Of a DNA stretch of 64,000 nucleotides, positions 1 to 64,000 are shown in pieces. The number at the start of each line of letters is the position of its first letter. Position 1 is the first letter of the stretch. The stretch covers positions 1-64,000 of the forward strand of contig NZ_JAMHFY010000003.1 in assembly GCF_023897015.1 (NCBI RefSeq). Direction: 5' to 3'. A program made the position numbers and the translations under genes. Origin of the DNA: Desulfosporosinus nitroreducens. Lineage in GTDB: Bacteria > Bacillota > Desulfitobacteriia > Desulfitobacteriales > Desulfitobacteriaceae. The notes under the pieces are model-generated. The model saw nothing but the letters and a program-made list of their open reading frames with translations, searched no databases and was not told the DNA's origin.

Positions 1-366
1 TGCTAGTTATATTGAAATGATTTTCTATAAGGTTTTTCTGAAATTAGGGTTGATTTTTATTAGCAGGATTATTCTTAAACCCATTAGTATAAATGCCGTC
101 CCCTCAATTAAGTGGTTGGACGGCATTCGTAGGATAATGGAATCTTATTTGAAAGTCAGCTGTTAAGGGTATTCATTAGGCGAAGAATTTAATAAATGAA
201 CGTTACATACCCATAAACCTTGCATAAAGGCTCTCCCTCGTGATTTTACGTTGGAGGGCCTTTGTAATAGTTATATGATAAAACTGCATACTATAGCATA
301 AACGTGCATTTATAACTGTGAAAACAGCATATTGCGTGATATAATCAGTTAGAGGAGATGTCAAGT
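1..366. other. Leading intergenic region
   Basis: No credible gene is visible before the DeoR-type regulator. Two hairpins stand out. One pairs 92-101 with 118-127 (10 bp, perfect). The other pairs 226-236 with 253-263 (11 bp with one G-U). Neither has a convincing T-tract, but they could be 3' ends of genes outside the window. An extended -10 box (TGaTATAAT, 337-345) sits just before the ribosome binding site of the DeoR gene and could start a very short leader transcript. Confidence 0.4.
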
Positions 367-1137
367 ATGTTTGCTGAAGAACGTCAAGAGCTAATCCTTT
401 TAAAGTTGAAGTCTCTCGGAAGGGTATTTGCAAAAGAGCTTGCGGAAGAATTTCAGGTTTCCGTTGATACCATCCGCAGAGACCTCACATCAATGGAAGA
501 GAACCGTCTTTTGAAGAGAACACATGGAGGGGCAGTTCCTTTATCCAAGGTTAGAAGATTTCCAATGGATGATTGTATTAGGTATAGTGAGGGAACAGAA
601 CACCAAAACGCAGTAGCTAAGCTTGCTATATCTTTTATAGAGCATGGTGACACTATATTTATCGGTGGGGCCAGTATCCACTATGTTTTGTTGAAATATC
701 TCCCAGCCGATCGCAATTATACTGTAATAACGAATTCACTCATTATTGCTGGAAAACTCCAAAATCACAGTAATATCGAAACATATATAGTATGTGGAAA
801 GGTCAAAGGTGAAGAAGGAATCGTCGATCCTTTGGCTACTGAATTTGTGAGAACCTTACGATTAGATACGGCTTTCTTAACTGGTGGAGGAATTTCTGCA
901 ATACATGGACTGAGTAGTTCAACTCCCGAAGGAGCTATTTTTCAAAGAACTGTAGCTGAAGTTTCACGTCGAACGGTATGCCTCGCTAATTTTGACAAGG
1001 TAGGAACAGAATTCTTTTCAAAGACCATTGATTTGAAGGATTTGGATATTCTTATTACTGACTGGGAATCACCAGATGAGGAAATTGAGAGAATCAAACG
1101 GTTAGGTGTTAAGGTCTTAATTGCAAAAGAGAATTAA
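367..1137 (+). CDS. DeoR-family transcriptional regulator
   Basis: 256-residue DeoR-type repressor. The N-terminal winged helix carries the family signature (SVDTIRRDL about residues 32-40, then LLKRTHGGAV). A C-terminal DeoRC sensor domain follows, which in characterised members binds a phosphorylated sugar or related metabolite. An in-frame ATG at 358 directly abuts the GAGGAG ribosome binding site (352-357), so the ATG at 367, at normal spacing, is chosen. It lies just upstream of a DegT-type aminotransferase on the same strand, separated by 90 bases with a 9-bp hairpin (1166-1174/1192-1200). Control of that gene is possible but the effector cannot be read from the sequence. Confidence 0.9.
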   Translation: MFAEERQELILLKLKSLGRVFAKELAEEFQVSVDTIRRDLTSMEENRLLKRTHGGAVPLSKVRRFPMDDCIRYSEGTEHQNAVAKLAISFIEHGDTIFIGGASIHYVLLKYLPADRNYTVITNSLIIAGKLQNHSNIETYIVCGKVKGEEGIVDPLATEFVRTLRLDTAFLTGGGISAIHGLSSSTPEGAIFQRTVAEVSRRTVCLANFDKVGTEFFSKTIDLKDLDILITDWESPDEEIERIKRLGVKVLIAKEN

Positions 1138-1227
1138 ATTTCAGCAAGTAGTTGAAATATCAACGGTAGTTTTTCTGGCTAACTGCCTATTAAAAACTAC
1201 TTAAAGTTTCTAAAAGAGGAGTTTAAT

Positions 1228-2424
1228 ATGTATAAAATACCTTTTTCACCACCTGATATAAGCGAGGAAGAAATTGCTGCTGTTTCAGAAGTTCTCAGGT
1301 CTGGATGGATTACAACAGGACCAAATACTGTTTTATTTGAGCAAGAATTAGCTGATTATTGTGGTACCCAGTACGCCGTTGCCTTAAATAGCGCTACAGC
1401 AGGTATGGAACTGATTTTAAAGGTTTTAGATATAGGTGGAGAAGATGAGGTAATAACAACGCCTTACACCTATACTGCAACTTCAAATGTACTGGTTCAT
1501 CGAGGTGTAAAGCCAACGTTTGTAGATGTTAAGAAAGATAGTTTTCTAATTGACGAAGAAAATATTTATGAGGCCATTACGCCGAAAACGAAAGCTATTA
1601 TGACGGTTGACATAGCAGGAGTGCCTGTTAACTACGATGCTATAAGAAAAGTCTTACACATTAAAAAACGTGAAGATATTACTTTGATTTCCGATTCCGC
1701 ACATTCTTTTGGAGCGTCATATAGGGGGCAGAAGGTTGGAGGTCAAATGGATTTCCATGTTTTTTCCTTTCATGCAGTAAAGAACTTTACAACGGCAGAA
1801 GGAGGAGCAATTACTTATAATGACAATAGTTTTTGTGGGAAAGATGATTTGTATAAAGAATTTAAGTATACTTCCTTACATGGACAAAATAAGGATGCCC
1901 TATCAAAAACGCAAGCAGGAGCATGGAAATACGACATTTTAACTGATGGATTCAAATGTAATATGACCGATATCATGGCAGTAATAGGGCGTGTTCAACT
2001 TCGACGATATGAAGAAATGTTGAGAAAAAGAGCAGAACTCCATGAAATATATAGCCAAATACTAGGTGCCAAGGAATGGGCGATCCTACCATTTGAAAAA
2101 AACGGTGAATTAGAGACAAACTATCATTTATATACTTTAAGATTGAAGGATTTTAGTGAAGAACAAAGGGATCGTGTAATACAACTGTTGGGTGAAAAAA
2201 ACATTGCAACAAATGTTCATTTTATGCCGTTACCAATGTTTACGCTATATAGGAACCTCGGTTATAGACTTGAAGATTATCCAAATGCACATGCGCAGTA
2301 TGTGAATGAAATAACACTGCCTCTTTACTCGAAGTTGTCCGTGGATGAAGCGGAATATGTTGCAAAGGAGCTTATTCATTGTGTTGAAATTCTAGTGGAT
2401 CAAAAAAATACGCATCGTTCATAA
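1228..2424 (+). CDS. DegT/DnrJ/EryC1/StrS aminotransferase
   Basis: 398-residue PLP-dependent enzyme of the sugar aminotransferase (DegT) family. These enzymes transfer an amino group to keto-sugar nucleotides for cell-surface glycans or antibiotics. The N-terminus (IPFSPPDISEEEIAAV, SGWITTGP) and the segment FSFHAVKNFTTAEGGAI, with the PLP-binding lysine in HAVKN, are diagnostic. Length is normal. AAGAGGAG precedes the ATG. There are no nucleotide-sugar genes next to it, so the substrate is unknown. The gene directly 3' is a decayed ATPase fragment, which suggests the locus has been rearranged. The DeoR-type gene upstream may regulate it. Confidence 0.88.
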   Translation: MYKIPFSPPDISEEEIAAVSEVLRSGWITTGPNTVLFEQELADYCGTQYAVALNSATAGMELILKVLDIGGEDEVITTPYTYTATSNVLVHRGVKPTFVDVKKDSFLIDEENIYEAITPKTKAIMTVDIAGVPVNYDAIRKVLHIKKREDITLISDSAHSFGASYRGQKVGGQMDFHVFSFHAVKNFTTAEGGAITYNDNSFCGKDDLYKEFKYTSLHGQNKDALSKTQAGAWKYDILTDGFKCNMTDIMAVIGRVQLRRYEEMLRKRAELHEIYSQILGAKEWAILPFEKNGELETNYHLYTLRLKDFSEEQRDRVIQLLGEKNIATNVHFMPLPMFTLYRNLGYRLEDYPNAHAQYVNEITLPLYSKLSVDEAEYVAKELIHCVEILVDQKNTHRS

Positions 2425-2429
2425 TGATA

Positions 2430-2615
2430 AAAAGTCGCTGTATTATGCAGGGATTAAACTGAAGTCGATCAAGACATGGTTTTGATAGAATTGATTTTGA
2501 GCCAGTTACGATTTTATATGGAGGAAATGGTTCAGGAAAATCAACAGCCTTAAATGTGATTGCAGAAAAAATAGGAATCAATCGTTTTTATCCTCCTGAG
2601 AGGGTTTTATTATGA
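2430..2615 (+). pseudogene. AAA/ABC-type ATPase N-terminal fragment
   Basis: Remnant of a P-loop ATPase of the SMC/AAA type. One frame (around 2445-2482) reads GIKLKSIKTWF and then stops. A second frame from 2475 reads FDRIDFEPVTILYGG followed by Walker A NGSGKSTALNVIAEKIGI, with a stop at 2613-2615. The usual beginning of such proteins is therefore split by a frameshift and everything after Walker A is missing. There is no start codon or ribosome binding site. It lies between the aminotransferase stop and a terminator. Confidence 0.7.
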
Positions 2616-2649
2616 TGAAATTATTAAAATTGCATATTTTATAACATAG

Positions 2650-2675
2650 AAAACCACGGCTTTCGCCGTGGTTTT
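2650..2675. terminator. Bidirectional intrinsic terminator
   Basis: Perfect 11-bp stem AAAACCACGGC/GCCGTGGTTTT with a TTTC loop. The A and T flanks make it work on either strand. It separates the plus-strand aminotransferase and fragment from the convergent minus-strand GntR gene. Confidence 0.85.
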
Positions 2676-2731
2676 AAACTAAATATACATTTTTAATAGG
2701 TCGAGACATTCTAGGATTTGTCGCTTATGCT

Positions 2732-3418
2732 TTATTCATCTATAATTCCAAAGCCTCTCATGGCGTGGATGATATGCAGCTTCATAGCAGTTTTGGCCCC
2801 TTCAGCATCTCGTTTTGATAGAAACTCCATAATCATTCGGTGATCATTCAAAGTATTCTGGACCATTTCTTCATTTGTGTCAGATAAAAGAACTCCCTTG
2901 TCAATGGCTTGATACAATATTGGCATCAAGCGATTCATAAATTCATTATGTGTAGCCTTGGCGATAGATTTATGAAATGCTTGTTCAACCTCAGTTCTAT
3001 CTTCCTTTTTTAGTATTAGTTCTTCCTCAAGTTTACCATAGTACAGAATACGCTCTAGCTCCTTATCCGTTGCCCGTTTTGCAGCATAATAGGCTGATTG
3101 AGGCTCAAAGATCAAACGCATTTCATATAAATCCTTCATATTAAGTTGAAAGGTTGAAAGCTCTTTCAAGCCAAGCACTTCGTTTAACTCACGGTTATTC
3201 TTGATATAAGTTCCTTTTCCACGTTGAATTTCTAAAACATTATAAGCGACTAAAATACGAATTGCTTCGCGTAATGTAGTACGGCTGACTTGTAATTCCT
3301 CAGAAAGTTCGTTTTCGTTAGGGAGCTTATCTCCCAGGGCGTACTTTTTATCTATGGTAATCATTGCAAGGATATTGTCGGCAACATTTTCAGCCAGACT
3401 TCTTTTGTCCCTTGTCAT
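2732..3418 (-). CDS. GntR-family (FadR subfamily) transcriptional regulator
   Basis: 228-residue regulator. The N-terminal winged helix has the GntR pattern (GDKLPNENELSEELQVSRTTLREAIRIL, then RGKGTYI at about residue 65). The C-terminal all-helical FCD ligand domain contains the expected R and H positions (MRLIFEP, FHKSIAKATHN, DHRMIMEFL). FCD regulators usually sense organic acids such as lactate, gluconate or other carboxylates. GGGAGG lies six bases before the ATG. The surroundings are gene fragments, so no target is evident. Confidence 0.88.
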   Translation of the reverse strand: MTRDKRSLAENVADNILAMITIDKKYALGDKLPNENELSEELQVSRTTLREAIRILVAYNVLEIQRGKGTYIKNNRELNEVLGLKELSTFQLNMKDLYEMRLIFEPQSAYYAAKRATDKELERILYYGKLEEELILKKEDRTEVEQAFHKSIAKATHNEFMNRLMPILYQAIDKGVLLSDTNEEMVQNTLNDHRMIMEFLSKRDAEGAKTAMKLHIIHAMRGFGIIDE

Positions 3419-3719
3419 GTGCGTCCTCCCTCAAAACAGATTACCCTTATTATACTGTATTGAGGCATCTTTATAAAAGTAAGATGTCAAAACTAGCAAA
3501 GCAATTCAAGATCAGATTAACAGGGTGGAGAATGTTGGATGGTTGCATCACTCTGTTCTTGGGGGAATAAGGGGAAAGCGAAATGGGAAAGAAATGGTAC
3601 AGCATATATCTGACTAAAGGATATTTAGAAATGGAATTAACATCTGGACTGATAATCAACATAGTTTAGCAAATTACGGTTTTGAAAAAGATAGCTTTCC
3701 AAGGGGAATGGGACGATGA

Positions 3720-3902
3720 GTTTTCAGTAATAGACTGGGTCAGAGTGTAGGGTTTAGCGACGCGCTGGGTGTATGGATGGCGTCGAATGGTTATGAAATG
3801 AATGGATCTATGAGGGCGATCTATCATAAAGGTCCTTGGTGTGAATCAAACACAGAGAACTATCTTACAGAATTACAGGCTCCAGTAAGTAAGAAAAAAT
3901 AA
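3720..3902 (+). pseudogene. GyrI-like effector-binding domain fragment
   Basis: An open frame without a start gives GVWMASNGYEMNGSMRAIYH, then KGPW, a short acidic stretch and YLTELQAPV, stopping at 3900-3902. This is the C-terminal pattern of GyrI-like small-molecule-binding domains found at the end of AraC- and MerR-type regulators. The upstream 250 bases (3470-3719) contain no intact frame and are probably the rest of the decayed gene. The family call rests on the final motif only. Confidence 0.6.
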
Positions 3903-3927
3903 GATGACAACTCTTTTCTTACGGAAA

Positions 3928-3967
3928 AGGAACAGGCAGGTTGTTTTGAAACAACCTGCCTGTTCCT
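3928..3967. terminator. Strong hairpin terminator
   Basis: Perfect 19-bp stem (3928-3946 with 3949-3967, GGAACAGGCAGGTTGTTT on the left arm). It immediately follows, on the minus strand, the 3' end of the sigma-54 activator gene. Confidence 0.85.
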
Positions 3968-3978
3968 CTGTTTTCATA

Positions 3979-5325
3979 CTAGAATTTTAGGCCATGTTTA
4001 TTCATGCGATAGAGAAGTGTTGGACGAGAAATACCTAGATATTTAGCAGTCTTTGTCTGGTTATAATTATTCTTTTCTAATGCTTTAATGAAAAGACGTT
4101 TCTCTAGCTCTTCTAAAGAGAAACCAGCCTCAGGAAGATTTATAATCGGCTCAGAAGTTTCTTTTAGGTTATCTAATAATTCGCTGGGCAGGTGAACGGG
4201 TAGAATTTCATTGTTTTGGCAAACAATCAGCGGTCTTTCAATGGCGTTTTGCAACTCTCTTATGTTGCCTGGCCAGTCGTAACGTGTCAAAATCTTCATA
4301 GCGTCGGGGGAGATTTTTTTAGTATGGGAAGGATCAAATTTCTCAAGGAAATGATTAACCAGCAGAGGAATATCTTCTTTCCGTAATCTTAGTGGAGGCA
4401 TTTTAATTTGCATAACATTTAATCGATAATATAGATCCTCTCTAAAGGTTCCCTTAGAAATGGATGCGGAAAGTTCAGAATTAGTGGTAGCAATGACCCG
4501 TACGTCAATCTGGATGGTTTCAGTTCCCCCGACTCTTTCAAAACATCTTTCCTGCAAAACACGCAGTAGCTTTACCTGCATACTTATTGGCATATCACCG
4601 ATTTCATCTAATAAAATAGTGCCTTTATCAGCCATTTCAAAACGACCCTTTTTTCTATTGGTTGCACCAGTAAAGGCCCCCTTTTCGTGACCAAATAGTT
4701 CGCTTTCCAACAGTTGTTCGGGTAGGGCAGCACAGTTCACAGCTACAAAGGGCATATTAGCACGGTTACTGGCCTTATGTATTTCAACAGCGGCAACTTC
4801 TTTGCCTGTTCCACTTTCCCCTGTAATCAAAACTGTTGCATTTGTTTTGGCAACCTGTTGAATTAGAAGGATAACCTCTTTAATGGCATCGCTTTGACCA
4901 ATCATTTTCCCGTATTTCTTGCCTAACTCCTGACGCAAAAAATTTACTTCATTTTCTAAATTGGATAAATGAAGAGCTTGTTTCACTTGCACTTTTAATT
5001 CATCAAGTTTAAAGGGCTTAGTAATATAATCGGTCGCTCCAATTTTCATGGCTTCAATCGCAGTTTCAATAGTGCCGTGAGCGGTGATCATAATGACAGG
5101 AATCTTGGGATTGATACTTTTTAGCTTCTTTAACACTTCAATGCCATCGATATCAGGCATCTTTAAATCTAATATCACCGTCGAGGGTTCAGTCTCGAGA
5201 GCCATTTCAATACCTTGCAGACCTCTCGTTGCAGTAACTACTTGATATCCTTCATGACTTAAAGCCCTCTCTAAGGCCCAACACATTCTCTCTTCATCGT
5301 CAATTACCAGTATTCGTGGTATCAA
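3979..5325 (-). CDS. Sigma-54-dependent NtrC/AtoC-type response regulator
   Basis: 448-residue enhancer-binding protein. Order of domains: receiver (VIDDEE, phospho-Asp in VILDLKMPDIDG, KPF), AAA+ ATPase with Walker A GESGTGKE, the sigma-54 contact loop GAFTGA and YYRLNV, then a Fis-type HTH (QTKTAKYLGISRPTLLYRM). The longer frame begins at 5370 inside the kinase gene, but TTG at 5325 has AGGAG nine bases upstream and leaves a 13-base gap after the kinase stop, so it is preferred. With the preceding kinase it forms a two-component pair. A sigma-54 promoter divergent from the pair (7101-7115) is the likely target. Confidence 0.93.
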   Translation of the reverse strand: MIPRILVIDDEERMCWALERALSHEGYQVVTATRGLQGIEMALETEPSTVILDLKMPDIDGIEVLKKLKSINPKIPVIMITAHGTIETAIEAMKIGATDYITKPFKLDELKVQVKQALHLSNLENEVNFLRQELGKKYGKMIGQSDAIKEVILLIQQVAKTNATVLITGESGTGKEVAAVEIHKASNRANMPFVAVNCAALPEQLLESELFGHEKGAFTGATNRKKGRFEMADKGTILLDEIGDMPISMQVKLLRVLQERCFERVGGTETIQIDVRVIATTNSELSASISKGTFREDLYYRLNVMQIKMPPLRLRKEDIPLLVNHFLEKFDPSHTKKISPDAMKILTRYDWPGNIRELQNAIERPLIVCQNNEILPVHLPSELLDNLKETSEPIINLPEAGFSLEELEKRLFIKALEKNNYNQTKTAKYLGISRPTLLYRMNKHGLKF

Positions 5326-5338
5326 GAGTATCACTCTC

Positions 5339-6865
5339 CTAGGAAGATTGTGGTGCGACAGGAAGCTCAATTATAAAGGTAGTGCCTTTATTAGGGACAC
5401 TATTCACTTCGATCATTCCGCCATGCAATTTAATACTTTGATAAGAAATTGATAGCCCAAGACCCGTACCAGCTTCTTTGGTTGTGTAGAAGGGGTCAAA
5501 TATTCGTATCATTTCATCTTCAGAGATACCTTCTCCGGTATCAGACAAACTGATGATAGCCATTTCCTCAGTTTGCTTTGTGACGATATTTAAATCACCG
5601 CCGGTTGGCATTGCTTCAGCAGCGTTTACAATAATATTTACAAATACCTGCTTAAGCTTTTCAGTATCGGCTAGGATCCTAGGAAGTGAATTATCTAGGT
5701 GCAGTTGAACTTTTACCTTTTGTTTTCGCAACATCGCAGCTGAAAATGATAGGACTCCCATAATTAGATCATTGATTGAACACTCTTTAATTGATACTTT
5801 GGTAGGACGGCCAAAGTCAAGCAGTTCTTGAATCACCATATCCTGTCTGTCCACCTGCTCATCTATGGCCTTCGTATATTCCTCGATACCACTCATTTGA
5901 GAGTATTCCTGCTTCATAAGTTCGACTAAGGTTTTAATAATCCCAATCGGGTTACGCAGTTCGTGTGCTACCCCAGTAGCCAAACGACCTAGTGCAATAA
6001 GATGTTCAGATTGCCTCAGTTGATCTTCTAAGCGTTCCTTTTCAGTTAGGCTTTTGGCCATTCGGTTAACTGCTTGGGCCACTTGACCCAGCTCACCAGT
6101 CATTTCTGGCAATAGGTGGTGGATATCATATTCCATGCGATGTAAGCCTTGCTTCAAGCGGTCCACGCCGGTGGTGATATTTCGAATCGTCCTAAGAGTA
6201 GCAAACATAACCAATGCGAGTACGCCCAGGGTGAAATAACGAAGCAATTTTCGATAGAAACTGCTTTGATAAAAGAACGGGTTAAGTCGTTCTCCGGCCC
6301 ACATTACGGCAACCACTTTCCCTTTTAGTACAACAGGTGCAATGTACTCAACTACTTGGTCATCAAAAGAACCGGATATTCGAAAGAGGGGTTCATTACC
6401 CATCTCGGCAGCTACCAGGCCGGACTTAGTATTAGCGAATATCTCTCTCTCCCTCTGGGTTTCTTCTTCCTGCGAGAGATTACGATAGTTATGCAGGAAC
6501 CCTAGTACAGTAATTTTCTCTGTTTGGGGAACATATAAACCGAAACGAATCCCCGAATTTGATGGTATATAGGGCTCGACAACCCGAGTAAATTCGCTGT
6601 GCAGAAGGAGCGATGAGATATCTGGTTCAATCTCTAAAAATTCTAGATTCTTGGAGAGTTCCTGATTGGTGCTTTTAACAAGGGCAGCCAGTCTCTGCTC
6701 TTTATCAAAAAAGATAACTTGATCCGTCTGTGAAGCGAAAAAAATATCGTACATTAATGCTAATAATGGTACAAGCATAATAACAGCGAAAATAATAACT
6801 AATTGATTCGTTAGACTTTTTCCTTTGGAAGACGATAGTAAATTTTTATGGATCCTCAAATTCAC
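5339..6865 (-). CDS. Membrane sensor histidine kinase (AtoS/ZraS type)
   Basis: 508-residue kinase. A first transmembrane helix (about residues 20-42) precedes an extracytoplasmic sensor of roughly 150 residues (Cache-like but not clearly assigned). A second helix (about 210-225) leads to HAMP, HisKA with the phosphoacceptor in VAHELRNPIG, and an ATPase domain with N box, DTGEGIS, FDPFYTTK and GTGLGL. The start is GTG at 6865 or TTG at 6859 behind GGAGG. It is transcribed just ahead of the sigma-54 activator, its presumed partner, and away from the TauE operon it probably controls. Confidence 0.92.
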   Translation of the reverse strand: MNLRIHKNLLSSSKGKSLTNQLVIIFAVIMLVPLLALMYDIFFASQTDQVIFFDKEQRLAALVKSTNQELSKNLEFLEIEPDISSLLLHSEFTRVVEPYIPSNSGIRFGLYVPQTEKITVLGFLHNYRNLSQEEETQREREIFANTKSGLVAAEMGNEPLFRISGSFDDQVVEYIAPVVLKGKVVAVMWAGERLNPFFYQSSFYRKLLRYFTLGVLALVMFATLRTIRNITTGVDRLKQGLHRMEYDIHHLLPEMTGELGQVAQAVNRMAKSLTEKERLEDQLRQSEHLIALGRLATGVAHELRNPIGIIKTLVELMKQEYSQMSGIEEYTKAIDEQVDRQDMVIQELLDFGRPTKVSIKECSINDLIMGVLSFSAAMLRKQKVKVQLHLDNSLPRILADTEKLKQVFVNIIVNAAEAMPTGGDLNIVTKQTEEMAIISLSDTGEGISEDEMIRIFDPFYTTKEAGTGLGLSISYQSIKLHGGMIEVNSVPNKGTTFIIELPVAPQSS

Positions 6866-7030
6866 TCTACCTCCAACTATCAGGGGGATCTATGAATTGA
6901 CTTATATAATACATATGACTGTAGCAAAAGATACATACCACAGTATTCGTGAGAAAACAGCTAAAAAATCTAAGAAATAGGATGATGAAGTAACTAAATA
7001 GAGATATCTTGCTTGGACTTAAAGCAGTAA

Positions 7031-7050
7031 AGTACAGCATTTGCTACACT
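7031..7050. promoter_or_regulatory. Candidate enhancer (UAS) for the sigma-54 activator
   Basis: A 20-base imperfect palindrome, AGTACAGCATTTGCTACACT, in which AGT, AGCA, TGCT and ACT are symmetric. It lies about 50 bp upstream of the -24 element. A further half-site, TGTAGCAAA, is at 6920-6928. Position and symmetry fit an enhancer-binding-protein site; the link to the adjacent regulator is inference. Confidence 0.5.
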
Positions 7051-7100
7051 ACTTTTTTTAATGGTCATTATAAATGCTTAAAATAAAGGCTTATGCCTAT

Positions 7101-7115
7101 TGGCACAGTATTTGC
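7101..7115 (+). promoter_or_regulatory. Sigma-54 (-24/-12) promoter
   Basis: TGGCAC-AGTAT-TTGC matches the sigma-54 consensus exactly, with the invariant GG and GC 12 bp apart. Expected start of transcription is near 7126, about 75 bases before the first gene of the TauE operon. Confidence 0.85.
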
Positions 7116-7201
7116 TATATAGAGAATTATATCACAAATTAAGGAGGGGAGATATCTTTTAAATACCTTTTTGAGCTAACAAATTAAAGGAGAGATTGGA
7201 T

Positions 7202-7432
7202 ATGAGTAAAGCATCCAAATCGAGCTTTTTAGAAACTATTATTTTCTTGGGTTTATCCTTTTGCGCTTATTTTGTAATTTTCTTTAATATCGATCAACTA
7301 AACCAATTCTACCTGAGTAAAGGAATTATTCCTGCTTTTAGTCTTTTAGGCACAGTAATTTGTATCGCTTTTTTGTATGGGACAGCGGTATCACACGTCT
7401 TAAGTATCCTCGGCTTAGATAGCAATCATTAG
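7202..7432 (+). CDS. Small two-helix membrane protein
   Basis: 76 residues with two predicted transmembrane segments (about 12-33 and 45-68). It is not recognised beyond that. ATG at 7202 has AAAGGAGA at good spacing; an in-frame TTG at 7196 is less likely. It is the first gene behind the sigma-54 promoter and ends 17 bases before the TauE-type exporter, so a role with that transporter (accessory or small subunit) is plausible but inferred. Confidence 0.75.
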   Translation: MSKASKSSFLETIIFLGLSFCAYFVIFFNIDQLNQFYLSKGIIPAFSLLGTVICIAFLYGTAVSHVLSILGLDSNH

Positions 7433-7449
7433 AAAGGGGGCTTTTAGCG

Positions 7450-8550
7450 ATGGCAGGCGAAGCAATAAGTTTAGTTGGAGAAGTTATGAGATTTATAGAT
7501 ATCACCCCGAAAGTGGGTTTATCTATGGTAGGACTTGGATTTTTGGGGGGTGCATTAAGTGGCTTTCTGGGTAGTGGGGGGGCTTTTGTTATGACTCCGG
7601 GCATGATGGCCCTCGGAGTTCCTGGCATCGCAGCAGTGAGCTCAAACCTTGCTCACAAATTTGGTAAGGCAATGGTTGGAGCAAGGAAGCACTCTAAGAT
7701 GGGAAATGTAGATGTTAAGTTAGGGATCTTTATGGTGGCCTTCCTTTTACTGGGTGTCAGGTTAGCGGTTATTCTGAATGAGTTGATATTTGCCAGTATG
7801 GGTAAGGAAGGTTCAAACCTGTATATTAGTGTAGTATTTGTGGTTCTTTTATCCGGACTTTCGATCTTTATTTTAAAGGATATTTCTAAACCGAGCGCTA
7901 AGAATGGATTGGGTGAGCCTTCGGGTTTTGCTGCTAAACTTTCGAAAATTAACCTCCCACCCATGATTTACTTTAAAGTTGCAAATGTTCGCGTATCCCT
8001 GTGGTTTGTTGCTCTTATCGGTGTGGCAACTGGGTGGCTGGCAGGAACTGTTGGTGTGGGTGGATTTATAGGAGTTCCCGCCATGATATATATCCTGGGT
8101 ATACCTACGATGGTAGCTGCAGGTACAGAATTATTCTTAGCAATTTTCTCCGGTGCCTCTGGTTCCTTTCAGTATGCCATGAATGGTTTTGTGGATATTC
8201 GTTTGGTTTTGCTGCTATACCTTGGTTCACTGTTGGGTCTCCATATTGGGGCTAACGCAACCAAGATGGTTTCTGAATTGCAAATTAAACTAGTAATGGC
8301 CGTAGTTATTGGTATGTCAGCATTAAGTAGAGCCTTTGCCATTCCAAAATATTTAGTGGACCTTGAAATGGCTAACCTTTCTCAAGGCGTTGCCAGCATT
8401 CTTGATTTGTTAGCTTCAGTTACATTGTTCGGTGGTGCAATAACTGGAGTATTAATGATCATTCGTTATATCATTCGTTTTAAACAGGTCCAAAAGGTCG
8501 ATTCACAATATGCTCAGCCGAGAGTACATCCAAAACGTGATTCTGCCTGA
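7450..8550 (+). CDS. TauE/SafE-family sulfite/anion exporter
   Basis: 366-residue polytopic membrane protein with the two-repeat TauE/SafE architecture. The first repeat has GFLGGALSGFLGSGGAFVMTP and the second has GWLAGTVGVGGFIGVPAMIY, the glycine-rich half-signatures of the family. About eight transmembrane helices are visible. Family members export sulfite, sulfoacetate or other organosulfur anions. It is second in an operon of small membrane protein, exporter and universal stress protein under a sigma-54 promoter. A cytoplasmic loop of about 60 residues separates the repeats. Confidence 0.88.
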   Translation: MAGEAISLVGEVMRFIDITPKVGLSMVGLGFLGGALSGFLGSGGAFVMTPGMMALGVPGIAAVSSNLAHKFGKAMVGARKHSKMGNVDVKLGIFMVAFLLLGVRLAVILNELIFASMGKEGSNLYISVVFVVLLSGLSIFILKDISKPSAKNGLGEPSGFAAKLSKINLPPMIYFKVANVRVSLWFVALIGVATGWLAGTVGVGGFIGVPAMIYILGIPTMVAAGTELFLAIFSGASGSFQYAMNGFVDIRLVLLLYLGSLLGLHIGANATKMVSELQIKLVMAVVIGMSALSRAFAIPKYLVDLEMANLSQGVASILDLLASVTLFGGAITGVLMIIRYIIRFKQVQKVDSQYAQPRVHPKRDSA

Positions 8551-8591
8551 GGATAGATACCCATAAACTATGGTGAGGTGATAATTATAGT

Positions 8592-9191
8592 ATGAATGGT
8601 AATCCATTAAAGGTGCTTCTTTATTTTGATGGTTCTGAGCATTCTTTATCTGCAGCTGTTTATACTGCCAACCTATTTAATAGAATACCTAACATGCATT
8701 TAACCATCGTACATGCTCAGGAAAATATCCAAGGCTCTAAACTAGAGAACTCCAATCTGAGGGAAATTTGGTCGACTGATCTTATCTTAGACTGGGAAAA
8801 AACCTTATTGGATAAAGTAGAATTTAAGCACAAAAGTCAGTATTCTAAAATAATCGCCAAAACTCATGAGATATTTTTTGAGGCAGGTCAAAACGTTAAT
8901 CAACAGGTTATTTTTGCCAATTCAAATATTCCCGATACTGTAGAAGCGATTATCAATTTTGCGACTAAAAAGGAATTTGAATTAATCATTATGGGTACGC
9001 GAGGGCCAAGTAGTTTGAAAGGTTTAGTATATGGCAGTTTGGCGCATAGTGTGTTAAACAAATCCGATATACCAGTGTTGCTGATCAAGAAACTGCCTCA
9101 AGAATTTGTCGATCGGTTTTGCTCATCACCTTCAGGAAAAAATCGTGGTAAAGGACGAAGAAATCATTTGTATTGGGTAAAAACTATATAA
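8592..9191 (+). CDS. Universal stress protein (UspA family)
   Basis: 199 residues with one Usp fold. The N-terminus KVLLYFDGSEHSLSAA and the ATP-binding signature GTRGPSSLKGLVYGSLAHSVL (about residues 136-156) indicate an ATP-binding type. A basic C-terminal tail of about 25 residues exceeds the usual length. It follows the exporter by 41 bases and is last in the operon before a strong terminator. Usp proteins next to anion transporters are often regulatory or accessory; the precise role here is unknown. Confidence 0.85.
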   Translation: MNGNPLKVLLYFDGSEHSLSAAVYTANLFNRIPNMHLTIVHAQENIQGSKLENSNLREIWSTDLILDWEKTLLDKVEFKHKSQYSKIIAKTHEIFFEAGQNVNQQVIFANSNIPDTVEAIINFATKKEFELIIMGTRGPSSLKGLVYGSLAHSVLNKSDIPVLLIKKLPQEFVDRFCSSPSGKNRGKGRRNHLYWVKTI

Positions 9192-9205
9192 GTGAAAGTT
9201 GTAAG

Positions 9206-9244
9206 CTAAAAGTCTAGGAGATAAAAAAACTCCTAGACTTTTAG
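9206..9244 (+). terminator. Intrinsic terminator of the TauE-Usp operon
   Basis: Perfect 15-bp stem CTAAAAGTCTAGGAG (9206-9220) with 9230-9244 and an A-rich loop. The rest of the gene-free stretch to 9499 shows no clear motif beyond AT-rich DNA with possible promoters. Confidence 0.85.
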
Positions 9245-9499
9245 TTTGACAGTAATAAAAAAGTCTCGGAAAAAAATAAAGGCTTTAGTTTAAAAATCAG
9301 CACGTAATTTGTAAGATTAATTTCCGCGCATGATATGTCTAGAGGTAGAGATAAGTTCTTCAATTATGGTAAAGTGATTAAGCTGATAAAGACTTATTAA
9401 TATATGTGACTCAGGCAGGAAATAGTTGTATAATACCCACTGTAGATAATGTGAAATCATTCTTTGCTTAGATGTTAAAATATGGAGGTAGTACCATAT

Positions 9500-10660
9500 A
9501 TGACAAATCCTTTGTTCATTCTGGTGGGTACAGTTATTTTTTTAGTTTACGGCGGGCTTAATTTCTATATCGGCCTGCGAGGATGGCAGGCCTTGTTTAG
9601 TTATGTGCCATTCTTAAGTTCTAAAGTATATTGGCCTGTCTTTTTACTTCTAGCCTTCTCCTACTTGCTCAGTCGGTTTAGCGAGAAATTCCTTCCGACA
9701 ATGCTATATGAAGGAATGACCATTGCAGGAGCTTATTGGATAGCCTTTATGTTCTATTTTTTATTAATTATCACATCAATTGACCTTTTGAGATTGTTTG
9801 ACAGATGGTTGCGTCTAGTACCGCCGGAAATAAAGCGGAGCTTAAACCCTGCTTTGGGATTGAGTGTTTTTATATTAGTCGTTGGTATTGTAAGCTTCGG
9901 AGTTTGGAATGCCAGCCATCCCAAGATCAATCATTATGATTTGTCAATTGCTAAACAAGCTGGGTCCTTAGAACAGTTGCGCGTTGTCATGGTTTCAGAT
10001 ATCCATCTAGGAACGATTGTTCATAACGATCAGCTGACAAAACTAGTCAATCAGGTAAATGGGCTAAAACCTGACCTGATTCTGTTTGCAGGGGATGTGT
10101 TTGATGAAGATATAGAATCAAAGAATAAACAGCAAATATCAGACACCTTTCGTATGCTAAGAGCATCTTACGGTGCCTTTGCGGTGCTTGGTAACCATGA
10201 ATATATTGGTGGAAATGCCGACGAAGCTATCAAATATCTAGGTGAAGCAGGGGTTAAGGTATTACGGGATACTTCCCAGGAGATCGCAGGAAGTTTCTAT
10301 CTTATTGGGCGAGATGATTTATCAGGGGCGCGGTTTAATGGTACTAAAAGGCAAGACTTAGCAACAATAATGCAAGGAGTAAACCATTCGCTTCCCATAT
10401 TATTAATGGATCACCAACCCTCGCATTTGGAGGAGCCCGTTGAACAAGGAGTGGATCTACAAGTATCTGGGCATACACACAATGGACAAATGTTTCCCAT
10501 TCAGTTTATTACACAGCGAATTTTTGAACAGGACTGGGGATTACTGCGCAAAGGGGATTTTCAACTCATTGTATCATCAGGTTACGGAACATGGGGTCCG
10601 CCGATTCGGATAGGTAATAATCCTGAGATCGTCGATATTACCATTACATTTAACCCATAA
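9500..10660 (+). CDS. Membrane-bound metallophosphoesterase (YkuE-like)
   Basis: 386 residues. Four N-terminal transmembrane helices (about residues 5-25, 35-55, 70-95 and 115-140) are followed by a calcineurin-like phosphoesterase domain with all metal motifs: DIHLG, GDVFDED, LGNHEY, DHQP and GHTHNGQMFP. Homologues act on phospholipid headgroups or nucleotides outside the membrane; the substrate here is not evident. ATG at 9500 is preferred because GGAGG lies at 9484-9488; the upstream in-frame ATG at 9482 overlaps that site. It appears to be monocistronic. Confidence 0.88.
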   Translation: MTNPLFILVGTVIFLVYGGLNFYIGLRGWQALFSYVPFLSSKVYWPVFLLLAFSYLLSRFSEKFLPTMLYEGMTIAGAYWIAFMFYFLLIITSIDLLRLFDRWLRLVPPEIKRSLNPALGLSVFILVVGIVSFGVWNASHPKINHYDLSIAKQAGSLEQLRVVMVSDIHLGTIVHNDQLTKLVNQVNGLKPDLILFAGDVFDEDIESKNKQQISDTFRMLRASYGAFAVLGNHEYIGGNADEAIKYLGEAGVKVLRDTSQEIAGSFYLIGRDDLSGARFNGTKRQDLATIMQGVNHSLPILLMDHQPSHLEEPVEQGVDLQVSGHTHNGQMFPIQFITQRIFEQDWGLLRKGDFQLIVSSGYGTWGPPIRIGNNPEIVDITITFNP

Positions 10661-10771
10661 ATAGGGCAGAACTAATATTCTCTCCTTGCTATATTGGAGT
10701 TGGAGCGTTATGTTTCAACTTAGATCTTGAATTAACGAAAGACGAAATCAGGAAAATCACGCATAAGAGCT

Positions 10772-11140
10772 TTAAATCTCAAACGAGTTGAGAAGTTCTA
10801 TCAGATCAGTTAAGGAGAAAGGTTTTATTATACAATACTTGACTAAGCCGATCTTTTGTGATATTTTTACGTCTGTTTCGTCTATATATGCTAACAAAAC
10901 AACTGGCAGGTTTGGGTATGAATTAGAGATTTTTGTTAGAACCTCTATTCCTCCCATATCAGGCAATTCTGAATCCAATAAAACAACTGATGGTATACAT
11001 TTTTGGATTCTTTCAAGAGCTTCCAAACCGTTGGTAACTGCGTCGACTGAATATCCTTCTTCAGCTAGAACCTCTATTAATAGACGACGGATTCCTTCAT
11101 TGCCTTCAACAACTAATGCCTTTTTCAAATGCTGTTTCAC
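10772..11140 (-). CDS. Stand-alone receiver-domain protein, degenerate
   Basis: 122 residues with only a CheY-like fold and no output domain. The central phospho-Asp is present (VVLLDSELPDMGG) and the conserved Lys is kept (IIKPF). However, the acidic pair normally DD/DE is EG (VVEGNEG), and the Thr/Ser after strand 4 is replaced in VVLLAYID. Metal binding and phosphorylation may therefore be impaired. The start is GTG at 11140 within a G-run, or TTG four codons later with better spacing. It is divergent from an Xre regulator. Confidence 0.8.
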   Translation of the reverse strand: MKQHLKKALVVEGNEGIRRLLIEVLAEEGYSVDAVTNGLEALERIQKCIPSVVLLDSELPDMGGIEVLTKISNSYPNLPVVLLAYIDETDVKISQKIGLVKYCIIKPFSLTDLIELLNSFEI

Positions 11141-11286
11141 CCCCCGAAATATGATGATACCAATTTGCGAGACTTGTTAATCTATACAATTGTGGTGCAA
11201 ATCTTTAGTTATTAAAAGTTACAAAAATCGATTTATGCTTGTACATGCTAATTTACGATGCTGACATGACATACAGTACTTTAATG

Positions 11287-11300
11287 TAGAATTAATTCTA
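11287..11300. promoter_or_regulatory. Perfect 14-bp palindrome, possible operator
   Basis: TAGAATTAATTCTA lies between the divergent receiver-protein gene and the Xre regulator. Direct GTAC-containing flanks (CAGTAC at both sides) surround it. It could be the Xre operator; this is inferred only from location and symmetry. Confidence 0.35.
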
Positions 11301-11398
11301 ACACTTTACAGTACCAATGGTCAATGTTAATAATACCGATAGGCGCTTCAAGCCCCGTTCTATATACCCTATAGTGGAATCGAAAGGGGCTATGAAAA

Positions 11399-11746
11399 AT
11401 GGCATTTAAATATTTGGGTCATCGAATCAGAGAAGAGAGAACGAAGTATAGACTTACGCAGGAACAACTTGCAGAGATCGCGGAAGTTAATGAGTCATAT
11501 ATAGGTCAAGTAGAGCGGGGAGAGAAGAACCCTAGCCTAGAGACAGTAGTAAGTTTAGCAAAGTCTTTAGGGGTCACGGTTGATTACCTCCTTCAGGAAG
11601 AAGTTAACGTTAAACCCAACAGTTTAATAAATGAGCTAATATCCATAACTAAGGATAAAGATTCTGATGAGATTAGGCTGATGGTAAACATCTGTAGAAT
11701 GATCAGCGAGTACACAAACAAAATTACGAATAATACACGTATATAA
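11399..11746 (+). CDS. Xre/SinR-type HTH regulator
   Basis: 115 residues. The N-terminal helix-turn-helix is classical (RIREERTKYRLTQEQLAEIA, then ESYIGQVERGEKNPSLETVVSLAKSLGV). The C-terminal about 45 residues (DKDSDEIRLMVNICRMISEY) look like a short helical dimerisation segment. Upstream, AGCCCC (11351-11356) and GGGGCT (11386-11391) form an inverted repeat overlapping the ribosome binding region, which could be autoregulatory. The target is not evident; feo genes lie downstream behind a terminator. Confidence 0.85.
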   Translation: MAFKYLGHRIREERTKYRLTQEQLAEIAEVNESYIGQVERGEKNPSLETVVSLAKSLGVTVDYLLQEEVNVKPNSLINELISITKDKDSDEIRLMVNICRMISEYTNKITNNTRI

Positions 11747-11785
11747 ATACTCAACGGAATGCTGGTGAGTCAAGTGAGATAATGG

Positions 11786-11821
11786 AAGCTCTGGGAGAAA
11801 TATTATTCTTCTAGAGCTTTT
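11786..11821 (+). terminator. Intrinsic terminator after the Xre gene
   Basis: 14-bp stem (11786-11799 with 11806-11819, including two G-U pairs) and a 6-base loop, followed by a short T-rich stretch. Confidence 0.7.
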
Positions 11822-11859
11822 ATGTATGCAAAGTGCTCATTAAATACTCAAATTTAGCG

Positions 11860-11888
11860 TTGACGGAAGGGGAGATTAATGATAATAT
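11860..11888 (+). promoter_or_regulatory. Sigma-70-type promoter of the feo operon
   Basis: TTGACG (11860-11865), a 17-base spacer and TAATAT (11883-11888). The -10 box is inside the first Fur-like site. Confidence 0.65.
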
Positions 11889-11919
11889 AAATCACACAAG
11901 CTAATGATACTGATTATCA
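11880..11919. promoter_or_regulatory. Tandem Fur boxes
   Basis: TGATACTGATTATCA (11905-11919) matches the 7-1-7 Fur consensus at 13-14 of 15 positions. A weaker copy, TGATAATATAAATCA, covers 11880-11894 over the -10 box. This arrangement predicts iron-dependent repression of feoAAB by a Fur protein encoded elsewhere. Confidence 0.75.
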
Positions 11920-11951
11920 ATTGCAAATATCTGCAGTTCGGAGTGAGAAAG

Positions 11952-12167
11952 ATGCCTTTAACAATGCTATCCCCAGGTAAAGAGGCTGTAGTTGAAGCAT
12001 GTAGAGCTAAAGAAACAACGAAAAAGTTTCTGGAGGGTCTAGGGATCATTCCTGGAGTTTCGATATCGGTTATTTCCGAATTTAGTGGGAATTTAATTGT
12101 AGCAATTAAAGGGTCGAGATTGGCCTTGAATCGGGGAGTTGCGCAGCAAGTAATGGTACAAGCATGA
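11952..12167 (+). CDS. feoA: FeoA ferrous iron transport protein (first copy)
   Basis: 71-residue SH3-like FeoA protein (LSPGKEAVVEACRAKET, LGIIPGVSISVI, GSRLALNRGVAQQVMV). FeoA supports FeoB-mediated uptake of Fe(II). An in-frame ATG at 11904 overlaps the Fur box and lacks a ribosome binding site, so the ATG at 11952 behind GGAG is chosen; the resulting length is typical. It is the first of two tandem FeoA genes before feoB. Confidence 0.88.
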   Translation: MPLTMLSPGKEAVVEACRAKETTKKFLEGLGIIPGVSISVISEFSGNLIVAIKGSRLALNRGVAQQVMVQA

Positions 12168-12187
12168 TATTATGGGAGGTGAGTGAT

Positions 12188-12415
12188 TTGGAAAGGACTC
12201 TTAAAGAACTAAAGACGGGGGAAAAAGGGGTAATTATTAAAGTTTTAGGTGAAAAAGGTGCAGTCAAAAAAAGATTAATGGATATGGGTATGACCAGTGG
12301 GGCAGAGGTGTTGGTCAGAAAGGCAGCTCCGTTAGGAGACCCTATAGAAATAAACATTCGCGGGTATGAGCTAACACTCAGGAAGGCTGAAGCGCAAAAC
12401 ATTATTATAAAATAA
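12188..12415 (+). CDS. feoA: FeoA ferrous iron transport protein (second copy)
   Basis: 75-residue FeoA paralogue with the full SH3-like pattern (LKTGEKGVIIKVLGEKGAVK, LMDMGMTSGAEVLVRKAAPL, DPIEINIRGYELTLRKAEAQ). An ATG at 12164 overlaps the stop of the first copy, but GGGAGG at 12174-12179 points to a TTG start at 12188. This copy is more canonical than the first; tandem FeoA genes occur in many Firmicutes feo operons. Confidence 0.88.
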   Translation: MERTLKELKTGEKGVIIKVLGEKGAVKKRLMDMGMTSGAEVLVRKAAPLGDPIEINIRGYELTLRKAEAQNIIIK

Positions 12416-12491
12416 AGGTTGCTCCGAGGTGGAAGGAGCTTTTTTTAGAACATATATTGAGAATGGTTATCAATTTCGGGGGTGAGAGTTT

Positions 12492-14540
12492 GTGCCTTTG
12501 AAGTTTGCCTTGGTGGGAAATCCAAACTGCGGGAAAACCACCCTGTTTAACGAAATCACAGGCAGTACGCAGTATGTTGGAAACTGGCCGGGAGTAACTA
12601 TAGAGAAAAGAGAGGGGAAAGCTAAGAAGATACAGGAAGATGTACTTATCATCGATCTTCCGGGAATCTATTCTTTATCCCCTTATTCGATGGAAGAAAT
12701 TATTGCCAGAGACTACATCATCAATGAAATGCCGGATGTAGTGATTAATATTGTTGATGGTACTAACATAGAAAGAAATTTCTACTTGACAATCCAATTA
12801 ATTGAGTTGGGAGTTAACGTTGTTGTTGCCCTGAACATGATGGATGCAGTGGAAGCAAAGGGAGATAAAATTGATCTAAAAATCCTTGAAGGATCTCTCA
12901 AAGTCCCAGTCGTACCGATTACTGCCAGTAAAGGCAAGGGCGTTACAGAACTCTTGGAAAAAGCTCTAAATGTAGCGCAAACAGCCGCTGCGGCTGGCGG
13001 CTCGCCACTGCTTCAGGAAATACATAATGAAAGCATAGTGGCAAGTATCGAAGAAATTGAAAACCGCATTATTCCCACGCTAGAGAGCAAGGTCCAAAAT
13101 CCGCGCTGGACGTCGTTAAAGTTATTAGAGGGCGATGAAAAGGTTCAGGAAGCTTTAAAGGTGTCTGTTGAATCGTTGAATCAGATAAAGGTATATCAGG
13201 AAGATCTGGAAAAGAAGTTTGACATGGATATCGAGACGATTGTTGCTGATAGCAGGTATCGCTTTACAACTGATGTGACACGTAAAGCTGTAAAGAAGAA
13301 AGCTCAAGCCTCCGACTTAACGATTTCCGATAAAATTGACAAAGTGGTAACTAATAGGGTTTTGGCAATCCCGTTGTTCTTAGCTATGATGTTTGGGATT
13401 TTTTCAGTAACCTTTGGTACAGTCGGTTCTTCCACCATCGACTTTGTAGACGGATTAGTGAACGATACAATTGCGACGTTTGTCTTAAGCTTGCTTGAGG
13501 GAGCAGGAGCAGCAGTTTGGTTGCAGGATCTTATTGTAGGCGGGATTATTGGTGGTTTGGGCAGTATGCTGGTATTTGTTCCTCAAATCATGATCTTGTT
13601 CTTCTTTCTAGCCATTCTTGAAGATACTGGGTATATGGCAAGAGCTGCGTTTGTTATGGATCGACTCCTTCGAAAACTAGGCTTGAGCGGGAAATCATTT
13701 ATTCCTATGCTGATTGGTTTTGGGTGTACTGTTCCAGCGGTAATGAGTACGAGAACCTTGGAAAATGAGAAGGATCGTCGATTAACGATAATGCTTGTTC
13801 CGTTTATGTCTTGTGGCGCCAGGCTTCCCGTTTATGCTCTGTATACAGCAGCTTTCTTTGCAAACAATCAAACTATGGTAGTCTTCTCACTTTATTTGTT
13901 GGGTATAGCAGTTGCAGTCTTATCAGGAGTTTTTCTCAAAAAAACCATTCTAAAAGGTGAAGTAGCCCCTTTTGTGATGGAATTGCCTCCATACAGAATT
14001 CCTACATTCAAAGGCTTGATGATTCATATGTGGGATCGTGGTAAAGGTTTTGTCAAAAAAGCAGGGACGATAATTTTTGCAGCAGCAGTGGTAATCTGGT
14101 TTTTACAATACTTTAACTTTTCGTTCCAAGCAGTTTCTGAACCAGCTGACAGTATTCTTGGTGCTATAGGAAACGCTATTGCTCCTGTCTTTGCCCCGCT
14201 AGGTTTTGGAGACTGGCAATCTGCGGTAGCCTTACTTACAGGTTTTATTGCCAAAGAAGCGGTTGTATCCACTATGGGTATCTTGCATGGTGTAGCAGAA
14301 GCAACTGAAAGCTCCACAGACTTAATAACTGCTCTCCGGACAGTATTTACTCCCTTAACAGCCTATGCCTTTATGGCGTTCTCACTGCTTTACCTTCCGT
14401 GCATGGCAGCTTTTGCAACGATTAAACGTGAGATGAATTCCTGGAAATGGACGTTGATCACTGTAGGATATTCAACAGGTATAGCTTGGGTAGTGGCATT
14501 TCTTATCTTCCAGGGCGGAAAAATGATGGGTTTTAATTAA
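12492..14540 (+). CDS. feoB: FeoB ferrous iron transporter
   Basis: 682-residue Fe(II) permease. The N-terminal cytosolic G domain has G1 GNPNCGKTT (about residues 9-17), G3 DLPG, G4 NMMD and G5 TASKG, followed by a GDI helical domain. The C-terminal membrane part has two Gate repeats, with [16 protein letters not shown] and [19 protein letters not shown] carrying the conserved cysteines. GTG start behind GGGGGTGAG. Length is normal. It is the core of the Fur-regulated operon with two FeoA genes and a Cys-rich partner. Confidence 0.95.
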
Positions 14541-14577
14541 GGGTTTTAATTAATCAAAAGTGAAATGGGTGGTTTAG

Positions 14578-14715
14578 ATGATCAATTGGATTATTGGCGG
14601 GATCATTTTTGGAGCGACTGTATTAATCATTGTTCGGTCAATTAGTCGCATGAAAAAAGGAGAAAGCGGCTGTTGTGGTTGTACTCAAAGCAAGTGTAAT
14701 TGTGCTGTGAAATAG
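14578..14715 (+). CDS. FeoB-associated Cys-rich membrane protein
   Basis: 45 residues, too short for routine ORF calling. A single transmembrane helix (residues 4-20) is followed by a basic stretch and a cysteine cluster CCGCTQSKCNC near the C-terminus. This matches the small FeoB-associated cysteine-rich proteins often found directly after feoB, proposed to bind iron or act as a FeoC-like partner. It begins 37 bases after the feoB stop. Confidence 0.85.
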   Translation: MINWIIGGIIFGATVLIIVRSISRMKKGESGCCGCTQSKCNCAVK

Positions 14716-14775
14716 AACAACAGAAAACAATGCCGGCGTGAGTAATAAATATAATTCGTAGGAGGCGGTAAGATA

Positions 14776-15066
14776 ATGAGTATCGTGCTAGTTGGTGGTC
14801 ATGACAGAATGCATAGTGAATATATGGGCATATGCTCCAAGCGTGGACATGATGTAAAAGTCTATACCCAGATGCCTACTAAGTTTGATAAGGTGATCGG
14901 ATCGCCTGACGGAATTGTTTTATTCACATCGACAGTCTCTCATAAAATGATTCACACTGCAGTAAAAGAAGCAAAAAGAAAGAAAATACCGGTATTCAGA
15001 AGCCATAGCAGCAGTGGCGCTTCATTAGACAGACTGCTGGATGAACTTGAAGAAAAGATCATTTAA
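14776..15066 (+). CDS. DUF2325-family protein
   Basis: 96 residues. IVLVGGHDRMHSEYMGICSK at the N-terminus and VLFTSTVSHKMIHTAVKEAK followed by IPVFRSHSSSGASLDRLL match the DUF2325 fold (Rossmann-like, function unknown). AGGAGG precedes the ATG. DUF2325 genes often accompany iron transport and redox genes in Clostridia, as here after feoB. Confidence 0.82.
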   Translation: MSIVLVGGHDRMHSEYMGICSKRGHDVKVYTQMPTKFDKVIGSPDGIVLFTSTVSHKMIHTAVKEAKRKKIPVFRSHSSSGASLDRLLDELEEKII

Positions 15067-15117
15067 AGAATTCGGGACATAAGTTGATATAGACGATCTC
15101 AGGTGGAGGAAACGTCA

Positions 15118-15765
15118 ATGTTTCAATACATTCAAAGACTCTTACGACCTCAACACTTCCACGATATTATTGAGTGTCTGGCAGCTGCTCTGGAAGCTAA
15201 AGATTTGTACACTAGCGGTCATTCTTCCAGGGTGGGGGATATGTCTTATGATTTGGGGCGAGCTCTGGGTCTGAAAGGCTCAGAATTAGAAAATATTCAT
15301 ATTGCAGCACACCTTCATGACATAGGTAAGATGGGTATTTCTGAGAACATTTTAAACAAAAGAGGCAAACTTCTTCCTCATGAATGGGCTCAAATACAAA
15401 CACATCCAGAGATAGGTTATAAAATTTTAGCCAAATCGAAAGGGCTTAAGCAAATTGCTGAAATTGTTCTGCACCACCATGAACGATGGGATGGGAAAGG
15501 CTATCCTGGTGGTTTACGTGAGAACAGAATCCCTTTGGGCTCAAGAATAATAGGAGTGGCAGATGCTATCGATGCCATCACCTCGATACGGCCTTATCGG
15601 AAGGCCTTGTCTTGGGAAGAATGCTGGGAGGAGGTACTCTTAAACAAAGGCATACAATTTGACCCAGTGGCGGTTGAAGCTTCGGAAAGACTGTGGAAAA
15701 AATGGAGAGACAGATGCCTTGAGTTACATAAGGATGATGTAGAGGTTAAGATTAACGTCGTTTAG
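15118..15765 (+). CDS. HD-GYP-domain protein (predicted c-di-GMP phosphodiesterase)
   Basis: 215 residues consisting of the HD-GYP domain alone. Metal-binding and signature motifs are intact: GHSSRVG, HLHDIGKMGI, HPEIGYKIL, VLHHHERWDGKGYPGGL, GVADAIDAITSIRPYR. Family enzymes hydrolyse cyclic di-GMP. There is no sensor domain, so input must come from a partner. GTG at 15103 is in frame, but ATG at 15118 has the GGAGGAAA site. A GEMM-type riboswitch candidate near the end of this window also points to c-di-GMP signalling. Confidence 0.88.
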   Translation: MFQYIQRLLRPQHFHDIIECLAAALEAKDLYTSGHSSRVGDMSYDLGRALGLKGSELENIHIAAHLHDIGKMGISENILNKRGKLLPHEWAQIQTHPEIGYKILAKSKGLKQIAEIVLHHHERWDGKGYPGGLRENRIPLGSRIIGVADAIDAITSIRPYRKALSWEECWEEVLLNKGIQFDPVAVEASERLWKKWRDRCLELHKDDVEVKINVV

Positions 15766-15890
15766 TTTTAAGCCCTGGAGATATTTAAATCAGAGAGCAT
15801 TTGGATGTGCGTTACTCAGATATGTAACTCAAGTTGTGTAAATATATAGTTTGAAGACTTTTTTAGCTGATACTTGAACTATAAACATAT

Positions 15891-15933
15891 AATGAGGGAA
15901 GGGGCCGTTTAATAACGTTCCCCTTCCCTCATT
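15891..15933. terminator. Hairpin terminator between convergent genes
   Basis: Perfect 14-bp stem AATGAGGGAAGGGG/CCCCTTCCCTCATT with an inner CGTT/AACG pairing. It lies just after the flavodiiron gene on the minus strand. Confidence 0.8.
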
Positions 15934-15948
15934 AATTTTGCGCTTTGT

Positions 15949-17145
15949 TTATTTGAGTGCTTCCCCGATGGTCCGACCAAATTCCTGACACTTAATGAGA
16001 GCATCATCATCTGGGCTCCAGGTTACTCTCAGCCCTTCGTTAAGCAGCTCAAATTTGGCGTGTTCTAATTCAGTATAAATAAGCTTAGTATTTTCACCGC
16101 TCCAACCATAACTGCCAAAAGCAGCACCTTTTTTATTTTTGAACGCTAATCCTTTGATCATTTCCAGGATTCCAGCGACGGCAAATGATATTCCTTTATT
16201 AATGGTTGGTGAACCGATAAGGATCGCCTTGGATTTAAAGACTTCTGTAATAATATCATTTTTATCGGCATGAGTGGAATTACAATTAAACAATTTAACC
16301 GTAACATCTTTATCACTGAGTTTGATTCCAGCTGCTATTTCTTCGGCCATCTTTCGGGTACTGTTCCACATGGTATCGTAGATGATAGATATTTGATTTT
16401 CTTGGTAATCCTTAGCCCATCCCATATATTTATCGACAATTTGCAAGGGATTATCACGCCAAATGAGGCCATGACTTGGGCAGATCATATCAACAGGCAG
16501 GTTAAAGCTTAAGATTTCAGTAATTTTATTTTCAACGAATTTACTGAACGGAGTTAAAATATTGGCATAATATTTTAGGGCTTCGTAATATAATTCTGCC
16601 TGATCGACTAAGTCATTGAACATATGCTCAGACGCTAAATGCTGACCAAAACCGTCATTGCTGAAAAGAATATTATCTCCGGTCAAGTAGGTAAACATAG
16701 TATCAGGCCAATGGAGCATTCTTGCCTCAATGAAAATAAACTCTTTTGAGCCAAGGCTTAGTTTATCACCAGTTTTAACGGGTACGAAATTCCAATCTTG
16801 ATGATACTGACCTTTTAAGGATTTGATGGCATTGGCGGTACAGTAAATGGGGGTATCAGGGATTTCCCTCATTAATTCTGGTAAAGCCCCACTGTGATCG
16901 GGTTCCCCGTGATTGGCAATGATAAAATCGATCTTATTTAAATCAACTTCTTTCTTTAAATTAGCAACAAACTCTTTAGCAAAGGGTGTCCAAACACAGT
17001 CAATCAAGGCTATCTTTTCGTCTTGGATAAGGTAAGAATTATAGCTGGAACCACGGTTTGTAGAGAGTTCATCACCATGAAACTTTTTTAATTCCCAATC
17101 AATTTTACCTACCCATTTTACACTCTTGTTAATTTCAAAACTCAT
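15949..17145 (-). CDS. FprA-type flavodiiron protein
   Basis: 398 residues. An N-terminal metallo-beta-lactamase-like diiron domain carries the HGEPDHSG ligand set (about residues 81-88), and histidines follow in ARMLHWPDTM and CPSHGLIW. The C-terminal flavodoxin domain has the FMN loop YDTMWNSTRKMAEEIAAG and GSPTINKG. These enzymes reduce O2 to water and/or NO to N2O in anaerobes, using rubredoxin or F420-type donors. The gene is single, with AGGAGG at good spacing. No rubredoxin gene is adjacent. Confidence 0.93.
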   Translation of the reverse strand: MSFEINKSVKWVGKIDWELKKFHGDELSTNRGSSYNSYLIQDEKIALIDCVWTPFAKEFVANLKKEVDLNKIDFIIANHGEPDHSGALPELMREIPDTPIYCTANAIKSLKGQYHQDWNFVPVKTGDKLSLGSKEFIFIEARMLHWPDTMFTYLTGDNILFSNDGFGQHLASEHMFNDLVDQAELYYEALKYYANILTPFSKFVENKITEILSFNLPVDMICPSHGLIWRDNPLQIVDKYMGWAKDYQENQISIIYDTMWNSTRKMAEEIAAGIKLSDKDVTVKLFNCNSTHADKNDIITEVFKSKAILIGSPTINKGISFAVAGILEMIKGLAFKNKKGAAFGSYGWSGENTKLIYTELEHAKFELLNEGLRVTWSPDDDALIKCQEFGRTIGEALK

Positions 17146-17177
17146 AACATACCTCCTGAATTTTATTTAGTATAAGT

Positions 17178-17560
17178 TTATACATGTTTTAGGTTAACGT
17201 TGGTGTTAGCTAATTTGAAACGGTTACGACCATCCTGTTTTACTTGATAGAGAACGGTATCCGAGGCCTTAATTAATGTTTTCGGTAGATTTGTAGGATT
17301 AGCATGTCCAATAGATACCCCTAGACTAATCGTGACTTTTGGAATGATTAAGGAAAGACAATGTGGTATTTCTATTGAGGGAGTCCTTTAAGGATGTCGC
17401 TACTTCCTTAAGGCATTTTATCCCTTGTAAGTAACCGTAAGTATTATTATACGCCATATAGAAGTCGCTGTCACACAATATGAGTACTATAGCTTCACGA
17501 TCGCGTCCCGCAAGTAACCATAGCTGTTCGAGAAACTGATCAAAATAACCGCGATTAGCT
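17178..17560 (-). pseudogene. Decayed GGDEF diguanylate cyclase domain
   Basis: On the minus strand, 17552-17340 reads ANRGYFDQFLEQLWLL, then ILCDSDFYMAYNNTYGYLQG and KCLKEVATSLK: the front half of a GGDEF domain. A second frame, 17346-17178, reads KVTISLGVSIGHANP, then TLIKASDTVLYQVKQDGRNR: the back half. The central segment with the GG(D/E)EF catalytic loop is missing and the frame shifts, so the gene cannot make an active cyclase. An upstream open stretch to about 17743 (HKDSALLVNVSGS) might be part of a PAS-like sensor. No other feature is seen from 17744 to 18000. Confidence 0.8.
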
Positions 17561-18006
17561 ATACCTATTAATCACCGACGGAGTAGAGAAAACTAAGTTC
17601 TTGATTCGTTTTCTAATTGAGACCTCTCTTTGAGTAGAGTCTTTGCTAACGGGCAGAAAATATACAAGCATAGAAAAGTGAGGGTAAGACCATCGTTGAC
17701 TTCCACTTACATTTACAAGTAGAGCACTATCCTTATGAGTCAAGTTAATAGGTGCATTGTAATGAAAGTAGCAGGGTCAATAAGTCAATCTAACCTAAGG
17801 AAACATACAATGCGTGTAGCTTAGATAGCGTTCATAGATAAATAAATATAGGGTGTATAAATATAGTTGTCATATACTTATTATCTTCTACGTTCTTCAC
17901 GATAATCCTGTATAAATAAAGTAATTAATTTGCAAAGACTATAAAGTGAAAAACAGTCTAAGAAAGGCTGAATTCACGACTGACCGTAGTTGTTAACAAC
18001 TAGAGA

Positions 18007-18043
18007 AAAGCCTTTACTTGATGTTAAACCAAGCAAAGGCTTT
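18007..18043 (-). terminator. Terminator of the haem lipoprotein operon
   Basis: 14-bp stem AAAGCCTTTACTTG with CAAGCAAAGGCTTT (one mismatch), directly downstream of the minus-strand ethylbenzene-dehydrogenase-like gene. Confidence 0.75.
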
Positions 18044-18059
18044 AAAACTTAGGACAATT

Positions 18060-19181
18060 TTACTGTTTAAAGGCTAGTTTGTGTACGATATTTTCATAGC
18101 CATGACCGATTTGGGAATTATCAAAGGCAGCAATTGCAAAGGAGTAGGTTTTAGCGAGATCATCGAACTGAATATCTTTATCAGACGTAGTTTTTAATTT
18201 GCGGGAAATCTCTAGGGTCCATACACCGTTTTCCCATTTGCCTTTAGCTTTGATGTCAGCAGGATCTCCGGTAATTTGTTTAGCGATCGGACCAGGTATG
18301 AAGTCTCCCTCTTTCATTGTCTTTATATAGTCTGCTGTGAAGGGCTTAGTCTTATCGAGACCGTCAACAATTACATAGGGATTTCCGTTTACTGGTGCTC
18401 CATCAAAAACTAATTTGGGTGCTGATTTGTCAGCAGTCACATTATCTTCATACTCTTTTGCACCGGGGTCAGCGTGGCGACCTGCACCACTCTTTGTGGC
18501 ATCGTTAGGATCGTATTTAACGCTATCCATGAACTGGTCATGCATCAGACCTGGTTTGTCGGGACCAAACAAGGAGTTCTGGCGAACATATTTCCAGTGC
18601 CACATATCCAATAATTCATTCTCAGCGTTTGTCCAGTGTTTTGTTACCGATTTTCCTTCTTTATCAGTAGCAACGTGACAGGTTACGGCGCAACCGGCCG
18701 TATTAAAATCTTTTGTAGAGTCATTGATGTTCCAGTTAATGGCGAGTTTATCCTCGTAGAATTCATTGTAAGGTTTTTTAACCAATTTGCCACCTTCAAG
18801 AATCCAGGGGCCACGTGCTTTGGAATCAGTAGGATCTTTGTATTGAAGCAAGAAGTAAACATTCTCAGCATCATAAGCTGATTTCATGGAGACTTCGGTG
18901 TTGCCATTGTCGAACTTTCCTCCTGTACCCCCTTGCAGAGCACCGGCGTTCGATAGAGTCAATTTCATCTCTGGTGCATTAGTCCAGAAATCTTCTGAGG
19001 ATTTGCCATCTACTGTTGGGGCAGCTGTTGTTTTTACGGCTGTTAAAGTATTTGCGTCAGTCACGGGAGCGGGAGCGGGAGTTGGTGTTGTATCGGGTTT
19101 AGTACCAGCACCAGCACACCCTGTTACCACCGCCATCGAGAGGACCATTAGTCCAATGATTTTTACTAGATGCTTTTTCAT
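18060..19181 (-). CDS. Ethylbenzene-dehydrogenase-related haem-binding lipoprotein
   Basis: 373 residues. A lipoprotein signal (VVTGC, Cys22) and a Pro/Thr-rich linker lead into an EB_dh-type domain (TVDGKSSEDFWTNAPEM, AYDAENVYFLLQYKD, WTLEISRKL). In related proteins this domain binds haem b and serves as an electron-transfer subunit of DMSO-reductase-family enzymes. A CAVTCH motif (spacing CX3CH, not CXXCH) suggests an unusual c-type haem site. It follows a NapC-type tetrahaem gene by 14 bases with GGAAGGGG as ribosome binding site. It probably works outside the membrane as an electron acceptor or carrier from quinol; the substrate is unknown. Confidence 0.82.
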   Translation of the reverse strand: MKKHLVKIIGLMVLSMAVVTGCAGAGTKPDTTPTPAPAPVTDANTLTAVKTTAAPTVDGKSSEDFWTNAPEMKLTLSNAGALQGGTGGKFDNGNTEVSMKSAYDAENVYFLLQYKDPTDSKARGPWILEGGKLVKKPYNEFYEDKLAINWNINDSTKDFNTAGCAVTCHVATDKEGKSVTKHWTNAENELLDMWHWKYVRQNSLFGPDKPGLMHDQFMDSVKYDPNDATKSGAGRHADPGAKEYEDNVTADKSAPKLVFDGAPVNGNPYVIVDGLDKTKPFTADYIKTMKEGDFIPGPIAKQITGDPADIKAKGKWENGVWTLEISRKLKTTSDKDIQFDDLAKTYSFAIAAFDNSQIGHGYENIVHKLAFKQ

Positions 19182-19195
19182 AGTTTTCCCCTTCC

Positions 19196-19720
19196 TTATT
19201 GTTGTGTTGTTTTACTATGACCCACATTCTGATGACAAGTCAGACACGAAGTATTATTCTGCAAAATCTCTGTATGCGGAAACATTGGCGCAAATTCTCC
19301 AGAAGGCAGTAGAAGATTCTTCGCTTTCGGGAACTCACTACTGCCAGTATGGCAGGAAATACAAGCTGCAGGGTTGATCTTCGCCTCTATTTTGTCAGGA
19401 ATCTGGTTAGTAACTTGTAGATATACTTCATTTAATCCAGCAACTTTGCGCTTAACATACCCAGTTGTACCAGGATCAGCATGGCATTTTAAGCAAGTGA
19501 CATCTTTGTGTGGTCCTGCTGACCAAGCGACTACAGACGGCTTAATTTGATGACAACTTGCACAAAAATTTGGTTGAGAGGTGTAATGCATACCAATCAC
19601 TATAGAAATCCCTAGAAGTACGATAGCGAGCGATGCAATAATAATAATTTTTTTGGTCTTATTGCTCGGGCCGCTCAACTCTCGATCAAGCATGTTTCCA
19701 GTTTCATTGTCGGTGGCCAA
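19196..19720 (-). CDS. NapC/NirT-type tetrahaem cytochrome c
   Basis: 174 residues. One N-terminal transmembrane helix (about 25-45) anchors an extracytoplasmic part with four CXXCH sites (CASCH, CLKCH, CISCH, CLTCH). This is the NapC/NrfH pattern: a quinol-oxidising membrane cytochrome that passes electrons to a periplasmic or surface partner. The start is TTG with GTAGGAG upstream. The partner is likely the haem lipoprotein encoded 14 bases downstream, since no nitrite or nitrate reductase gene is present. A two-component system lies just upstream. Confidence 0.88.
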   Translation of the reverse strand: MATDNETGNMLDRELSGPSNKTKKIIIIASLAIVLLGISIVIGMHYTSQPNFCASCHQIKPSVVAWSAGPHKDVTCLKCHADPGTTGYVKRKVAGLNEVYLQVTNQIPDKIEAKINPAACISCHTGSSEFPKAKNLLLPSGEFAPMFPHTEILQNNTSCLTCHQNVGHSKTTQQ

Positions 19721-19831
19721 ATTTGTTTCAGCTCCTACTTAACAGCAACAACCTAAATAGAGTAGAGATTGTCGCATGATTTATGGTTCCCATATTGATT
19801 GGATTATATAATGAGAATGAAAAAAAAATTA

Positions 19832-19869
19832 GGGTCAAATGTACTGGTGTTCACTAGTACATTTGACCC
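19832..19869 (-). terminator. Terminator after the NarL-type regulator
   Basis: Perfect 14-bp stem GGGTCAAATGTACT/AGTACATTTGACCC followed on the minus strand by a run of eight T. It separates the regulatory genes from the cytochrome genes, so the latter should have their own promoter. Confidence 0.85.
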
Positions 19870-19888
19870 CCTCATTTTGAAAAAGGAC

Positions 19889-20530
19889 TTAATGATTTAG
19901 TCCTTTTTCAAAGACATAATTGGCGAGTTGGACACGACTTGTCAAGTCCAACTTATTCAAGATACTGCTTACATAATTACGAACGGTGTATTCACTAAGG
20001 AAAAGATCTTCAGCAATTTTCTTGTTGCTTTTACCTTTAGATACCTCAATGAGTATCTCGCGTTCTTTATTGGTTAAGTTTATTAATTTATTAGCATCAG
20101 TTGAATGTGTCAGTGCGCGATTCATTAGCCTCAAGGTTTGCTTGGGATCAAAAAGGATTTCGCCCTCGACAACTTTGCGAATAGCATCTCGTAAAGCCTG
20201 ACGACCAATCTCTTTGAGGACATACCCGGAAGCGCCAGCTTTGATTGATTGTAAGACGGCCTCTTCATCCCTATAAGATGTGAGCATTAGAACGCGAACC
20301 GTGGGTTGACGTAAAAGAATTTGACGACAAGCCTCTACTCCACTGCCATCGGGTAAACGAACATCCATTAGAATGACATCTGGGCTCGTTTGCAGAGACT
20401 TCTCTACGGCCTCTGCTACACTACCTGACTCGGATATAACCTCGAACTCTGAATCCTCAAGTAAGGCCGTCAAACCCATTCTAACCACATCGTGGTCATC
20501 AACAATCATTACTTTATGCTTTTTCAGCAT
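19889..20530 (-). CDS. NarL/LuxR-family response regulator
   Basis: 213 residues. The receiver domain has VDDHDVVRMGL, phospho-Asp in VILMDVRLPDG and Lys in YVLKEIG. The C-terminal LuxR HTH reads LTNKEREILIEVSKGKSNKK, then DLFLSEYTVRNYVSSILNKL. ATG at 20530 behind GAGGAG is preferred over a GTG at 20539. It overlaps the kinase gene by 17 bases, so the two are co-translated. The NapC and haem lipoprotein genes immediately downstream are the obvious candidate targets. Confidence 0.92.
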   Translation of the reverse strand: MLKKHKVMIVDDHDVVRMGLTALLEDSEFEVISESGSVAEAVEKSLQTSPDVILMDVRLPDGSGVEACRQILLRQPTVRVLMLTSYRDEEAVLQSIKAGASGYVLKEIGRQALRDAIRKVVEGEILFDPKQTLRLMNRALTHSTDANKLINLTNKEREILIEVSKGKSNKKIAEDLFLSEYTVRNYVSSILNKLDLTSRVQLANYVFEKGLNH

Positions 20531-21950
20531 TATGACCACTCCTCTCTAATTGAACCATGACTTGAGTACCTTGGTCATTAGTAGTAATTTCGAGTTTGGA
20601 ATTTAGCAGCTTTGATCGCTGGTGCATACTATCAATTCCATAGCCATGTAACCCAGAGATCGAAGATAGTTGGTTAGCATTTTTTTTCTCGAATCCTATT
20701 CCTCTGCCATTATCCTTAATGGTCAACCTGTAGAGCTGTTCATCTCCACATATCTCAACAGAGATAATAGATCCTCCTGAATGTCGAGCTGCGTTGGCTA
20801 ATGCTTCTTGCATTATAAAAAAAGTATGATCTACTGCATTTGGAATAAAGATAAACCAGATTGGGATATTGATGGAAACCTCAAGCGTTATGTTTGGAAA
20901 TCCTTCACGATATTCATTTAACATCTGATGAAATCGGTGTTCAACGGCTGCTTGTCCATAATCATCTGATTTAAGTCCATGGATGTATCGTCTTAACGAT
21001 TTAATTGTTTCGTTATAACGGTCAATAACTTTGGTTATTAACTCTTTGCTCCGGACGGGATCATGATCAATGAGTTCAGAGGCTCGATCTAAGAGCATCC
21101 CTGATCCATAAAGAGCTTGAATCGCCCCATCGTGGATATCATTAGCAATTCTTTGACGTTCTGTGCAAAGAGTTTCTAGTTTTTCAATTTTTTCAATATT
21201 TTTTTCATACTCCAAACGGAAAACAGAGAGAATTCGCAGAACATACCAACTTAAAAACATACTCGATACTGCGCGAACGACCTGAACTGGGATATGGAAC
21301 AGCTGAAAGAAGGTCTCGTTATTTAAGATTCGACTGGGAAAGACATCTCCTGCTGGAACGATTAATCCTCCTAAGACACTGTATATTAGCAGTGTGATTG
21401 AAGCATTTCGAAGATTGTGACTGATTTTATTTCCCCAAACCTTGAGTTCTTGCCTGCGACGCCAAAGTCCTAGTCCGGACAAGATGGCCCCTGGAAAGCC
21501 TAGTAAATATCGTGCCCAAATCTCACTCTTAACGTACCAAAGAGTTAAAGCGTGTTTATCAAAGAAAAAAATAAAGTTTACGTACCACACAAAGAAGATT
21601 GCAGCAGGTATAAATAAATAAATCTTTTTATCAAAATACTGCGCCAGTCCAAATGCAAGAAGAAAAGCAAACGAAAGGGCCATGAAAGCAAGATGAACCA
21701 TCATTAAGATTAAGAGATACTCTTCTTGACCCGCTGTTTGAATTGGCACAAAAAGATAACCCCATTCTGACACCGCATGGGTAAAACCAAAAACAGCCAA
21801 CAACCATAGTGTTTTGGCCAACTTTAACTGGCTTGGCTGAATAATTTGCATGGATATGGCTAGTCCCATTGTGAAAAAGGCTAAACCATAAACGAAATAG
21901 AGAACTTCATGTTGAATAACGACGTTCAGCCACCTTCCCCAAAATTGCAA
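20514..21950 (-). CDS. Polytopic membrane sensor histidine kinase (NarX/DesK class)
   Basis: 478 residues. The N-terminal half has about seven or eight transmembrane helices (residues 10-245) with no large external domain, so it may sense from within the membrane, such as quinone redox state. The HisKA_3 dimerisation domain has the acceptor His in RIANDIHDGAIQALYGSGML, and the ATPase domain has EALANAARHSGG and IKDNGRGIGF. The start is TTG; no strong ribosome binding site is visible. It pairs with the NarL-type regulator. Confidence 0.88.
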   Translation of the reverse strand: MQFWGRWLNVVIQHEVLYFVYGLAFFTMGLAISMQIIQPSQLKLAKTLWLLAVFGFTHAVSEWGYLFVPIQTAGQEEYLLILMMVHLAFMALSFAFLLAFGLAQYFDKKIYLFIPAAIFFVWYVNFIFFFDKHALTLWYVKSEIWARYLLGFPGAILSGLGLWRRRQELKVWGNKISHNLRNASITLLIYSVLGGLIVPAGDVFPSRILNNETFFQLFHIPVQVVRAVSSMFLSWYVLRILSVFRLEYEKNIEKIEKLETLCTERQRIANDIHDGAIQALYGSGMLLDRASELIDHDPVRSKELITKVIDRYNETIKSLRRYIHGLKSDDYGQAAVEHRFHQMLNEYREGFPNITLEVSINIPIWFIFIPNAVDHTFFIMQEALANAARHSGGSIISVEICGDEQLYRLTIKDNGRGIGFEKKNANQLSSISGLHGYGIDSMHQRSKLLNSKLEITTNDQGTQVMVQLERSGHNAEKA

Positions 21951-22200
21951 TATGATTTATTTTAACGAGCTTGAAAATAGTTTTTTAAATCATTAGTAGT
22001 ATAAATCTATAGTAAATAAAGTACAACTCAAGCTTATGCTAAGACTTGGGGCAAGCCTTAGTTGTATTATCAATGGATAATTGTCGTTAAGGTAAGTTTG
22101 GACGTTTTAAATAGAATTCTTTTAAGCTTGTGAAACAAGGAATGGCTAAGGGCGGATTACGGGTAACCAATATTGACTAACCCAAAAAAGAATGATAAAT

Positions 22201-22234
22201 TGATATCAAGTATTGATATCGATATTTGATATTG
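22201..22234. promoter_or_regulatory. Inverted repeat, likely PadR operator
   Basis: GATATCAA-gta-TTGATATC (22202-22220) is a perfect 8-bp inverted repeat, followed by a third copy, GATATTTGATATTG. It lies 20-50 bases before the PadR-type gene, where autoregulation is expected. The 303-base stretch before it shows nothing else. Confidence 0.55.
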
Positions 22235-22253
22235 AAATTAGGTATAAGTGGTG

Positions 22254-22571
22254 ATGAAAGTGGAAAAGCAAATCTATCGAAAACTGTTTTTGGGGTTTAT
22301 TCAAATTCACATCTTGCATCATGCTCAAAAAGAGGCTATTTTTGGTTCTTGGATGTTAGAAGAACTTCAAGAGCATGGATATCATTTGAGCGCTGGGACT
22401 CTGTATCCTCTTCTTCACGCCATGGAATCTGCTGATTTGCTAGAAAAAGAAGATAAGAACATAGCGGGGAAAATTCGAAAGTACTACAAAAGTACAGAGA
22501 AAGGAAGCATGGTATTACAGGAAGCAAAAAAGAAAGCTTATGAACTTTTTAAAGAAATAAAAGACGAATAA
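22254..22571 (+). CDS. PadR-family transcriptional regulator
   Basis: 105 residues, the size of PadR subfamily 2. Winged-helix motifs: YGSWMLEEL-type helix (FGSWMLEELQEHGYHLSAGT), LYPLLHAMESADLLEKED, then RKYYKSTEKGSMVL. Two in-frame GTG codons precede the ATG; ATG at 22254 is taken. It is 23 bases ahead of fetA and probably in the same transcript, so it likely controls the FetAB exporter in response to a small ligand or metal. Confidence 0.88.
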   Translation: MKVEKQIYRKLFLGFIQIHILHHAQKEAIFGSWMLEELQEHGYHLSAGTLYPLLHAMESADLLEKEDKNIAGKIRKYYKSTEKGSMVLQEAKKKAYELFKEIKDE

Positions 22572-22594
22572 TAACAACAGGGAAGTGGTAGTAA

Positions 22595-23272
22595 ATGTTT
22601 ACACTGCGAAGTGTTAAATATAAAGATATTTTAGATATAGACGAACTGGATATTCCTGAGCAGAGGATTACCTGCATCGTGGGGGAAAGCGGAAGCGGAA
22701 AAACTACGCTCTTAAGGCTATTAAACCATATAATCAGTCCTGATGAAGGAGAAATCTGGTTTCAGAACACACCTTTATCCCAGTGGAATCCAGTTGAATT
22801 AAGACGGAAAGTCATGATGCTTTCGCAGTCTCCGGCAATATTTGAAGGAACGGTAAGAGATAACTTACTGATTGGATTTAAATTTGGCGAAAAGCCTCCA
22901 GTAGATGAAAATCAACTGCAGGATACTTTGAAAATCGTTCGATTAAATAAAGATCTGTTACTTGACGCCAATTCCTTATCTGGCGGGGAGAAACAACGTT
23001 TAGCTATGGCAAGAATACTATTGCTGAAACCAGAAGTTTTTCTTCTGGATGAACCCTCTTCTGCTCTAGATGAAGAGACGACTCAATTTATAATGGAACA
23101 ATTGGTCCACCATGTCAATCAGTTAAAGAAAACTATGATTATGATCACCCACTCTAAAGCTGTGGTTGAAGCCTTTGCCGAGAAGGTTGTTGAAATCAAA
23201 AAAGGCAAAGTTCTTATAACAAAGGAGGTCGGGCCATGCAAGGGAGCATCGACTTGTCGATTTGGCAATTAA
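22595..23272 (+). CDS. fetA: FetA-like iron export ABC ATPase (YbbL)
   Basis: 225-residue ABC ATPase: Walker A GESGSGKTTLL (about 33-43), Q-loop, signature LSGGEKQRLAMAR, Walker B FLLDEPSSALD and H-loop ITHS. Its neighbour is a UPF0014/FetB permease, which identifies the pair as FetAB, the iron exporter that protects against iron and oxidative stress in E. coli. The last 37 bases overlap the permease start. If fetB is truly broken (see next entry), this ATPase has no partner. Confidence 0.85.
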   Translation: MFTLRSVKYKDILDIDELDIPEQRITCIVGESGSGKTTLLRLLNHIISPDEGEIWFQNTPLSQWNPVELRRKVMMLSQSPAIFEGTVRDNLLIGFKFGEKPPVDENQLQDTLKIVRLNKDLLLDANSLSGGEKQRLAMARILLLKPEVFLLDEPSSALDEETTQFIMEQLVHHVNQLKKTMIMITHSKAVVEAFAEKVVEIKKGKVLITKEVGPCKGASTCRFGN

Positions 23273-24013
23273 CTGCGGCCTATATTTTCATTCTTATACT
23301 CATTCTTATTGTTAGAATCAAAGGGATTCCGAGAGAGAAAGAAATCCTGATTTCTTCCCTGCGGATGACGATTCAATTGGTACTCGTCGGTTATATACTT
23401 GCTTATGTATTCGAACACAGCCATCCCTTTTATGCCCTAGTGATTGTCGCCATCATGCTCATCTTCGCCATCCATAACATCTTTAACCGGACAAAATCGC
23501 AGTTGTCACCTGAGATAAAAAAGATCGTTGCTCTTTCTATGACCTTAGGCATCCTTGCAAGTCTAATTTATTTCGTTCTTGTCGTGTTGCAGGTGTCCCT
23601 GGTATGAACCTAGATATGTCATTCCGATTGCAGGCATGATTATAGGCAATTCGATGACGGGGATCTCCCTGGGCGTTAAAACCCTTGTGGAAGGAATGAC
23701 GACAAATAAACAACTAGTGGAAGCTGCCCTGATTCTTGGCGCGACACCAAAAATGGCCTCTAAACAGATTGTAAACAATGCGTTTGACGCCGCTATGCTA
23801 CCAACGATTAATTCTATGGTCGGAATGGGTATTGTCTTTTTACCGGGCATGATGACCGGTCAAATTCTTGGCGGGGCTTCGCCTGTCGTAGCAATTGAGT
23901 ATCAAATCGCGGTAATGCTCGGTATTGTTGGCAGTGTTGCGTTAACTGTACTTCTATTTGTACAGTTTGGCTATAAAACATTTTTCAACTCCCGCAGTCA
24001 AATGAAAGTTTAA
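23236..24013 (+). pseudogene. fetB: FetB-like permease (YbbM, UPF0014), frameshifted
   Basis: The first frame (23236-23607) encodes the N-terminal 110 residues of a UPF0014 permease with four transmembrane helices. A second frame, open from about 23579 to 24013, continues seamlessly with PWYEPRYVIPIAGMIIGNSM and LVEAALILGATPKMA to a normal C-terminus. The frames differ by one base, and the break lies within roughly 23575-23605. No slippery heptamer is visible. It is either a genuine disruption or a single-base assembly error. Start ATG has AAAGGAGG. Confidence 0.85.
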
Positions 24014-24086
24014 GGAGAAGATACTTTACCAATTGTCTAATTCGCGGAAGATAATTACAAAAATGTATAGTCCATTATACAAAGTT

Positions 24087-24135
24087 AAAAAACGGGTAGG
24101 CAATTCATAAAACTATGATTACCTACCCGTTTTTT
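24087..24135. terminator. Bidirectional terminator
   Basis: 14-bp stem AAAAAACGGGTAGG/CCTACCCGTTTTTT between the convergent fetB and hexahaem cytochrome genes. Confidence 0.85.
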
Positions 24136-24162
24136 TAGTATCGCCATATACCAAAATTAAAG

Positions 24163-25233
24163 CTATTTTGCTAGGTCTGGTAAGAGTTTCTTGATTAATT
24201 CGATAACGGTCGGATTTTTAATTTCAATAGGTTTCGTTGCTGCGTCATCTTGAAGATCTTCATATTTTATTGCCCCAAAGCTGTGATCCTTAGTGAAGTG
24301 TTCATTGGGATCGGTTGGGTTCTTCCACATGAGTTTTTCAAGATCAAAGGTTTTTCCAGCGTGACATTTAACGCAGATATCAGTTGGTTTGTCAGCAACT
24401 AGGAGGGCTCCACTAGCATTGGCTTTATGGGCGCTATGACAAGTAAGACATTGATTTAATTGTGAACTCTGAGCGTGTTTGCTGGCAAAGAAGTTGCGGG
24501 TGCCATAGTGGTTGGTTGCTGTGAAGTTACCCTGAGCGTCTTTAGTCGGATCGCTCTTATGACAATCTAAGCATGAGTTTTTGGCGGTTTCGAGGCTCAT
24601 AGTTCCCTTCTTGTCAGTGGCGCTCGCATGGTTTCCGGCAGGACCATGACACGATTCGCAGGATATACCAACAGTAGGTGAAGCCTTTTCGATTCCTGGA
24701 GCATGGCATTTGCCACAAGTGAATTTTTCTGCGGTCCAGTCAGGCTTACCATCTTTATCGATATCATTTTGTTTGGGAGCCTCTACTGTCCATTTGTCGT
24801 CTGCTTTTTTAAGCGCACCGACACGATAAATTTTTTCTTTAAAACCTGCCGCAGCAGGAATCTCAGCAATAATATAATCGTCCATCATGACCCCGTAGAC
24901 CTTGGCTTGCGATAAATCGAGTGTTGTGGACGTTGGTTTTTCAGTGTTGGCCGCATCAAAAATAGTAACTGAAGTTAAAGGCTTGTCCAAAGGATAATCG
25001 GAAAGTGGCTTAAACGCAGAAAAATGTTTTGTATGAGTTACATTATTAAATGTATCCGTGTGGCAGGCTTGGCATGCTTCGTTACCGATATAAGCTATCT
25101 GGGCTGTTTCGGTTAGTTGAGGTCCTGTTGGCTGAGGAGTAGGGGTTTCCTGTACCTTGTTGCATCCCATGGCTAATGCTGTTAAGAATGTAAAAGAAAT
25201 AATCGAGACTAAGAAAGATTTTTTCCAGTTCAT
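24163..25233 (-). CDS. Hexahaem c-type cytochrome lipoprotein
   Basis: 356 residues. A signal peptide ends in a lipobox (LAMGC, Cys24), so the protein should be anchored to the outer face of the membrane. Six CXXCH sites follow: CQACH, CGKCH, CESCH, CLDCH, CLTCH, CVKCH. The layout resembles cytochrome c554/NrfA-adjacent multihaem carriers, with extra His residues available as second ligands. It is probably an electron carrier to an external acceptor; the acceptor is not evident. AAAGGAGG precedes the ATG. The gene is divergent from a Cache-HAMP-HTH regulator that may control it. Confidence 0.88.
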   Translation of the reverse strand: MNWKKSFLVSIISFTFLTALAMGCNKVQETPTPQPTGPQLTETAQIAYIGNEACQACHTDTFNNVTHTKHFSAFKPLSDYPLDKPLTSVTIFDAANTEKPTSTTLDLSQAKVYGVMMDDYIIAEIPAAAGFKEKIYRVGALKKADDKWTVEAPKQNDIDKDGKPDWTAEKFTCGKCHAPGIEKASPTVGISCESCHGPAGNHASATDKKGTMSLETAKNSCLDCHKSDPTKDAQGNFTATNHYGTRNFFASKHAQSSQLNQCLTCHSAHKANASGALLVADKPTDICVKCHAGKTFDLEKLMWKNPTDPNEHFTKDHSFGAIKYEDLQDDAATKPIEIKNPTVIELIKKLLPDLAK

Positions 25234-25455
25234 TGGGTCGTTCCTCCTTTAAAACTATTAAAATCTTGTTTTATTGTGTTGACCAAAATAGGTCTGGATA
25301 ACTTTCATGGCTTCTTGTAAAAGTTTAGATTAAGCCTTAAAAATTGTGTTCTTAGTTTGCTTATAAATTAATGGGAAAATGCTTAAATTTTAAAAATATA
25401 TAATTGAAATTTATGGAAATAGACTTTTTATTAAAGGATTTTGTAGAATGGGTAA

Positions 25456-25560
25456 GTGGAAGTCTATTTGGAAGAGGCCCTGCGTGTGCTTGGGGAGGCG
25501 ATTGCCCCATGTCATCAGGCTGCTTTAAAGGCAACCCAAGCAATGAATGCTGGTCGATAA
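25456..25560 (+). pseudogene. Unrecognised short coding remnant
   Basis: A 34-codon frame (YLEEALRVLGEAIAPCHQAA, then LKATQAMNAGR) looks protein-like, with strong amphipathic helix character, but has no ribosome binding site and a stop just upstream. It may be the tail of a lost gene or a small peptide. The rest of the 25234-25779 gap shows only AT-rich DNA. Confidence 0.35.
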
Positions 25561-25779
25561 AGTGAGCGGGTCTTTGTAATTTTTATATAAGACCAGTCTC
25601 TTTTCTAACCCTAATTCCATTAATTTATTAGGTTCTTTCACTAAGAAGCTCAAAGATTCATTTTTTTCAATCAAAATACTTTAAATTAAAGGTTTTTCAA
25701 TTTTATACGCGAATTAACTTTGGATAATTACAATTTGATCTAACAAGCAAGGTATTGAAGTCGGAAAGAGGTGATTTGC

Positions 25780-26889
25780 GTGCGTTCGCTCAAACAGCAG
25801 ATCCTAATATTGTTGTTGGGTTCGCTCGTTTTGCTGGCGGCTAGCTTCCTCGTGGTCCTGGGTTTATACATGAAAGATCGGGCCGTGGCCGCAGCTATTA
25901 TCAAAGTGAAAGCAGATTTAGCAACATGTGAGGAAATTATTGATAAGACATATCCCGGCGCGTGGTCAGAACAAGAAGGAAATCTATATAAAGGGCAGAC
26001 CAAAATTAGTCTTAATAATGACTTAGTTGATTATTTGTCCAGTCTAACGGGGGATACTGTGACTGTATTTCTTGGAGACACCCGGGTCGCTACCACGATA
26101 CGCGGTTCAAACGGCGAACGGGCGATTGGTACCAAGGTTTCTGATAATATAATTCAGACAGTACTGAAAGATGGTCAGACTTATGTAGGAGAAGCCAATG
26201 TAGTTGGACAGTGGCATCAAACAGGTTATGTTCCATTGCGTGCCGAAAACGGTAAGATTATTGGGATTTTTTACGTCGGAATTTCCCATGCCTATGAACA
26301 GGAAATAATTACTCGATCTTTGATCACTATGGCCGAACTGGGATTAGTCCTAACGGTCTTGATAGCTCTTCTGACATGGTTTTTCCTTAAGAAAGTTATC
26401 ATTTCTCCTTTGCACAATATCATGTTAGAAACACGGGACGTAGCAACCGGACACCTCACCGAAAAGGTGAAAATTTCTGGAGCAAAGGAAATCGGAGAGC
26501 TGGAGGATGCTTTTAACCAAATGGTAGAGCAGATCCAATCGCTAACAGAGGAAATTAATCGAGTGACCAGCAACAATCCATTGCATGGAACTGAAGTCAA
26601 ACAGACGTTTACACCTGGGTATATGCCAATGCCAAGCTTAAATCTCGTAGGGAATATTGGAGAAGCAGAGTTGCCTAAGGGTTTACATCAAGCTACTCTT
26701 GGTCAAATAGTTCAATTTTTACAGGTAAATCGCCGTCCTCTCTCTGCAGAAGAAGTTGCGGAAGGGGTGAAATTAACTAGGGTCACTGTACGCCGCTACC
26801 TTGAATTTTTAGAACATAGCGGGGCATTAAAATCAGAACAGAAATATGGCACAGTTGGTCGTCCCGTCAAGCTATTTATACCGCTGTAA
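25780..26889 (+). CDS. Membrane-anchored one-component regulator (Cache-HAMP-HTH)
   Basis: 369 residues. Transmembrane helix 1 (about 5-28), an extracytoplasmic single Cache-type sensor (about 35-175; TYVGEANVVGQWHQTGYVPL, IGIFYVGISHAYE), helix 2 (about 182-203), HAMP (about 204-256), a linker, then a C-terminal winged HTH (SAEEVAEGVKLTRVTVRRYL, followed by YGTVGRPVKLF). The HTH is of the type ending CitB/DcuR response regulators. There is no kinase, receiver or methylation domain. The start is GTG at 25780 behind AGAGG; GTG at 25771 is part of that site. It is divergent from the hexahaem cytochrome gene, its likely target. Confidence 0.85.
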   Translation: MRSLKQQILILLLGSLVLLAASFLVVLGLYMKDRAVAAAIIKVKADLATCEEIIDKTYPGAWSEQEGNLYKGQTKISLNNDLVDYLSSLTGDTVTVFLGDTRVATTIRGSNGERAIGTKVSDNIIQTVLKDGQTYVGEANVVGQWHQTGYVPLRAENGKIIGIFYVGISHAYEQEIITRSLITMAELGLVLTVLIALLTWFFLKKVIISPLHNIMLETRDVATGHLTEKVKISGAKEIGELEDAFNQMVEQIQSLTEEINRVTSNNPLHGTEVKQTFTPGYMPMPSLNLVGNIGEAELPKGLHQATLGQIVQFLQVNRRPLSAEEVAEGVKLTRVTVRRYLEFLEHSGALKSEQKYGTVGRPVKLFIPL

Positions 26890-26948
26890 AACAAACGTCT
26901 CCTAATGGGGCCGTTTTTTATCGCAATACTCTTTTGCTTTTTTCAAAG

Positions 26949-26978
26949 ACTCTACTTTTTATAAGGTAGAGTTTTTTT
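26949..26978 (+). terminator. Intrinsic terminator
   Basis: Stem ACTCTAC/GTAGAGT extended by weaker pairs, followed by seven T. It ends the one-component regulator transcript. Confidence 0.8.
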
Positions 26979-26979
26979 G

Positions 26980-27182
26980 TACTAGTCTTAAAGTATAACT
27001 TTACGTTTCATACTTACTGGAAGGTCCCTTTCGCCATCACGACATCTTGCCATCTATGGCGGTGTAACTAACCTCGAACATCCATGTTCGAGTCATGGCT
27101 ACACTTGGCCATCCATGGCCAGCGCATAAGTGTAACTATGGCGACCGCTGTCTGACGGCTTAGCGCTAGCCCGGTTTTCTGT
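26980..27182 (+). repeat. Dispersed intergenic repeat, copy A
   Basis: About 200 bases made of short palindromic modules shared with copies at 32243-32353 and, inverted, 40872-41120. Shared blocks include CATACTTACTGGAAGGTCCC (27009-27028), CTCGAACATCCATGTTCGAG (27073-27092), CACTTGGCCATCCATGGCC (27102-27120), GCATAAGTGTAACTATGGCG (27124-27143) and GGCTTAGCGCTAGCC. It starts right at the T-tract of a terminator. Confidence 0.75.
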
Positions 27183-27715
27183 TATTACTTCAGTGGTTTG
27201 GTTTATTCGCAGTGAAGTTTCCTTTCGGAATAAAATGACTTTTAACGAAATTAGTCCTTTGGCAGAAGAGTAGAATTAAGGGCCGGAAGGCCTTAATCTG
27301 AGTAGTCCCGGTGTTCAGATTTAGAAGAACCTTCACTGTTTTCCTAATTAACTAAATCTTCTTTATAAACAAAACCTTTATTTAATGTCCATAAACACGA
27401 CAGGCAGTGAGAATAAGGCTAAACTAATCATATAAACATAATCTTGATTCAGGCGTGGGGTTTTCCTTACCAGGAATACACCGGATACTTCTAGCTGTGT
27501 TAAAGCGGTGACTAAACCATCCATGGCTGAGGGAAATGTTATCCAGGAGCTTAGTGCCATTTATTTCACCGCTCATTCTAGCGGAGGTATCAGTGGCAGT
27601 TAGCTATCGGATAAACCATTGCCAACCATCAAATCATTGGCTGAATATGCAGAATAAAGAATTAAAGAGAGGTGAAAAACGGAAGCAACAAATGTTTTAA
27701 TAAAGGAGGATTTTC
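27183..27715. other. Intergenic region before the hydrogenase operon
   Basis: No convincing gene. A hairpin ATTAAGG..CCTTAAT with a GGAA loop lies near 27275-27298. A 60-codon minus-strand frame at 27378-27560 has no family resemblance that can be supported. The hydrogenase promoter should lie here; no clear -35/-10 or sigma-54 motif can be assigned. Confidence 0.4.
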
Positions 27716-28204
27716 ATGTGTGATTCTGCTTCGCCCAATCAGTTTGCCCAAAAGCTTGATAGCTATATTGACAGTCTGACCCACAAGAAGGAAAACCTAA
27801 TTGGGGTCTTGCATTATGCTCAAGAAATATATGGATATCTACCCGATAATGTACAGTGGCATATCGCTCAGAGACTGGATATACCTTCCGCTACAGTCTA
27901 CGGTGTAGTAAGCTTTTACTCATTTTTCACTATGATACCCAGGGGAGAACACGTTGTTAATGTTTGTACTGGTACCGCCTGTTTCGTTCGAGGGGCTGAA
28001 AAATTAAAAGAAGAACTTGAAAATCAGCTCAAAATTAAAGCAGGTGAAACTACTCCGGATAATCTCTTTACCTTAGAAACACTGCGTTGCGTCGGAGCCT
28101 GCGGCCTCGCCCCCGTCATGATTGTCGATGGCGAAGTGCATGGACGCATGCACGAAGCACAAGACATTAATGAGGTTTTGGCAAAGTACCGCCCGGAGAG
28201 TTAA
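27716..28204 (+). CDS. NuoE-like [2Fe-2S] subunit of bifurcating hydrogenase
   Basis: 162 residues of the NuoE/HndA/HydC type. After a helical N-terminus (KKENLIGVLHYAQEIYGYLP, VQWHIAQRLDIP) comes a thioredoxin-like domain with four cysteines binding a [2Fe-2S] cluster (CTGTACFVRGA and CVGACGLAPVM). It is the first gene of the structural operon, with AAAGGAGG at the start. It feeds electrons between the flavin subunit and the cluster chain of the cytoplasmic [FeFe] hydrogenase complex. Confidence 0.93.
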   Translation: MCDSASPNQFAQKLDSYIDSLTHKKENLIGVLHYAQEIYGYLPDNVQWHIAQRLDIPSATVYGVVSFYSFFTMIPRGEHVVNVCTGTACFVRGAEKLKEELENQLKIKAGETTPDNLFTLETLRCVGACGLAPVMIVDGEVHGRMHEAQDINEVLAKYRPES

Positions 28205-28360
28205 GCGCACTTTCGATTTATTAGTTGGAAAGACCAAAGTATTTGAAAATGTGTCAGAAGGAACGTTTTGTCCACACAAGTGTATACAATATCCAGAATT
28301 TTGAATTACGAACATGGAGTCTCTACCAAAGAAGCGTCACCGAAGGAAGGGAAATGCCAT

Positions 28361-30247
28361 ATGAAACTCAAAAATACCGATGCCTTGAATGAATTACAAG
28401 CTCAAAGTCTCAAACTCCTTGAATCACGGCAAGTTATCGACTCTGTTGGCACTAAAAACGCCCAAGGATTAGTAAGGCACGTTATGGTCTGTGGAGGACC
28501 CGGTTGCCACTCCTCAGGCAGTCCTAGAATTGCCGAACGTCTCGAAGAGGAACTAAACAAACGGGGATTGACTGAACAGATAAAAGTCTTCCAACCAGGT
28601 TGTTTTGGTTTTTGTGAAAAGGGTCCCATGATTGAAATCTTCCCTGATAATGTAACTTATTGTGAAGTTTCGGAAGAAGACGTTACAACCATCGTCGAAG
28701 AACACTTCATACAAGGTAACCTGGTGGAACACCTTGTTTTTATGGATCCGAATACCAAAGAACGTTTTGCTACGAACATTCCTTTTTACGATGGACAACT
28801 TCGCATTGCCCTGCGTAACGTGGGTTATATCGCACCAGAAAACATTCTTGAGTATATTGCTGCAGACGGCTATCAAGCCTTAGCAAAAGTTCTTTTCACA
28901 ATGAAGCCTTTTGAAGTTATTGATGTACTTAAACAAAGCGGACTGCGGGGACGTGGCGGCGCAGGTTTTCCAACGGGTACTAAATGGGAATTCACGCGTA
29001 AGAGCGAAGCTGATCAACGATATATCATTTGCAATGCCGACGAAGGGGATCCGGGTGCTTTTATGGACCGCTCTGTCTTGGAAGGGGATCCTCATAGCGT
29101 TTTGGAGGCTATGCTTATCGCGGGCTCCGCGATTGGAGCTTCCGAAGGATTCATATATGTCCGGGCAGAATACCCTGCTGCGATTCATCGTTTAAAAATT
29201 GCCATTGCACAAGCGCGAGAATACGGCTTACTTGGGAAGGGAATTTTGGGCAGCGATTTTTGCTTTGACATTGAACTAAAACTCGGAGCTGGAGCCTTTG
29301 TCTGTGGTGAAGAAACGGCATTGATCCATTCCATCGAAGGGGCCCGAGGGGAACCTTCTGTCAAACCTCCGTTCCCGGCCCAGAAGGGTTTGTGGGGTAA
29401 ACCAACCTGTGTTAACAATGTGGAAACCTTAGCCAATATTCCCCCAATTATTTTAAAGGGAGCCGAGTGGTTTTCAGCAATAGGCACAGAAAAAAGCAAA
29501 GGTACGAAAGTATTTGCGTTAGCGGGCAAAGTGAATAATGTAGGACTTGTGGAAGTCCCCATGGGGACCACACTCCGTCAAATTATTTTTGACATCGGCG
29601 GAGGCATTAAGCAACGTAAAACGTTTAAAGCCGCCCAAACGGGAGGCCCTTCCGGAGGGTGTATTCCGACCAAGTATTTGGATTCGCCCATTGATTATGA
29701 ATCTTTAACCGCTATCGGCTCTATGATGGGCTCTGGAGGGCTCATCGTTTTAGATGAAGATGATTGCATGGTCAATATCGCTAAGTTCTTCCAGGAATTT
29801 ACGATGGATGAATCCTGTGGTCGCTGTACCGCCTGCAGGGTGGGGACCAAACGCCTTTATGAAATATTGACCAAAATCACGGAAGGCAAAGCGTCATTAG
29901 AAGATTTAGATAATTTGGAGAGACTGTGTCATATTATTAAAGACACCGCACTTTGCGGATTAGGGCAAAGCGCACCCAACCCTATTCTTTCAACCTTAAA
30001 GTATTTCCGAGAAGAATATATTGCCCATGTTGTTGACAAGACCTGTCCAGCGGGCGTTTGTAAGCACTTATTGAAATATGAAATCACAGATAAGTGCGTA
30101 GGGTGTACCCTTTGCGTCAAGAAATGTCCTATGCATTGCATTACTGGGACAGTTAAGAAGCGCCATATTATCGACCAAGAACGTTGCCTAAAATGTGGGG
30201 CATGCATGGATCAATGCCGCGTCGTCGGCGCTATTATTTGCCATTAA
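28361..30247 (+). CDS. NuoF-like flavin/NADH subunit of bifurcating hydrogenase (HydB/HndC)
   Basis: 628 residues. N-terminal thioredoxin-like [2Fe-2S] domain (VCGGPGCHSSGS, PGCFGFC), then the NuoF core with the NADH/FMN sites (GLRGRGGAGFPTGTKWEF, ADEGDPGAFMDRSVLEGDPH, FVCGEETALIHSIEG), SLBB, a [4Fe-4S] site (ESCGRCTACRVG) and a C-terminal 2x[4Fe-4S] ferredoxin domain (CVGCTLCVKKCP, CLKCGACMDQC). Such subunits hold the flavin for electron bifurcation between NAD(P)H and ferredoxin. The longer frame from 28268 is discounted; GGAAGGGA lies before the ATG at 28361. Confidence 0.94.
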   Translation: MKLKNTDALNELQAQSLKLLESRQVIDSVGTKNAQGLVRHVMVCGGPGCHSSGSPRIAERLEEELNKRGLTEQIKVFQPGCFGFCEKGPMIEIFPDNVTYCEVSEEDVTTIVEEHFIQGNLVEHLVFMDPNTKERFATNIPFYDGQLRIALRNVGYIAPENILEYIAADGYQALAKVLFTMKPFEVIDVLKQSGLRGRGGAGFPTGTKWEFTRKSEADQRYIICNADEGDPGAFMDRSVLEGDPHSVLEAMLIAGSAIGASEGFIYVRAEYPAAIHRLKIAIAQAREYGLLGKGILGSDFCFDIELKLGAGAFVCGEETALIHSIEGARGEPSVKPPFPAQKGLWGKPTCVNNVETLANIPPIILKGAEWFSAIGTEKSKGTKVFALAGKVNNVGLVEVPMGTTLRQIIFDIGGGIKQRKTFKAAQTGGPSGGCIPTKYLDSPIDYESLTAIGSMMGSGGLIVLDEDDCMVNIAKFFQEFTMDESCGRCTACRVGTKRLYEILTKITEGKASLEDLDNLERLCHIIKDTALCGLGQSAPNPILSTLKYFREEYIAHVVDKTCPAGVCKHLLKYEITDKCVGCTLCVKKCPMHCITGTVKKRHIIDQERCLKCGACMDQCRVVGAIICH

Positions 30248-30271
30248 GTTATCCCTGAAGGAGGACTCCAT

Positions 30272-32014
30272 ATGGATATACAGCTAACCATTAACGACAT
30301 ATCGCTAAAAGTACCGGAAGGAATGTCTATCTTAGATGCTGCACGAACCATAAACATAGATATTCCAACCTTATGTTACTTGAAACTAAACGAAATGCAT
30401 TACAATAACAACATTGCTTCCTGTCGAGTGTGTGTGGTTGAAATCGAAGGTCGACGTAATTTGGCTTCCTCCTGTTCAACCCCAGTATCAAGCGGCATGG
30501 TTGTTAGAACTGATTCGCTGCGTGCTATCCAGGCTAGACGTGCCATGGTTGAACTGCTCCTTTCTGACCACCCTAAATCATGCCTAACCTGTGCAAAGAA
30601 CCAAGACTGTGATCTCCAATCCTTAGCCTCGGAATTAGGAGTACGCCATATCTCCTATGAAGGGGAAGAATCTGAGTTTGAAATTGATAAGTCCAGTTCT
30701 TCTATTGTTCGAGATCCTAACAAATGTATTCGTTGCCGCCGTTGCGAAACAATGTGCAACGAGGTGCAGACGGTGGGCGTTTACTCTGCGGTGGGACGCG
30801 GTTTTGAAACGGTTGTTAAAACAGCCTTTGATTTACCTCTTAGCCAAACCGCCTGTACGTTCTGCGGACAATGTATCGCGGTATGTCCAACTGGCGCATT
30901 AACAGAGTTAGATCAGGTCGACAAAGTATGGAAAGCGCTAAACGATCCCGATCAATTTGTTGTAGTACAAACAGCTCCCGCCGTACGTGTCGCACTTGGA
31001 GAGGGATTCGGTTTAGAACCTGGGACGATTGTGACAGGCAAAATGGTTGCTGCTCTTCGCAGGCTTGGTTTTGACCGCGTCTTTGATACAGATTTTGCTG
31101 CTGACTTGACGATTATGGAGGAGGCAACAGAGCTTGTTCACCGTATACAACATGGTGGACGTCTGCCCCTGCTCACAAGTTGTTGTCCTGCCTGGGTCAA
31201 ATTCTTTGAACATCAATTCCCAGATCTCTTGGACATTCCTTCAACTTGCAAATCTCCCCATGAAATGTTAGGGGTCCTGATTAAAAGCTATTATGCGAGA
31301 ACCTTAGGGATTGACCCTAAATCCATAACCGTTGTATCCGTCATGCCTTGCGTTGCTAAAAAATACGAAGCGGCCCGTCCTGAACTCTCACAAGGGGCAG
31401 AAACTGCAGATGTGGACATTGTCATCACAACACGTGAACTTATACGCATGATTCGGGAAGCCAGCATTCATTTTGATCACCTTAAAGAGCAAGAGTTTGA
31501 TCATCCTTTAGGGGAATCAACCGGTGCTTCCGTGATTTTCGGAGCAACAGGCGGAGTACTTGAAGCTGCCCTGAGAACAGCTTATGAGGTACTTACTGGT
31601 GAAACTCTGGAGAAAGTGGAGTTTGAGGTTCTCCGAGGAATGGATGGACTTAAGGAAGCGGTTATCCCCATCTCTGGAAGGGATTATCGAGCCGCGGTTA
31701 TTCACGGTTTAGGTAATGCTCGTACTGTCCTTGAGAAAATACGTGCAGGGGAAAGCAATTATGACGTCATTGAAATCATGGCTTGCCCTGGAGGATGTAT
31801 CGGGGGAGGCGGACAACCTTATCATCATGGAAATCTAGAAATTCTTTCGGAAAGAGCTCAAGGTTTGTACCGTGAAGACCGCGCTAAGCCCCTGCGCAAA
31901 TCTCACGAGAATCCGGCCATCATAGGTCTGTATAAGGATTACTTGGGTGAACCATACGGAGAAAGAGCGCATAAATTGCTGCATACCAGCTATGTGGCAC
32001 GTAAGAAGATTTAG
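30272..32014 (+). CDS. [FeFe] hydrogenase catalytic subunit (HydA/HndD type)
   Basis: 580 residues. N-terminal [2Fe-2S] ferredoxin-like domain (CRVCVVEIEG), His-Cys [4Fe-4S] motif (HPKSCLTCAKNQDC), two [4Fe-4S] sites (CIRCRRCETMC, CTFCGQCIAVCP), then the H-cluster domain with TSCCPAWVKF, MPCVAKKYE, FGATGGVLEAALR and MACPGGCIGGGGQP. All H-cluster cysteines are present. The C-terminal small-subunit-like segment follows. With the two preceding genes it forms a cytoplasmic trimer; a separate HndB-like subunit is absent. It consumes or evolves H2 coupled to NAD(P)H and ferredoxin. Confidence 0.95.
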   Translation: MDIQLTINDISLKVPEGMSILDAARTINIDIPTLCYLKLNEMHYNNNIASCRVCVVEIEGRRNLASSCSTPVSSGMVVRTDSLRAIQARRAMVELLLSDHPKSCLTCAKNQDCDLQSLASELGVRHISYEGEESEFEIDKSSSSIVRDPNKCIRCRRCETMCNEVQTVGVYSAVGRGFETVVKTAFDLPLSQTACTFCGQCIAVCPTGALTELDQVDKVWKALNDPDQFVVVQTAPAVRVALGEGFGLEPGTIVTGKMVAALRRLGFDRVFDTDFAADLTIMEEATELVHRIQHGGRLPLLTSCCPAWVKFFEHQFPDLLDIPSTCKSPHEMLGVLIKSYYARTLGIDPKSITVVSVMPCVAKKYEAARPELSQGAETADVDIVITTRELIRMIREASIHFDHLKEQEFDHPLGESTGASVIFGATGGVLEAALRTAYEVLTGETLEKVEFEVLRGMDGLKEAVIPISGRDYRAAVIHGLGNARTVLEKIRAGESNYDVIEIMACPGGCIGGGGQPYHHGNLEILSERAQGLYREDRAKPLRKSHENPAIIGLYKDYLGEPYGERAHKLLHTSYVARKKI

Positions 32015-32210
32015 AGACCAGATGGATGCCTTCACTTCTAGTGTATTTTAGGTGAACTATCAGAGTTATAATACTTGCTGCCACTGATAACTTAATATAG
32101 AATTGACTTATCCGTTGTGTTGGAGGTTTCCGGCAGAGTGGATCTATTGGACTATTACCTGATTGCAAGGACTTATTCTGAGCAAAAGGAGAAGGGTTAA
32201 AACGCTAATT

Positions 32211-32244
32211 AGCCTTCTTACGTTTGTAGGAGGCTTTTTTTTAT
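32211..32244 (+). terminator. Terminator of hydrogenase structural operon
   Basis: Stem AGCCTTCTTAC/GTAGGAGGCT with one bulge, followed by eight T. Between 32015 and 32210 nothing else is recognised. Confidence 0.8.
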
Positions 32245-32353
32245 ACTAGTCGGAAAGTAAAGCTAAGCTCGAAGGTCTTTGTTCGAGTCGTTGCCAGCGT
32301 ATAAATGCAATAGGCCCGCCGCGCGCCAGCGGCTTAACGACAGTTGAGTTTTT
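32243..32353 (+). repeat. Dispersed intergenic repeat, copy B (short)
   Basis: A shorter, more diverged copy of the repeat at 26980-27182. It has ATACTAGTC plus GAAAG at its start, AGCTCGAAGGTCTTTGTTCG with GAGTC, GCCAGCGTATAAATGCAATA and GCGGCTTAACGACAG. It begins in the T-tract of the hydrogenase operon terminator. Confidence 0.6.
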
Positions 32354-32372
32354 TTATTTGGAGGAATGAAAG

Positions 32373-32627
32373 ATGGATAAGAGAATAGGGGTTATTGGCA
32401 TAGTTATTGAAGAATTTGAAAGTGCCAATAAAGTTAATGATACTTTGCACGATTTAGCGAGCATTATTATCGGAAGAATGGGAATCCCTCGACCAGAAAA
32501 GGGCATATCTATTATCTCCTTGATCGTGGAGGGAACTTCTGACGAAATTAGTGCAATGACGGGGAAATTAGGAAAAATTCAAGGGGTTAATGTTAAATCT
32601 GCTTTAACGAAGAAATTGGAGGAATAA
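32373..32627 (+). CDS. TM1266-family [FeFe]-hydrogenase system regulator
   Basis: 84-residue ACT/NikR-C-like protein (RIGVIGIVIEEFESANKVND, IIIGRMGIPRPEKGISIISL, VKSALTKKL). The TM1266 family is found almost only beside hyd maturation genes and is annotated as a putative regulator; no DNA-binding domain is present. GGAGGAATG lies at normal spacing. It is 5 bases before hydG, so it heads the maturation operon. Confidence 0.9.
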   Translation: MDKRIGVIGIVIEEFESANKVNDTLHDLASIIIGRMGIPRPEKGISIISLIVEGTSDEISAMTGKLGKIQGVNVKSALTKKLEE

Positions 32628-32632
32628 AATCT

Positions 32633-34051
32633 ATGTACAATTGTAAGTCGAAAAATGCAACGGAGTTTATTGATGATGGTGAAATTCTGGCCACTCTTTC
32701 CTATGCCCAGGAAAACAAAAGAAATCGTGAACTGATTGACAGCCTGATAGAACGTGCTAAAGACTGTAAGGGCTTAACCCATCGAGAGGCTGCTGTTCTA
32801 CTGGAATGTGATCTGGAAGATGAAAATGAAAAAATGTTCAAACTGGCAAAGGAGATCAAGCAAAAGCTTTATGGCAACCGTATTGTCATGTTTGCGCCAC
32901 TATATCTTTCAAACTACTGCGTAAACGGCTGCGTGTACTGTCCCTATCACAATAAAAATAAAACCATATCTCGTAAGAAGCTTTCGCAGGAGGATATTGT
33001 GCGAGAGGTTATCGCCTTGCAGGATATGGGACACAAGCGCTTGGCATTAGAAACAGGAGAAGACCCTGTGAACAATCCGATCGAATATGTTCTGGAAAGT
33101 ATGAAGACTATTTATAGCATTCAGCATAAAAACGGAGCTATCCGCCGCGTCAATGTTAATATTGCTGCAACAACCGTGGAAAATTATCGGAAGCTCAAGG
33201 AAGCGGAAATTGGAACTTACATACTTTTTCAGGAAACCTATCACAAAAAAAGCTATGAGGAGCTGCATCCCACAGGACCAAAACACGACTACGCCTATCA
33301 TACTGAAGCGATGGATCGTGCCATGGAGGGCGGTATTGACGATGTGGGGATCGGGGTTTTGTTCGGCTTAAATATGTACCGCTATGACTTCGTAGGTTTG
33401 CTCATGCATGCTGAGCATTTAGAGGCGGCAATGGGTGTGGGACCACATACCATCAGCGTTCCACGCATCCGCCCCGCCGATGATATTGACCCCAATAGTT
33501 TTTCGGATGCAATATCCGATGATATTTTTGCAAAAATTGTGGCTGTTATTCGTATTGCCGCCCCTTATACGGGGATGATTATTTCCACACGTGAATCTAA
33601 AACAACCCGCGAGCGTGTGTTAGAATTGGGCATATCTCAGATAAGCGGAGGCTCAAGCACCAGTGTTGGCGGATATGTTGAGCCGGAAGCACAGGATGAT
33701 AACTCCGCTCAATTCGAAGTAAACGATACCCGCACCTTGGATGAGATTATAAACTGGCTCTTGGGACTCGGCTTTATTCCAAGCTTCTGCACCGCCTGTT
33801 ATCGCGAAGGGCGTACAGGTGATCGTTTTATGAAACTTGTAAAGGCCGGGCAGATTGCAAACTGCTGTCAGCCGAATGCTTTGATGACACTTAAAGAATA
33901 TCTAGAGGATTATGCTTCACCGGATACCAAGAAAAAGGGTGAGGTGGTAATTAAAAACGAGATTCCCTTCATACCAAATGAAAAGGTTCGGGCAATTGCC
34001 ATAGAGCATTTGAACGAAATTAAGGAAGGAAAGCGAGATTTCCGTTTCTAG
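32633..34051 (+). CDS. hydG: HydG radical SAM tyrosine lyase
   Basis: 472 residues. HydG cleaves tyrosine to supply CO and CN ligands of the H-cluster. The radical-SAM motif CX3CX2C is in YLSNYCVNGCVYCPYH (about residues 95-110). The C-terminal cluster-binding motif CX2C..C is in SFCTACYREGRTGDRF and NCCQPNAL, which holds the auxiliary cluster with the labile iron. Length and ends are standard. It is translated from GGAGG 5 bases after the regulator gene. Confidence 0.95.
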   Translation: MYNCKSKNATEFIDDGEILATLSYAQENKRNRELIDSLIERAKDCKGLTHREAAVLLECDLEDENEKMFKLAKEIKQKLYGNRIVMFAPLYLSNYCVNGCVYCPYHNKNKTISRKKLSQEDIVREVIALQDMGHKRLALETGEDPVNNPIEYVLESMKTIYSIQHKNGAIRRVNVNIAATTVENYRKLKEAEIGTYILFQETYHKKSYEELHPTGPKHDYAYHTEAMDRAMEGGIDDVGIGVLFGLNMYRYDFVGLLMHAEHLEAAMGVGPHTISVPRIRPADDIDPNSFSDAISDDIFAKIVAVIRIAAPYTGMIISTRESKTTRERVLELGISQISGGSSTSVGGYVEPEAQDDNSAQFEVNDTRTLDEIINWLLGLGFIPSFCTACYREGRTGDRFMKLVKAGQIANCCQPNALMTLKEYLEDYASPDTKKKGEVVIKNEIPFIPNEKVRAIAIEHLNEIKEGKRDFRF

Positions 34052-34151
34052 CAACCTACTTTCTAATTATCCAATCGCAGGGAACAATTGGATATTACAT
34101 TGGAAAAGATTATAAGAATAAATGTGTGGGGGAAATTTCTGGAGGTATAAA

Positions 34152-35603
34152 GTGAACTGTAGAATGGAAAAGGACAGTATCGGAGAAGAGGAGATTCCGG
34201 AAAATAACTATTATGGAATTAACACAAAAAGAGCCCAAGAAAACTTCGCTTTAGGGTCCAAAAACGTCAATCTTAAGCTTATCTATGAAATGGCCTTGAT
34301 TAAAAAGGCGGCAGCCATGGTCAATAAAGAGTTAAAGCAATTGTCTGAGGATAAAGCAAATGCAATAATTCAAGCAAGTGAGGAAGTTATTAAAGGGAGA
34401 TTTGACCAGGAATTTATCGTAAGTGCTTTTCAAGGGGGAGCCGGGACATCCACAAATATGAATCTTAATGAGGTTATTGCCAACAGGGCAATTGAGATAT
34501 TAGGGGGAACAAAAGGCGACTACGATGTTGCACATCCTATAAATGATGTTAACATGTCACAATCAACCAATGATGTTTATCCGACAGCACTGAGAATCAC
34601 AGCTATTCACATGCTCAGAAAACTAAGCAATTCCCTGGCGAAGCTTCAAGAAGCTCTGCAGGGGAAGGAAAACGACTTTAGTGATGTGATTAAACTTGGC
34701 AGGACAGAGCTAATGGATGCGTTGCCCATGATGCTCGGCCAAGAATTTGGGGCATATGCTAAGGCAATAGAAAGAGACCGTTGGAGAGTTTACAAGGTAG
34801 AAGAACGATTGAGACAGATTAATCTGGGTGGCACTGCCATCGGTACGGGAGTCAATGCCTCTAATAAGTATATTTTTATGATTACGGATACCATTCAGGA
34901 GTTAACAGGATTAGGTCTAGCCAGGTCCGACTATCCCATGGATGTAACTCAAAATAATGATGTATTTGTAGAAGTTTCAGGGCTTTTAAAAGCTTGCAGC
35001 ACGAACCTTTTGAAAATATCTAACGATTTAAGATTATTATCTTCTGGCCCAAGGGGCGGGTTCGGTGAAATAGAACTCCCGCAGATGCAGGTTGGTTCGA
35101 CTCTTATGCCAGGAAAGGTCAATCCGGTCATACCTGAGATGATCGGTCAATTGGCTATGAGAGTTATGGCCAATGACTATGCTATTACGATGGCTGCCTC
35201 GTCAGGACAGCTCGAACTCAATGCCTTTATGCCCCTAATCGCGGAAAGTTTGCTGGAATCACTAGAGCTTCTAAATAATGGAATCATTATCTTTAGAGAA
35301 AAGTGTATTGAGGGAATCATCCCTAATAAAGATAAATGTCAAGCAACTCTTGAAAAGTCGGCAGTATTAGCTGCTGCTTTAGTTCATCATATTGGCTATG
35401 ATCAAGCTGCCCATATAGCCAGAAGAGCTCTACGAGAGGATAAGACAATCAGAGAGGTCTTGAAGGAAGACGATGTATTGTCGGATTGTAGGATTAATGA
35501 GATCTTAAATCCGTTTGAAGTAACCAAACCAGGAATACCAGGAAGTATTGGAATGCCCGAAGTATCGGAAATACTCAGGAGGGATTTACATGAGCTTAAA
35601 TGA
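34152..35603 (+). CDS. aspA: Aspartate ammonia-lyase
   Basis: 483 residues of the fumarase/aspartase superfamily, with GRTELMDALP, GGTAIGTGVNA and the signature GSTLMPGKVNPVIPEM. It converts aspartate to fumarate and ammonium. The frame opens at 34122, but GGAGG at 34141-34145 selects GTG at 34152. The gene is embedded between hydG and hydF (14-base overlap with hydF), an arrangement seen in several Firmicutes. It may supply ammonium or another small product for assembling the azadithiolate bridge; this role is inferred from context. Confidence 0.92.
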   Translation: MNCRMEKDSIGEEEIPENNYYGINTKRAQENFALGSKNVNLKLIYEMALIKKAAAMVNKELKQLSEDKANAIIQASEEVIKGRFDQEFIVSAFQGGAGTSTNMNLNEVIANRAIEILGGTKGDYDVAHPINDVNMSQSTNDVYPTALRITAIHMLRKLSNSLAKLQEALQGKENDFSDVIKLGRTELMDALPMMLGQEFGAYAKAIERDRWRVYKVEERLRQINLGGTAIGTGVNASNKYIFMITDTIQELTGLGLARSDYPMDVTQNNDVFVEVSGLLKACSTNLLKISNDLRLLSSGPRGGFGEIELPQMQVGSTLMPGKVNPVIPEMIGQLAMRVMANDYAITMAASSGQLELNAFMPLIAESLLESLELLNNGIIIFREKCIEGIIPNKDKCQATLEKSAVLAAALVHHIGYDQAAHIARRALREDKTIREVLKEDDVLSDCRINEILNPFEVTKPGIPGSIGMPEVSEILRRDLHELK

Positions 35604-36843
35604 AACGCCCAGAGGGGTTAGAGTACATTTAGCGTTATTTGGGAAGAGAAATGCAGGAAAATCCAGCGTGATTAATGCCATTACAGGGCAGGAAACAGCC
35701 ATAGTGTCGAAAGTAAAAGGTACAACGACTGACCCAGTGTTTAAATCGATGGAGATATTGCCCATAGGACCGTGTGTGATCATAGATACAGCTGGAATAG
35801 ACGATATCGGAGAATTAGGAGAGCTCAGGCTAAAGAAGACTCTAGAAGTACTCGATATTACTGATGTGGCACTGCTTATTGTAGATATCCAGGCGGGAAT
35901 CAGTGATAATGATCGGTTTATTATAGATACTTTTAAGAAAAAGAAGAAACCGCTGATCGTGGCTTTAAATAAATCGGATACGATTGAAAACGAAAATAAA
36001 AATGAAGCTCAAGAAAGAATCGCGAGTCTTCTTCAAGATGAACTAAGCACTCCGGTCGTTGCCGTCTCAGCTCTTAAGAAACTTGGAATAAAAGAATTAA
36101 AAAATGCTATAATCTCAGTTATTCCTGAGGATGAGGATAAGTTTAAAATTGTGGGGGATTTAATTAACCCAGGTGATTTTGTGGTGCTTGTTACTCCCAT
36201 TGATAAAGCAGCTCCTAAGGGAAGGCTAATTCTTCCTCAGCAACAGACGATTAGAGACATACTGGAAAGTGATGCTATGGCGATTGTAACTAAGGAATAT
36301 GAATTAAGAGAAACCTTAAATCATTTGGCAAAAAAACCAAAGCTGGTGATCACTGATTCCCAAGCCTTTTTAAAGGTTGCTGCCGATACCCCTAAGGATA
36401 TTTTAATGACATCCTTTTCAATCCTCTTTGCCAGACAAAAGGGAGATTTAACAGAATTTATCAAAGGTGTCAAGGCTATTGAAACGCTTAAGGATGGAGA
36501 CAAGGTTTTAATAGCAGAAGGGTGTACACATCATAGGCAATCAGACGATATCGGCAGTGTGAAGATACCCCGATGGATACGTCAGAGAACAGGTAGGCAG
36601 ATAGAGTTTGAATACTCTTCAGGAGCTACTTTTACGGAAGATGTCAAGAAATATGCCCTTATCGTCCATTGCGGAGCTTGTATGATGAATAGAACTGGAA
36701 TGCTCAGCAGAGTTGAACAGGCAAAAAGTCTCAATGTGCCCATAGTGAACTTCGGCATTCTCATCGCCTATGTTCAGGGACTACTTACAAGAGCGCTTGA
36801 ACCTTTCCCACTAGCAAAGATGACCTTAGAAGGAGAACTATGA
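35590..36843 (+). CDS. hydF: HydF scaffold GTPase
   Basis: 417 residues. The N-terminal Era-type GTPase domain has G1 GKRNAGKSS, G3 DTAG and G4 NKSD. The C-terminal domain holds the [4Fe-4S] ligands: CTHHRQ (CXH) and, about 46 residues on, CGACMMN (CX2C). HydF carries the [2Fe] subcluster precursor to apo-HydA. The ATG at 35590 with AGGAGGG overlaps aspA; the longer frame from 35548 is rejected. Confidence 0.95.
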   Translation: MSLNETPRGVRVHLALFGKRNAGKSSVINAITGQETAIVSKVKGTTTDPVFKSMEILPIGPCVIIDTAGIDDIGELGELRLKKTLEVLDITDVALLIVDIQAGISDNDRFIIDTFKKKKKPLIVALNKSDTIENENKNEAQERIASLLQDELSTPVVAVSALKKLGIKELKNAIISVIPEDEDKFKIVGDLINPGDFVVLVTPIDKAAPKGRLILPQQQTIRDILESDAMAIVTKEYELRETLNHLAKKPKLVITDSQAFLKVAADTPKDILMTSFSILFARQKGDLTEFIKGVKAIETLKDGDKVLIAEGCTHHRQSDDIGSVKIPRWIRQRTGRQIEFEYSSGATFTEDVKKYALIVHCGACMMNRTGMLSRVEQAKSLNVPIVNFGILIAYVQGLLTRALEPFPLAKMTLEGEL

Positions 36844-36879
36844 TATACAACAATGATCAACTGGGTGAGGGGCGATTTT

Positions 36880-37941
36880 GTGAGTAATATGCATTATTTA
36901 TTAGAGAGAGTCTATCAAACGAACGACCTCTCGAAAGAGGAAATCACGTACCTCTTAGAAAACCTAACTCAGGTGGATAAAGAGGTCCTCTATAATTATG
37001 CCCTTAAGACGAAACAGAAATATTATGGAAATAAAGTTTACTTAAGAGGACTAATCGAGTTTTCGAATATCTGTAAGCAGGATTGCTTTTACTGTGGAAT
37101 TCGGGCTTCCAATGTGAAGGTGAAACGCTATCGGTTAACCCCGGAAGAAATCCTAGCTTGCTGCGATCAGGCGTATGAATTAGGCTATCAGACATTTGTC
37201 TTGCAAAGTGGTGAAGACCTCTGGTATACGGATGAGATTCTCGTTAATTTGATTCAGAAAATCAAAAAACGTTATCCTGAGGTAGCCATTACGTTATCGA
37301 TCGGTGAACGAAGAGTTGAAACCTATCAAAACCTCTTTACCTGCGGTGCCGATCGCTTTTTAATGCGCCATGAAACTGCTTCGAAAGAACTGTATGAAAC
37401 ATTACATCCGACGATGCGCTTTGAGGAACGTCGGGCCTGTTTGAACGCATTGAAGGGGATTGGCTACCAAGTGGGAGCCGGGTTTATGGTGGGGCTTCCT
37501 GGACAAACGTTTGCTGATTTGGCAGAGGACTTGCGATATTTAATGGAACTCCGTCCAGACATGATCGGAATCGGACCGTTTATTCCTCACAGTGAGACGC
37601 CTTTAGCTAAAGAGAAGGGAGGAACAATAAAAGATACATTAGTGATGGTGGCCATGGCGCGGCTACTTGTTCCGGAAAGTCTTATTCCGGCCACGACGGC
37701 ACTTGGGACTCTGCATCCACAAGGCAGGGAGCTTGCCTTGAAAGCGGGCGCTAATGTGGTTATGCCGATTATTACGCCAACCTCAGTTAGAAAACAATAC
37801 GCTCTTTACGAAAATAAGATTTGTGGGGATGATCATCCGGAAGATTGCCGATATTGCATAGAGCGCAGAATTCAGTCTGCGGGCTTTGAAGTGGATCTGG
37901 GTAGAGGGGATAGTCGGCAGTTTGTAGCTTGCAATAGTTAG
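36880..37941 (+). CDS. hydE: HydE radical SAM maturase
   Basis: 353 residues. Radical-SAM motif CKQDCFYCG (CX3CX2C, about residues 55-63) in a BATS-domain barrel with YRLTPEEIL, LQSGED, MRHETAS and GAGFMVGLPGQT. HydE builds part of the diiron H-cluster precursor, acting after HydG. GTG at 36880 follows GAGGGG at good spacing; an in-frame ATG at 36853 has none. It is last in the maturation operon, before a strong terminator. Confidence 0.94.
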   Translation: MSNMHYLLERVYQTNDLSKEEITYLLENLTQVDKEVLYNYALKTKQKYYGNKVYLRGLIEFSNICKQDCFYCGIRASNVKVKRYRLTPEEILACCDQAYELGYQTFVLQSGEDLWYTDEILVNLIQKIKKRYPEVAITLSIGERRVETYQNLFTCGADRFLMRHETASKELYETLHPTMRFEERRACLNALKGIGYQVGAGFMVGLPGQTFADLAEDLRYLMELRPDMIGIGPFIPHSETPLAKEKGGTIKDTLVMVAMARLLVPESLIPATTALGTLHPQGRELALKAGANVVMPIITPTSVRKQYALYENKICGDDHPEDCRYCIERRIQSAGFEVDLGRGDSRQFVACNS

Positions 37942-37959
37942 TTTTGTAGAAATCAACAA

Positions 37960-38007
37960 AAAAAGATCGTTAGATTTGTAATTTATTACAAATCTAACGA
38001 TCTTTTT
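37960..38007. terminator. Strong bidirectional terminator
   Basis: Perfect 22-bp stem (37960-37981 with 37986-38007) flanked by A5 and T5, closing the maturation operon. The convergent minus-strand FeS gene ends 95 bases further on. Confidence 0.9.
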
Positions 38008-38101
38008 GTTTTATACCATCATGTAAGCAGTCTTTTTAAACGGCAACATCATAAGCGAAATGTTAATGGTCAGGAAGATATCCTATGTCCTTCAGAAAAA
38101 A

Positions 38102-38671
38102 CTATATCGTGAATGAAAAACCCGATACCTTAGTGGCGCTAGGCGGTTTATAGAAAACAGAGGGGCGTGTCAAGCGAAGGCTCGGAGCCGGGGCAGTAAG
38201 CCTTAACAGCTTGTTATCTGGAATGTCCTTTAGTTCTTTGAGCCTAAGCGCACCAGTTAGGCAGGCTTGAACACAAAAAGGAGGCATTCCACGATCTAAA
38301 CGTTCATAGCAGAGCTGGCATTTACACGCCTTGTTCGTCTGCGGATTAATTTGGGGGGCTCCAAATGGGCATGAGGCTACACAGGACTTACAGCCTGTAC
38401 ACTTTTCGGAAAGATGTAAAACTATACCATCGCGGCGTTTCGCATAGGCCCCAGACGGACAGACCCGTAAACATTCAGGATTGCCACAATGATTGCAGGC
38501 CGTGGATAAATAAAACATCTCAATATGATCCTTTGAAAATTTCTCTACCTTACGAATCTGACGCCTTACAAGTGAGGGTGCCAATTGATTTCGATTTTGG
38601 CAAGCTTTGGCACAGGCTCCGCAACCAAGGCAGCGATTAACGTCAAGGACGAAACCTAATTGTTTGACCAT
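38102..38671 (-). CDS. Four-cluster ferredoxin-like subunit (DmsB type), system 1
   Basis: 189 residues with four [4Fe-4S] motifs of the DmsB/PsrB type: CLGCGACAKACQ, CNHCGNPECLRVCP, CTGCKSCVASCP, CKCQLCYERLDRG with PPFCVQACLTGAL. It passes electrons between the molybdenum subunit and a donor or acceptor. It follows the molybdoenzyme gene by 16 bases. No membrane anchor gene accompanies this pair. It is close in sequence to the second FeS subunit (42094-42660), suggesting duplication. Confidence 0.92.
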   Translation of the reverse strand: MVKQLGFVLDVNRCLGCGACAKACQNRNQLAPSLVRRQIRKVEKFSKDHIEMFYLSTACNHCGNPECLRVCPSGAYAKRRDGIVLHLSEKCTGCKSCVASCPFGAPQINPQTNKACKCQLCYERLDRGMPPFCVQACLTGALRLKELKDIPDNKLLRLTAPAPSLRLTRPSVFYKPPSATKVSGFSFTI

Positions 38672-38687
38672 ATACCCTCCATTTTAA

Positions 38688-40766
38688 CTATAGTTTTCGC
38701 AGATTCACAAAGGTTTCATTTAACGCAAACCCTGGGGCACCAAGAATGAGTTGCCCCATATCAGTTAAAGGTGTTCCTATTAAGCAATTAAGTGGTGAAC
38801 TGCCTTCGACTTGTTCCTGAAAAATAATGACGGTATCAGGAGAAATGCCTAATAAAGGTTGTATGACCACTTCTAATAGGCCGGATTTATTCCAAATTTG
38901 AGCCCGGTCCCCGACTGCTAAGTTATGACGCTGGGCAAGTTCTGGTGCAAGATGCAAGACATAATCAGGATTATCTGCCCCTGAGGCATAAACCTGAGAA
39001 TTTATAGTAGAGTAGTGATGCGGAGTCAGAAGGCGTAATGGTGCATCAATCGAAGGATTAAGAGGGGGAACAAAGATTGGAAGGGGAGAAAGACGGGCGT
39101 TAGATGCTTGGGACGAGAAGAATTCATAGCGTCCGGAAGGAGTTGCAAAGATCCGATTTTCCCAAGCGGTACTAGGAAAGTTGGCGCGCACCGGAGCATT
39201 AAGAATTTCTTCCGGTTTTTTTAAACCCAGAATATCTAACATTTGGGGGCCGAGTTCACGTAAAAGGGTTTCTACTTCATCACCGGATGTAGGAAATATG
39301 CAACTTCCGGGTTCAAGTTCATTTAATTTGGCTGAAACATCCCAGGCGATCTGTATGTCTGAGCGAGACTCACCGATCGGAAGAATCGCAGGTTCGTTGA
39401 CCCCCACCCAATAATGCCAATAACCGGCGTTTAAATCCCAATGTTCATAATGCGTCGTGATTGGAAGAAAAAGATCGGCCGCTTCAGAGGATTTGGAATG
39501 AAAGAGGTCGTTCACGACTATCAAATCCAGTTGATTGATCAGTTTCTTCCATTGTTGCAGATTACCATCCTGAGATAGTGGGTTTCTTCCAGAAATCCAG
39601 AGCATTTTGACGGGGGGATCGGTACAGTTGAGAGCTTCCTCCGAAAAACGATTTATATTTAGGAGTCGATCCGTCTGTTTTTGATTCTGAGTTAGGCTTG
39701 AGGGATGATCTGTGTTGGAGGAAATATTGAATGGATGGGCTGGATTTTGTATTGCTCCGGAAAAACGCCAGGTTTGGAATTGAGCGTATTGAACACCACC
39801 GCCTTGTTCACCAAGGTGTCCGGCAAGTGAACCTAAGGCATCAATAGCGCGCAGGGTTTGTCCTCCGTTGGTATATCGCTGTAAGCCAAAGCCTGCCCAG
39901 ATGCAGGCAGGGTGAGTCTTACCATATTCGAGTGCAAGCTCTCGAATAGTTGATATAGAAACTCCTGTGATTTCTGAACAGTTATCAAGGGAGATCTCAT
40001 TTTCAAGATAGTACAAAAATTCTTCGTGTCCCAACGTATAGCAGCTAAGATTGGGATCGATAAGGTTTTCTTCAAGAAGAACCTTGGCAAACCCTAAAGC
40101 TAGAAGTCCATCGGTTCCCGGGCGAACCTGTACATACTGATGGGCTCGGGCGGCTGTGGCACTAAAATGGGTATCGAAACAAACTACCTTTGCTCCGCGA
40201 TCGATGGCGTCAAAAATAATCGGCATCTGGTGCACAGCTGTCCAAGCGGGGTTTACTCCCCAGAGCCATATTAGGTTAGCTTTAGCCATATCCAAAGGAT
40301 CCGAACAGAAGAAGGTCCCAAAGTCATAGGTTTGCGCCTCCACCCCCGCCGACCAACACGGAGACCCTATCGCTCTCGTGGTTGCTCCGATGCCCGTGAA
40401 GAGACCTTCCATGGCATTGTGTAAAACGCCAAAGTTCCCAGAGTACTTATTCAGAGCGAGGGGTAATGAGCTTTCATAGGTCTTTTTAAGAGCAAGAATT
40501 TTCTCGGATATTAGGGTTAATGCCTCATCCCAAGAAATTCGCTCCCAAAAACCGCTATAACGACCTCGCTGGCGCATGGGGTAACGGATGCGCTGAGGAC
40601 TGTAAACTTTTTTGACATCATCAAGGGCTTTCGGACAGAGTTTGCCCAAGGTGTAGTCGTGATCGGGGTTGCCTTCAACAGAAATAAGGACTCCCTTGTG
40701 GGTCGTGCTAATAATGCTGCACGTATCATAGCAGTTTCGAGGGCAGATATTATGATGAAATTCCAT
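38688..40766 (-). CDS. DMSO-reductase-family molybdoenzyme without Tat signal, system 1
   Basis: 692 residues. The N-terminus starts directly with the [4Fe-4S] motif (CPRNCYDTCSI, LCPKALDD), so there is no Tat leader and the enzyme should be cytoplasmic. Core motifs: SGNFGVLHNAMEGL, IGSPCWSAGVEAQTYDFG, WLWGVNPAWTAVH, ISGRNPLSQDG; a C-terminal dinucleotide-binding domain follows. By comparison with PhsA/PsrA the Cys in SPCWSAG may be the molybdenum ligand. It is paralogous to the Tat-exported enzyme at 42673-44874. The substrate is unknown. Confidence 0.88.
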   Translation of the reverse strand: MEFHHNICPRNCYDTCSIISTTHKGVLISVEGNPDHDYTLGKLCPKALDDVKKVYSPQRIRYPMRQRGRYSGFWERISWDEALTLISEKILALKKTYESSLPLALNKYSGNFGVLHNAMEGLFTGIGATTRAIGSPCWSAGVEAQTYDFGTFFCSDPLDMAKANLIWLWGVNPAWTAVHQMPIIFDAIDRGAKVVCFDTHFSATAARAHQYVQVRPGTDGLLALGFAKVLLEENLIDPNLSCYTLGHEEFLYYLENEISLDNCSEITGVSISTIRELALEYGKTHPACIWAGFGLQRYTNGGQTLRAIDALGSLAGHLGEQGGGVQYAQFQTWRFSGAIQNPAHPFNISSNTDHPSSLTQNQKQTDRLLNINRFSEEALNCTDPPVKMLWISGRNPLSQDGNLQQWKKLINQLDLIVVNDLFHSKSSEAADLFLPITTHYEHWDLNAGYWHYWVGVNEPAILPIGESRSDIQIAWDVSAKLNELEPGSCIFPTSGDEVETLLRELGPQMLDILGLKKPEEILNAPVRANFPSTAWENRIFATPSGRYEFFSSQASNARLSPLPIFVPPLNPSIDAPLRLLTPHHYSTINSQVYASGADNPDYVLHLAPELAQRHNLAVGDRAQIWNKSGLLEVVIQPLLGISPDTVIIFQEQVEGSSPLNCLIGTPLTDMGQLILGAPGFALNETFVNLRKL

Positions 40767-40871
40767 TGGTTACCCCCCTTATCTGTGCATGGCTTTGGAG
40801 AATTATTCGTTAAAGTTTACCGAAAAACCTTTAAGTATGTGTGAAGGAGTATAAATTTGCGCATCATGTAA

Positions 40872-41120
40872 AGAAAACTTGGCTAGCGCCCGAAGACACT
40901 GTCTTCGCACGTGTTAGCATAGCGGAGAAGACTTCAGTCGCCGGCGATCGCCTTAGTTGCACTTATGCTTAGCGCCAAGCCTTCAGGCGATGGCCATGAC
41001 TCGAACAGGACGTTCGAGATTAGAGCGCAGGCCATGGACGGCCAAGTGTCCCTGTAGCCAAGGATGGAGAGAAGGGACCTTCAGAAAGTATGCAACGAAA
41101 AGTCTTTCTGATTAGTAGAA
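40872..41120 (-). repeat. Dispersed intergenic repeat, copy C (long, inverted)
   Basis: About 250 bases, homologous on the minus strand to copies A and B. Reverse-complement blocks include CATACTTTCTGAAGGTCCC, CACTTGGCCGTCCATGGCC, CTCGAACGTCCTGTTCGAG and GCATAAGTGCAACTAAGGCG. Module order differs from copy A, and an extra GAAGACAGTGTCTTC palindrome (near 40893-40907) is present. It abuts the T-tract of the adjacent minus-strand terminator. It fills most of the gene-free stretch 40767-41184. Confidence 0.75.
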
Positions 41121-41165
41121 AAAGCCCTAACGTTTGCGATTCGTCTTGCAAACGTTTAGGGCTTT
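41121..41165 (-). terminator. Terminator of the Dms-like operon (system 2)
   Basis: 17-bp stem AAAGCCCTAA-CGTTTGC with GCAAACGTTTAGGGCTTT (one bulge), directly 3' of the anchor gene on the minus strand and followed there by a T-run. Confidence 0.85.
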
Positions 41166-41184
41166 CAATACGAAGAAGCTCTCT

Positions 41185-42090
41185 TTAGAACAAGGCAGTG
41201 ATCTGAATGCCTGTTGCACTAAGGTAGAAAAGTGCTCGACCTAAGACTTCCCCTAAACCTGCTAATAGAGTAAGGGTTAAAATAAGATTGGTTTTGGCGA
41301 CTTGGGAATTTTTAAGTAGGTTAACTAGAAGAAGGAGTGGAGCAAACCAACCCAAAAGTGCACGGGCCCAAAATAGAGGGCTACTCAAAAGAAAGTTTAA
41401 GGAGGCGGCTCCTTCCATGCTCGCGCTCAGCATAGAAGCATAAATAACATAGAAGAGCAGGCTGGCGATTGTACACCCGAGTGACCATTGAAGCAGGAGC
41501 TTCTTTTGGGCGGGGTGGAGCAATTTCCTTCCTAATACTAAAGTTACTAGTGCGCCTAGCAATCCTGTGGTGAGTAAAAAGAAGAGAACGGGACCAACGT
41601 TATTCCAAGCAGGAACTCGGGGGAGAACATAAATCATGGCGCTACTGGCAATACCTAATAGACCCAGCACAGAAGTGATACCCAATCCGAGGGAACGGTT
41701 ACCTGATTGTTGTCCCCCAGCCGCAATTTCAGCAGTCGTGATGGTTGCAGCACCTGCTCCAATGGCGCGGCTGCTTGTTTGTCGTCTCGACATCCCAAAA
41801 AGGTTAATCCACGCTAAAAATGTGAGGAGGAACAAGAGGATTTCACGGCTTAACCAAGAGGAACCAAGGTGGGCTAAGGCGCGGTAGGCTGCTTCCGGAT
41901 GCCCCAGGTGAAAAAGTGAAGCCAAAAGAGCGAGTATCAAGAGGCCCCCAGAAACATAGACGCCCTTTTTGAACAATTGGGTATCCAGATGATCACGATC
42001 ACGGTCGAGCCACCAGAGCATAACGATTATCCCGATCGCGATTTGTCCAAGAACGGTAAATAGAATTAAGGGCCATTCCCAGTCTCCCAT
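41185..42090 (-). CDS. DmsC-like membrane anchor subunit
   Basis: 301 residues with eight hydrophobic helices, of the DMSO reductase anchor (DmsC) family. A motif FHLGHPEAAYRALAHLGSSW after the second helix is typical of the quinol-interacting region. It anchors the catalytic and FeS subunits to the membrane and exchanges electrons with the quinone pool. It starts 3 bases after the FeS gene (GGAGGGATTAGCAT before ATG), so the two are translationally coupled. It is the final gene of a chaperone-catalytic-FeS-anchor operon. Confidence 0.9.
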   Translation of the reverse strand: MGDWEWPLILFTVLGQIAIGIIVMLWWLDRDRDHLDTQLFKKGVYVSGGLLILALLASLFHLGHPEAAYRALAHLGSSWLSREILLFLLTFLAWINLFGMSRRQTSSRAIGAGAATITTAEIAAGGQQSGNRSLGLGITSVLGLLGIASSAMIYVLPRVPAWNNVGPVLFFLLTTGLLGALVTLVLGRKLLHPAQKKLLLQWSLGCTIASLLFYVIYASMLSASMEGAASLNFLLSSPLFWARALLGWFAPLLLLVNLLKNSQVAKTNLILTLTLLAGLGEVLGRALFYLSATGIQITALF

Positions 42091-42093
42091 ATG

Positions 42094-42660
42094 CTAATCC
42101 CTCCTAATTTGTTTGCCTTGTTTCGGTCCGATGAAACGAATCGACGGCGTTGTAAGTTTCGGGCTGGGCAGCCCAGGTAAGGTCTTGAGTACCCCGGTTT
42201 TCTGGTCGAGGGTATCATTGATTTCCACTAGTTCCAGGGCGCCCGGAATGCAGGCGGCGACACAAGCCGGTTGTTCTCCGTTATCAATTCGCTGGTAACA
42301 TAAATTGCATTTCTCGACCTTCTTTTTGGCAGGATTAATTTGGGGACGATCATAGGGACAGGCCATGGTACATAAGCGACAGCCAATACAGCGATTAGGA
42401 TCATGGACAACAATACCATCGTCGCGTTTAGTGTAGGCCTCTACCGGGCAGACCCTGAGACATTCTGGATTAGCACAGTGGTTACAGGCCATCGAGAAAA
42501 ACATTCGGGTTGGAAGAGAAAAATCTTCTTCATGGAGTTGGAAAACCTTGCGCCACTGGGGGGTTGCGTCAATTTGATATTCGTTTTTGCAGGCCATTTC
42601 ACACCCCCGACAGCCCACACATTTCTCTGAGTTGTGTAAAAAGCCAAGCTGTTTACTCAA
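42094..42660 (-). CDS. Four-cluster ferredoxin-like subunit (DmsB type), system 2
   Basis: 188 residues with CVGCRGCEMACKNE, CNHCANPECLRVCP, CIGCRLCTMACPYD and CNLCYQRIDNGEQPACVAAC. The order and spacing fit DmsB-like electron-transfer subunits, which hitch-hike across the membrane with the Tat-dependent catalytic subunit. TTG start with AAGGAGG eight bases upstream, 12 bases after the catalytic gene. Confidence 0.93.
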   Translation of the reverse strand: MSKQLGFLHNSEKCVGCRGCEMACKNEYQIDATPQWRKVFQLHEEDFSLPTRMFFSMACNHCANPECLRVCPVEAYTKRDDGIVVHDPNRCIGCRLCTMACPYDRPQINPAKKKVEKCNLCYQRIDNGEQPACVAACIPGALELVEINDTLDQKTGVLKTLPGLPSPKLTTPSIRFIGPKQGKQIRRD

Positions 42661-42672
42661 AGGGATTCCTCC

Positions 42673-44874
42673 TTATGCTTTTTCTATCATTACGAAATTA
42701 TCATGAAAGGCTAACCCGTCGTTGCCGGTCGCTTGTTTGCCCATATCGCTAGGGATAGCTTTTAAGGTGTAATTCACATTGAAGTTAGAGTTTTTATACC
42801 AAGACTCATAGGAGACGATGACATTGAGGGAGGTTGTCCGGGTCAGGTGGGCTTTGACAGTGATTGATCCTAGGTCATTGTAGACTTTAACCATATTTCC
42901 TTCAGCAATACCGTATTTGGCGGCGAGAACAGGGTGAATTTCCACCTTGGGCTCAGGGTTTGCGGTCATCATCCAATCTAAGTTTTGAAACTGGGAGTGT
43001 AAAGCATGCTGCGGATGGGGTGTCATAAAGCGGATCGGGTATTTCTCAGGGGTCTTCATTTCTTCAACCCAGATTGGCAGCGCAGGCAGTCCGTTCTTCT
43101 CGGCGAGTTCACAGTGAATTTCAATCTTCTTAGAAGGTGTGCGGAATTTTCCATCGGACCAGGAAGCGGCAGGCATATTTGCCTTGCGAGGTCCATCGAT
43201 GAGTTCTTTATAATCTTCAATGCCAAGCATTTGGTGAATCCCGGGGTTGAATTCTTTGGCTAACCATTCCTCCGGTGTTCCTGAAGTCGGGAAGGTACAG
43301 GAACCAGGTTCCAGGGCATTCAGTTTTTTAGAAAGTTCTATGGCAATTTCAACATCACTTTTTGACTCGTACAAGGGGTCAATAGCACGTTCGTTAATGC
43401 CGATCCAGTAGTGCCAATAGCTGGCCATGACATCCCAGTCCTCAAAATGGGTAGTTGCTGGCAAGACAATATCGGACATCTCGACGGTTTTGTTAAAAAA
43501 CGAGTCTACAGTAACAACAAATTCCATGGAGGCGAACATTTTCTCAATGGCATTAGTGTCGGGATCTTGGGCACCGGGATTTCGGCACGCCAGCCAGAGC
43601 ATTTTTACTGGAGGGTCGCTTTGAGCGGAGACATCGTGAGCAAAGTTGTTCATGTTGATGGCACGATCCCCCTCTTTGCCATCCGGTCCAATAAACCCTT
43701 TAGACCCTTTGGGAGCAGCGTTGACCATCGCATTATAGTTGAAGCCCCAGGTTTCTAAGTGACCGTAGTTAACTCCCCCTCCAGATTTTCCGACATTGCC
43801 GGTCATGACCCCTAGGGCATCGATGATCCGCACGTTCTGACCGCCGTTAGTGTGACGCTGCATGCCGTAACCAACCCACATACTGGCTGGTTTTGCAGTG
43901 GCGTACTCTCGGGCAATTTCCATGATGATATCTTTGGGTACGCCTGTTTTTTCAGATGCCCAGTCCAAGGTGACCTCTTTTTTGATATAGTCCACCCATT
44001 CATCAAACCCAATACTGTTGGCGCGGGCATACTCCCAATCGACCCAATTATTATCAATGATATAACGCGCCATGCCTAAAGCGAGAGCTCCATCAGTGCT
44101 GGGATTAACTTGGATATAGAGATCAGCTTTTGAAGCAGTTGACGTTAAGATTGGATCTATCACCACGAGTTTAGCCCCGCGTTCCCGGGCTTTGTTGATG
44201 AAGGGGAAGCTGTGAATCGCTGTCCAGGCGGCATTTTGTCCCCAGAGAATAAGATACTTGGCATTAACCATGTCTTCGGGGTCGTTGCTGTAAAGTGTAC
44301 CAAAATCATAGGTTTGGGCATCAATTCCAGCGGGCCAGCAGGGTGTGCCTACGGCACGGGTTGTATAGCCGATGCTGGACATAGTACCCTCAATGCCATA
44401 ATGAACAATACCAAAATTACCGGAGTACTTGTCTAAGCAGATTGGAAGTGTCGATCCGTACCGTTGCTTCAAATCTAGAATTTTCTTGGCAATTGTATCC
44501 ATTGCTTCATCCCAACTAATGCGGGTCCAGTTTCCGGAACCACGAGGAGTTTGCTTCATGGGATATTTAATGCGATCCGGGCTATAGACTCGGCGTGGAT
44601 AAGCGTACCCTTTTAGGCAAAGCTTTCCGTTGGTATAACCATGTTTAGGGTCTCCTTCAACTTTTTTGAGGATTCCGTCTTGGACATAGGTGATCATCCC
44701 ACACGTATCGTAACAGTTACGGGGACAGACATTGCGGAAGGTTTTCATTGCCTCTGAGGGCTGATCTGCTGCAGAGGCAGAGGGAGAACCTGTTAACAAA
44801 TTAAAGTTGAAAAGAGTTATGCTAGAGGCAGCAGCTACTGCTCCCCCGAGAAATTTGCGGCGCGAAAGTTTCAT
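42673..44874 (-). CDS. Tat-exported DMSO-reductase-family molybdoenzyme, system 2
   Basis: 733 residues. N-terminal Tat signal LSRRKFLGGAVAAASS, then the [4Fe-4S] motif CPRNCYDTCGM with LCLKGY. Molybdopterin-domain motifs SGNFGIVHYGIEG, VGTPCWPAGIDAQTYDFG, LILWGQNAAWTAIH and LACRNPGAQDPD, and a C-terminal dinucleotide-binding domain (FMTPHPQHALHSQF). The Cys of TPCWPAG is the likely molybdenum ligand by comparison with PhsA/PsrA. It acts outside the membrane with the FeS and anchor subunits. Substrate (S-oxide, polysulfide, thiosulfate or other) cannot be fixed from sequence alone. Confidence 0.9.
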   Translation of the reverse strand: MKLSRRKFLGGAVAAASSITLFNFNLLTGSPSASAADQPSEAMKTFRNVCPRNCYDTCGMITYVQDGILKKVEGDPKHGYTNGKLCLKGYAYPRRVYSPDRIKYPMKQTPRGSGNWTRISWDEAMDTIAKKILDLKQRYGSTLPICLDKYSGNFGIVHYGIEGTMSSIGYTTRAVGTPCWPAGIDAQTYDFGTLYSNDPEDMVNAKYLILWGQNAAWTAIHSFPFINKARERGAKLVVIDPILTSTASKADLYIQVNPSTDGALALGMARYIIDNNWVDWEYARANSIGFDEWVDYIKKEVTLDWASEKTGVPKDIIMEIAREYATAKPASMWVGYGMQRHTNGGQNVRIIDALGVMTGNVGKSGGGVNYGHLETWGFNYNAMVNAAPKGSKGFIGPDGKEGDRAINMNNFAHDVSAQSDPPVKMLWLACRNPGAQDPDTNAIEKMFASMEFVVTVDSFFNKTVEMSDIVLPATTHFEDWDVMASYWHYWIGINERAIDPLYESKSDVEIAIELSKKLNALEPGSCTFPTSGTPEEWLAKEFNPGIHQMLGIEDYKELIDGPRKANMPAASWSDGKFRTPSKKIEIHCELAEKNGLPALPIWVEEMKTPEKYPIRFMTPHPQHALHSQFQNLDWMMTANPEPKVEIHPVLAAKYGIAEGNMVKVYNDLGSITVKAHLTRTTSLNVIVSYESWYKNSNFNVNYTLKAIPSDMGKQATGNDGLAFHDNFVMIEKA

Positions 44875-45538
44875 AATGGGCCTCCTTCGTGTTTAATGGG
44901 GTATGAAGAGTTAAGAGCGTAGAGAGAACGTTACTTAAGGAAGAGAAGACAGGATGTTTAGCTGACTGAGAAATGGTGTGAGCAAATGTTCCTAACCAGA
45001 GGCCTAGGTGTTGATTCCAAAACTCACGGTATAGTGTCTTATAGAGTTGAATTTTAGCGTTGTTTTTGGTAGCTTCTGCCTCGATAATTCGGTTTAAGAG
45101 GTAAGCGGCAAATTCCAGCTCAATGGAGATAAAATCATCCGGTTCATGCCTTTGCCCTACAGCTTGCAAGTTTTCTCGCCTGTAGATTTCGCGGACAGCT
45201 AAGGTTTGTTCTCTCATCAATAAATGGTCGGGGGACAGATACACAGATTCATAGGGGGGGGCAACGGGAGCAGCTGGGCCGACGAAGAGGCGGTTAAACT
45301 CGTAGCACATAACGAGATATTCGTCGTCATCCGCTTCAGAGTATTGAGCCAAAACTTTGTTGGTTAGATGCAGCTTCTCGACTTTATAGTGGTCAGCGAT
45401 AGCAGAGCAGGATTTAACGAGTGGAATTAAGGTTTGAGGTAGTCTTTCTCCTCCTTGTGCGAAGAGTTGGCTAAGCGCGAGTAGAAGCTCGCCCTGAATT
45501 TTAAAAACTTGAGGAGGGCAGTCCTCGCAAGATTTCAT
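44822..45538 (-). CDS. TorD/DmsD-type molybdoenzyme chaperone
   Basis: 238 residues, all-helical, of the TorD family (LAQYSEADDDEYLVMCYEFN, RLFVGPAAPVAPPYESVY, PDDFISIELEFAAYLL). These proteins bind the Tat signal and apo-enzyme until the cofactor is inserted. It overlaps the start of the Tat-dependent catalytic gene by 53 bases, so it is translated with it. GAAAGGAGG precedes the ATG. The C-terminus (SSSCCL) lies inside the overlap and is probably not functional. Confidence 0.88.
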   Translation of the reverse strand: MKSCEDCPPQVFKIQGELLLALSQLFAQGGERLPQTLIPLVKSCSAIADHYKVEKLHLTNKVLAQYSEADDDEYLVMCYEFNRLFVGPAAPVAPPYESVYLSPDHLLMREQTLAVREIYRRENLQAVGQRHEPDDFISIELEFAAYLLNRIIEAEATKNNAKIQLYKTLYREFWNQHLGLWLGTFAHTISQSAKHPVFSSLSNVLSTLLTLHTPLNTKEAHYETFAPQISRGSSSCCL

Positions 45539-46103
45539 AAATAGTAGTCCTCCTTTCTTTTTATAGCTATGATTCTTGTACCTATACTCACTTTATCCAA
45601 CGGCTAACCGCCACTAAGACTACTGCTTCTTAGGTGAGATTAAGTAGCGCTATGCCTTTGGACAAGTTCAACTAAACTTCGGATGGAGTAAAATCCGCCT
45701 GAAGTTAGTTTTCTTGATACGCTATTGTTCGGCCTTTTCAGTTTTGTTCCTTTAGAGTGGAAAACGAAATAAGGGGGCGTTCGTTGTAAAAAAAAACAAA
45801 AGCCCCTCTCCGCTAGGGGAGAAGGGGGGAATTCAATTATAAATTCTATAGGGATCTTTTTGATAAAGCAGTTGTTGTTAAAAAAGGTGTCCACAATTTT
45901 ATCCGTTATCTACGAGTTAAAAATACTATCCTGAACAAAGAACAAACGACTAAAAAGCCCTTCTCCACAAGGAGAGGGTAGTGAACTCGTTCAGCTAAAG
46001 CTGAACATCGAGACTATCGTTACCGAAGTAGAATAAGGAACACCCACTTGAAGTGGGTGTCTCGGAATTGATAAATATATAAGATTAGATAATCGAACCC
46101 CAA
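45539..46103. other. Gene-free region with hairpin cluster, possible IS605-type end
   Basis: No gene. Hairpins: AACTAAACTTC/GAAGTTAGTT (about 45669-45711), CTCTCC/GGGGAG (about 45806-45822), CCCTTCTCC/GGAGAGGG (45958-45978), perfect GTTCAGCT-aa-AGCTGAAC (45989-46006) and perfect ACACCCACTT-g-AAGTGGGTGT (46040-46060). CGAGAC before and GTCTCG after the last one also pair. The terminal CCCACTT/AAGTGGG stem resembles the right end (guide-RNA scaffold) of IS200/IS605 elements, but no tnpA or tnpB is present. Confidence 0.4.
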
Positions 46104-47681
46104 CTAGTCTGGCCATAATGATTTTAACTTTCCAATCTTAAGCGCCAGAAAAAGATTTACTTGGTTCTCCAGAGAAGAAAGATCACGGTCTAGGATTTCC
46201 GAGGCCTTTTTAAGTCGGTAGCGGAGAGTATTGGGATGGAGATAAAGCTTCTCACCAGCATCGTTCAAGTCTGTGTTGCAGGAGAAATAGGCTAAAAGAG
46301 TTTCTTCGAGATCAAGATTGCTATCTTTATCAAATTTAAGCAGAGGGCCTAGAACTTCTGAACGGTAGTCTTCAAGTTCCTGGCGATCTAAGCGGTGTAA
46401 TAAACGCATAATTCCAAGGCCGTGAAAAGAGATTAAGCGATCTGTGTTATCGAAAAGTTTCCCTAATTCGAGAGCTGTTCTTGCTTCTTGTAAGCTCCGG
46501 TGCAGATAGCGCGCAGAGTTATATAGATTGCCAAGACCGTATTGGAACGGTTGTGTTCCAGGGATTGATTTCATTTTTAAGATAGGTTCAAGAAGCTCGT
46601 GCGCTTTGCCATGCCATTCTGATTGTGGAAGCATTTCCTGGAGCGGAAAGAGTAAAACAACCTGGCCATTGCGCTCGAGACAAATTGTTTTGGGTTGGCG
46701 TTTTTGCAAAAGGGTGCACATTTCTGTCACTAATTCTTCGAAACGTTCGCGGTCGGCTGAATCGGGGTCATAATTAGGTATTTCGCCAACAATAACAAAG
46801 TGAGGTCTGGCGAAATTCCATCCCCACAATTTACCCCGCGAAATGATAACTTCAAGAGAATCGAAATTATTGTAAAGTAAATCAAATAGAAAATCCCTAT
46901 GGTGTTGGCGTTCACTTTCTTGGATGCTCTGCGTTTTTATAAGTTCAAGCAAGATTAGAGTAGCAGTTTTGTGAAGAAAAAATTGTTCAATACTACCTAT
47001 ATCTTCTATATTTGCCGCGAGTCCCAAGAAACCCAAGACTCCTTTTGACCCTGATAGCGGACACCAGGTTAGGGGAATAGTTTGGTAGCCTTTCTCGGTC
47101 CATTGCCCAGTATTCAGTGGAGCAGATAACGAGGAGATGTTTGGTAAGGTGTTGCTGATCTCTGGGGGTTTGAAAGAGATGGGGGCCATTGGTAGTGATT
47201 TCCCCCCGGCCCATCCTATAACTTCGAGTTGCTTGTTCAAAAGGAAGATATCACACCCGAAAACTTCCAGTAAGCTGTTTATAAATGAAAATCCATCTCC
47301 GTTTGTCAAGTGTTTAGCGATCATCTGTGAGTAGCGTTCGCTAGCTGTAAGGATACGACCAAGTTCGCGCTCTAGCCAGTCCGTTGCTTTTTTACAAAAC
47401 AATGGCCAGGGAGAAGGGGCTCTTTGTTCAAAAAGTAAGGTGGTTTTTTCGTTACCGATGACCAGAGTCATAGAGGTAATGAGGTTATCAGAAGGCTCTA
47501 AAGTTACCATTTCACCGGAAAATGGTAAGGTGAAGGTTTTGATTCCTGTGAAGTGGATCGTTTGAATGGACAACTGGGAAACACTTTGGACTAAGTCGTT
47601 ATTGAAGCGGAGAGCCTGTAATGATAAAGCGTCTTGGAGGCGGCCGATCGTGATTGCTTGGGGTAAATTCAGGTTATCCAT
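46104..47681 (-). CDS. PucR/CdaR-type transcriptional regulator
   Basis: 525 residues. The C-terminal PucR HTH reads LLAYFSCNTDLNDAGEKLYL, then HPNTLRYRLKKASEIL. A GGDEF-like middle domain of the CdaR class (FVIVGEIPNYDP, FQYGLGNLYNSARYLHRSLQ) is preceded by a GAF-like N-terminal half. Such regulators sense purines, sugar acids or amines. It lies between the molybdoenzyme operon and an ABC transporter gene set, all on the minus strand; either could be its target. GAGGTGG precedes the ATG. Confidence 0.85.
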   Translation of the reverse strand: MDNLNLPQAITIGRLQDALSLQALRFNNDLVQSVSQLSIQTIHFTGIKTFTLPFSGEMVTLEPSDNLITSMTLVIGNEKTTLLFEQRAPSPWPLFCKKATDWLERELGRILTASERYSQMIAKHLTNGDGFSFINSLLEVFGCDIFLLNKQLEVIGWAGGKSLPMAPISFKPPEISNTLPNISSLSAPLNTGQWTEKGYQTIPLTWCPLSGSKGVLGFLGLAANIEDIGSIEQFFLHKTATLILLELIKTQSIQESERQHHRDFLFDLLYNNFDSLEVIISRGKLWGWNFARPHFVIVGEIPNYDPDSADRERFEELVTEMCTLLQKRQPKTICLERNGQVVLLFPLQEMLPQSEWHGKAHELLEPILKMKSIPGTQPFQYGLGNLYNSARYLHRSLQEARTALELGKLFDNTDRLISFHGLGIMRLLHRLDRQELEDYRSEVLGPLLKFDKDSNLDLEETLLAYFSCNTDLNDAGEKLYLHPNTLRYRLKKASEILDRDLSSLENQVNLFLALKIGKLKSLWPD

Positions 47682-47837
47682 TATTCCACCTCGCCTTATA
47701 AATAGGTTAAGATTTGGACAAACATGTTATATATTTGAGTAACAACTTTTTAGACGATCGAAACTATTTAAGGGACCTTGGGAAGAATCTTCTTTAAGAT
47801 CACAAAATTCAGTCGGAATTCACAATCGATTCCAAAA

Positions 47838-47877
47838 GGGGCCGTAAAAAAACGTTAAGATGTTTTGTTACAGCCCC
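47838..47877 (-). terminator. Terminator of the ABC transporter operon
   Basis: GGGGC-GTAA paired with TTAC-GCCCC around an A/T-rich middle; the stem overlaps the last codons of the ATPase gene. Confidence 0.65.
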
Positions 47878-48632
47878 AATTTTACGATATTAAGGTAAAA
47901 TGAATCTCGCAGTTCTTTCTTCAAAGTAATAAAGTCAGGGTCGTCCGGGCAACGTGGATAAGGAAAGGGAATGGGGATGATTTTCTTAATTCTTCCTGGC
48001 GAGGAATGCATGACAATAATTCTCTGACCAAGGATTAGGGCCTCGTCGATATCATGAGTGACATGGATACAAGTTTTATGAGTAGACTGCCATAAGCTTA
48101 GAAAATCAGTCTGTAGCTTAGTTCGCGTTTGTGCGTCAAGAGCAGCAAAAGGTTCATCCAGTAATAAAATCAAGGGGTCGGCTGCTAAGGCGCGGGCAAT
48201 AGCAGCTCTTTGAGCCATCCCGCCAGATAGTTGGCTTGGCCAAGCTTTAGCGAACTTAGCTAACCCGACTATTTCGAGTAATTCTTGGACAATAGTTTGG
48301 AGAAGTTTTTTTCCATACCGTCCCTTAATTCCAAACTCAACGTTCTCCTCAACGGTTAACCATGGGAAAAGGCGTGGTTCTTGAAAAATCATTCCTCTTT
48401 CTGGTCCAGAGGCATCTATTGCCTGCCCATTAAGTAGTATTTGGCCGGATTCTTGCTTTTCTAAACCAGCAATAATTCTAAGTAAGGTTGTCTTTCCGCA
48501 CCCGCTAGGGCCTAGTAAGCAAATTAACTCTCCTGAAGCAACCTCAAAGTTAATATTCTCAAGAGCTTTAACTTGTCCATTAACTATGTTGAAGTATTTT
48601 GTTATAGTTTGGATTTCTAGGAAATTTGCCAT
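47868..48632 (-). CDS. Sulfonate/nitrate-type ABC transporter ATPase
   Basis: 254 residues, SsuB/TauB/NrtD class. Walker A GPSGCGKTTLLRIIAG (about 41-56), Q-loop QEPRLFPWLTV, signature LSGGMAQRAAIARALA, Walker B LLLDEPFAALD, H-loop HVTHDIDEA. It overlaps the permease gene by 16 bases. Substrate assignment within the family (sulfonate, taurine, nitrate, thiamine precursor) is not possible from this subunit. Confidence 0.9.
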   Translation of the reverse strand: MANFLEIQTITKYFNIVNGQVKALENINFEVASGELICLLGPSGCGKTTLLRIIAGLEKQESGQILLNGQAIDASGPERGMIFQEPRLFPWLTVEENVEFGIKGRYGKKLLQTIVQELLEIVGLAKFAKAWPSQLSGGMAQRAAIARALAADPLILLLDEPFAALDAQTRTKLQTDFLSLWQSTHKTCIHVTHDIDEALILGQRIIVMHSSPGRIKKIIPIPFPYPRCPDDPDFITLKKELRDSFYLNIVKLGL

Positions 48633-49480
48633 TTCGGTACCTCTTTAGTATCAACCTTTGCTTGCCAAGGTAAGAATTTTTTTTCTAAACGGCGAAAAAC
48701 AAAATCTAAGGAAAGGCCGATAAGGCCGATAACCAACACCCCGACAAGCATTAAGTCGGGTTGAGCCATTTCACGGCCTTCCTGAATCAGATAGCCAATA
48801 CCCTTCGAAGCCCCGAGTAATTCTGCTGCTACTAAGGAACGCCAACAATAGCTAAGACCAAGTCTCATACCAATGAAGACAGAGGGGGCAGCGGATGGAA
48901 GATAGACTCGGCTCATCAGACCCCAGCGAGAAAGACCATAAGTGTAAGCCACTTCTTTGAGCTTGGAATCCGTACTAGCAATGCCATGTAACGTGTTGAG
49001 AAATATGGGGAAGAAGGCAGAGTAAACAATAATAGCAATCTTAGATGCTTCGTCAATACCCAACCAGAGGATGAACATAGGAATCCAAGCAATAGCCGGT
49101 ATTTGTTGAAAAAAACTCAAGGTGGGAGATAAAAAACCACGGACGCCCGGCAACAGGCCGAGTAAGAAACCTAAAGGAAGAGCCAGACAAAGGGCAAGGC
49201 TGAACCCGCAGACAACGCGGTACAGGCTGGCTCCTATATGCTTAATCAGCAGTCCATTACCTGCAACAGTTAAAAGACGATCCCAAATCAGCGAGGGCGG
49301 AGGAACTAGATAGAGATTTAACCAGCCCATGCTACCGAGAATTTCCCAAAGAACAAAGATGCATAAAGGAATAGCTAATCCCTGAAACAGTTTTATTAGA
49401 ATCTGTTTGTAAGTGGGTTTATCAAACGCTCCCGTCAAAGTTATTGGCTTTTCTTGTTCATTATTTGCGGAAGCCTTCAT
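48617..49480 (-). CDS. Sulfonate/nitrate-type ABC transporter permease
   Basis: 287 residues with about six transmembrane helices and the inner-membrane coupling motif around EVAYTYGLSRWGLMSRVYLP. Family SsuC/TauC (BPD_transp_1). The frame opens at 49555 inside the preceding gene, but ATG at 49480 behind ATGGAGGATTATT is the real start, 16 bases after the binding-protein stop. Confidence 0.9.
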   Translation of the reverse strand: MKASANNEQEKPITLTGAFDKPTYKQILIKLFQGLAIPLCIFVLWEILGSMGWLNLYLVPPPSLIWDRLLTVAGNGLLIKHIGASLYRVVCGFSLALCLALPLGFLLGLLPGVRGFLSPTLSFFQQIPAIAWIPMFILWLGIDEASKIAIIVYSAFFPIFLNTLHGIASTDSKLKEVAYTYGLSRWGLMSRVYLPSAAPSVFIGMRLGLSYCWRSLVAAELLGASKGIGYLIQEGREMAQPDLMLVGVLVIGLIGLSLDFVFRRLEKKFLPWQAKVDTKEVPKWQIS

Positions 49481-49496
49481 AATAATCCTCCATAAA

Positions 49497-50489
49497 TTAC
49501 ATTGTGGGCAGGTAACTTGGATCCACCAAATCTTCCACGAGCTTATTAATGTCAACGTCAGGTCTGATCATACCTTCTTTTTGTAAGAAGGAGGCGGATT
49601 TTAGCAAGTCTGCCTTAACTTCTTCAAGGCTCATGTCAAAGGTGAATACGGGGTAAAGGCTCTTTACTCCTTTTATATCCAGTTGATTTTGCTTCGCAGT
49701 CATTGATAAAGCTTCTTCGTGGTTTGCTTCACTCCAGTCGATTGAAGCCTTATGAACTTTTAAGTAGCGTTTTACTAATTCGGGCTGAGCCTGGGCAAAT
49801 TCGCTGCGAACGGCAATCACGGTTAAACCAGATATTAGACCTTCGGCTGAACGCAATTTCTTAACTTTGTCTGTAGCAACAGCTTTAGAAAGCAGAGGTT
49901 CAGGGAGTATCGTAGCATCCACATGTCCTGCGGCAATAGCCGCGGACGCAGCAGTAGAATCCATATTTACTAGTTCCAGGTCCTGGGTCGTCAGATTTAC
50001 TTCCGATAGGGCCCGGATTAACATTTCATGCAACATGGTTCCTTTTTGCAAGGCGATTTTTTTTCCTTTGAGGTCTGCAACTGTGTTAATAGATCCGTCA
50101 GGTTTCACAACCAGACTGATTCCTTTGGGAAAACGTGAATAGGAGGATATGATTTTAATATCATTTCCATTAGCTTTCGCTAAGACAGCCGAAACGTAGT
50201 TAAGACTATTGGAAAAATCAAGGGATTTTCCAGCTAGGGCTTCAAGTTGGTTGCTGGGAACTGATATATCATGCCACTTGAATTCTATGCCATCTTTTGA
50301 AAATTCATCTTCAAACATCTTTTTTTGCTGGGCTATCACTGAAGGGATGTTAATAGGTCGGGAGACATACGACGCGTTTATCGCCTTGGGTTTTTCAGGT
50401 GATGCTTGGTTAGCGGTTTTTTGAGGTGCACATCCAATTAGAACAAGCGTGCATAACATGAAAACGAATAATAGCTTGGGGCGAAACAT
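49497..50489 (-). CDS. ABC transporter substrate-binding lipoprotein (SsuA/NMT1 type)
   Basis: 330 residues. Lipobox LIGCAPQ (Cys20) and a NMT1/SsuA-type binding fold (INIPSVIAQQKKMFEDEF, DFSNSLNYVSAVLAK, ADLKGKKIALQKGTMLHEML, HVDATILPEP). It captures an organic anion, most often an aliphatic sulfonate, and delivers it to the permease. First gene of the three-gene operon. The TauE-type exporter elsewhere in the window also points to organosulfur traffic, but that link is only thematic. Confidence 0.88.
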   Translation of the reverse strand: MFRPKLLFVFMLCTLVLIGCAPQKTANQASPEKPKAINASYVSRPINIPSVIAQQKKMFEDEFSKDGIEFKWHDISVPSNQLEALAGKSLDFSNSLNYVSAVLAKANGNDIKIISSYSRFPKGISLVVKPDGSINTVADLKGKKIALQKGTMLHEMLIRALSEVNLTTQDLELVNMDSTAASAAIAAGHVDATILPEPLLSKAVATDKVKKLRSAEGLISGLTVIAVRSEFAQAQPELVKRYLKVHKASIDWSEANHEEALSMTAKQNQLDIKGVKSLYPVFTFDMSLEEVKADLLKSASFLQKEGMIRPDVDINKLVEDLVDPSYLPTM

Positions 50490-50609
50490 AATAAATCACA
50501 ATCCTTTGTTTTAGTTTAGCAGAAACTTAAAATATTTTTTCACTAATAGTTTAACATAACCAGGTCATGTGAACCACTCCCGTTGGGATGGAACCGATAG
50601 TCTCAATAA

Positions 50610-50645
50610 TGTCAACCAATTAATACACGTATTCATTGGTTGACA
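50610..50645. promoter_or_regulatory. Inverted repeat, candidate enhancer for the mutase operon
   Basis: TGTCAACCAAT (50610-50620) and ATTGGTTGACA (50635-50645) form a perfect 11-bp inverted repeat with a 14-base spacer. It lies about 170-200 bp upstream of the sigma-54 -24 box, a usual distance for enhancer sites. It could instead be a terminator-like hairpin, but it lacks a T-tract. The remainder of 50490-50934 shows only the promoter below. Confidence 0.5.
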
Positions 50646-50812
50646 TTCCCTAAAGTAAGGATACTAACTCAAGTCGACGTGTTCTCATGTGGTATATGTA
50701 AATAAATGTATACATTTAATTGGATAGGTATTTCTTGGATTCTATTTAGGCAAGAGGGCCGTAACCCTTGGCATTAAAGAGGCGGAACATTCGCTTTATT
50801 AATCGAGGCTAC

Positions 50813-50827
50813 TGGCACATTAATTGC
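50813..50827 (+). promoter_or_regulatory. Sigma-54 (-24/-12) promoter of the mutase operon
   Basis: TGGCAC-ATTAA-TTGC, followed by A, matches the consensus with exact GG-GC spacing. Transcription should start near 50838, about 97 bases before the adenosyltransferase gene. Confidence 0.8.
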
Positions 50828-50934
50828 ATGATAATTCAATATATTCAGAATATAGTTGGAAAACATTTGTTTAGGGCGGCAGAAGAAGGAGGAGGAAGCA
50901 AAACTATAAGAAGGAAAGGAGGTTAACAACAGTT

Positions 50935-51453
50935 ATGTCAGGACTTACACTAGTTTATACCGGAAATGGTAAAGGTAAGACCACCGCGTCTTTAGGATTG
51001 AGTATGAGAGCCCTTGGACATAACCAAAACGTGGGCTTTCTTCAATTTATGAAGGGAAGTAAGGATTACGGTGAGGTAAAGTTTGCCACTATGCTGCGTA
51101 ATTTTACATTGGTTCAATCGGGCCAGGAATCCTTTGTCTCCTACAAGTTTCCAGATCCAATTGATATTAAGATGGCGCAGGAGGGTCTTGAGCTAGCACG
51201 TAAATGGTTTGAAGAGGATACATTTGACCTTGTTGTTCTTGACGAACTACTTGTCGCTGTTGCCTTTAAGTTAGTATCTGTTGCTCAAGTCATAGATTTA
51301 GTCAAGCAAAAGCCGCCGCGTCTTAATTTGGTAATGACCGGGCGTTATGCAGCACCAGAAATAATTGAAATTGCTGACACTGTAACTGAGATGACTGAGC
51401 TTCGACATGCTTACCAACGAGGGGTCCAGGCAAAGGAAGGGATGGAATTTTGA
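50935..51453 (+). CDS. Cob(I)alamin adenosyltransferase (CobA/BtuR type)
   Basis: 172 residues. P-loop GNGKGKTTASLGL (residues 10-22), FLQFMKG, VVLDELLVAVAF and the C-terminal LVMTGRYAAPEIIEIADTVT are standard for the CobA/BtuR family. It makes adenosylcobalamin. It is first in an operon that ends with an adenosylcobalamin-dependent mutase, so it should load that enzyme directly. AGGAGG precedes the ATG. No cobalamin riboswitch is seen upstream. Confidence 0.92.
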   Translation: MSGLTLVYTGNGKGKTTASLGLSMRALGHNQNVGFLQFMKGSKDYGEVKFATMLRNFTLVQSGQESFVSYKFPDPIDIKMAQEGLELARKWFEEDTFDLVVLDELLVAVAFKLVSVAQVIDLVKQKPPRLNLVMTGRYAAPEIIEIADTVTEMTELRHAYQRGVQAKEGMEF

Positions 51454-52394
51454 ACAAAGAAGTACTGGATCAATGGATAGCACGATCGTTTGAACGAGAT
51501 AGAAGAGCAACCGCTAAACTCATTTCTTGGGTCGAAGATGACATAGAGCGAGCGCATATCATGCGTTCTGTATTAAAAGAAACCGGACGAAAAATGGTAG
51601 TAGGAATAACCGGTCCGCCGGGAGCAGGAAAAAGCTCGTTGGTTGAGGCTTTGACAAAACTTTACCGCGCTAGGGACGAAAGGGTAGGGATCGTAGCGGT
51701 AGATCCTAGCAGCCCCTATACTGGCGGGGCTATTTTGGGCGACAGGATTCGAATGCAGGCTCATGGAACCGATCGCGACGTATTTATCCGCAGCATGGGG
51801 ACCAGGGGGCATTTAGGGGGGGTTACGCGTTCAACCTCCGATGTATTACGTATTTTGGAAGGTGGAGGGTATGGGCGACTTCTTTTAGAAACAGTTGGGG
51901 TCGGTCAATCTGAACTGGAAATTATGCAAATGGCAGATACTGTCGTGGTTGTACTTAATCCTGGAACTGGGGATGGAATTCAGGCTATCAAAGCAGGAAT
52001 TATGGAAGTAGCGGATGTCTTTGTCGTGAATAAAGCCGATTTACCTGGGGCCGAACGAATGAAGAATGACATAGAGATGATGTTAAACTTAAATGGAGAT
52101 ACAAGGCCTTGGCGCCCACCCGTCGTTCTCACCAGTGTTATTACGGAAACTGGAGTAGAGAGCTTGTACGAAAAGATTGAAGCACATCAGTGTTACATGC
52201 TGGAAACCGGGCAAAGAGATGAGCGCCGCAAGGAACGTCTGCGTCAGGAAGTTTGGCGTCATTGGGAAGACAAAATGCGTGCAGTGTATGAAACAGTTTG
52301 GGAAGAAGCTCGAGAAGAAAGGGTAATATTGCATCAGGATGATCCTTACCAATTAGCTCAGATGTTATGGGAAGAGCGTTTTAAAGGGGGATAA
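51450..52394 (+). CDS. meaB: MeaB/ArgK-type G-protein chaperone of the acyl-CoA mutase
   Basis: 314 residues. G1 [60 protein letters not shown] and NKADLPG are the MeaB signatures. MeaB gates cobalamin transfer to the mutase and ejects damaged cofactor. TTG start behind GGAAGGGATGG, overlapping the adenosyltransferase stop by four bases. It is followed directly by the mutase genes. Confidence 0.95.
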
Positions 52395-52399
52395 ATGGA

Positions 52400-54037
52400 A
52401 TGAGTGAAAACTTCTTGCGTTGGAAAGCGAAATATGACGCTCAGAGGGAGCGAAAGAGTCCGTTTTTTACAGTTTCTAGCGTTCCAATTGATCCGCTTTA
52501 CGGACCCGGAAATGCTGCGGAGATTGATTACGAACGTGACTTGGGTAATCCGGGCGAGTATCCTTATACCCGCGGGGTCCGGCCAAATATGTACCGTGGG
52601 CGACTCTGGACTATGCGAATGTTTGCAGGATTTGCCACAGCTGTAGAATCGAATGAACGATATAAGTATCTGCTAAGCCAAGGGCAAACTGGCTTAAGTG
52701 TAGCTTTTGATATGCCGACGATCATGGGGTACGATTCGGACCATCCACGTGCTTACGGAGAGGTCGGTCGGGTCGGAGTTGCCATAGATTCCCTACAGGA
52801 TATGGAAACCCTGTTTCAGGATATTTCACTTGATAAAGTAAGTACATCCATGACTATTAATGCGCCGGCTTCCATCATTTGGGCAATGTATGTTGTGGCT
52901 GCGGAGAAACAAGGTATCCCCGCCCATAAGTTAACAGGTACAATTCAAAATGATATTTTAAAGGAATATATTGCCCAAAAGTCTTGGATTTTCCCGCCAG
53001 ATCCCTCTATGCGTCTTATTACTGATATTTTTGGGTTTGCTAAGGAAAATGTTCCAAAGTGGAATACCATTAGTATCAGCGGCTATCACATTCGGGAGGC
53101 GGGAGCAACAGCACTGCAAGAATTGGCGTTCACCCTTGCTGATGGATTTGCTTATGTTGAGGCAGGCATTAAAGCTGGTTTGGATGTGGATGACTTTGCT
53201 CCGCGTTTATCCTTCTTCTTTAATTCCCATACGGATTTCTTCGAAGAGATTGCGAAATATCGAGCGGCGCGTCGGATCTGGGCACGCCACATGAAAGAGA
53301 AATATGGGGCTAAAAAGGAAGAAAGTCTGCTCATGCGGTTCCATACCCAAACTGCCGGGTGTTCCCTGACAGGATCACAGCCAGAAAACAACATTGTGCG
53401 AACCGCCTATCAGGCAATGGCTGCCGTCCTAGGGGGAACTCAGTCATTGCATACTAATTCTATGGATGAAGTCTTAGCATTGCCCTCGGAAAAGGCGGTT
53501 CAGATAGCACTTCGAACTCAGCAAGTTTTGGCCTATGAAACAGGTGTTGTGAATACTATTGATCCATTGGCAGGTTCTTATTTCGTGGAGACCTTTACCA
53601 ATCAAATGGAAGAAGGCGCAGAAGAGTATTTCCGTAAAATCGACGAGCTAGGCGGGGTTTTGGGCGCCATTCAAGAGAATTTCTTTCAGCAGGAAATTGC
53701 AGATGCAGCTTACCGCTATCAACAAGAGATTGAAAGCAAAGACCGAATTATTGTTGGTATTAATGATTTTGTTAACGAGGAAAAGGAAAAGATCGATTTA
53801 TTAAAGATTGACCCTGAAGTCGAGCGAGCCCAAGTAAACAGAGTTAAAGCTTTAAAACAAAGCAGGGATAACATCAGGGTACAGGCGACACTGGACGATT
53901 TGAAGGTTGCCGCTCAAGGAAGCGATAATCTCATTCCCAAGATTATGGACGCAGTTCGGGCCTATGCTACTGAGGGAGAGATGATAGCAGTCCTCAAGGA
54001 AATCTTTGGGGAGTATCGGGAACAAGCCGTATTTTAG
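52400..54037 (+). CDS. Isobutyryl-CoA-mutase-like large subunit
   Basis: 545 residues, the substrate-binding TIM-barrel chain of the methylmalonyl-CoA mutase superfamily ([47 protein letters not shown]). Aligned with Propionibacterium methylmalonyl-CoA mutase at a constant offset of 14, Tyr89 is Phe75 and Arg207 is Gln193, while His244 is kept as His230. Phe/Gln is the pair diagnostic of isobutyryl-CoA mutase. Tyr75 is replaced by Arg61, which is unusual and could mean a different substrate. There is no B12 domain; that is the next gene. Automatic annotation would call this methylmalonyl-CoA mutase. Confidence 0.88.
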
Positions 54038-54058
54038 TACAGTGTGGGAGGGAACGTT

Positions 54059-54478
54059 ATGAATAAGACTCGAATACGTGTCCTAGTGGGTAAGCCTGGA
54101 TTGGACGGCCATGACCGGGGTGCCAAAGTTATCGCCCGCATGTTGCGTGATGCTGGAATGGAAGTCATCTACTCTGGATTGCATCAAACCCCAGAACAAA
54201 TAGTGGAAGCAGCGATTCAGGAAGATGTCGACTTGATTGGAGTCAGTGTTTTATCGGGAGCACACATGACGATCTTTCCAAGAATCAAGGAATTACTGAA
54301 AGAGCAGAATGCCGAGGATATTCTACTTATGGGCGGGGGGACGATTCCTGAGGAGGACATTGTTTCCCTGATAGAGGCGGGACATGCTGAGGCCTTATTT
54401 ACACCAGGTGCAACCTCGACTGAAATTGTGAGTTGGATTAAGAGTAAATTAGAGTCTATTAAAGAGGACGTTGTTTGA
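54059..54478 (+). CDS. B12-binding small subunit of acyl-CoA mutase
   Basis: 139 residues. [19 protein letters not shown] contains the DXHXXG cobalamin-ligand motif (DGHDRG); [10 protein letters not shown] and [12 protein letters not shown] follow, all typical of the C-terminal domain of methylmalonyl-CoA mutases and of IcmB-type small subunits. ATG at 54059 behind GGGAGGG is preferred to the earlier frame start. It completes the mutase with the preceding large subunit. Confidence 0.93.
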
Positions 54479-54550
54479 GAGGTCTGAGATTGAATTAAGA
54501 TGTGGACAAATCAATTGAAATGCTGTAGATAAGCTTATAGGATTCTTTAG

Positions 54551-54579
54551 ACGCACGTTAATCTAATGTGCGTTTTTTT
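54551..54579 (+). terminator. Terminator of the mutase operon
   Basis: ACGCAC-TTA paired with TAA-GTGCGT, followed by a run of seven T. Confidence 0.8.
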
Positions 54580-54660
54580 ATGTGTGCGGAGGTTTATGCT
54601 GATAACTTCAAGATAACAAAAGATGTGATGGGGTAAGTTAAATAAAGTAAATAATTATAA

Positions 54661-54688
54661 TTGACAAAAATTCAAAAATAGGTAGAAT
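54661..54688 (+). promoter_or_regulatory. Sigma-70-type promoter of the efflux operon
   Basis: TTGACA (54661-54666), a 16-base spacer and TAGAAT (54683-54688), giving a start near 54695. Confidence 0.7.
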
Positions 54689-54697
54689 AAACGTAAG

Positions 54698-54711
54698 TGA
54701 GTAATCACTCA
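54698..54711. promoter_or_regulatory. TetR operator candidate
   Basis: TGAGT-aatc-ACTCA palindrome just downstream of the -10 box at the expected transcription start, before a TetR gene. It is well placed to block its own promoter. Confidence 0.65.
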
Positions 54712-54747
54712 TTAACATTTACCCAAATCTTAGTTTTCGGAGGTCTT

Positions 54748-55383
54748 ATGAAATCAAAGCAAGAAACTGAACAACCGGAAATCCGTAGAAAGAAAACGGC
54801 AGAAGAGCGGCGTCAAGATATCCTTGAAGCAGCTCTCAATATCTTCACTGAAAAGGGCTATAACGGCTCAACAACTGCGGAAATTGCCCGAGCGGCAGGT
54901 GTTGCTGAAGGGACGATTTTTCGTCATTTTGCCACCAAGAAGGAATTACTGATTGCTGTTCTGAGTCCTAAAATCCTTGAAGGGATTATCTCTCTAGATA
55001 AGAAACACAAAGATCCTGTAGAATTTTTCCGGTGTTTCATGAAGAATCGCTTGGAGCTTATTAAAGAAAATGACGCTCTTGTTCGCTTTATGTTTGCTGA
55101 AGCACAGTACCATGACGAAGTTAGAGAAGCTCTCTCAAAAGGGATTCTAGGACAGGGTATAAATATCGTTCAGCCTTGGTTTGAAAAAGGTGTTAAACAA
55201 GGGGTTTTTAAACCCGTCCCATTCCCCTCTGTGATGCGAACTTTTATGGGGATGGTTTTATTTTACGGGGTATTCAATCATGTTTTTCCAGGTTTATCCC
55301 CGAAAAATACAATAGAAGAGGCAACAGATCAAATGCTGGAGATTTTTTTACATGGGTTGATAGTTAAGGAAGCTAAAACTTAA
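54748..55383 (+). CDS. TetR-family transcriptional regulator
   Basis: 211 residues. The N-terminal HTH (RRQDILEAALNIFTEKGYNG, then STTAEIARAAGVAEGTIFRHFATKKELL) is a standard TetR/AcrR domain; the C-terminal ligand domain is family-typical. ATG at 54748 follows GGAGG; a GTG at 54697 in the operator is rejected. First gene of an operon with HlyD, ABC ATPase and ABC-2 permease, which it probably represses until a drug-like ligand binds. Confidence 0.9.
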   Translation: MKSKQETEQPEIRRKKTAEERRQDILEAALNIFTEKGYNGSTTAEIARAAGVAEGTIFRHFATKKELLIAVLSPKILEGIISLDKKHKDPVEFFRCFMKNRLELIKENDALVRFMFAEAQYHDEVREALSKGILGQGINIVQPWFEKGVKQGVFKPVPFPSVMRTFMGMVLFYGVFNHVFPGLSPKNTIEEATDQMLEIFLHGLIVKEAKT

Positions 55384-55445
55384 GGACTGAGGATAAGAAA
55401 GAGGAACACCAATGGTTTAAGTTCAAGGAGCGGAGGAGAGAAAAT

Positions 55446-56462
55446 ATGAGAAAAAAAGCTGTTGTCGTAGTCGTTATTCTAGTTCTTATTGCACTGTCGA
55501 TCTTGGGAGAGCGCTTTTTAGACCGCTCAGTAGAATCAAACATTTATTCAGGTACGATTGAAGGAACTGAACTTCCGGTGCAACCAGAGCTGGGTGGCAA
55601 GATAACAGAGTTATTTGTGAGTGAAGGCCAGACTATTAATTCGGGGGATATCATTGCTAAACTTGACGACAGTCAGGCTAAGATTTCCTTGGATATCGCG
55701 AAGAGCCAACAGGCTCAGGCGCAGGCTAAGCTCAACGATCTTTTGGGAGGAGCGCGGGCGGAGGAAATCCGTCGGCTCGAGCACCTGGTAAGCCAGGCGA
55801 AGGCCAATCTAGCTGCCTTGGAACCAAGTCTTAAATTTGAGGAAGATAATCTGGCGGCTAATCAAAAACTTTATGAGAGTGGCGCCATTAGTAAACAGGT
55901 CGTGGATGCTCAGCAAAATAAACTTGATACTTTAAAGGCTCAGTATCAGAGCGCCCAAGCAAGCATCGATGCCACTCAGGCCAGTCTCGATCAAGCTCTC
56001 GCTGGTTATACACAGCCGACCATTCAGGCTCAGAGAGCAGCTGTTGATATTGCGGCTCAGTCAGTTAAAACGGCAGAATTGGGTTTAAACAAACTTACTA
56101 TTAAGAGTCTAGCCGATGGTCAGGTTCTCTATCAGAATGCTGAGATAGGTCAAGTAGTCAATCCTGGCACAACTCTGGTAACGATACTGGATCCCAATGA
56201 TTTGTGGATCAAAATATATATCCCGGGAGCCAAGCTCGGTCAGATACAAATGGGCGGGACGGTTTCTATTTTAGCGGATGCCTACCCTGATAAGACATTC
56301 AAAGGACAAATCCAATATATCAGTAATCAAGCAGAATTCACTCCAAAAAATGTGCAAACAAAGGAAGAGCGGACGACGACAGTTTATGCTGTCAAAATAA
56401 CCATTATAGAAGGTAAAGAACAGTTGAAAGCAGGCATGCCAGCAGATGTAACCCTGGAGTAA
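55446..56462 (+). CDS. HlyD-family membrane fusion/periplasmic adaptor protein
   Basis: 338 residues. One N-terminal transmembrane segment (5-22), a biotinyl-lipoyl-like domain split by a long coiled coil (about 80-190, rich in A, Q and L repeats), then a beta-barrel domain (GQVLYQNAEIGQVVNPGTTL, PGAKLGQIQMGG). It resembles YbhG-type adaptors of ABC-2 exporters. GGAGGAGAG precedes the ATG. It links to the following ATPase and permease. Confidence 0.88.
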   Translation: MRKKAVVVVVILVLIALSILGERFLDRSVESNIYSGTIEGTELPVQPELGGKITELFVSEGQTINSGDIIAKLDDSQAKISLDIAKSQQAQAQAKLNDLLGGARAEEIRRLEHLVSQAKANLAALEPSLKFEEDNLAANQKLYESGAISKQVVDAQQNKLDTLKAQYQSAQASIDATQASLDQALAGYTQPTIQAQRAAVDIAAQSVKTAELGLNKLTIKSLADGQVLYQNAEIGQVVNPGTTLVTILDPNDLWIKIYIPGAKLGQIQMGGTVSILADAYPDKTFKGQIQYISNQAEFTPKNVQTKEERTTTVYAVKITIIEGKEQLKAGMPADVTLE

Positions 56463-56476
56463 AGGAGTGAGACAGA

Positions 56477-57250
56477 ATGAATTTAGCAATTGACTGCCAG
56501 GGTTTAGTAAAACGGTTTGGCACGTATACAGCGGTTCAAGGGGTGAGCTTCCAACTTCCTGCAGGAGCAATAATGGGTTTCGTCGGGCCGAACGGCGCTG
56601 GAAAGACAACGCTTATTCGGATGCTATGCGGAGTTTTAGTGCCCACAGAGGGTCGAGCTACGGTGCTGGGCTTTGACGTCTTGACTCAACCAGAGGAAAT
56701 CAAACAGCGTATTGGCTATATGTCCCAAAAATTTAGTCTTTACGACGATCTGACCGTGAGAGAAAATCTTGATTTCTATGCAGGGGTTTACAGCTTGCAC
56801 GGAAAAATGGCTAAGGAACAGAAAACTCGGGTCATTGAACGGATTGGTTTAGTTGAGAGAACCAGCCAATTAGTCTCTTCTCTCTCGGGTGGTTGGAAAC
56901 AAAGAGTGGCCTTGGCTTGTGCTTTATTGCATAGTCCCCAACTGCTCATTCTTGATGAACCGACCGCTGGGGTAGATCCGGTTTCAAGGCGAATTTTCTT
57001 GGATTTGATTCATCAGTTAGCGAAAGAGGGAATAACGATTCTAGTCAGCACTCACTATATGGATGAAGCTGCAACTTGCGATTACTTGGGTTTTGTCTTT
57101 TATGGGCACTTAATCGCCTTTGGTTCCCCTGATGAAATGAAAGAGAAAGAGGATAAAGATAATTTAGATGATCTCTTCATCTATTATGTTGAAAACGAAG
57201 CCTCTGATGATCCTCGTAATCTCGCCCTTAAGAAAGGAGGGCGAGGCTAG
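56477..57250 (+). CDS. ABC-2 type exporter ATPase
   Basis: 257 residues. Walker A GPNGAGKTTLIRMLCG (about 36-51), Q-loop YMSQKFSLYDDLTV, signature LSGGWKQRVALACAL, Walker B LLILDEPTAGVDP, H-loop STHYMDEA. The pattern is of the YbhF/CcmA drug exporter class. It ends overlapping the permease start by one base (TAGTG). Confidence 0.92.
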   Translation: MNLAIDCQGLVKRFGTYTAVQGVSFQLPAGAIMGFVGPNGAGKTTLIRMLCGVLVPTEGRATVLGFDVLTQPEEIKQRIGYMSQKFSLYDDLTVRENLDFYAGVYSLHGKMAKEQKTRVIERIGLVERTSQLVSSLSGGWKQRVALACALLHSPQLLILDEPTAGVDPVSRRIFLDLIHQLAKEGITILVSTHYMDEAATCDYLGFVFYGHLIAFGSPDEMKEKEDKDNLDDLFIYYVENEASDDPRNLALKKGGRG

Positions 57251-58395
57251 TGGGAAGATTTTCTTGGGTGCGGTTTTTTGCAGTACTAAGAAAGGAATTC
57301 CTTCATATTCGACGAGACCGTGCTAGCTTAATAATGGCTATTGCCATGCCAATAGGAATGCTCCTCCTGTTTGGTTATGCCGTCAATACGGATGTCGACC
57401 ATCTGTCTACCGTGGTTTGGGATCAATCTCAGACTGCAGACAGCAGAGAGTTTATTACCTCAATACGTAACACTCAATATTTAGACCCCGATGCTTATGT
57501 CCAAGGATATGAGCAGATCGAAGGTTCTCTGGATAGCGGTAAGGCACGGGTGGCGGTTATAATCCCGCCTAATTTTGGCAAAGAATTACAAAAGGATAAC
57601 GGACAGGCTGATGTACAGATTTTAGTGGACGGCTCTGATCCCACCATTGCTCGGGCGGCTATGTCTGCGGTTCAGATGCTTGGTCTCAATAAATCTCTGG
57701 AGATTCAAGGAGTACGTCTGGCCGCTAAGGGGGCAACTGCGGGTACGAACATGCCGCTTAATATCGAGACCAGAGTCTGGTATAATCCGGATATGAAATC
57801 GATGGTCTTTAACATTCCAGCCCTAATTGGTTTGATCTTGCAAAATGTAATTGCAATGTTAACTTCATTTTCGATTGTGAGAGAAAAGGAACGCGGTACC
57901 ATGGAACAAGTGGTCGTGACTCCTATTCGTTCGCTTGAATTGCTGCTGGGCAAGTTGCTTCCGTTTGTGTTTATTGGGTTTGTCTCTCTGACCTTAATCC
58001 TTGCAACTGGGATCTTTTGGTTTGGAGTTATGCCGGCGGGAAGCATTCCTCTTTTAGTACTCTTATCCACCATCTTTTTGTTTACTATTCTAGCTATTGG
58101 GCTTTTGATTTCCAGTATTGCTAGAACTCAGCTTCAGGCTATGCAAATGACGTTCATCTTAATCTTGCCTTCTATCTTATTGTCTGGTTTCATCTTTCCA
58201 CGGGAAACTATGCCGATTTTCTTAAAGATTTTGGGTGGATTATTTCCGTTAACTTATTTTCTGGAAATCGTGCGAGGAATCTTCCTGAAAGGGGTAGGGA
58301 TGGAGTATCTTTGGCAGGACACACTCATCTTATGTGCGTTTGCGATTATCTTGGTGGGAATTGCAGCTAAGAAGTTTAAGAAGAATTTAGATTAA
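57250..58395 (+). CDS. ABC-2 type exporter permease (YbhS/YbhR-like)
   Basis: 381 residues. One N-terminal helix, a large extracytoplasmic domain (about 45-170), then five helices with the ABC-2 motif (REKERGTMEQVVVTPIRSLE, GFIFPRETMPIFLKILGGLF, YFLEIVRGIFLKG). GTG start. The three proteins together should form an efflux pump for drugs or lipophilic compounds. In Gram-positive cells an HlyD partner without an outer membrane is plausible, working across the wall zone. Confidence 0.9.
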   Translation: MGRFSWVRFFAVLRKEFLHIRRDRASLIMAIAMPIGMLLLFGYAVNTDVDHLSTVVWDQSQTADSREFITSIRNTQYLDPDAYVQGYEQIEGSLDSGKARVAVIIPPNFGKELQKDNGQADVQILVDGSDPTIARAAMSAVQMLGLNKSLEIQGVRLAAKGATAGTNMPLNIETRVWYNPDMKSMVFNIPALIGLILQNVIAMLTSFSIVREKERGTMEQVVVTPIRSLELLLGKLLPFVFIGFVSLTLILATGIFWFGVMPAGSIPLLVLLSTIFLFTILAIGLLISSIARTQLQAMQMTFILILPSILLSGFIFPRETMPIFLKILGGLFPLTYFLEIVRGIFLKGVGMEYLWQDTLILCAFAIILVGIAAKKFKKNLD

Positions 58396-58485
58396 TGGAG
58401 AAGGCGTGATGTTGCTCCGCTCACCCAAGGGAGACAGGTGGAGTACGCAGAACCTCGAGGTAAATTGAAAAATAATTATGATCAT

Positions 58486-58524
58486 AAAAAACTGTCGTTA
58501 GGTATAACCTAACGACAGTTTTTT
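58486..58524. terminator. Bidirectional terminator
   Basis: Perfect 17-bp stem AAAAAACTGTCGTTAGG/CCTAACGACAGTTTTTT between the convergent ABC-2 permease and dapL genes. Confidence 0.9.
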
Positions 58525-58538
58525 AACAGTTTTATGAT

Positions 58539-59777
58539 TTAGCTGCCCATTTTTGTTTTGATTCGCTCGATGGCTTTTTCCGTATTCTCTCGGGTCCCAA
58601 AGGCCGTCAGGCGGAAGTATCCTTCGCCATTTGCTCCAAAGCCTGCTCCTGGCGTTCCTACTACATTTGCTTCTTTCATAAGCTTGTCGAAAAATTCCCA
58701 GGAGCCCATTTTATTGGGGGTTTTCATCCAGATGTAGGGGGCATTAATCCCGCCAAATACTTCATAGCCCGCCTTGGTTAGACCTTCTCGGATGATTCGA
58801 GCGTTTTCCATGTAGTAGTCGATGGTTTCCTTAACTTGCTTTTTCCCTTCTGGGCTGTATATGGCTGCTGCAGCGACTTGCACAGGATAAGAGACACCAT
58901 TGAACTTTGTAGTCTGTCTTCTCAGCCATAACTTGTTTAGGCTATGAGGGTTACCCTCGGAATCATAGACCATAACTTCCTTTGGTACAACAGTATATGC
59001 GCAACGTGTCCCAGTAAAGCCTGCTGTCTTGGAGAAGCTTCTGAACTCTACTGCAACTTCACGAGCACCCTCGATCTCATAGATGGTGCGTGGAACTTCT
59101 TCTTCACGTATGTAAGCTTCATAAGCAGAGTCGTACAAAATTATCGATTTATTCTCCCGTGCGTAGTCAACCCATTGTTTTAGCTCTGCTCTGTTTAAGG
59201 TCATCCCTGTCGGATTGTTTGGGAAGCAAAGGTAAATCATATCTACATGAGTCGTAGGGAAGGCGGGTTTCATTTCATTTTCTTCGGTACACGGCAGATA
59301 GACAATACTTTCATACTGTCCTTTCTCAGAATTGAAATTTCCTGTACGTCCTGCCATCACGTTACTATCCACGTAAACAGGATAAACGGGGTCAGTGACT
59401 GCCATGATATTGCCTGTACCAAAAATCTCTTGGAAGTTTGCTGTATCGCTCTTCGCTCCGTCGCTGACATAGACTTCATCAAGAGAGAAATCTACTCCTC
59501 GGGTTTTATAATCGTTTTCTATGATTTTTTCGATTAAAAAGTCATACCCTTGCTCTGGTCCGTACCCTCTGAAGGTTTTAGCGTTCCCCATTTCGTCGAC
59601 AGCTTTTTTCATTGCCTCTATGACTGCAGGAGGAAGTGGACGGGTTACATCCCCAATCCCTAATCTAATAATATCTGCATGCGGGTTTTCGTTTTTAAAT
59701 TGTGTCACCCTGCGAGCAATTTCTGAAAACAAATAACTTCCAGGCAACCTTAGATAATTCTCATTCATTAGTGCCAT
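58539..59777 (-). CDS. dapL: LL-diaminopimelate aminotransferase
   Basis: 412 residues. N-terminus [20 protein letters not shown] and the motifs [34 protein letters not shown] and the PLP lysine in [17 protein letters not shown] are those of DapL, which converts tetrahydrodipicolinate to LL-diaminopimelate in one step for lysine and peptidoglycan. Length is standard. It is divergent from a second class I aminotransferase; about 300 AT-rich bases separate them. Confidence 0.95.
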
Positions 59778-60076
59778 AACTTGATTTGATCTCCCTTCTT
59801 AATACACATAGCTTTAAATCAAAGTATTCTCAAATAAAATAATTTCTAATATTATAGCATAATTTTATGGATCATTCAGATCTTCCGGCAAAAGGACGTA
59901 AGGAAATTTGTTGATTTTGCTTTATGAGCGTGCAGTTAACGTGATAAAATAAGTAGCATTCATTGATTAAATTAATGCTAAACTAGTAAGATGCTATTTT
60001 TGCTTCTGTTTAGCTATAAGAAAGTGATTTGAGTAGCTATAGTCATTAAGATAAGAATACAGAACGGAGTGTAAGA

Positions 60077-61246
60077 ATGCAAATACCATCAATACGTCTG
60101 GAAAGTTTAGGTGCCTCTGTCTTTACAGAAATGGATAATTTGAAAAGAGAATTGGAAAAAGCGGGACATAATCTGATTAATCTTAGTATTGGAAGTCCAG
60201 ACCGTGCCCCGGCCCTGGAAATTCGTAATGTTTTAAGTCAGGCAGTTCTTGATGATAACCAATATGGATATACCTTAACCCGCGGGACAGAAGAATTTCG
60301 AAAGGTCTGTGCCGAGTGGTATCAAGAACGGTTTGGAGTTATTTTGAATCCCGAAACAGAGGTTTTGCCGCTAATGGGTTCTCAGGATGGTCTGGCTCAC
60401 ATTTTTCTAGCTTATATCGATCCTGGTGATCTAGCCTTTATTCCTGATCCGGGATATCCAATTTATACGGCTGGTTTAATGCTCGCGGGAGGAGAGAAAG
60501 TTGCTATCCCGCTTCTGGAGGAGAATGGATACTTACCTGACTTAAAGCAGATTGATCCGGATCTGGCCCGCAAGGCGAAGCTTATGTTTTTGAATTATCC
60601 CAACAACCCAACGGCTGCTGTGGCAAGTCTATCCTTTTTTGAAAAGGTTGTAGATTTTGCAAAAGAGTATGATCTGCTGATCTGTCATGATGCAGCATAT
60701 TCCGAACTGGCGTTTGAGGGTTTTAGGCCTGTAAGCTTTTTACAAGCGCGAGGGGCAAAAGAGGTCGGAATTGAGTTCCATTCTGTTTCAAAGACATATA
60801 ATCTAGCGGGAGCGAGGTTGGGTTTTGCCGTAGGAAATGTGGATGTCATTGGAACCCTCTCACAACTCAAGTCAAATATTGATTATGGTGTCTTCGCTCC
60901 AGTATTGAGTGCGGGAGCTTATGCGCTCAATAATGGGCAAGAATCGATTGAAGAGAATCAGAGTGCATATCAGAGACGACGAGATCTTTTAATTGAAGGT
61001 TGTGCTTTAGCAGGGTGGAAAATGCCGATGCCACAAGGTTCAATGTTTGTCTGGGCGCCTGTTCCTACAGAACAAGACTCAGTATCCTTTGCCATGGATT
61101 TGGCTCGGGAAGCCGGGGTGATTGTAGTGCCGGGGGTGGCCTTTGGGGAACATGGCGAAGGATTTGTAAGGGTGGCTTTGGTTCAAGATGAAAAAGTACT
61201 GCAGGAAGCAGTAGAGCGAATTCAGCATTTTTTAAAGAAGGACTAG
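60077..61246 (+). CDS. Class I/II aminotransferase (DapL-like paralogue)
   Basis: 389 residues, PLP fold type I: LINLSIGSPDRAPALEIRNV, GSQDGLAHIFLAYIDPGD, LNYPNNPTAAVA, PLP lysine in FHSVSKTYNLAGARLGFAVG, and the C-terminal Arg in GEGFVRVAL. It resembles the MJ1391-type/AlaT-like enzymes sometimes called LL-DAP aminotransferase, so specificity (alanine, aspartate, methionine or DAP) is open. GGAGTG precedes the ATG. It is divergent from dapL. Confidence 0.85.
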   Translation: MQIPSIRLESLGASVFTEMDNLKRELEKAGHNLINLSIGSPDRAPALEIRNVLSQAVLDDNQYGYTLTRGTEEFRKVCAEWYQERFGVILNPETEVLPLMGSQDGLAHIFLAYIDPGDLAFIPDPGYPIYTAGLMLAGGEKVAIPLLEENGYLPDLKQIDPDLARKAKLMFLNYPNNPTAAVASLSFFEKVVDFAKEYDLLICHDAAYSELAFEGFRPVSFLQARGAKEVGIEFHSVSKTYNLAGARLGFAVGNVDVIGTLSQLKSNIDYGVFAPVLSAGAYALNNGQESIEENQSAYQRRRDLLIEGCALAGWKMPMPQGSMFVWAPVPTEQDSVSFAMDLAREAGVIVVPGVAFGEHGEGFVRVALVQDEKVLQEAVERIQHFLKKD

Positions 61247-61410
61247 AAATTAAGCTGTAGGGATTGTTGCCTATAAAAAATAGGTGAGCTGCTTTGAGGT
61301 ATGGCCACGGCTTAAAGTTGTGGTTATACCTCTTCTACTACTTGTGAAATGATGAAATACGGATATAATAACTAATCATTATACGTAGGAAGAGGATAAA
61401 GGAGATCAAT

Positions 61411-62772
61411 ATGAACCGCTCTCAACAACTTGGAGAAGAGCAGATAAGTAAACTGCTGCTTAAGTTTTCAGTCCCGGCAATTATCGGTATGTCAGTTAAT
61501 GGTTTTTACAATATCGTGGACCGAATTTTTGTAGGTCAAGGCGTTGGCGCATTAGCGCTATCAGGTATTGCCATTAGTTTCCCTTTCACTCTCGCCATCA
61601 TGGCTTTTGGCATGTTAATTGGAATAGGTGCAACCGCCGTAATCTCAATCCGATTAGGTCAACAGAAAAAAGAAGAAGCTGAACAGATTGTCGGTAACGC
61701 GTTTGTCTTGCTCCTTCTAATTTCATTGGGTATTAGCGTATTGAGTTATATTTTCATGGATTCACTTTTAATACTCTTTGGAGCGAGCAGTGAGGTTATC
61801 CCTTACGCCAAGCAATATCTTACTGTTCTCTTGTGGGGTGCCGTATTCCAAACAATCGGTTTTGGCATGAACAATTTTATTCGTGCAGAAGGAAATCCCA
61901 AGATAGCCATGTACACAATGGTTTTAGGGGCGGTCTTGAATACGATATTGAATCCAATATTCATTTTTTGGTTACATCTTGGTGTGGCGGGCTCCGCTCT
62001 TGCCACAGTTATTTCTCAATTTGTTACTGCGGTTTGGGTACTATACTACTTCCTCGGAAATCGGGCTTTGCTTAAACTTCACTTTCAAAACCTTAGACTC
62101 AAATGGATTTTTGTTAAAGATATTCTGGCGATTGGAGTTTCTCCCTTTTCCATGCAGTTAGTTGGCAGCATCGTGACTATCCTCTTAAATAAAACGCTAG
62201 TCAACTACGGCGGAGATTTGTCGATTGCAGCTATGGGTGTCATAAACAGTATTGCAATGCTCATATTTATGCCGATTTTTGGAATTGGGCAAGGGGCGCA
62301 ACCGATTCTAGGATATAATTACGGAGCTAGAAGATATGATCGAGTTAAGCAGACGCTGAAATTATCTGTAATCGGTGCTACTGGTGTAATGACTTTAGGG
62401 TTTTTGGTTGTGGAGTTATTTCCGGTTGCTTTAATGACCCTTTTCAGCAAGGATCCGGAACTTATTGCTATAGGATCAAACGGATTGCGAATTTTTTTGG
62501 TGATGCTCCCGATTATTGGATTCCAAGTGACTGCGGTAAATTACTTTCAAGCTACGGGTAAGCCAAGAAAGTCGTTGTTTCTGAGTTTATCCCGCCAACT
62601 CATTTTCTTAGTGCCAATGCTTTTGATTTTACCTAAATTTTGGGGCCTGACGGGAGTTTGGTTAGCCGGTCCGGTGGCGGATTTTGCCTCTGCCGGTGTT
62701 ACGGTTCTATGGTTAAGAAATGATCTTAAGCAGTTAGAACTGACAATTAAAGAAGGCTCGACAAAGGGTTGA
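61411..62772 (+). CDS. MATE-family multidrug efflux transporter
   Basis: 453 residues with twelve transmembrane helices in two halves. The opening (LLLKFSVPAIIGMSVNGFYN, then IVDRIFVGQGVGALALSGIAI) and the second-half GIGQGAQPILGYNYGARRYDR are typical of MepA-type MATE proteins, which export cationic drugs with Na+ or H+. AAAGGAG precedes the ATG. Single gene with its own terminator. Confidence 0.92.
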   Translation: MNRSQQLGEEQISKLLLKFSVPAIIGMSVNGFYNIVDRIFVGQGVGALALSGIAISFPFTLAIMAFGMLIGIGATAVISIRLGQQKKEEAEQIVGNAFVLLLLISLGISVLSYIFMDSLLILFGASSEVIPYAKQYLTVLLWGAVFQTIGFGMNNFIRAEGNPKIAMYTMVLGAVLNTILNPIFIFWLHLGVAGSALATVISQFVTAVWVLYYFLGNRALLKLHFQNLRLKWIFVKDILAIGVSPFSMQLVGSIVTILLNKTLVNYGGDLSIAAMGVINSIAMLIFMPIFGIGQGAQPILGYNYGARRYDRVKQTLKLSVIGATGVMTLGFLVVELFPVALMTLFSKDPELIAIGSNGLRIFLVMLPIIGFQVTAVNYFQATGKPRKSLFLSLSRQLIFLVPMLLILPKFWGLTGVWLAGPVADFASAGVTVLWLRNDLKQLELTIKEGSTKG

Positions 62773-62789
62773 TTATAAGAATCCTTTTG

Positions 62790-62820
62790 GCGACATGACA
62801 ATTTGTCAGTCGCTATTTTT
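62790..62820 (+). terminator. Terminator of the MATE gene
   Basis: Stem GCGAC..GTCGC with inner TGACA/TGTCA pairing, followed by TATTTTTT. Confidence 0.8.
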
Positions 62821-62934
62821 TAATGCTTTAGTTATAGGGGGTATAAGAATTGAAAAACCATATATAAAAGGGAAATGAATTTTTTTGTGGAATTACCTAA
62901 AAATCCAAATAGTTCATAACGTTCACAACTTAAA

Positions 62935-63018
62935 ATTCTTAGCCTATCGAAAAGTAGGGATGCTTGCAACGGATCTAAGGGTAGTTATTTCTATAAACGA
63001 TAACTGGGTTGTAGAAGC
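62935..63018 (+). promoter_or_regulatory. GEMM-like c-di-GMP riboswitch candidate
   Basis: The sequence folds as a three-way arrangement. TTCT (about 62937) pairs with AGAA (about 63013). CCTA-tCGAAAAg-TAGG forms a GNRA-like-capped stem directly followed by GGATGC. CAAC (about 62967) pairs with GTTG (about 63008), enclosing GGATCTAAGG and an AGTTAT/ATAACT stem. The capped stem plus GGGA(C/T)GC and (G)CTAAGG is the core of GEMM-I aptamers. The 5' strand differs from the common GCAAACC form, so the call is tentative. Confidence 0.5.
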
Positions 63019-63027
63019 GTACTTTCT

Positions 63028-63073
63028 AAATGTCTATCTGCTGAAAGTTCGGTAGGTAGGCATTTTTGTTTTA
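63028..63073 (+). terminator. Leader terminator after the riboswitch candidate
   Basis: 12-bp stem AAATGTCTATCT (63028-63039) with AGGTAGGCATTT (63054-63065), including two G-U pairs, then TTGTTTT. It lies between the aptamer candidate and the sensor gene, the usual position for an expression platform. Confidence 0.65.
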
Positions 63074-63176
63074 ATATGATTGGAGGGATATTTATCATAA
63101 ATTATTGTCGGTCTTTATGCTGTGAGTCGGTGTAAGACAATATTTAATCATTACATGTGAATGGGAGATGAAGGGT

Positions 63177-64000
63177 ATGTTTAAGAGATTGTTTAATATT
63201 TCTAGCGTTAATGGGAAGACAATGATGACTATATTACCCTTGGTATTATTAACCCTAGTGGTCATGTCCGTGATTAGCTACAAATATTCAGAAACTCTAC
63301 TCAAAGACGAGATTCAAAATAAAATGACTGCTCAGTTAAATGGAACGATCAACGATATTGAGAAACAATTAACCGCTCACGATACGTTACTTCAAGGCTT
63401 AGCACGCACTGTAGAATCCGTTGGAAATGGGATAACTGCAGACGAGTATGCTAGTTTGCTAAAGAAAATAATAACAGCTAATAATGTAACGTTTGGAGCG
63501 GGTGTGTGGTATGAACCTTATGCCTATAATAATGACACTCAATACTTCGGTCCCTATGTGTTTAAGGATAAAGATGGAAAAGTCGTGTTTACGAATGAAT
63601 TTGCTGACCCTAAATATGACTTTCCAACTAAACCTTGGTACACGATTAGTAAAGGTATATCAGAGAAATCGATTTGGACTGATCCATATTATGATGAAGG
63701 TACCAATGCTACTATACTAACGGATAACGTCCCATTTTATGATGATAATGGGAACTTTAAGGGTACCATAACAGGTGGGATTGATTTCATCACTCTACAA
63801 AAATTAATTACGGATATTCACTTAGATATTGAATCAGATATTTATCTTATAAATAAAGAAGGTATGTATCTAGCGAATCCCAATCCGGAAAAGATCATGA
63901 ATATTAAGATTACGGAAGAAGAGAACCTCAGCTTGCAGGAAGCAGCAAAGAACATGATGGTTGAGAAAACCGGGACGTTTAGTTATAATGGCAACGGGGC
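63177..64000 (+). CDS. Cache-domain transmembrane sensor, probably methyl-accepting chemotaxis protein (truncated by window)
   Basis: An open frame of 274 codons running off the window end. Start MFKRLFNISSVNGKTMMTIL, transmembrane helix about 17-38, then a double-Cache extracytoplasmic domain (GAGVWYEPYAYNNDTQYFGP, PWYTISKGISEKSIWTDPYY, GTITGGIDFITLQKLI, LINKEGMYLANPNP). This N-terminal layout is typical of chemoreceptors and some Cache kinases or cyclases; the output domain lies beyond the edge. AAGGG lies just before the ATG. A c-di-GMP-like riboswitch candidate precedes it. Confidence 0.8.
   Translation, partial: MFKRLFNISSVNGKTMMTILPLVLLTLVVMSVISYKYSETLLKDEIQNKMTAQLNGTINDIEKQLTAHDTLLQGLARTVESVGNGITADEYASLLKKIITANNVTFGAGVWYEPYAYNNDTQYFGPYVFKDKDGKVVFTNEFADPKYDFPTKPWYTISKGISEKSIWTDPYYDEGTNATILTDNVPFYDDNGNFKGTITGGIDFITLQKLITDIHLDIESDIYLINKEGMYLANPNPEKIMNIKITEEENLSLQEAAKNMMVEKTGTFSYNGNG

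Follow-up and report, generated by a model that had tools for sequence, protein, structure and literature searches.

The membrane-bound regulator encoded in the window (the whole stretch of DNA analysed, 64,000 nucleotides from a soil-type anaerobic bacterium; Table 1) is best read as a membrane-tethered activator that would sense formate outside the cell and run a formate/H2 regulon, a reading to which we give a probability of about 0.7. The computation establishes the architecture of the protein, the conservation of its neighbours, an operator, and the co-occurrence of that operator with the regulator.

Table 1. Features of the window, with positions counted from its first letter
Feature	Position	Strand	Remarks
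Divergent hexahaem c-type lipoprotein	24163-25233	-	356 aa; six CXXCH; Pfam cytochrome families; neighbour, unsupported as target
Membrane-bound one-component regulator	25780-26889	+	369 aa; ORF previously listed from GTG 25771 (25771-26889)
sCache_3_3 sensor domain	26002-26310	+	ORF residues 78-180; PF17202
Putative formate triad	26083-26133	+	R102 (26083-26085), T105 (26092-26094), T118 (26131-26133); 369-aa numbering
HAMP domain	26386-26538	+	ORF residues 206-256; PF00672 above cut-off
Disordered linker	26557-26664	+	residues 260-295 of 369; pLDDT < 50
C-terminal winged HTH, CitB/DcuR/DpiA type	26689-26883	+	residues 304-368 of 369; HTH_11 above cut-off, DcuR model
Operator array (predicted)	27339-27396	+	half-sites 27339-27352, 27357-27370, 27377-27390 and CATAAAC tail; PWM sites
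Predicted promoter	27397-27425	+	-35-like ACGACA (27397-27402), 17-nt spacer, -10-like TAAACT (27420-27425)
HydC/NuoE-like subunit	27716-28204	+	PF01257; first gene of predicted target operon
HydB/NuoF-like subunit	28268-30247	+	Complex1_51K etc.; cluster c8
HydA, [FeFe]-hydrogenase catalytic subunit	30272-32014	+	Fe_hyd_lg_C E 8.6e-98, Fe_hyd_SSU
TM1266-like regulator	32373-32627	+	Pfam
Radical-SAM/BATS maturase	32633-34051	+	Pfam
Lyase	34122-35603	+	Pfam
HydF	35548-36843	+	Pfam
Radical-SAM maturase	36853-37941	+	Pfam

A transmembrane sensor joined to a winged HTH

Family matches and the predicted structure bear out the first-pass annotation, which had described a membrane-bound one-component regulator of Cache-HAMP-HTH architecture with no kinase, receiver or methylation domain. 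The domain order is TM – sCache_3_3 – TM – HAMP – disordered linker – winged HTH, with two long helices in the N-terminal and central parts and the HTH at the C-terminus, and sensor and DNA-binding output are thus carried by one protein. The sCache_3_3 match (PF17202) reaches 121.8 bits (E 2e-35; cut-off 28.8) and that of HAMP (PF00672) 44.5 bits (cut-off 25), while the 20 families listed include no kinase, receiver or MCP domain, and no AAA+ sigma-54 interaction domain is among the families listed. The HTH had been called CitB/DcuR-type, and this holds: HTH_11 is matched at 27.7 bits (cut-off 25), the NCBIfam DcuR model aligns at residues 299-368 (E 2.7e-10), and the genome also encodes a response regulator with an output domain of this kind (PF20714, 42.1 bits, above cut-off). 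It is the DcuR model that makes the domain a DpiA/DcuR-like winged HTH; the DpiA-like HTH_64 match itself, at 21.8 bits, lies under its cut-off of 27. The modelled HTH has three helices and a two-strand wing, and against PDB sequences this domain alone gave nothing better than E 0.2. The linker before it varies in length and sequence, the distance between the conserved residues E250 and L298 being 34-93 aa across 63 homologues. The reading frame listed earlier stands, but its start at GTG 25771 probably does not: GTG 25780 is more likely because the likely ribosome-binding site (AGAGGTG) includes GTG 25771 and homologues begin with MRSLK.

The earlier proposal of an extracytoplasmic ligand gains from the resemblance of the sensor to formate-bound domains. 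Its closest solved structures, 8py0 (Z 18.4) and 8py1 (Z 17.2), both contain formate and exceed the rest by 5.6 to 6.8 Z units, of which citrate-bound CitA (Z 11.6), ranked third, is the first. R102, T105 and T118 of the regulator align with the same residues in 8py0 and 8py1, and the triad R, T(+3), T(+16) is intact in 62 of 63 homologues, the window protein included. The exception, L078, a regulator beside a hydrogenase operon, has lost the triad (PTG) and nevertheless kept its operator. The main study of the formate sensor is reportedly that of Monteagudo-Cascales et al. (2025). In PacF the residues R142/T145/T158 have the same spacing of +3 and +16 (excerpt of PMC12501870), and formate binding by sCache_3_3 domains has been reported (excerpt of PMC12415202). 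The extracytoplasmic sCache_3_3 domain of the regulator most likely binds formate via R102, T105 and T118.

Neighbours, operator and regulon

Almost all homologues (60 of 64) precede a formate dehydrogenase (FDH, 24 loci), the [FeFe]-hydrogenase operon hydCBA (HYD, 21 loci, the group of the window regulator) or the formate channel gene focA (FOC, 15 loci); the remaining four comprise a divergent copy and three regulators located at the end of a contig. The partners conserved next to the regulator are operons for formate dehydrogenase, a formate channel and [FeFe]-hydrogenase. In the window, the HydB/NuoF-like subunit probably starts at 28361, judging from homologue lengths of 628 aa, and by family knowledge we take the two radical-SAM proteins within 32373-37941 to be HydG/HydE.

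Between regulator and operon lies an operator/promoter block (27339-27425) that is conserved across FDH, HYD and FOC loci. Its half-sites are direct repeats of about YTTTCTTTATTTAC on one helix face, at spacings of about 9, 20 and 29-31 bp; the one nearest the promoter abuts the -35 box, and no half-site was noticed that overlaps the -10 or follows it. From their sequence, the hexamers ACGACA and TAAACT would be the -35 and -10 boxes, and the predicted 5' end of the hydCBA transcript lies near 27433. For the operator we rely mainly on an aligned model and on leave-one-class-out tests. The alignment, A1, holds 27 of 28 rows, L078 being omitted since the regular expression had chosen the wrong place there, and the model, R1, matches 27346-27428 at 65.2 bits, its sole match in the window at E ≤ 10. 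In a search of 1.29 Mb, models built without the class in question recovered 21/21 hydCBA and 15/15 focA intervals at E < 0.1. Over loci L031-L095 only two matches beyond the intervals reached this level, and each directly follows a regulator truncated at the end of its contig. The FDH class was recovered poorly (8/24 at E < 0.1) because its half-sites are spaced differently, and at L160 and L163, the most divergent pair among the loci tested, no operator reached E ≤ 1. A de novo search by EM, started from several seeds, drifted into AT-rich sequence; the best motif was kept and used only for arrays with spacing controls. With a site threshold of 8.5 bits, this PWM found arrays in 19/23 FDH, 8/19 HYD and 7/15 FOC target regions, counts that are not independent because it was trained on those regions, and in 0 of 271 other promoter regions; its sites numbered 106 against a shuffle mean of 11.6 (sd 3.5). 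Nothing over 24000-28000 reached the Rfam gathering threshold. Control of the regulator's own gene was rejected as a candidate, since the PWM found no array in any of the 54 regions upstream of members of the regulator/MCP cluster.

In the regulator's own genome the operator model gives four matches at E < 1e-6, the next being at 0.36. Three belong to regulator-linked operons; the fourth, untrained and unlinked, precedes a Tat-[FeFe]-hydrogenase/FeS/NrfD operon. Unlinked matches in the 40 genomes number 21, and 14 more likewise precede such an operon. The operator beside hydCBA has counterparts of the same kind at a Sec-formate dehydrogenase operon and at a formate channel gene, each with a regulator paralogue next to it. 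An operator match occurs in 24/24 genomes with the regulator versus 1/16 without it, and within the genus in 22/22 versus 0/2 (p 0.0036), a co-occurrence that kinship confounds. One of the two same-genus genomes lacking both, G004, retains hydCBA with no operator upstream of hydC (best 3.2 bits).

Proposed mechanism and alternatives

In the proposed mechanism, formate outside the cell would bind the sCache_3_3 domain at the triad, and the binding signal would be relayed via the second transmembrane helix and HAMP. The flexible linker of variable length would then present paired DcuR-type winged HTHs, still held at the membrane, to the direct-repeat half-sites, which directly precede a promoter whose -35 box is poor; there the pair would aid RNA polymerase. 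In the window the regulator would thereby drive hydCBA, and the Sec-formate dehydrogenase, formate channel and unlinked Tat-[FeFe]-hydrogenase operons would run through the same kind of operator. We see about an even chance of a broader principle: a transmembrane switch free of phosphotransfer, in which external formate sets the transcription of formate and hydrogen enzymes and HAMP output reaches DNA via a disordered tether. In this picture several paralogous receptors, each next to an operon of its own, would use a common operator code and so form one formate/H2 regulon.

Several parts of this proposal could be otherwise. The operator and regulon might stand as described with another ligand, a C1-C3 carboxylate (acetate, pyruvate, lactate) or bicarbonate; related Cache domains do bind other carboxylates, citrate in CitA and lactate or pyruvate in sCache_2 domains (excerpt of PMC12415202). 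We think this unlikely, given the margin of the two formate-bound structures, the almost invariant triad with the spacing of formate-binding domains, and targets that comprise formate enzymes as well as a formate channel. The disordered stretch between HAMP and HTH would also suit regulated proteolysis, with ligand-dependent cleavage in the linker releasing a soluble HTH fragment to act on DNA. However, a non-systematic look at the variable linker noticed no conserved cleavage-like sequence, and CadC, whose unstructured linker is about 50 aa long, functions at the membrane (excerpt of PMC5936718); we therefore doubt cleavage and infer action at the membrane. Half-sites upstream of a weak -35 box in helical register are the usual layout of an activator. 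Repression, with the half-sites keeping the promoter blocked in the absence of bound formate, would fit the contact of the proximal half-site with the -35 box, but appears improbable beside the helical register of half-sites upstream of that box, its weakness, and the lack of any noticed over or downstream of the -10. Activation is the reading we prefer.

The first-pass annotation had instead made the divergent hexahaem gene the target, directly controlled in response to an external ligand. The gene is as described, a lipoprotein with a lipobox-like LTALAMGC (read by eye), and its divergent layout recurs in seven relatives besides the own genome, with conserved blocks in the regulator-cytochrome intergenic region at all eight loci. 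A single half-site-like box TTTCCATAAATTTC of 8.1 bits, under the 8.5-bit threshold, stands at 5/8 cytochrome promoters, and a one-base variant of 7.8 bits at a sixth. The claim had been tied to an association of homologues with cytochrome genes, yet the gene adjoins the regulator at only 8 of the 64 loci surveyed, all within a single clade of the regulator tree. The cytochrome is present in 20 of 22 same-genus genomes examined and beside the regulator in only 7; G004 and G014 have it with no regulator at all. Arrays were found by PWM at 0/8 cytochrome promoters, and 25200-25800 contains no operator of the regulator-family kind even with filters off (best 1.6 bits). As main target the cytochrome was accordingly rejected, and its direct control by the regulator seems very unlikely; the gene is probably not a target, though the weak box leaves some room for a minor link or one of another kind.

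Between anaerobes, electrons travel mainly as formate and H2. If the proposed reading is true, a receptor of external formate acting directly on DNA would let a sulfate reducer match its hydrogenase and formate dehydrogenase to its partner organisms, and sensor engineering could profit from a clean HAMP-to-DNA switch. With the operator, the targets and three candidate ligand residues named, simple experiments can address the ligand, the binding to DNA and the action at the membrane one by one.

Comparison with known systems

In the open-licence PMC literature we recognised no study of a Cache-HAMP-HTH formate regulator. Table 1 of Upadhyay et al. (2016) counts transcription-factor outputs in 14 sCache_3_3 and 300 dCache_1 proteins; section 7 of that paper, in excerpt, gives no target, operator or ligand for them (PMC4822843). 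The formate chemoreceptors (PacF, McpF, and the Oscillibacter and Asticcacaulis domains 8py0/8py1; sCache_3_3 / Cache_3-Cache_2) share with the regulator the sensor fold, the R-x2-T-x12-T triad, the TM helices and HAMP, but their output is MCP signalling that acts on swimming, whereas that of the regulator is DNA binding directed at enzyme genes. The winged HTH output is common to the response regulators CitB, DcuR and DpiA of carboxylate two-component systems, which have a receiver and a partner kinase; the regulator has neither, its HTH being fused to a transmembrane sensor. On the proposed reading it resembles ToxR/CadC-type proteins as a membrane-held transcription factor with a flexible linker. 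In that family, however, a cytoplasmic N-terminal winged HTH is followed by one TM helix and a C-terminal periplasmic sensor, whereas the regulator has the reverse order (N-terminal sensor, two TM helices, HAMP, C-terminal HTH) and an unrelated sensor. A parallel in regulon is that of FhlA in E. coli, where formate controls formate dehydrogenase and hydrogenase genes, as proposed here (excerpt of PMC11841067). FhlA senses in the cytoplasm and is sigma-54 dependent (the latter from a title cited in PMC11841067), in contrast to the extracytoplasmic sensor of the regulator, which has no AAA+ domain. The formate regulator that we found described in print thus senses inside the cell, whereas the one in the window would read formate outside it.

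Sensor, DNA-binding domain and distribution of the regulator

As the first-pass annotation had proposed, the regulator joins a sensor to an HTH with no kinase, receiver or MCP domain (20 families listed), its ORF comprising sCache_3_3, HAMP and an HTH of the CitB/DcuR/DpiA type. Homologues begin MRSLK and the earlier GTG coincides in part with a good ribosome-binding site, which makes the later GTG the probable start. AlphaFold2 modelling with 35 homologues gave a mean pLDDT of 75.3 and a pTM of 0.47 (Table), and in the homologue alignment the linker between E250 and L298 is long and variable (34-93 aa).

Two chemoreceptor domains, from Oscillibacter ruminantium and from Asticcacaulis benevestitus, are the closest solved structures both in sequence (E 9.2e-15 and 5.2e-9) and in fold (Z 18.4 with an rmsd of 2.3 over 147, and Z 17.2 with an rmsd of 2.0 over 134, against 11.6 for the next entry); the titles of both entries read 'in complex with formate'. 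R102, T105 and T118 (369-aa numbering) are matched by identical residues in the alignment with each structure and are spaced as the triad of PacF, in which changes at R142, T145 and T158 are reported to affect formate binding (PMC12501870). Formate has also been assigned to an sCache_3_3 chemoreceptor domain with reported formate-binding residues (PMC12415202). Of 63 aligned homologues, 62 have all three residues, and we infer that the sensor domain binds formate. The exception, L078, precedes a hydrogenase operon in G002 and carries P, T and G together with an operator of 57.4 bits; ligand change or decay are both possible.

Some regulator match occurred in 60/60 relatives searched, many of which have two to four full-length copies. 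From 65 fetched neighbourhoods, 64 regulators above 200 bits were retained, including a shortened one of 291 aa. Among the matches listed for 82 genomes of the window's class, those running from sensor to HTH fall in only two families; in the next family they stop short of the HTH, and the frames, at 574-619 aa, are as long as chemoreceptors. The best 54 loci from 84,980 species scanned are for the most part Desulfosporosinus, the others being from Acididesulfobacillus acetoxydans, Peptococcaceae CEB3, Carboxydocella thermautotrophica and Bacillota MAGs. The window regulator shares 95% identity with its counterparts in D. lacus and Desulfosporosinus sp. SRJS8.

Coordinates and context of the features discussed (window positions unless a locus or contig is named)
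Feature	Position	Detail
PadR regulator	22248-22571	upstream of UPF0014 pair
ABC ATPase	22595-23272	upstream of UPF0014 pair
UPF0014 ORF pair	23236-24013 (+)	profile 1-112 and 113-242
Putative respiratory module	18060-21950 (-)	
Cytochrome gene with cytochrome-regulator intergenic region	24163-25779	conserved blocks in the intergenic part
Regulator ORF	25771-26889 (+)	
Probable start GTG	25780	
Long N-terminal helix	residues 4-57	AlphaFold2
PAS-like Cache fold	between the two long helices	AlphaFold2
Second long helix	residues 170-224	AlphaFold2
HAMP region		AlphaFold2, low confidence
Disordered stretch	residues 260-295	AlphaFold2
Winged HTH	residues 304-368	AlphaFold2
FdnGHI-FdhE		downstream of 24/64 regulators
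NuoE/NuoF/[FeFe]-hydrogenase hydCBA		downstream of 21/64, window's own included
FocA-family formate/nitrite channel		downstream of 15/64
R1 site, hydCBA	27346-27428	65.2 bits
R1 site, focA	upstream	E < 1e-6
R1 site, fdn	upstream	E < 1e-6
R1 site, Tat-type [FeFe]-hydrogenase, FeS protein, NrfD-like subunit	C25:21823, upstream	E < 1e-6
Predicted hydC leader	27433-27715 (to 27716)	about 285 nt
YbjN-family gene (c10)	L062:9634-10089	with counterparts
L078 regulator	L078:8436-9611	
L091 divergent regulator	L091:8321-9472 (= L163)	40% identical

Partner operons and the divergent cytochrome

One of three operons lies in the same direction downstream of 60/64 regulators: formate dehydrogenase (FDH), hydCBA (HYD) or the channel (FOC). 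Three of the remaining four are at contig ends and one is the divergent copy of L091. FdnG is read across a single in-frame UGA (context RIUHAPTVA). The 54 named loci, which overlap with the same genomes, divide into FDH 22, HYD 14, FOC 12 and other or cut 6. An FDH operon likewise follows the 51% identical regulator of distant Carboxydocella, and in G012 (L044) a single cluster has two regulator copies interleaved with focA and hydCBA. The L091 divergent regulator has no adjoining FDH, hydCBA or focA; its 73-aa neighbour, starting MCLAVPAKV, is presumably HypC-like. Most FDH-type regulators have a YbjN-family gene divergent to them.

The gene divergent from the window regulator does encode a hexahaem protein (356 aa, six CXXCH motifs), for which direct control by the regulator had been suggested. 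It adjoins 8/64 regulators, which form one supported clade (99/93); the cytochrome occurs in 20/22 same-genus genomes examined and adjoins the regulator in 7. With the half-site matrix described below, spaced operator arrays were found at 0/8 cytochrome promoters. The region between cytochrome and regulator shows conserved blocks of its own in the window and seven relatives (e.g., TAAGCAAACTAAG in 8/8 sequences), which may be a promoter or operator of the cytochrome.

Elsewhere in the window, two ORFs, which overlap and differ in frame, match the first and second halves of a single UPF0014 protein, and the gene therefore looks interrupted by a frame change. A row of genes for an EB_dh (ethylbenzene-dehydrogenase-like haem protein), a NapC/NirT-type cytochrome, a response regulator that we take to be NarL-like and a HisKA_3 kinase resembles a respiratory module, and is missing at the same spot in the tabulated relatives.

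Operator and predicted regulon

AT-rich direct repeats occupy the gap between regulator and operon, and after them comes ACGACA-N17-TAAACT or a similar sequence. A half-site matrix, trained on the target regions themselves, found 106 sites in 46 non-redundant target regions, against 23 on the opposite strand and 11.6 (sd 3.5) in resampled regions; spacings group at 9, 20 and 29-31 bp. Spaced arrays occur at 19/23 FDH, 8/19 HYD and 7/15 FOC regions, at 0/271 other promoters and at 0/54 regulator/MCP regions. Leave-one-class-out models, counted as distinct intervals at E < 0.1 over 92 loci (1.29 Mb), recovered 21/21 HYD intervals from 11 FDH and FOC sequences and 15/15 FOC intervals, but only 8/24 FDH intervals when FDH was left out. 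Outside the intervals, loci L031-L095 gave just two matches at E < 0.1, each immediately after a regulator that a contig end truncates. Of six family-level or unplaced loci from outside the named Desulfosporosinus set, five have the element (L133, L144, L145, L152 and L154). It is also present at L130 (Desulfosporosinus), and was not found at L160 and L163.

At E < 1e-6, a sequence-only model built from 27 elements (R1) placed four sites in the window's genome, with the next match at 0.36; as the search scored the best 150 of 3299 first-look candidates, weaker sites may be missed. Of 71 matches at E <= 0.01 across 40 genomes, 50 follow a regulator directly and 21 lie elsewhere. Fifteen of these 21 precede the Tat-hydrogenase operon, whose sites were absent from the training set. 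Two precede focA (L223, at a contig start, and L221, where HydB/HydC-type formate dehydrogenase genes follow), and one stands ahead of dehydrogenase genes of this type alone. Of the other three, one was left unassigned and two, which rank with the weakest matches, look unrelated.

A match occurs in 24/24 genomes with a full-length regulator versus 1/16 without (p 4e-10, confounded by kinship), and within the genus in 22/22 versus 0/2 (p 0.0036). Those two, G004 and G014, keep HydA at 81-83% identity; a close Tat-hydrogenase was found in neither. The hydCBA genes of G004 are intact, and upstream of them no operator was seen (best match 3.2 bits with filters off). The predicted leader before hydC matched no Rfam family. 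In some relatives just 244-300 bp separate the regulator from hydC.

Mechanism and relation to known systems

The architecture, partner operons, operator and co-occurrence were demonstrated computationally. The signal would pass via TM2 and HAMP, and the regulator would activate transcription, since half-sites in helical register lie upstream of a poor -35. It would act while at the membrane, as the linker is long and variable, like that of CadC, which is described as signalling through a linker that is unstructured and about 50 aa long (PMC5936718).

Membrane Cache regulators have already been counted: in UniProt 2012, transcription factors with sCache_3_3 numbered 14 and those with dCache_1 numbered 300 (PMC4822843). 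Our literature search recognised neither a characterised Cache-HAMP-HTH example nor an external-formate transcription factor. The regulon of the Cache-HAMP-HTH regulator is well defined and testable. For FhlA, the formate regulator of E. coli, the reported signal is intracellular formate (PMC11841067).
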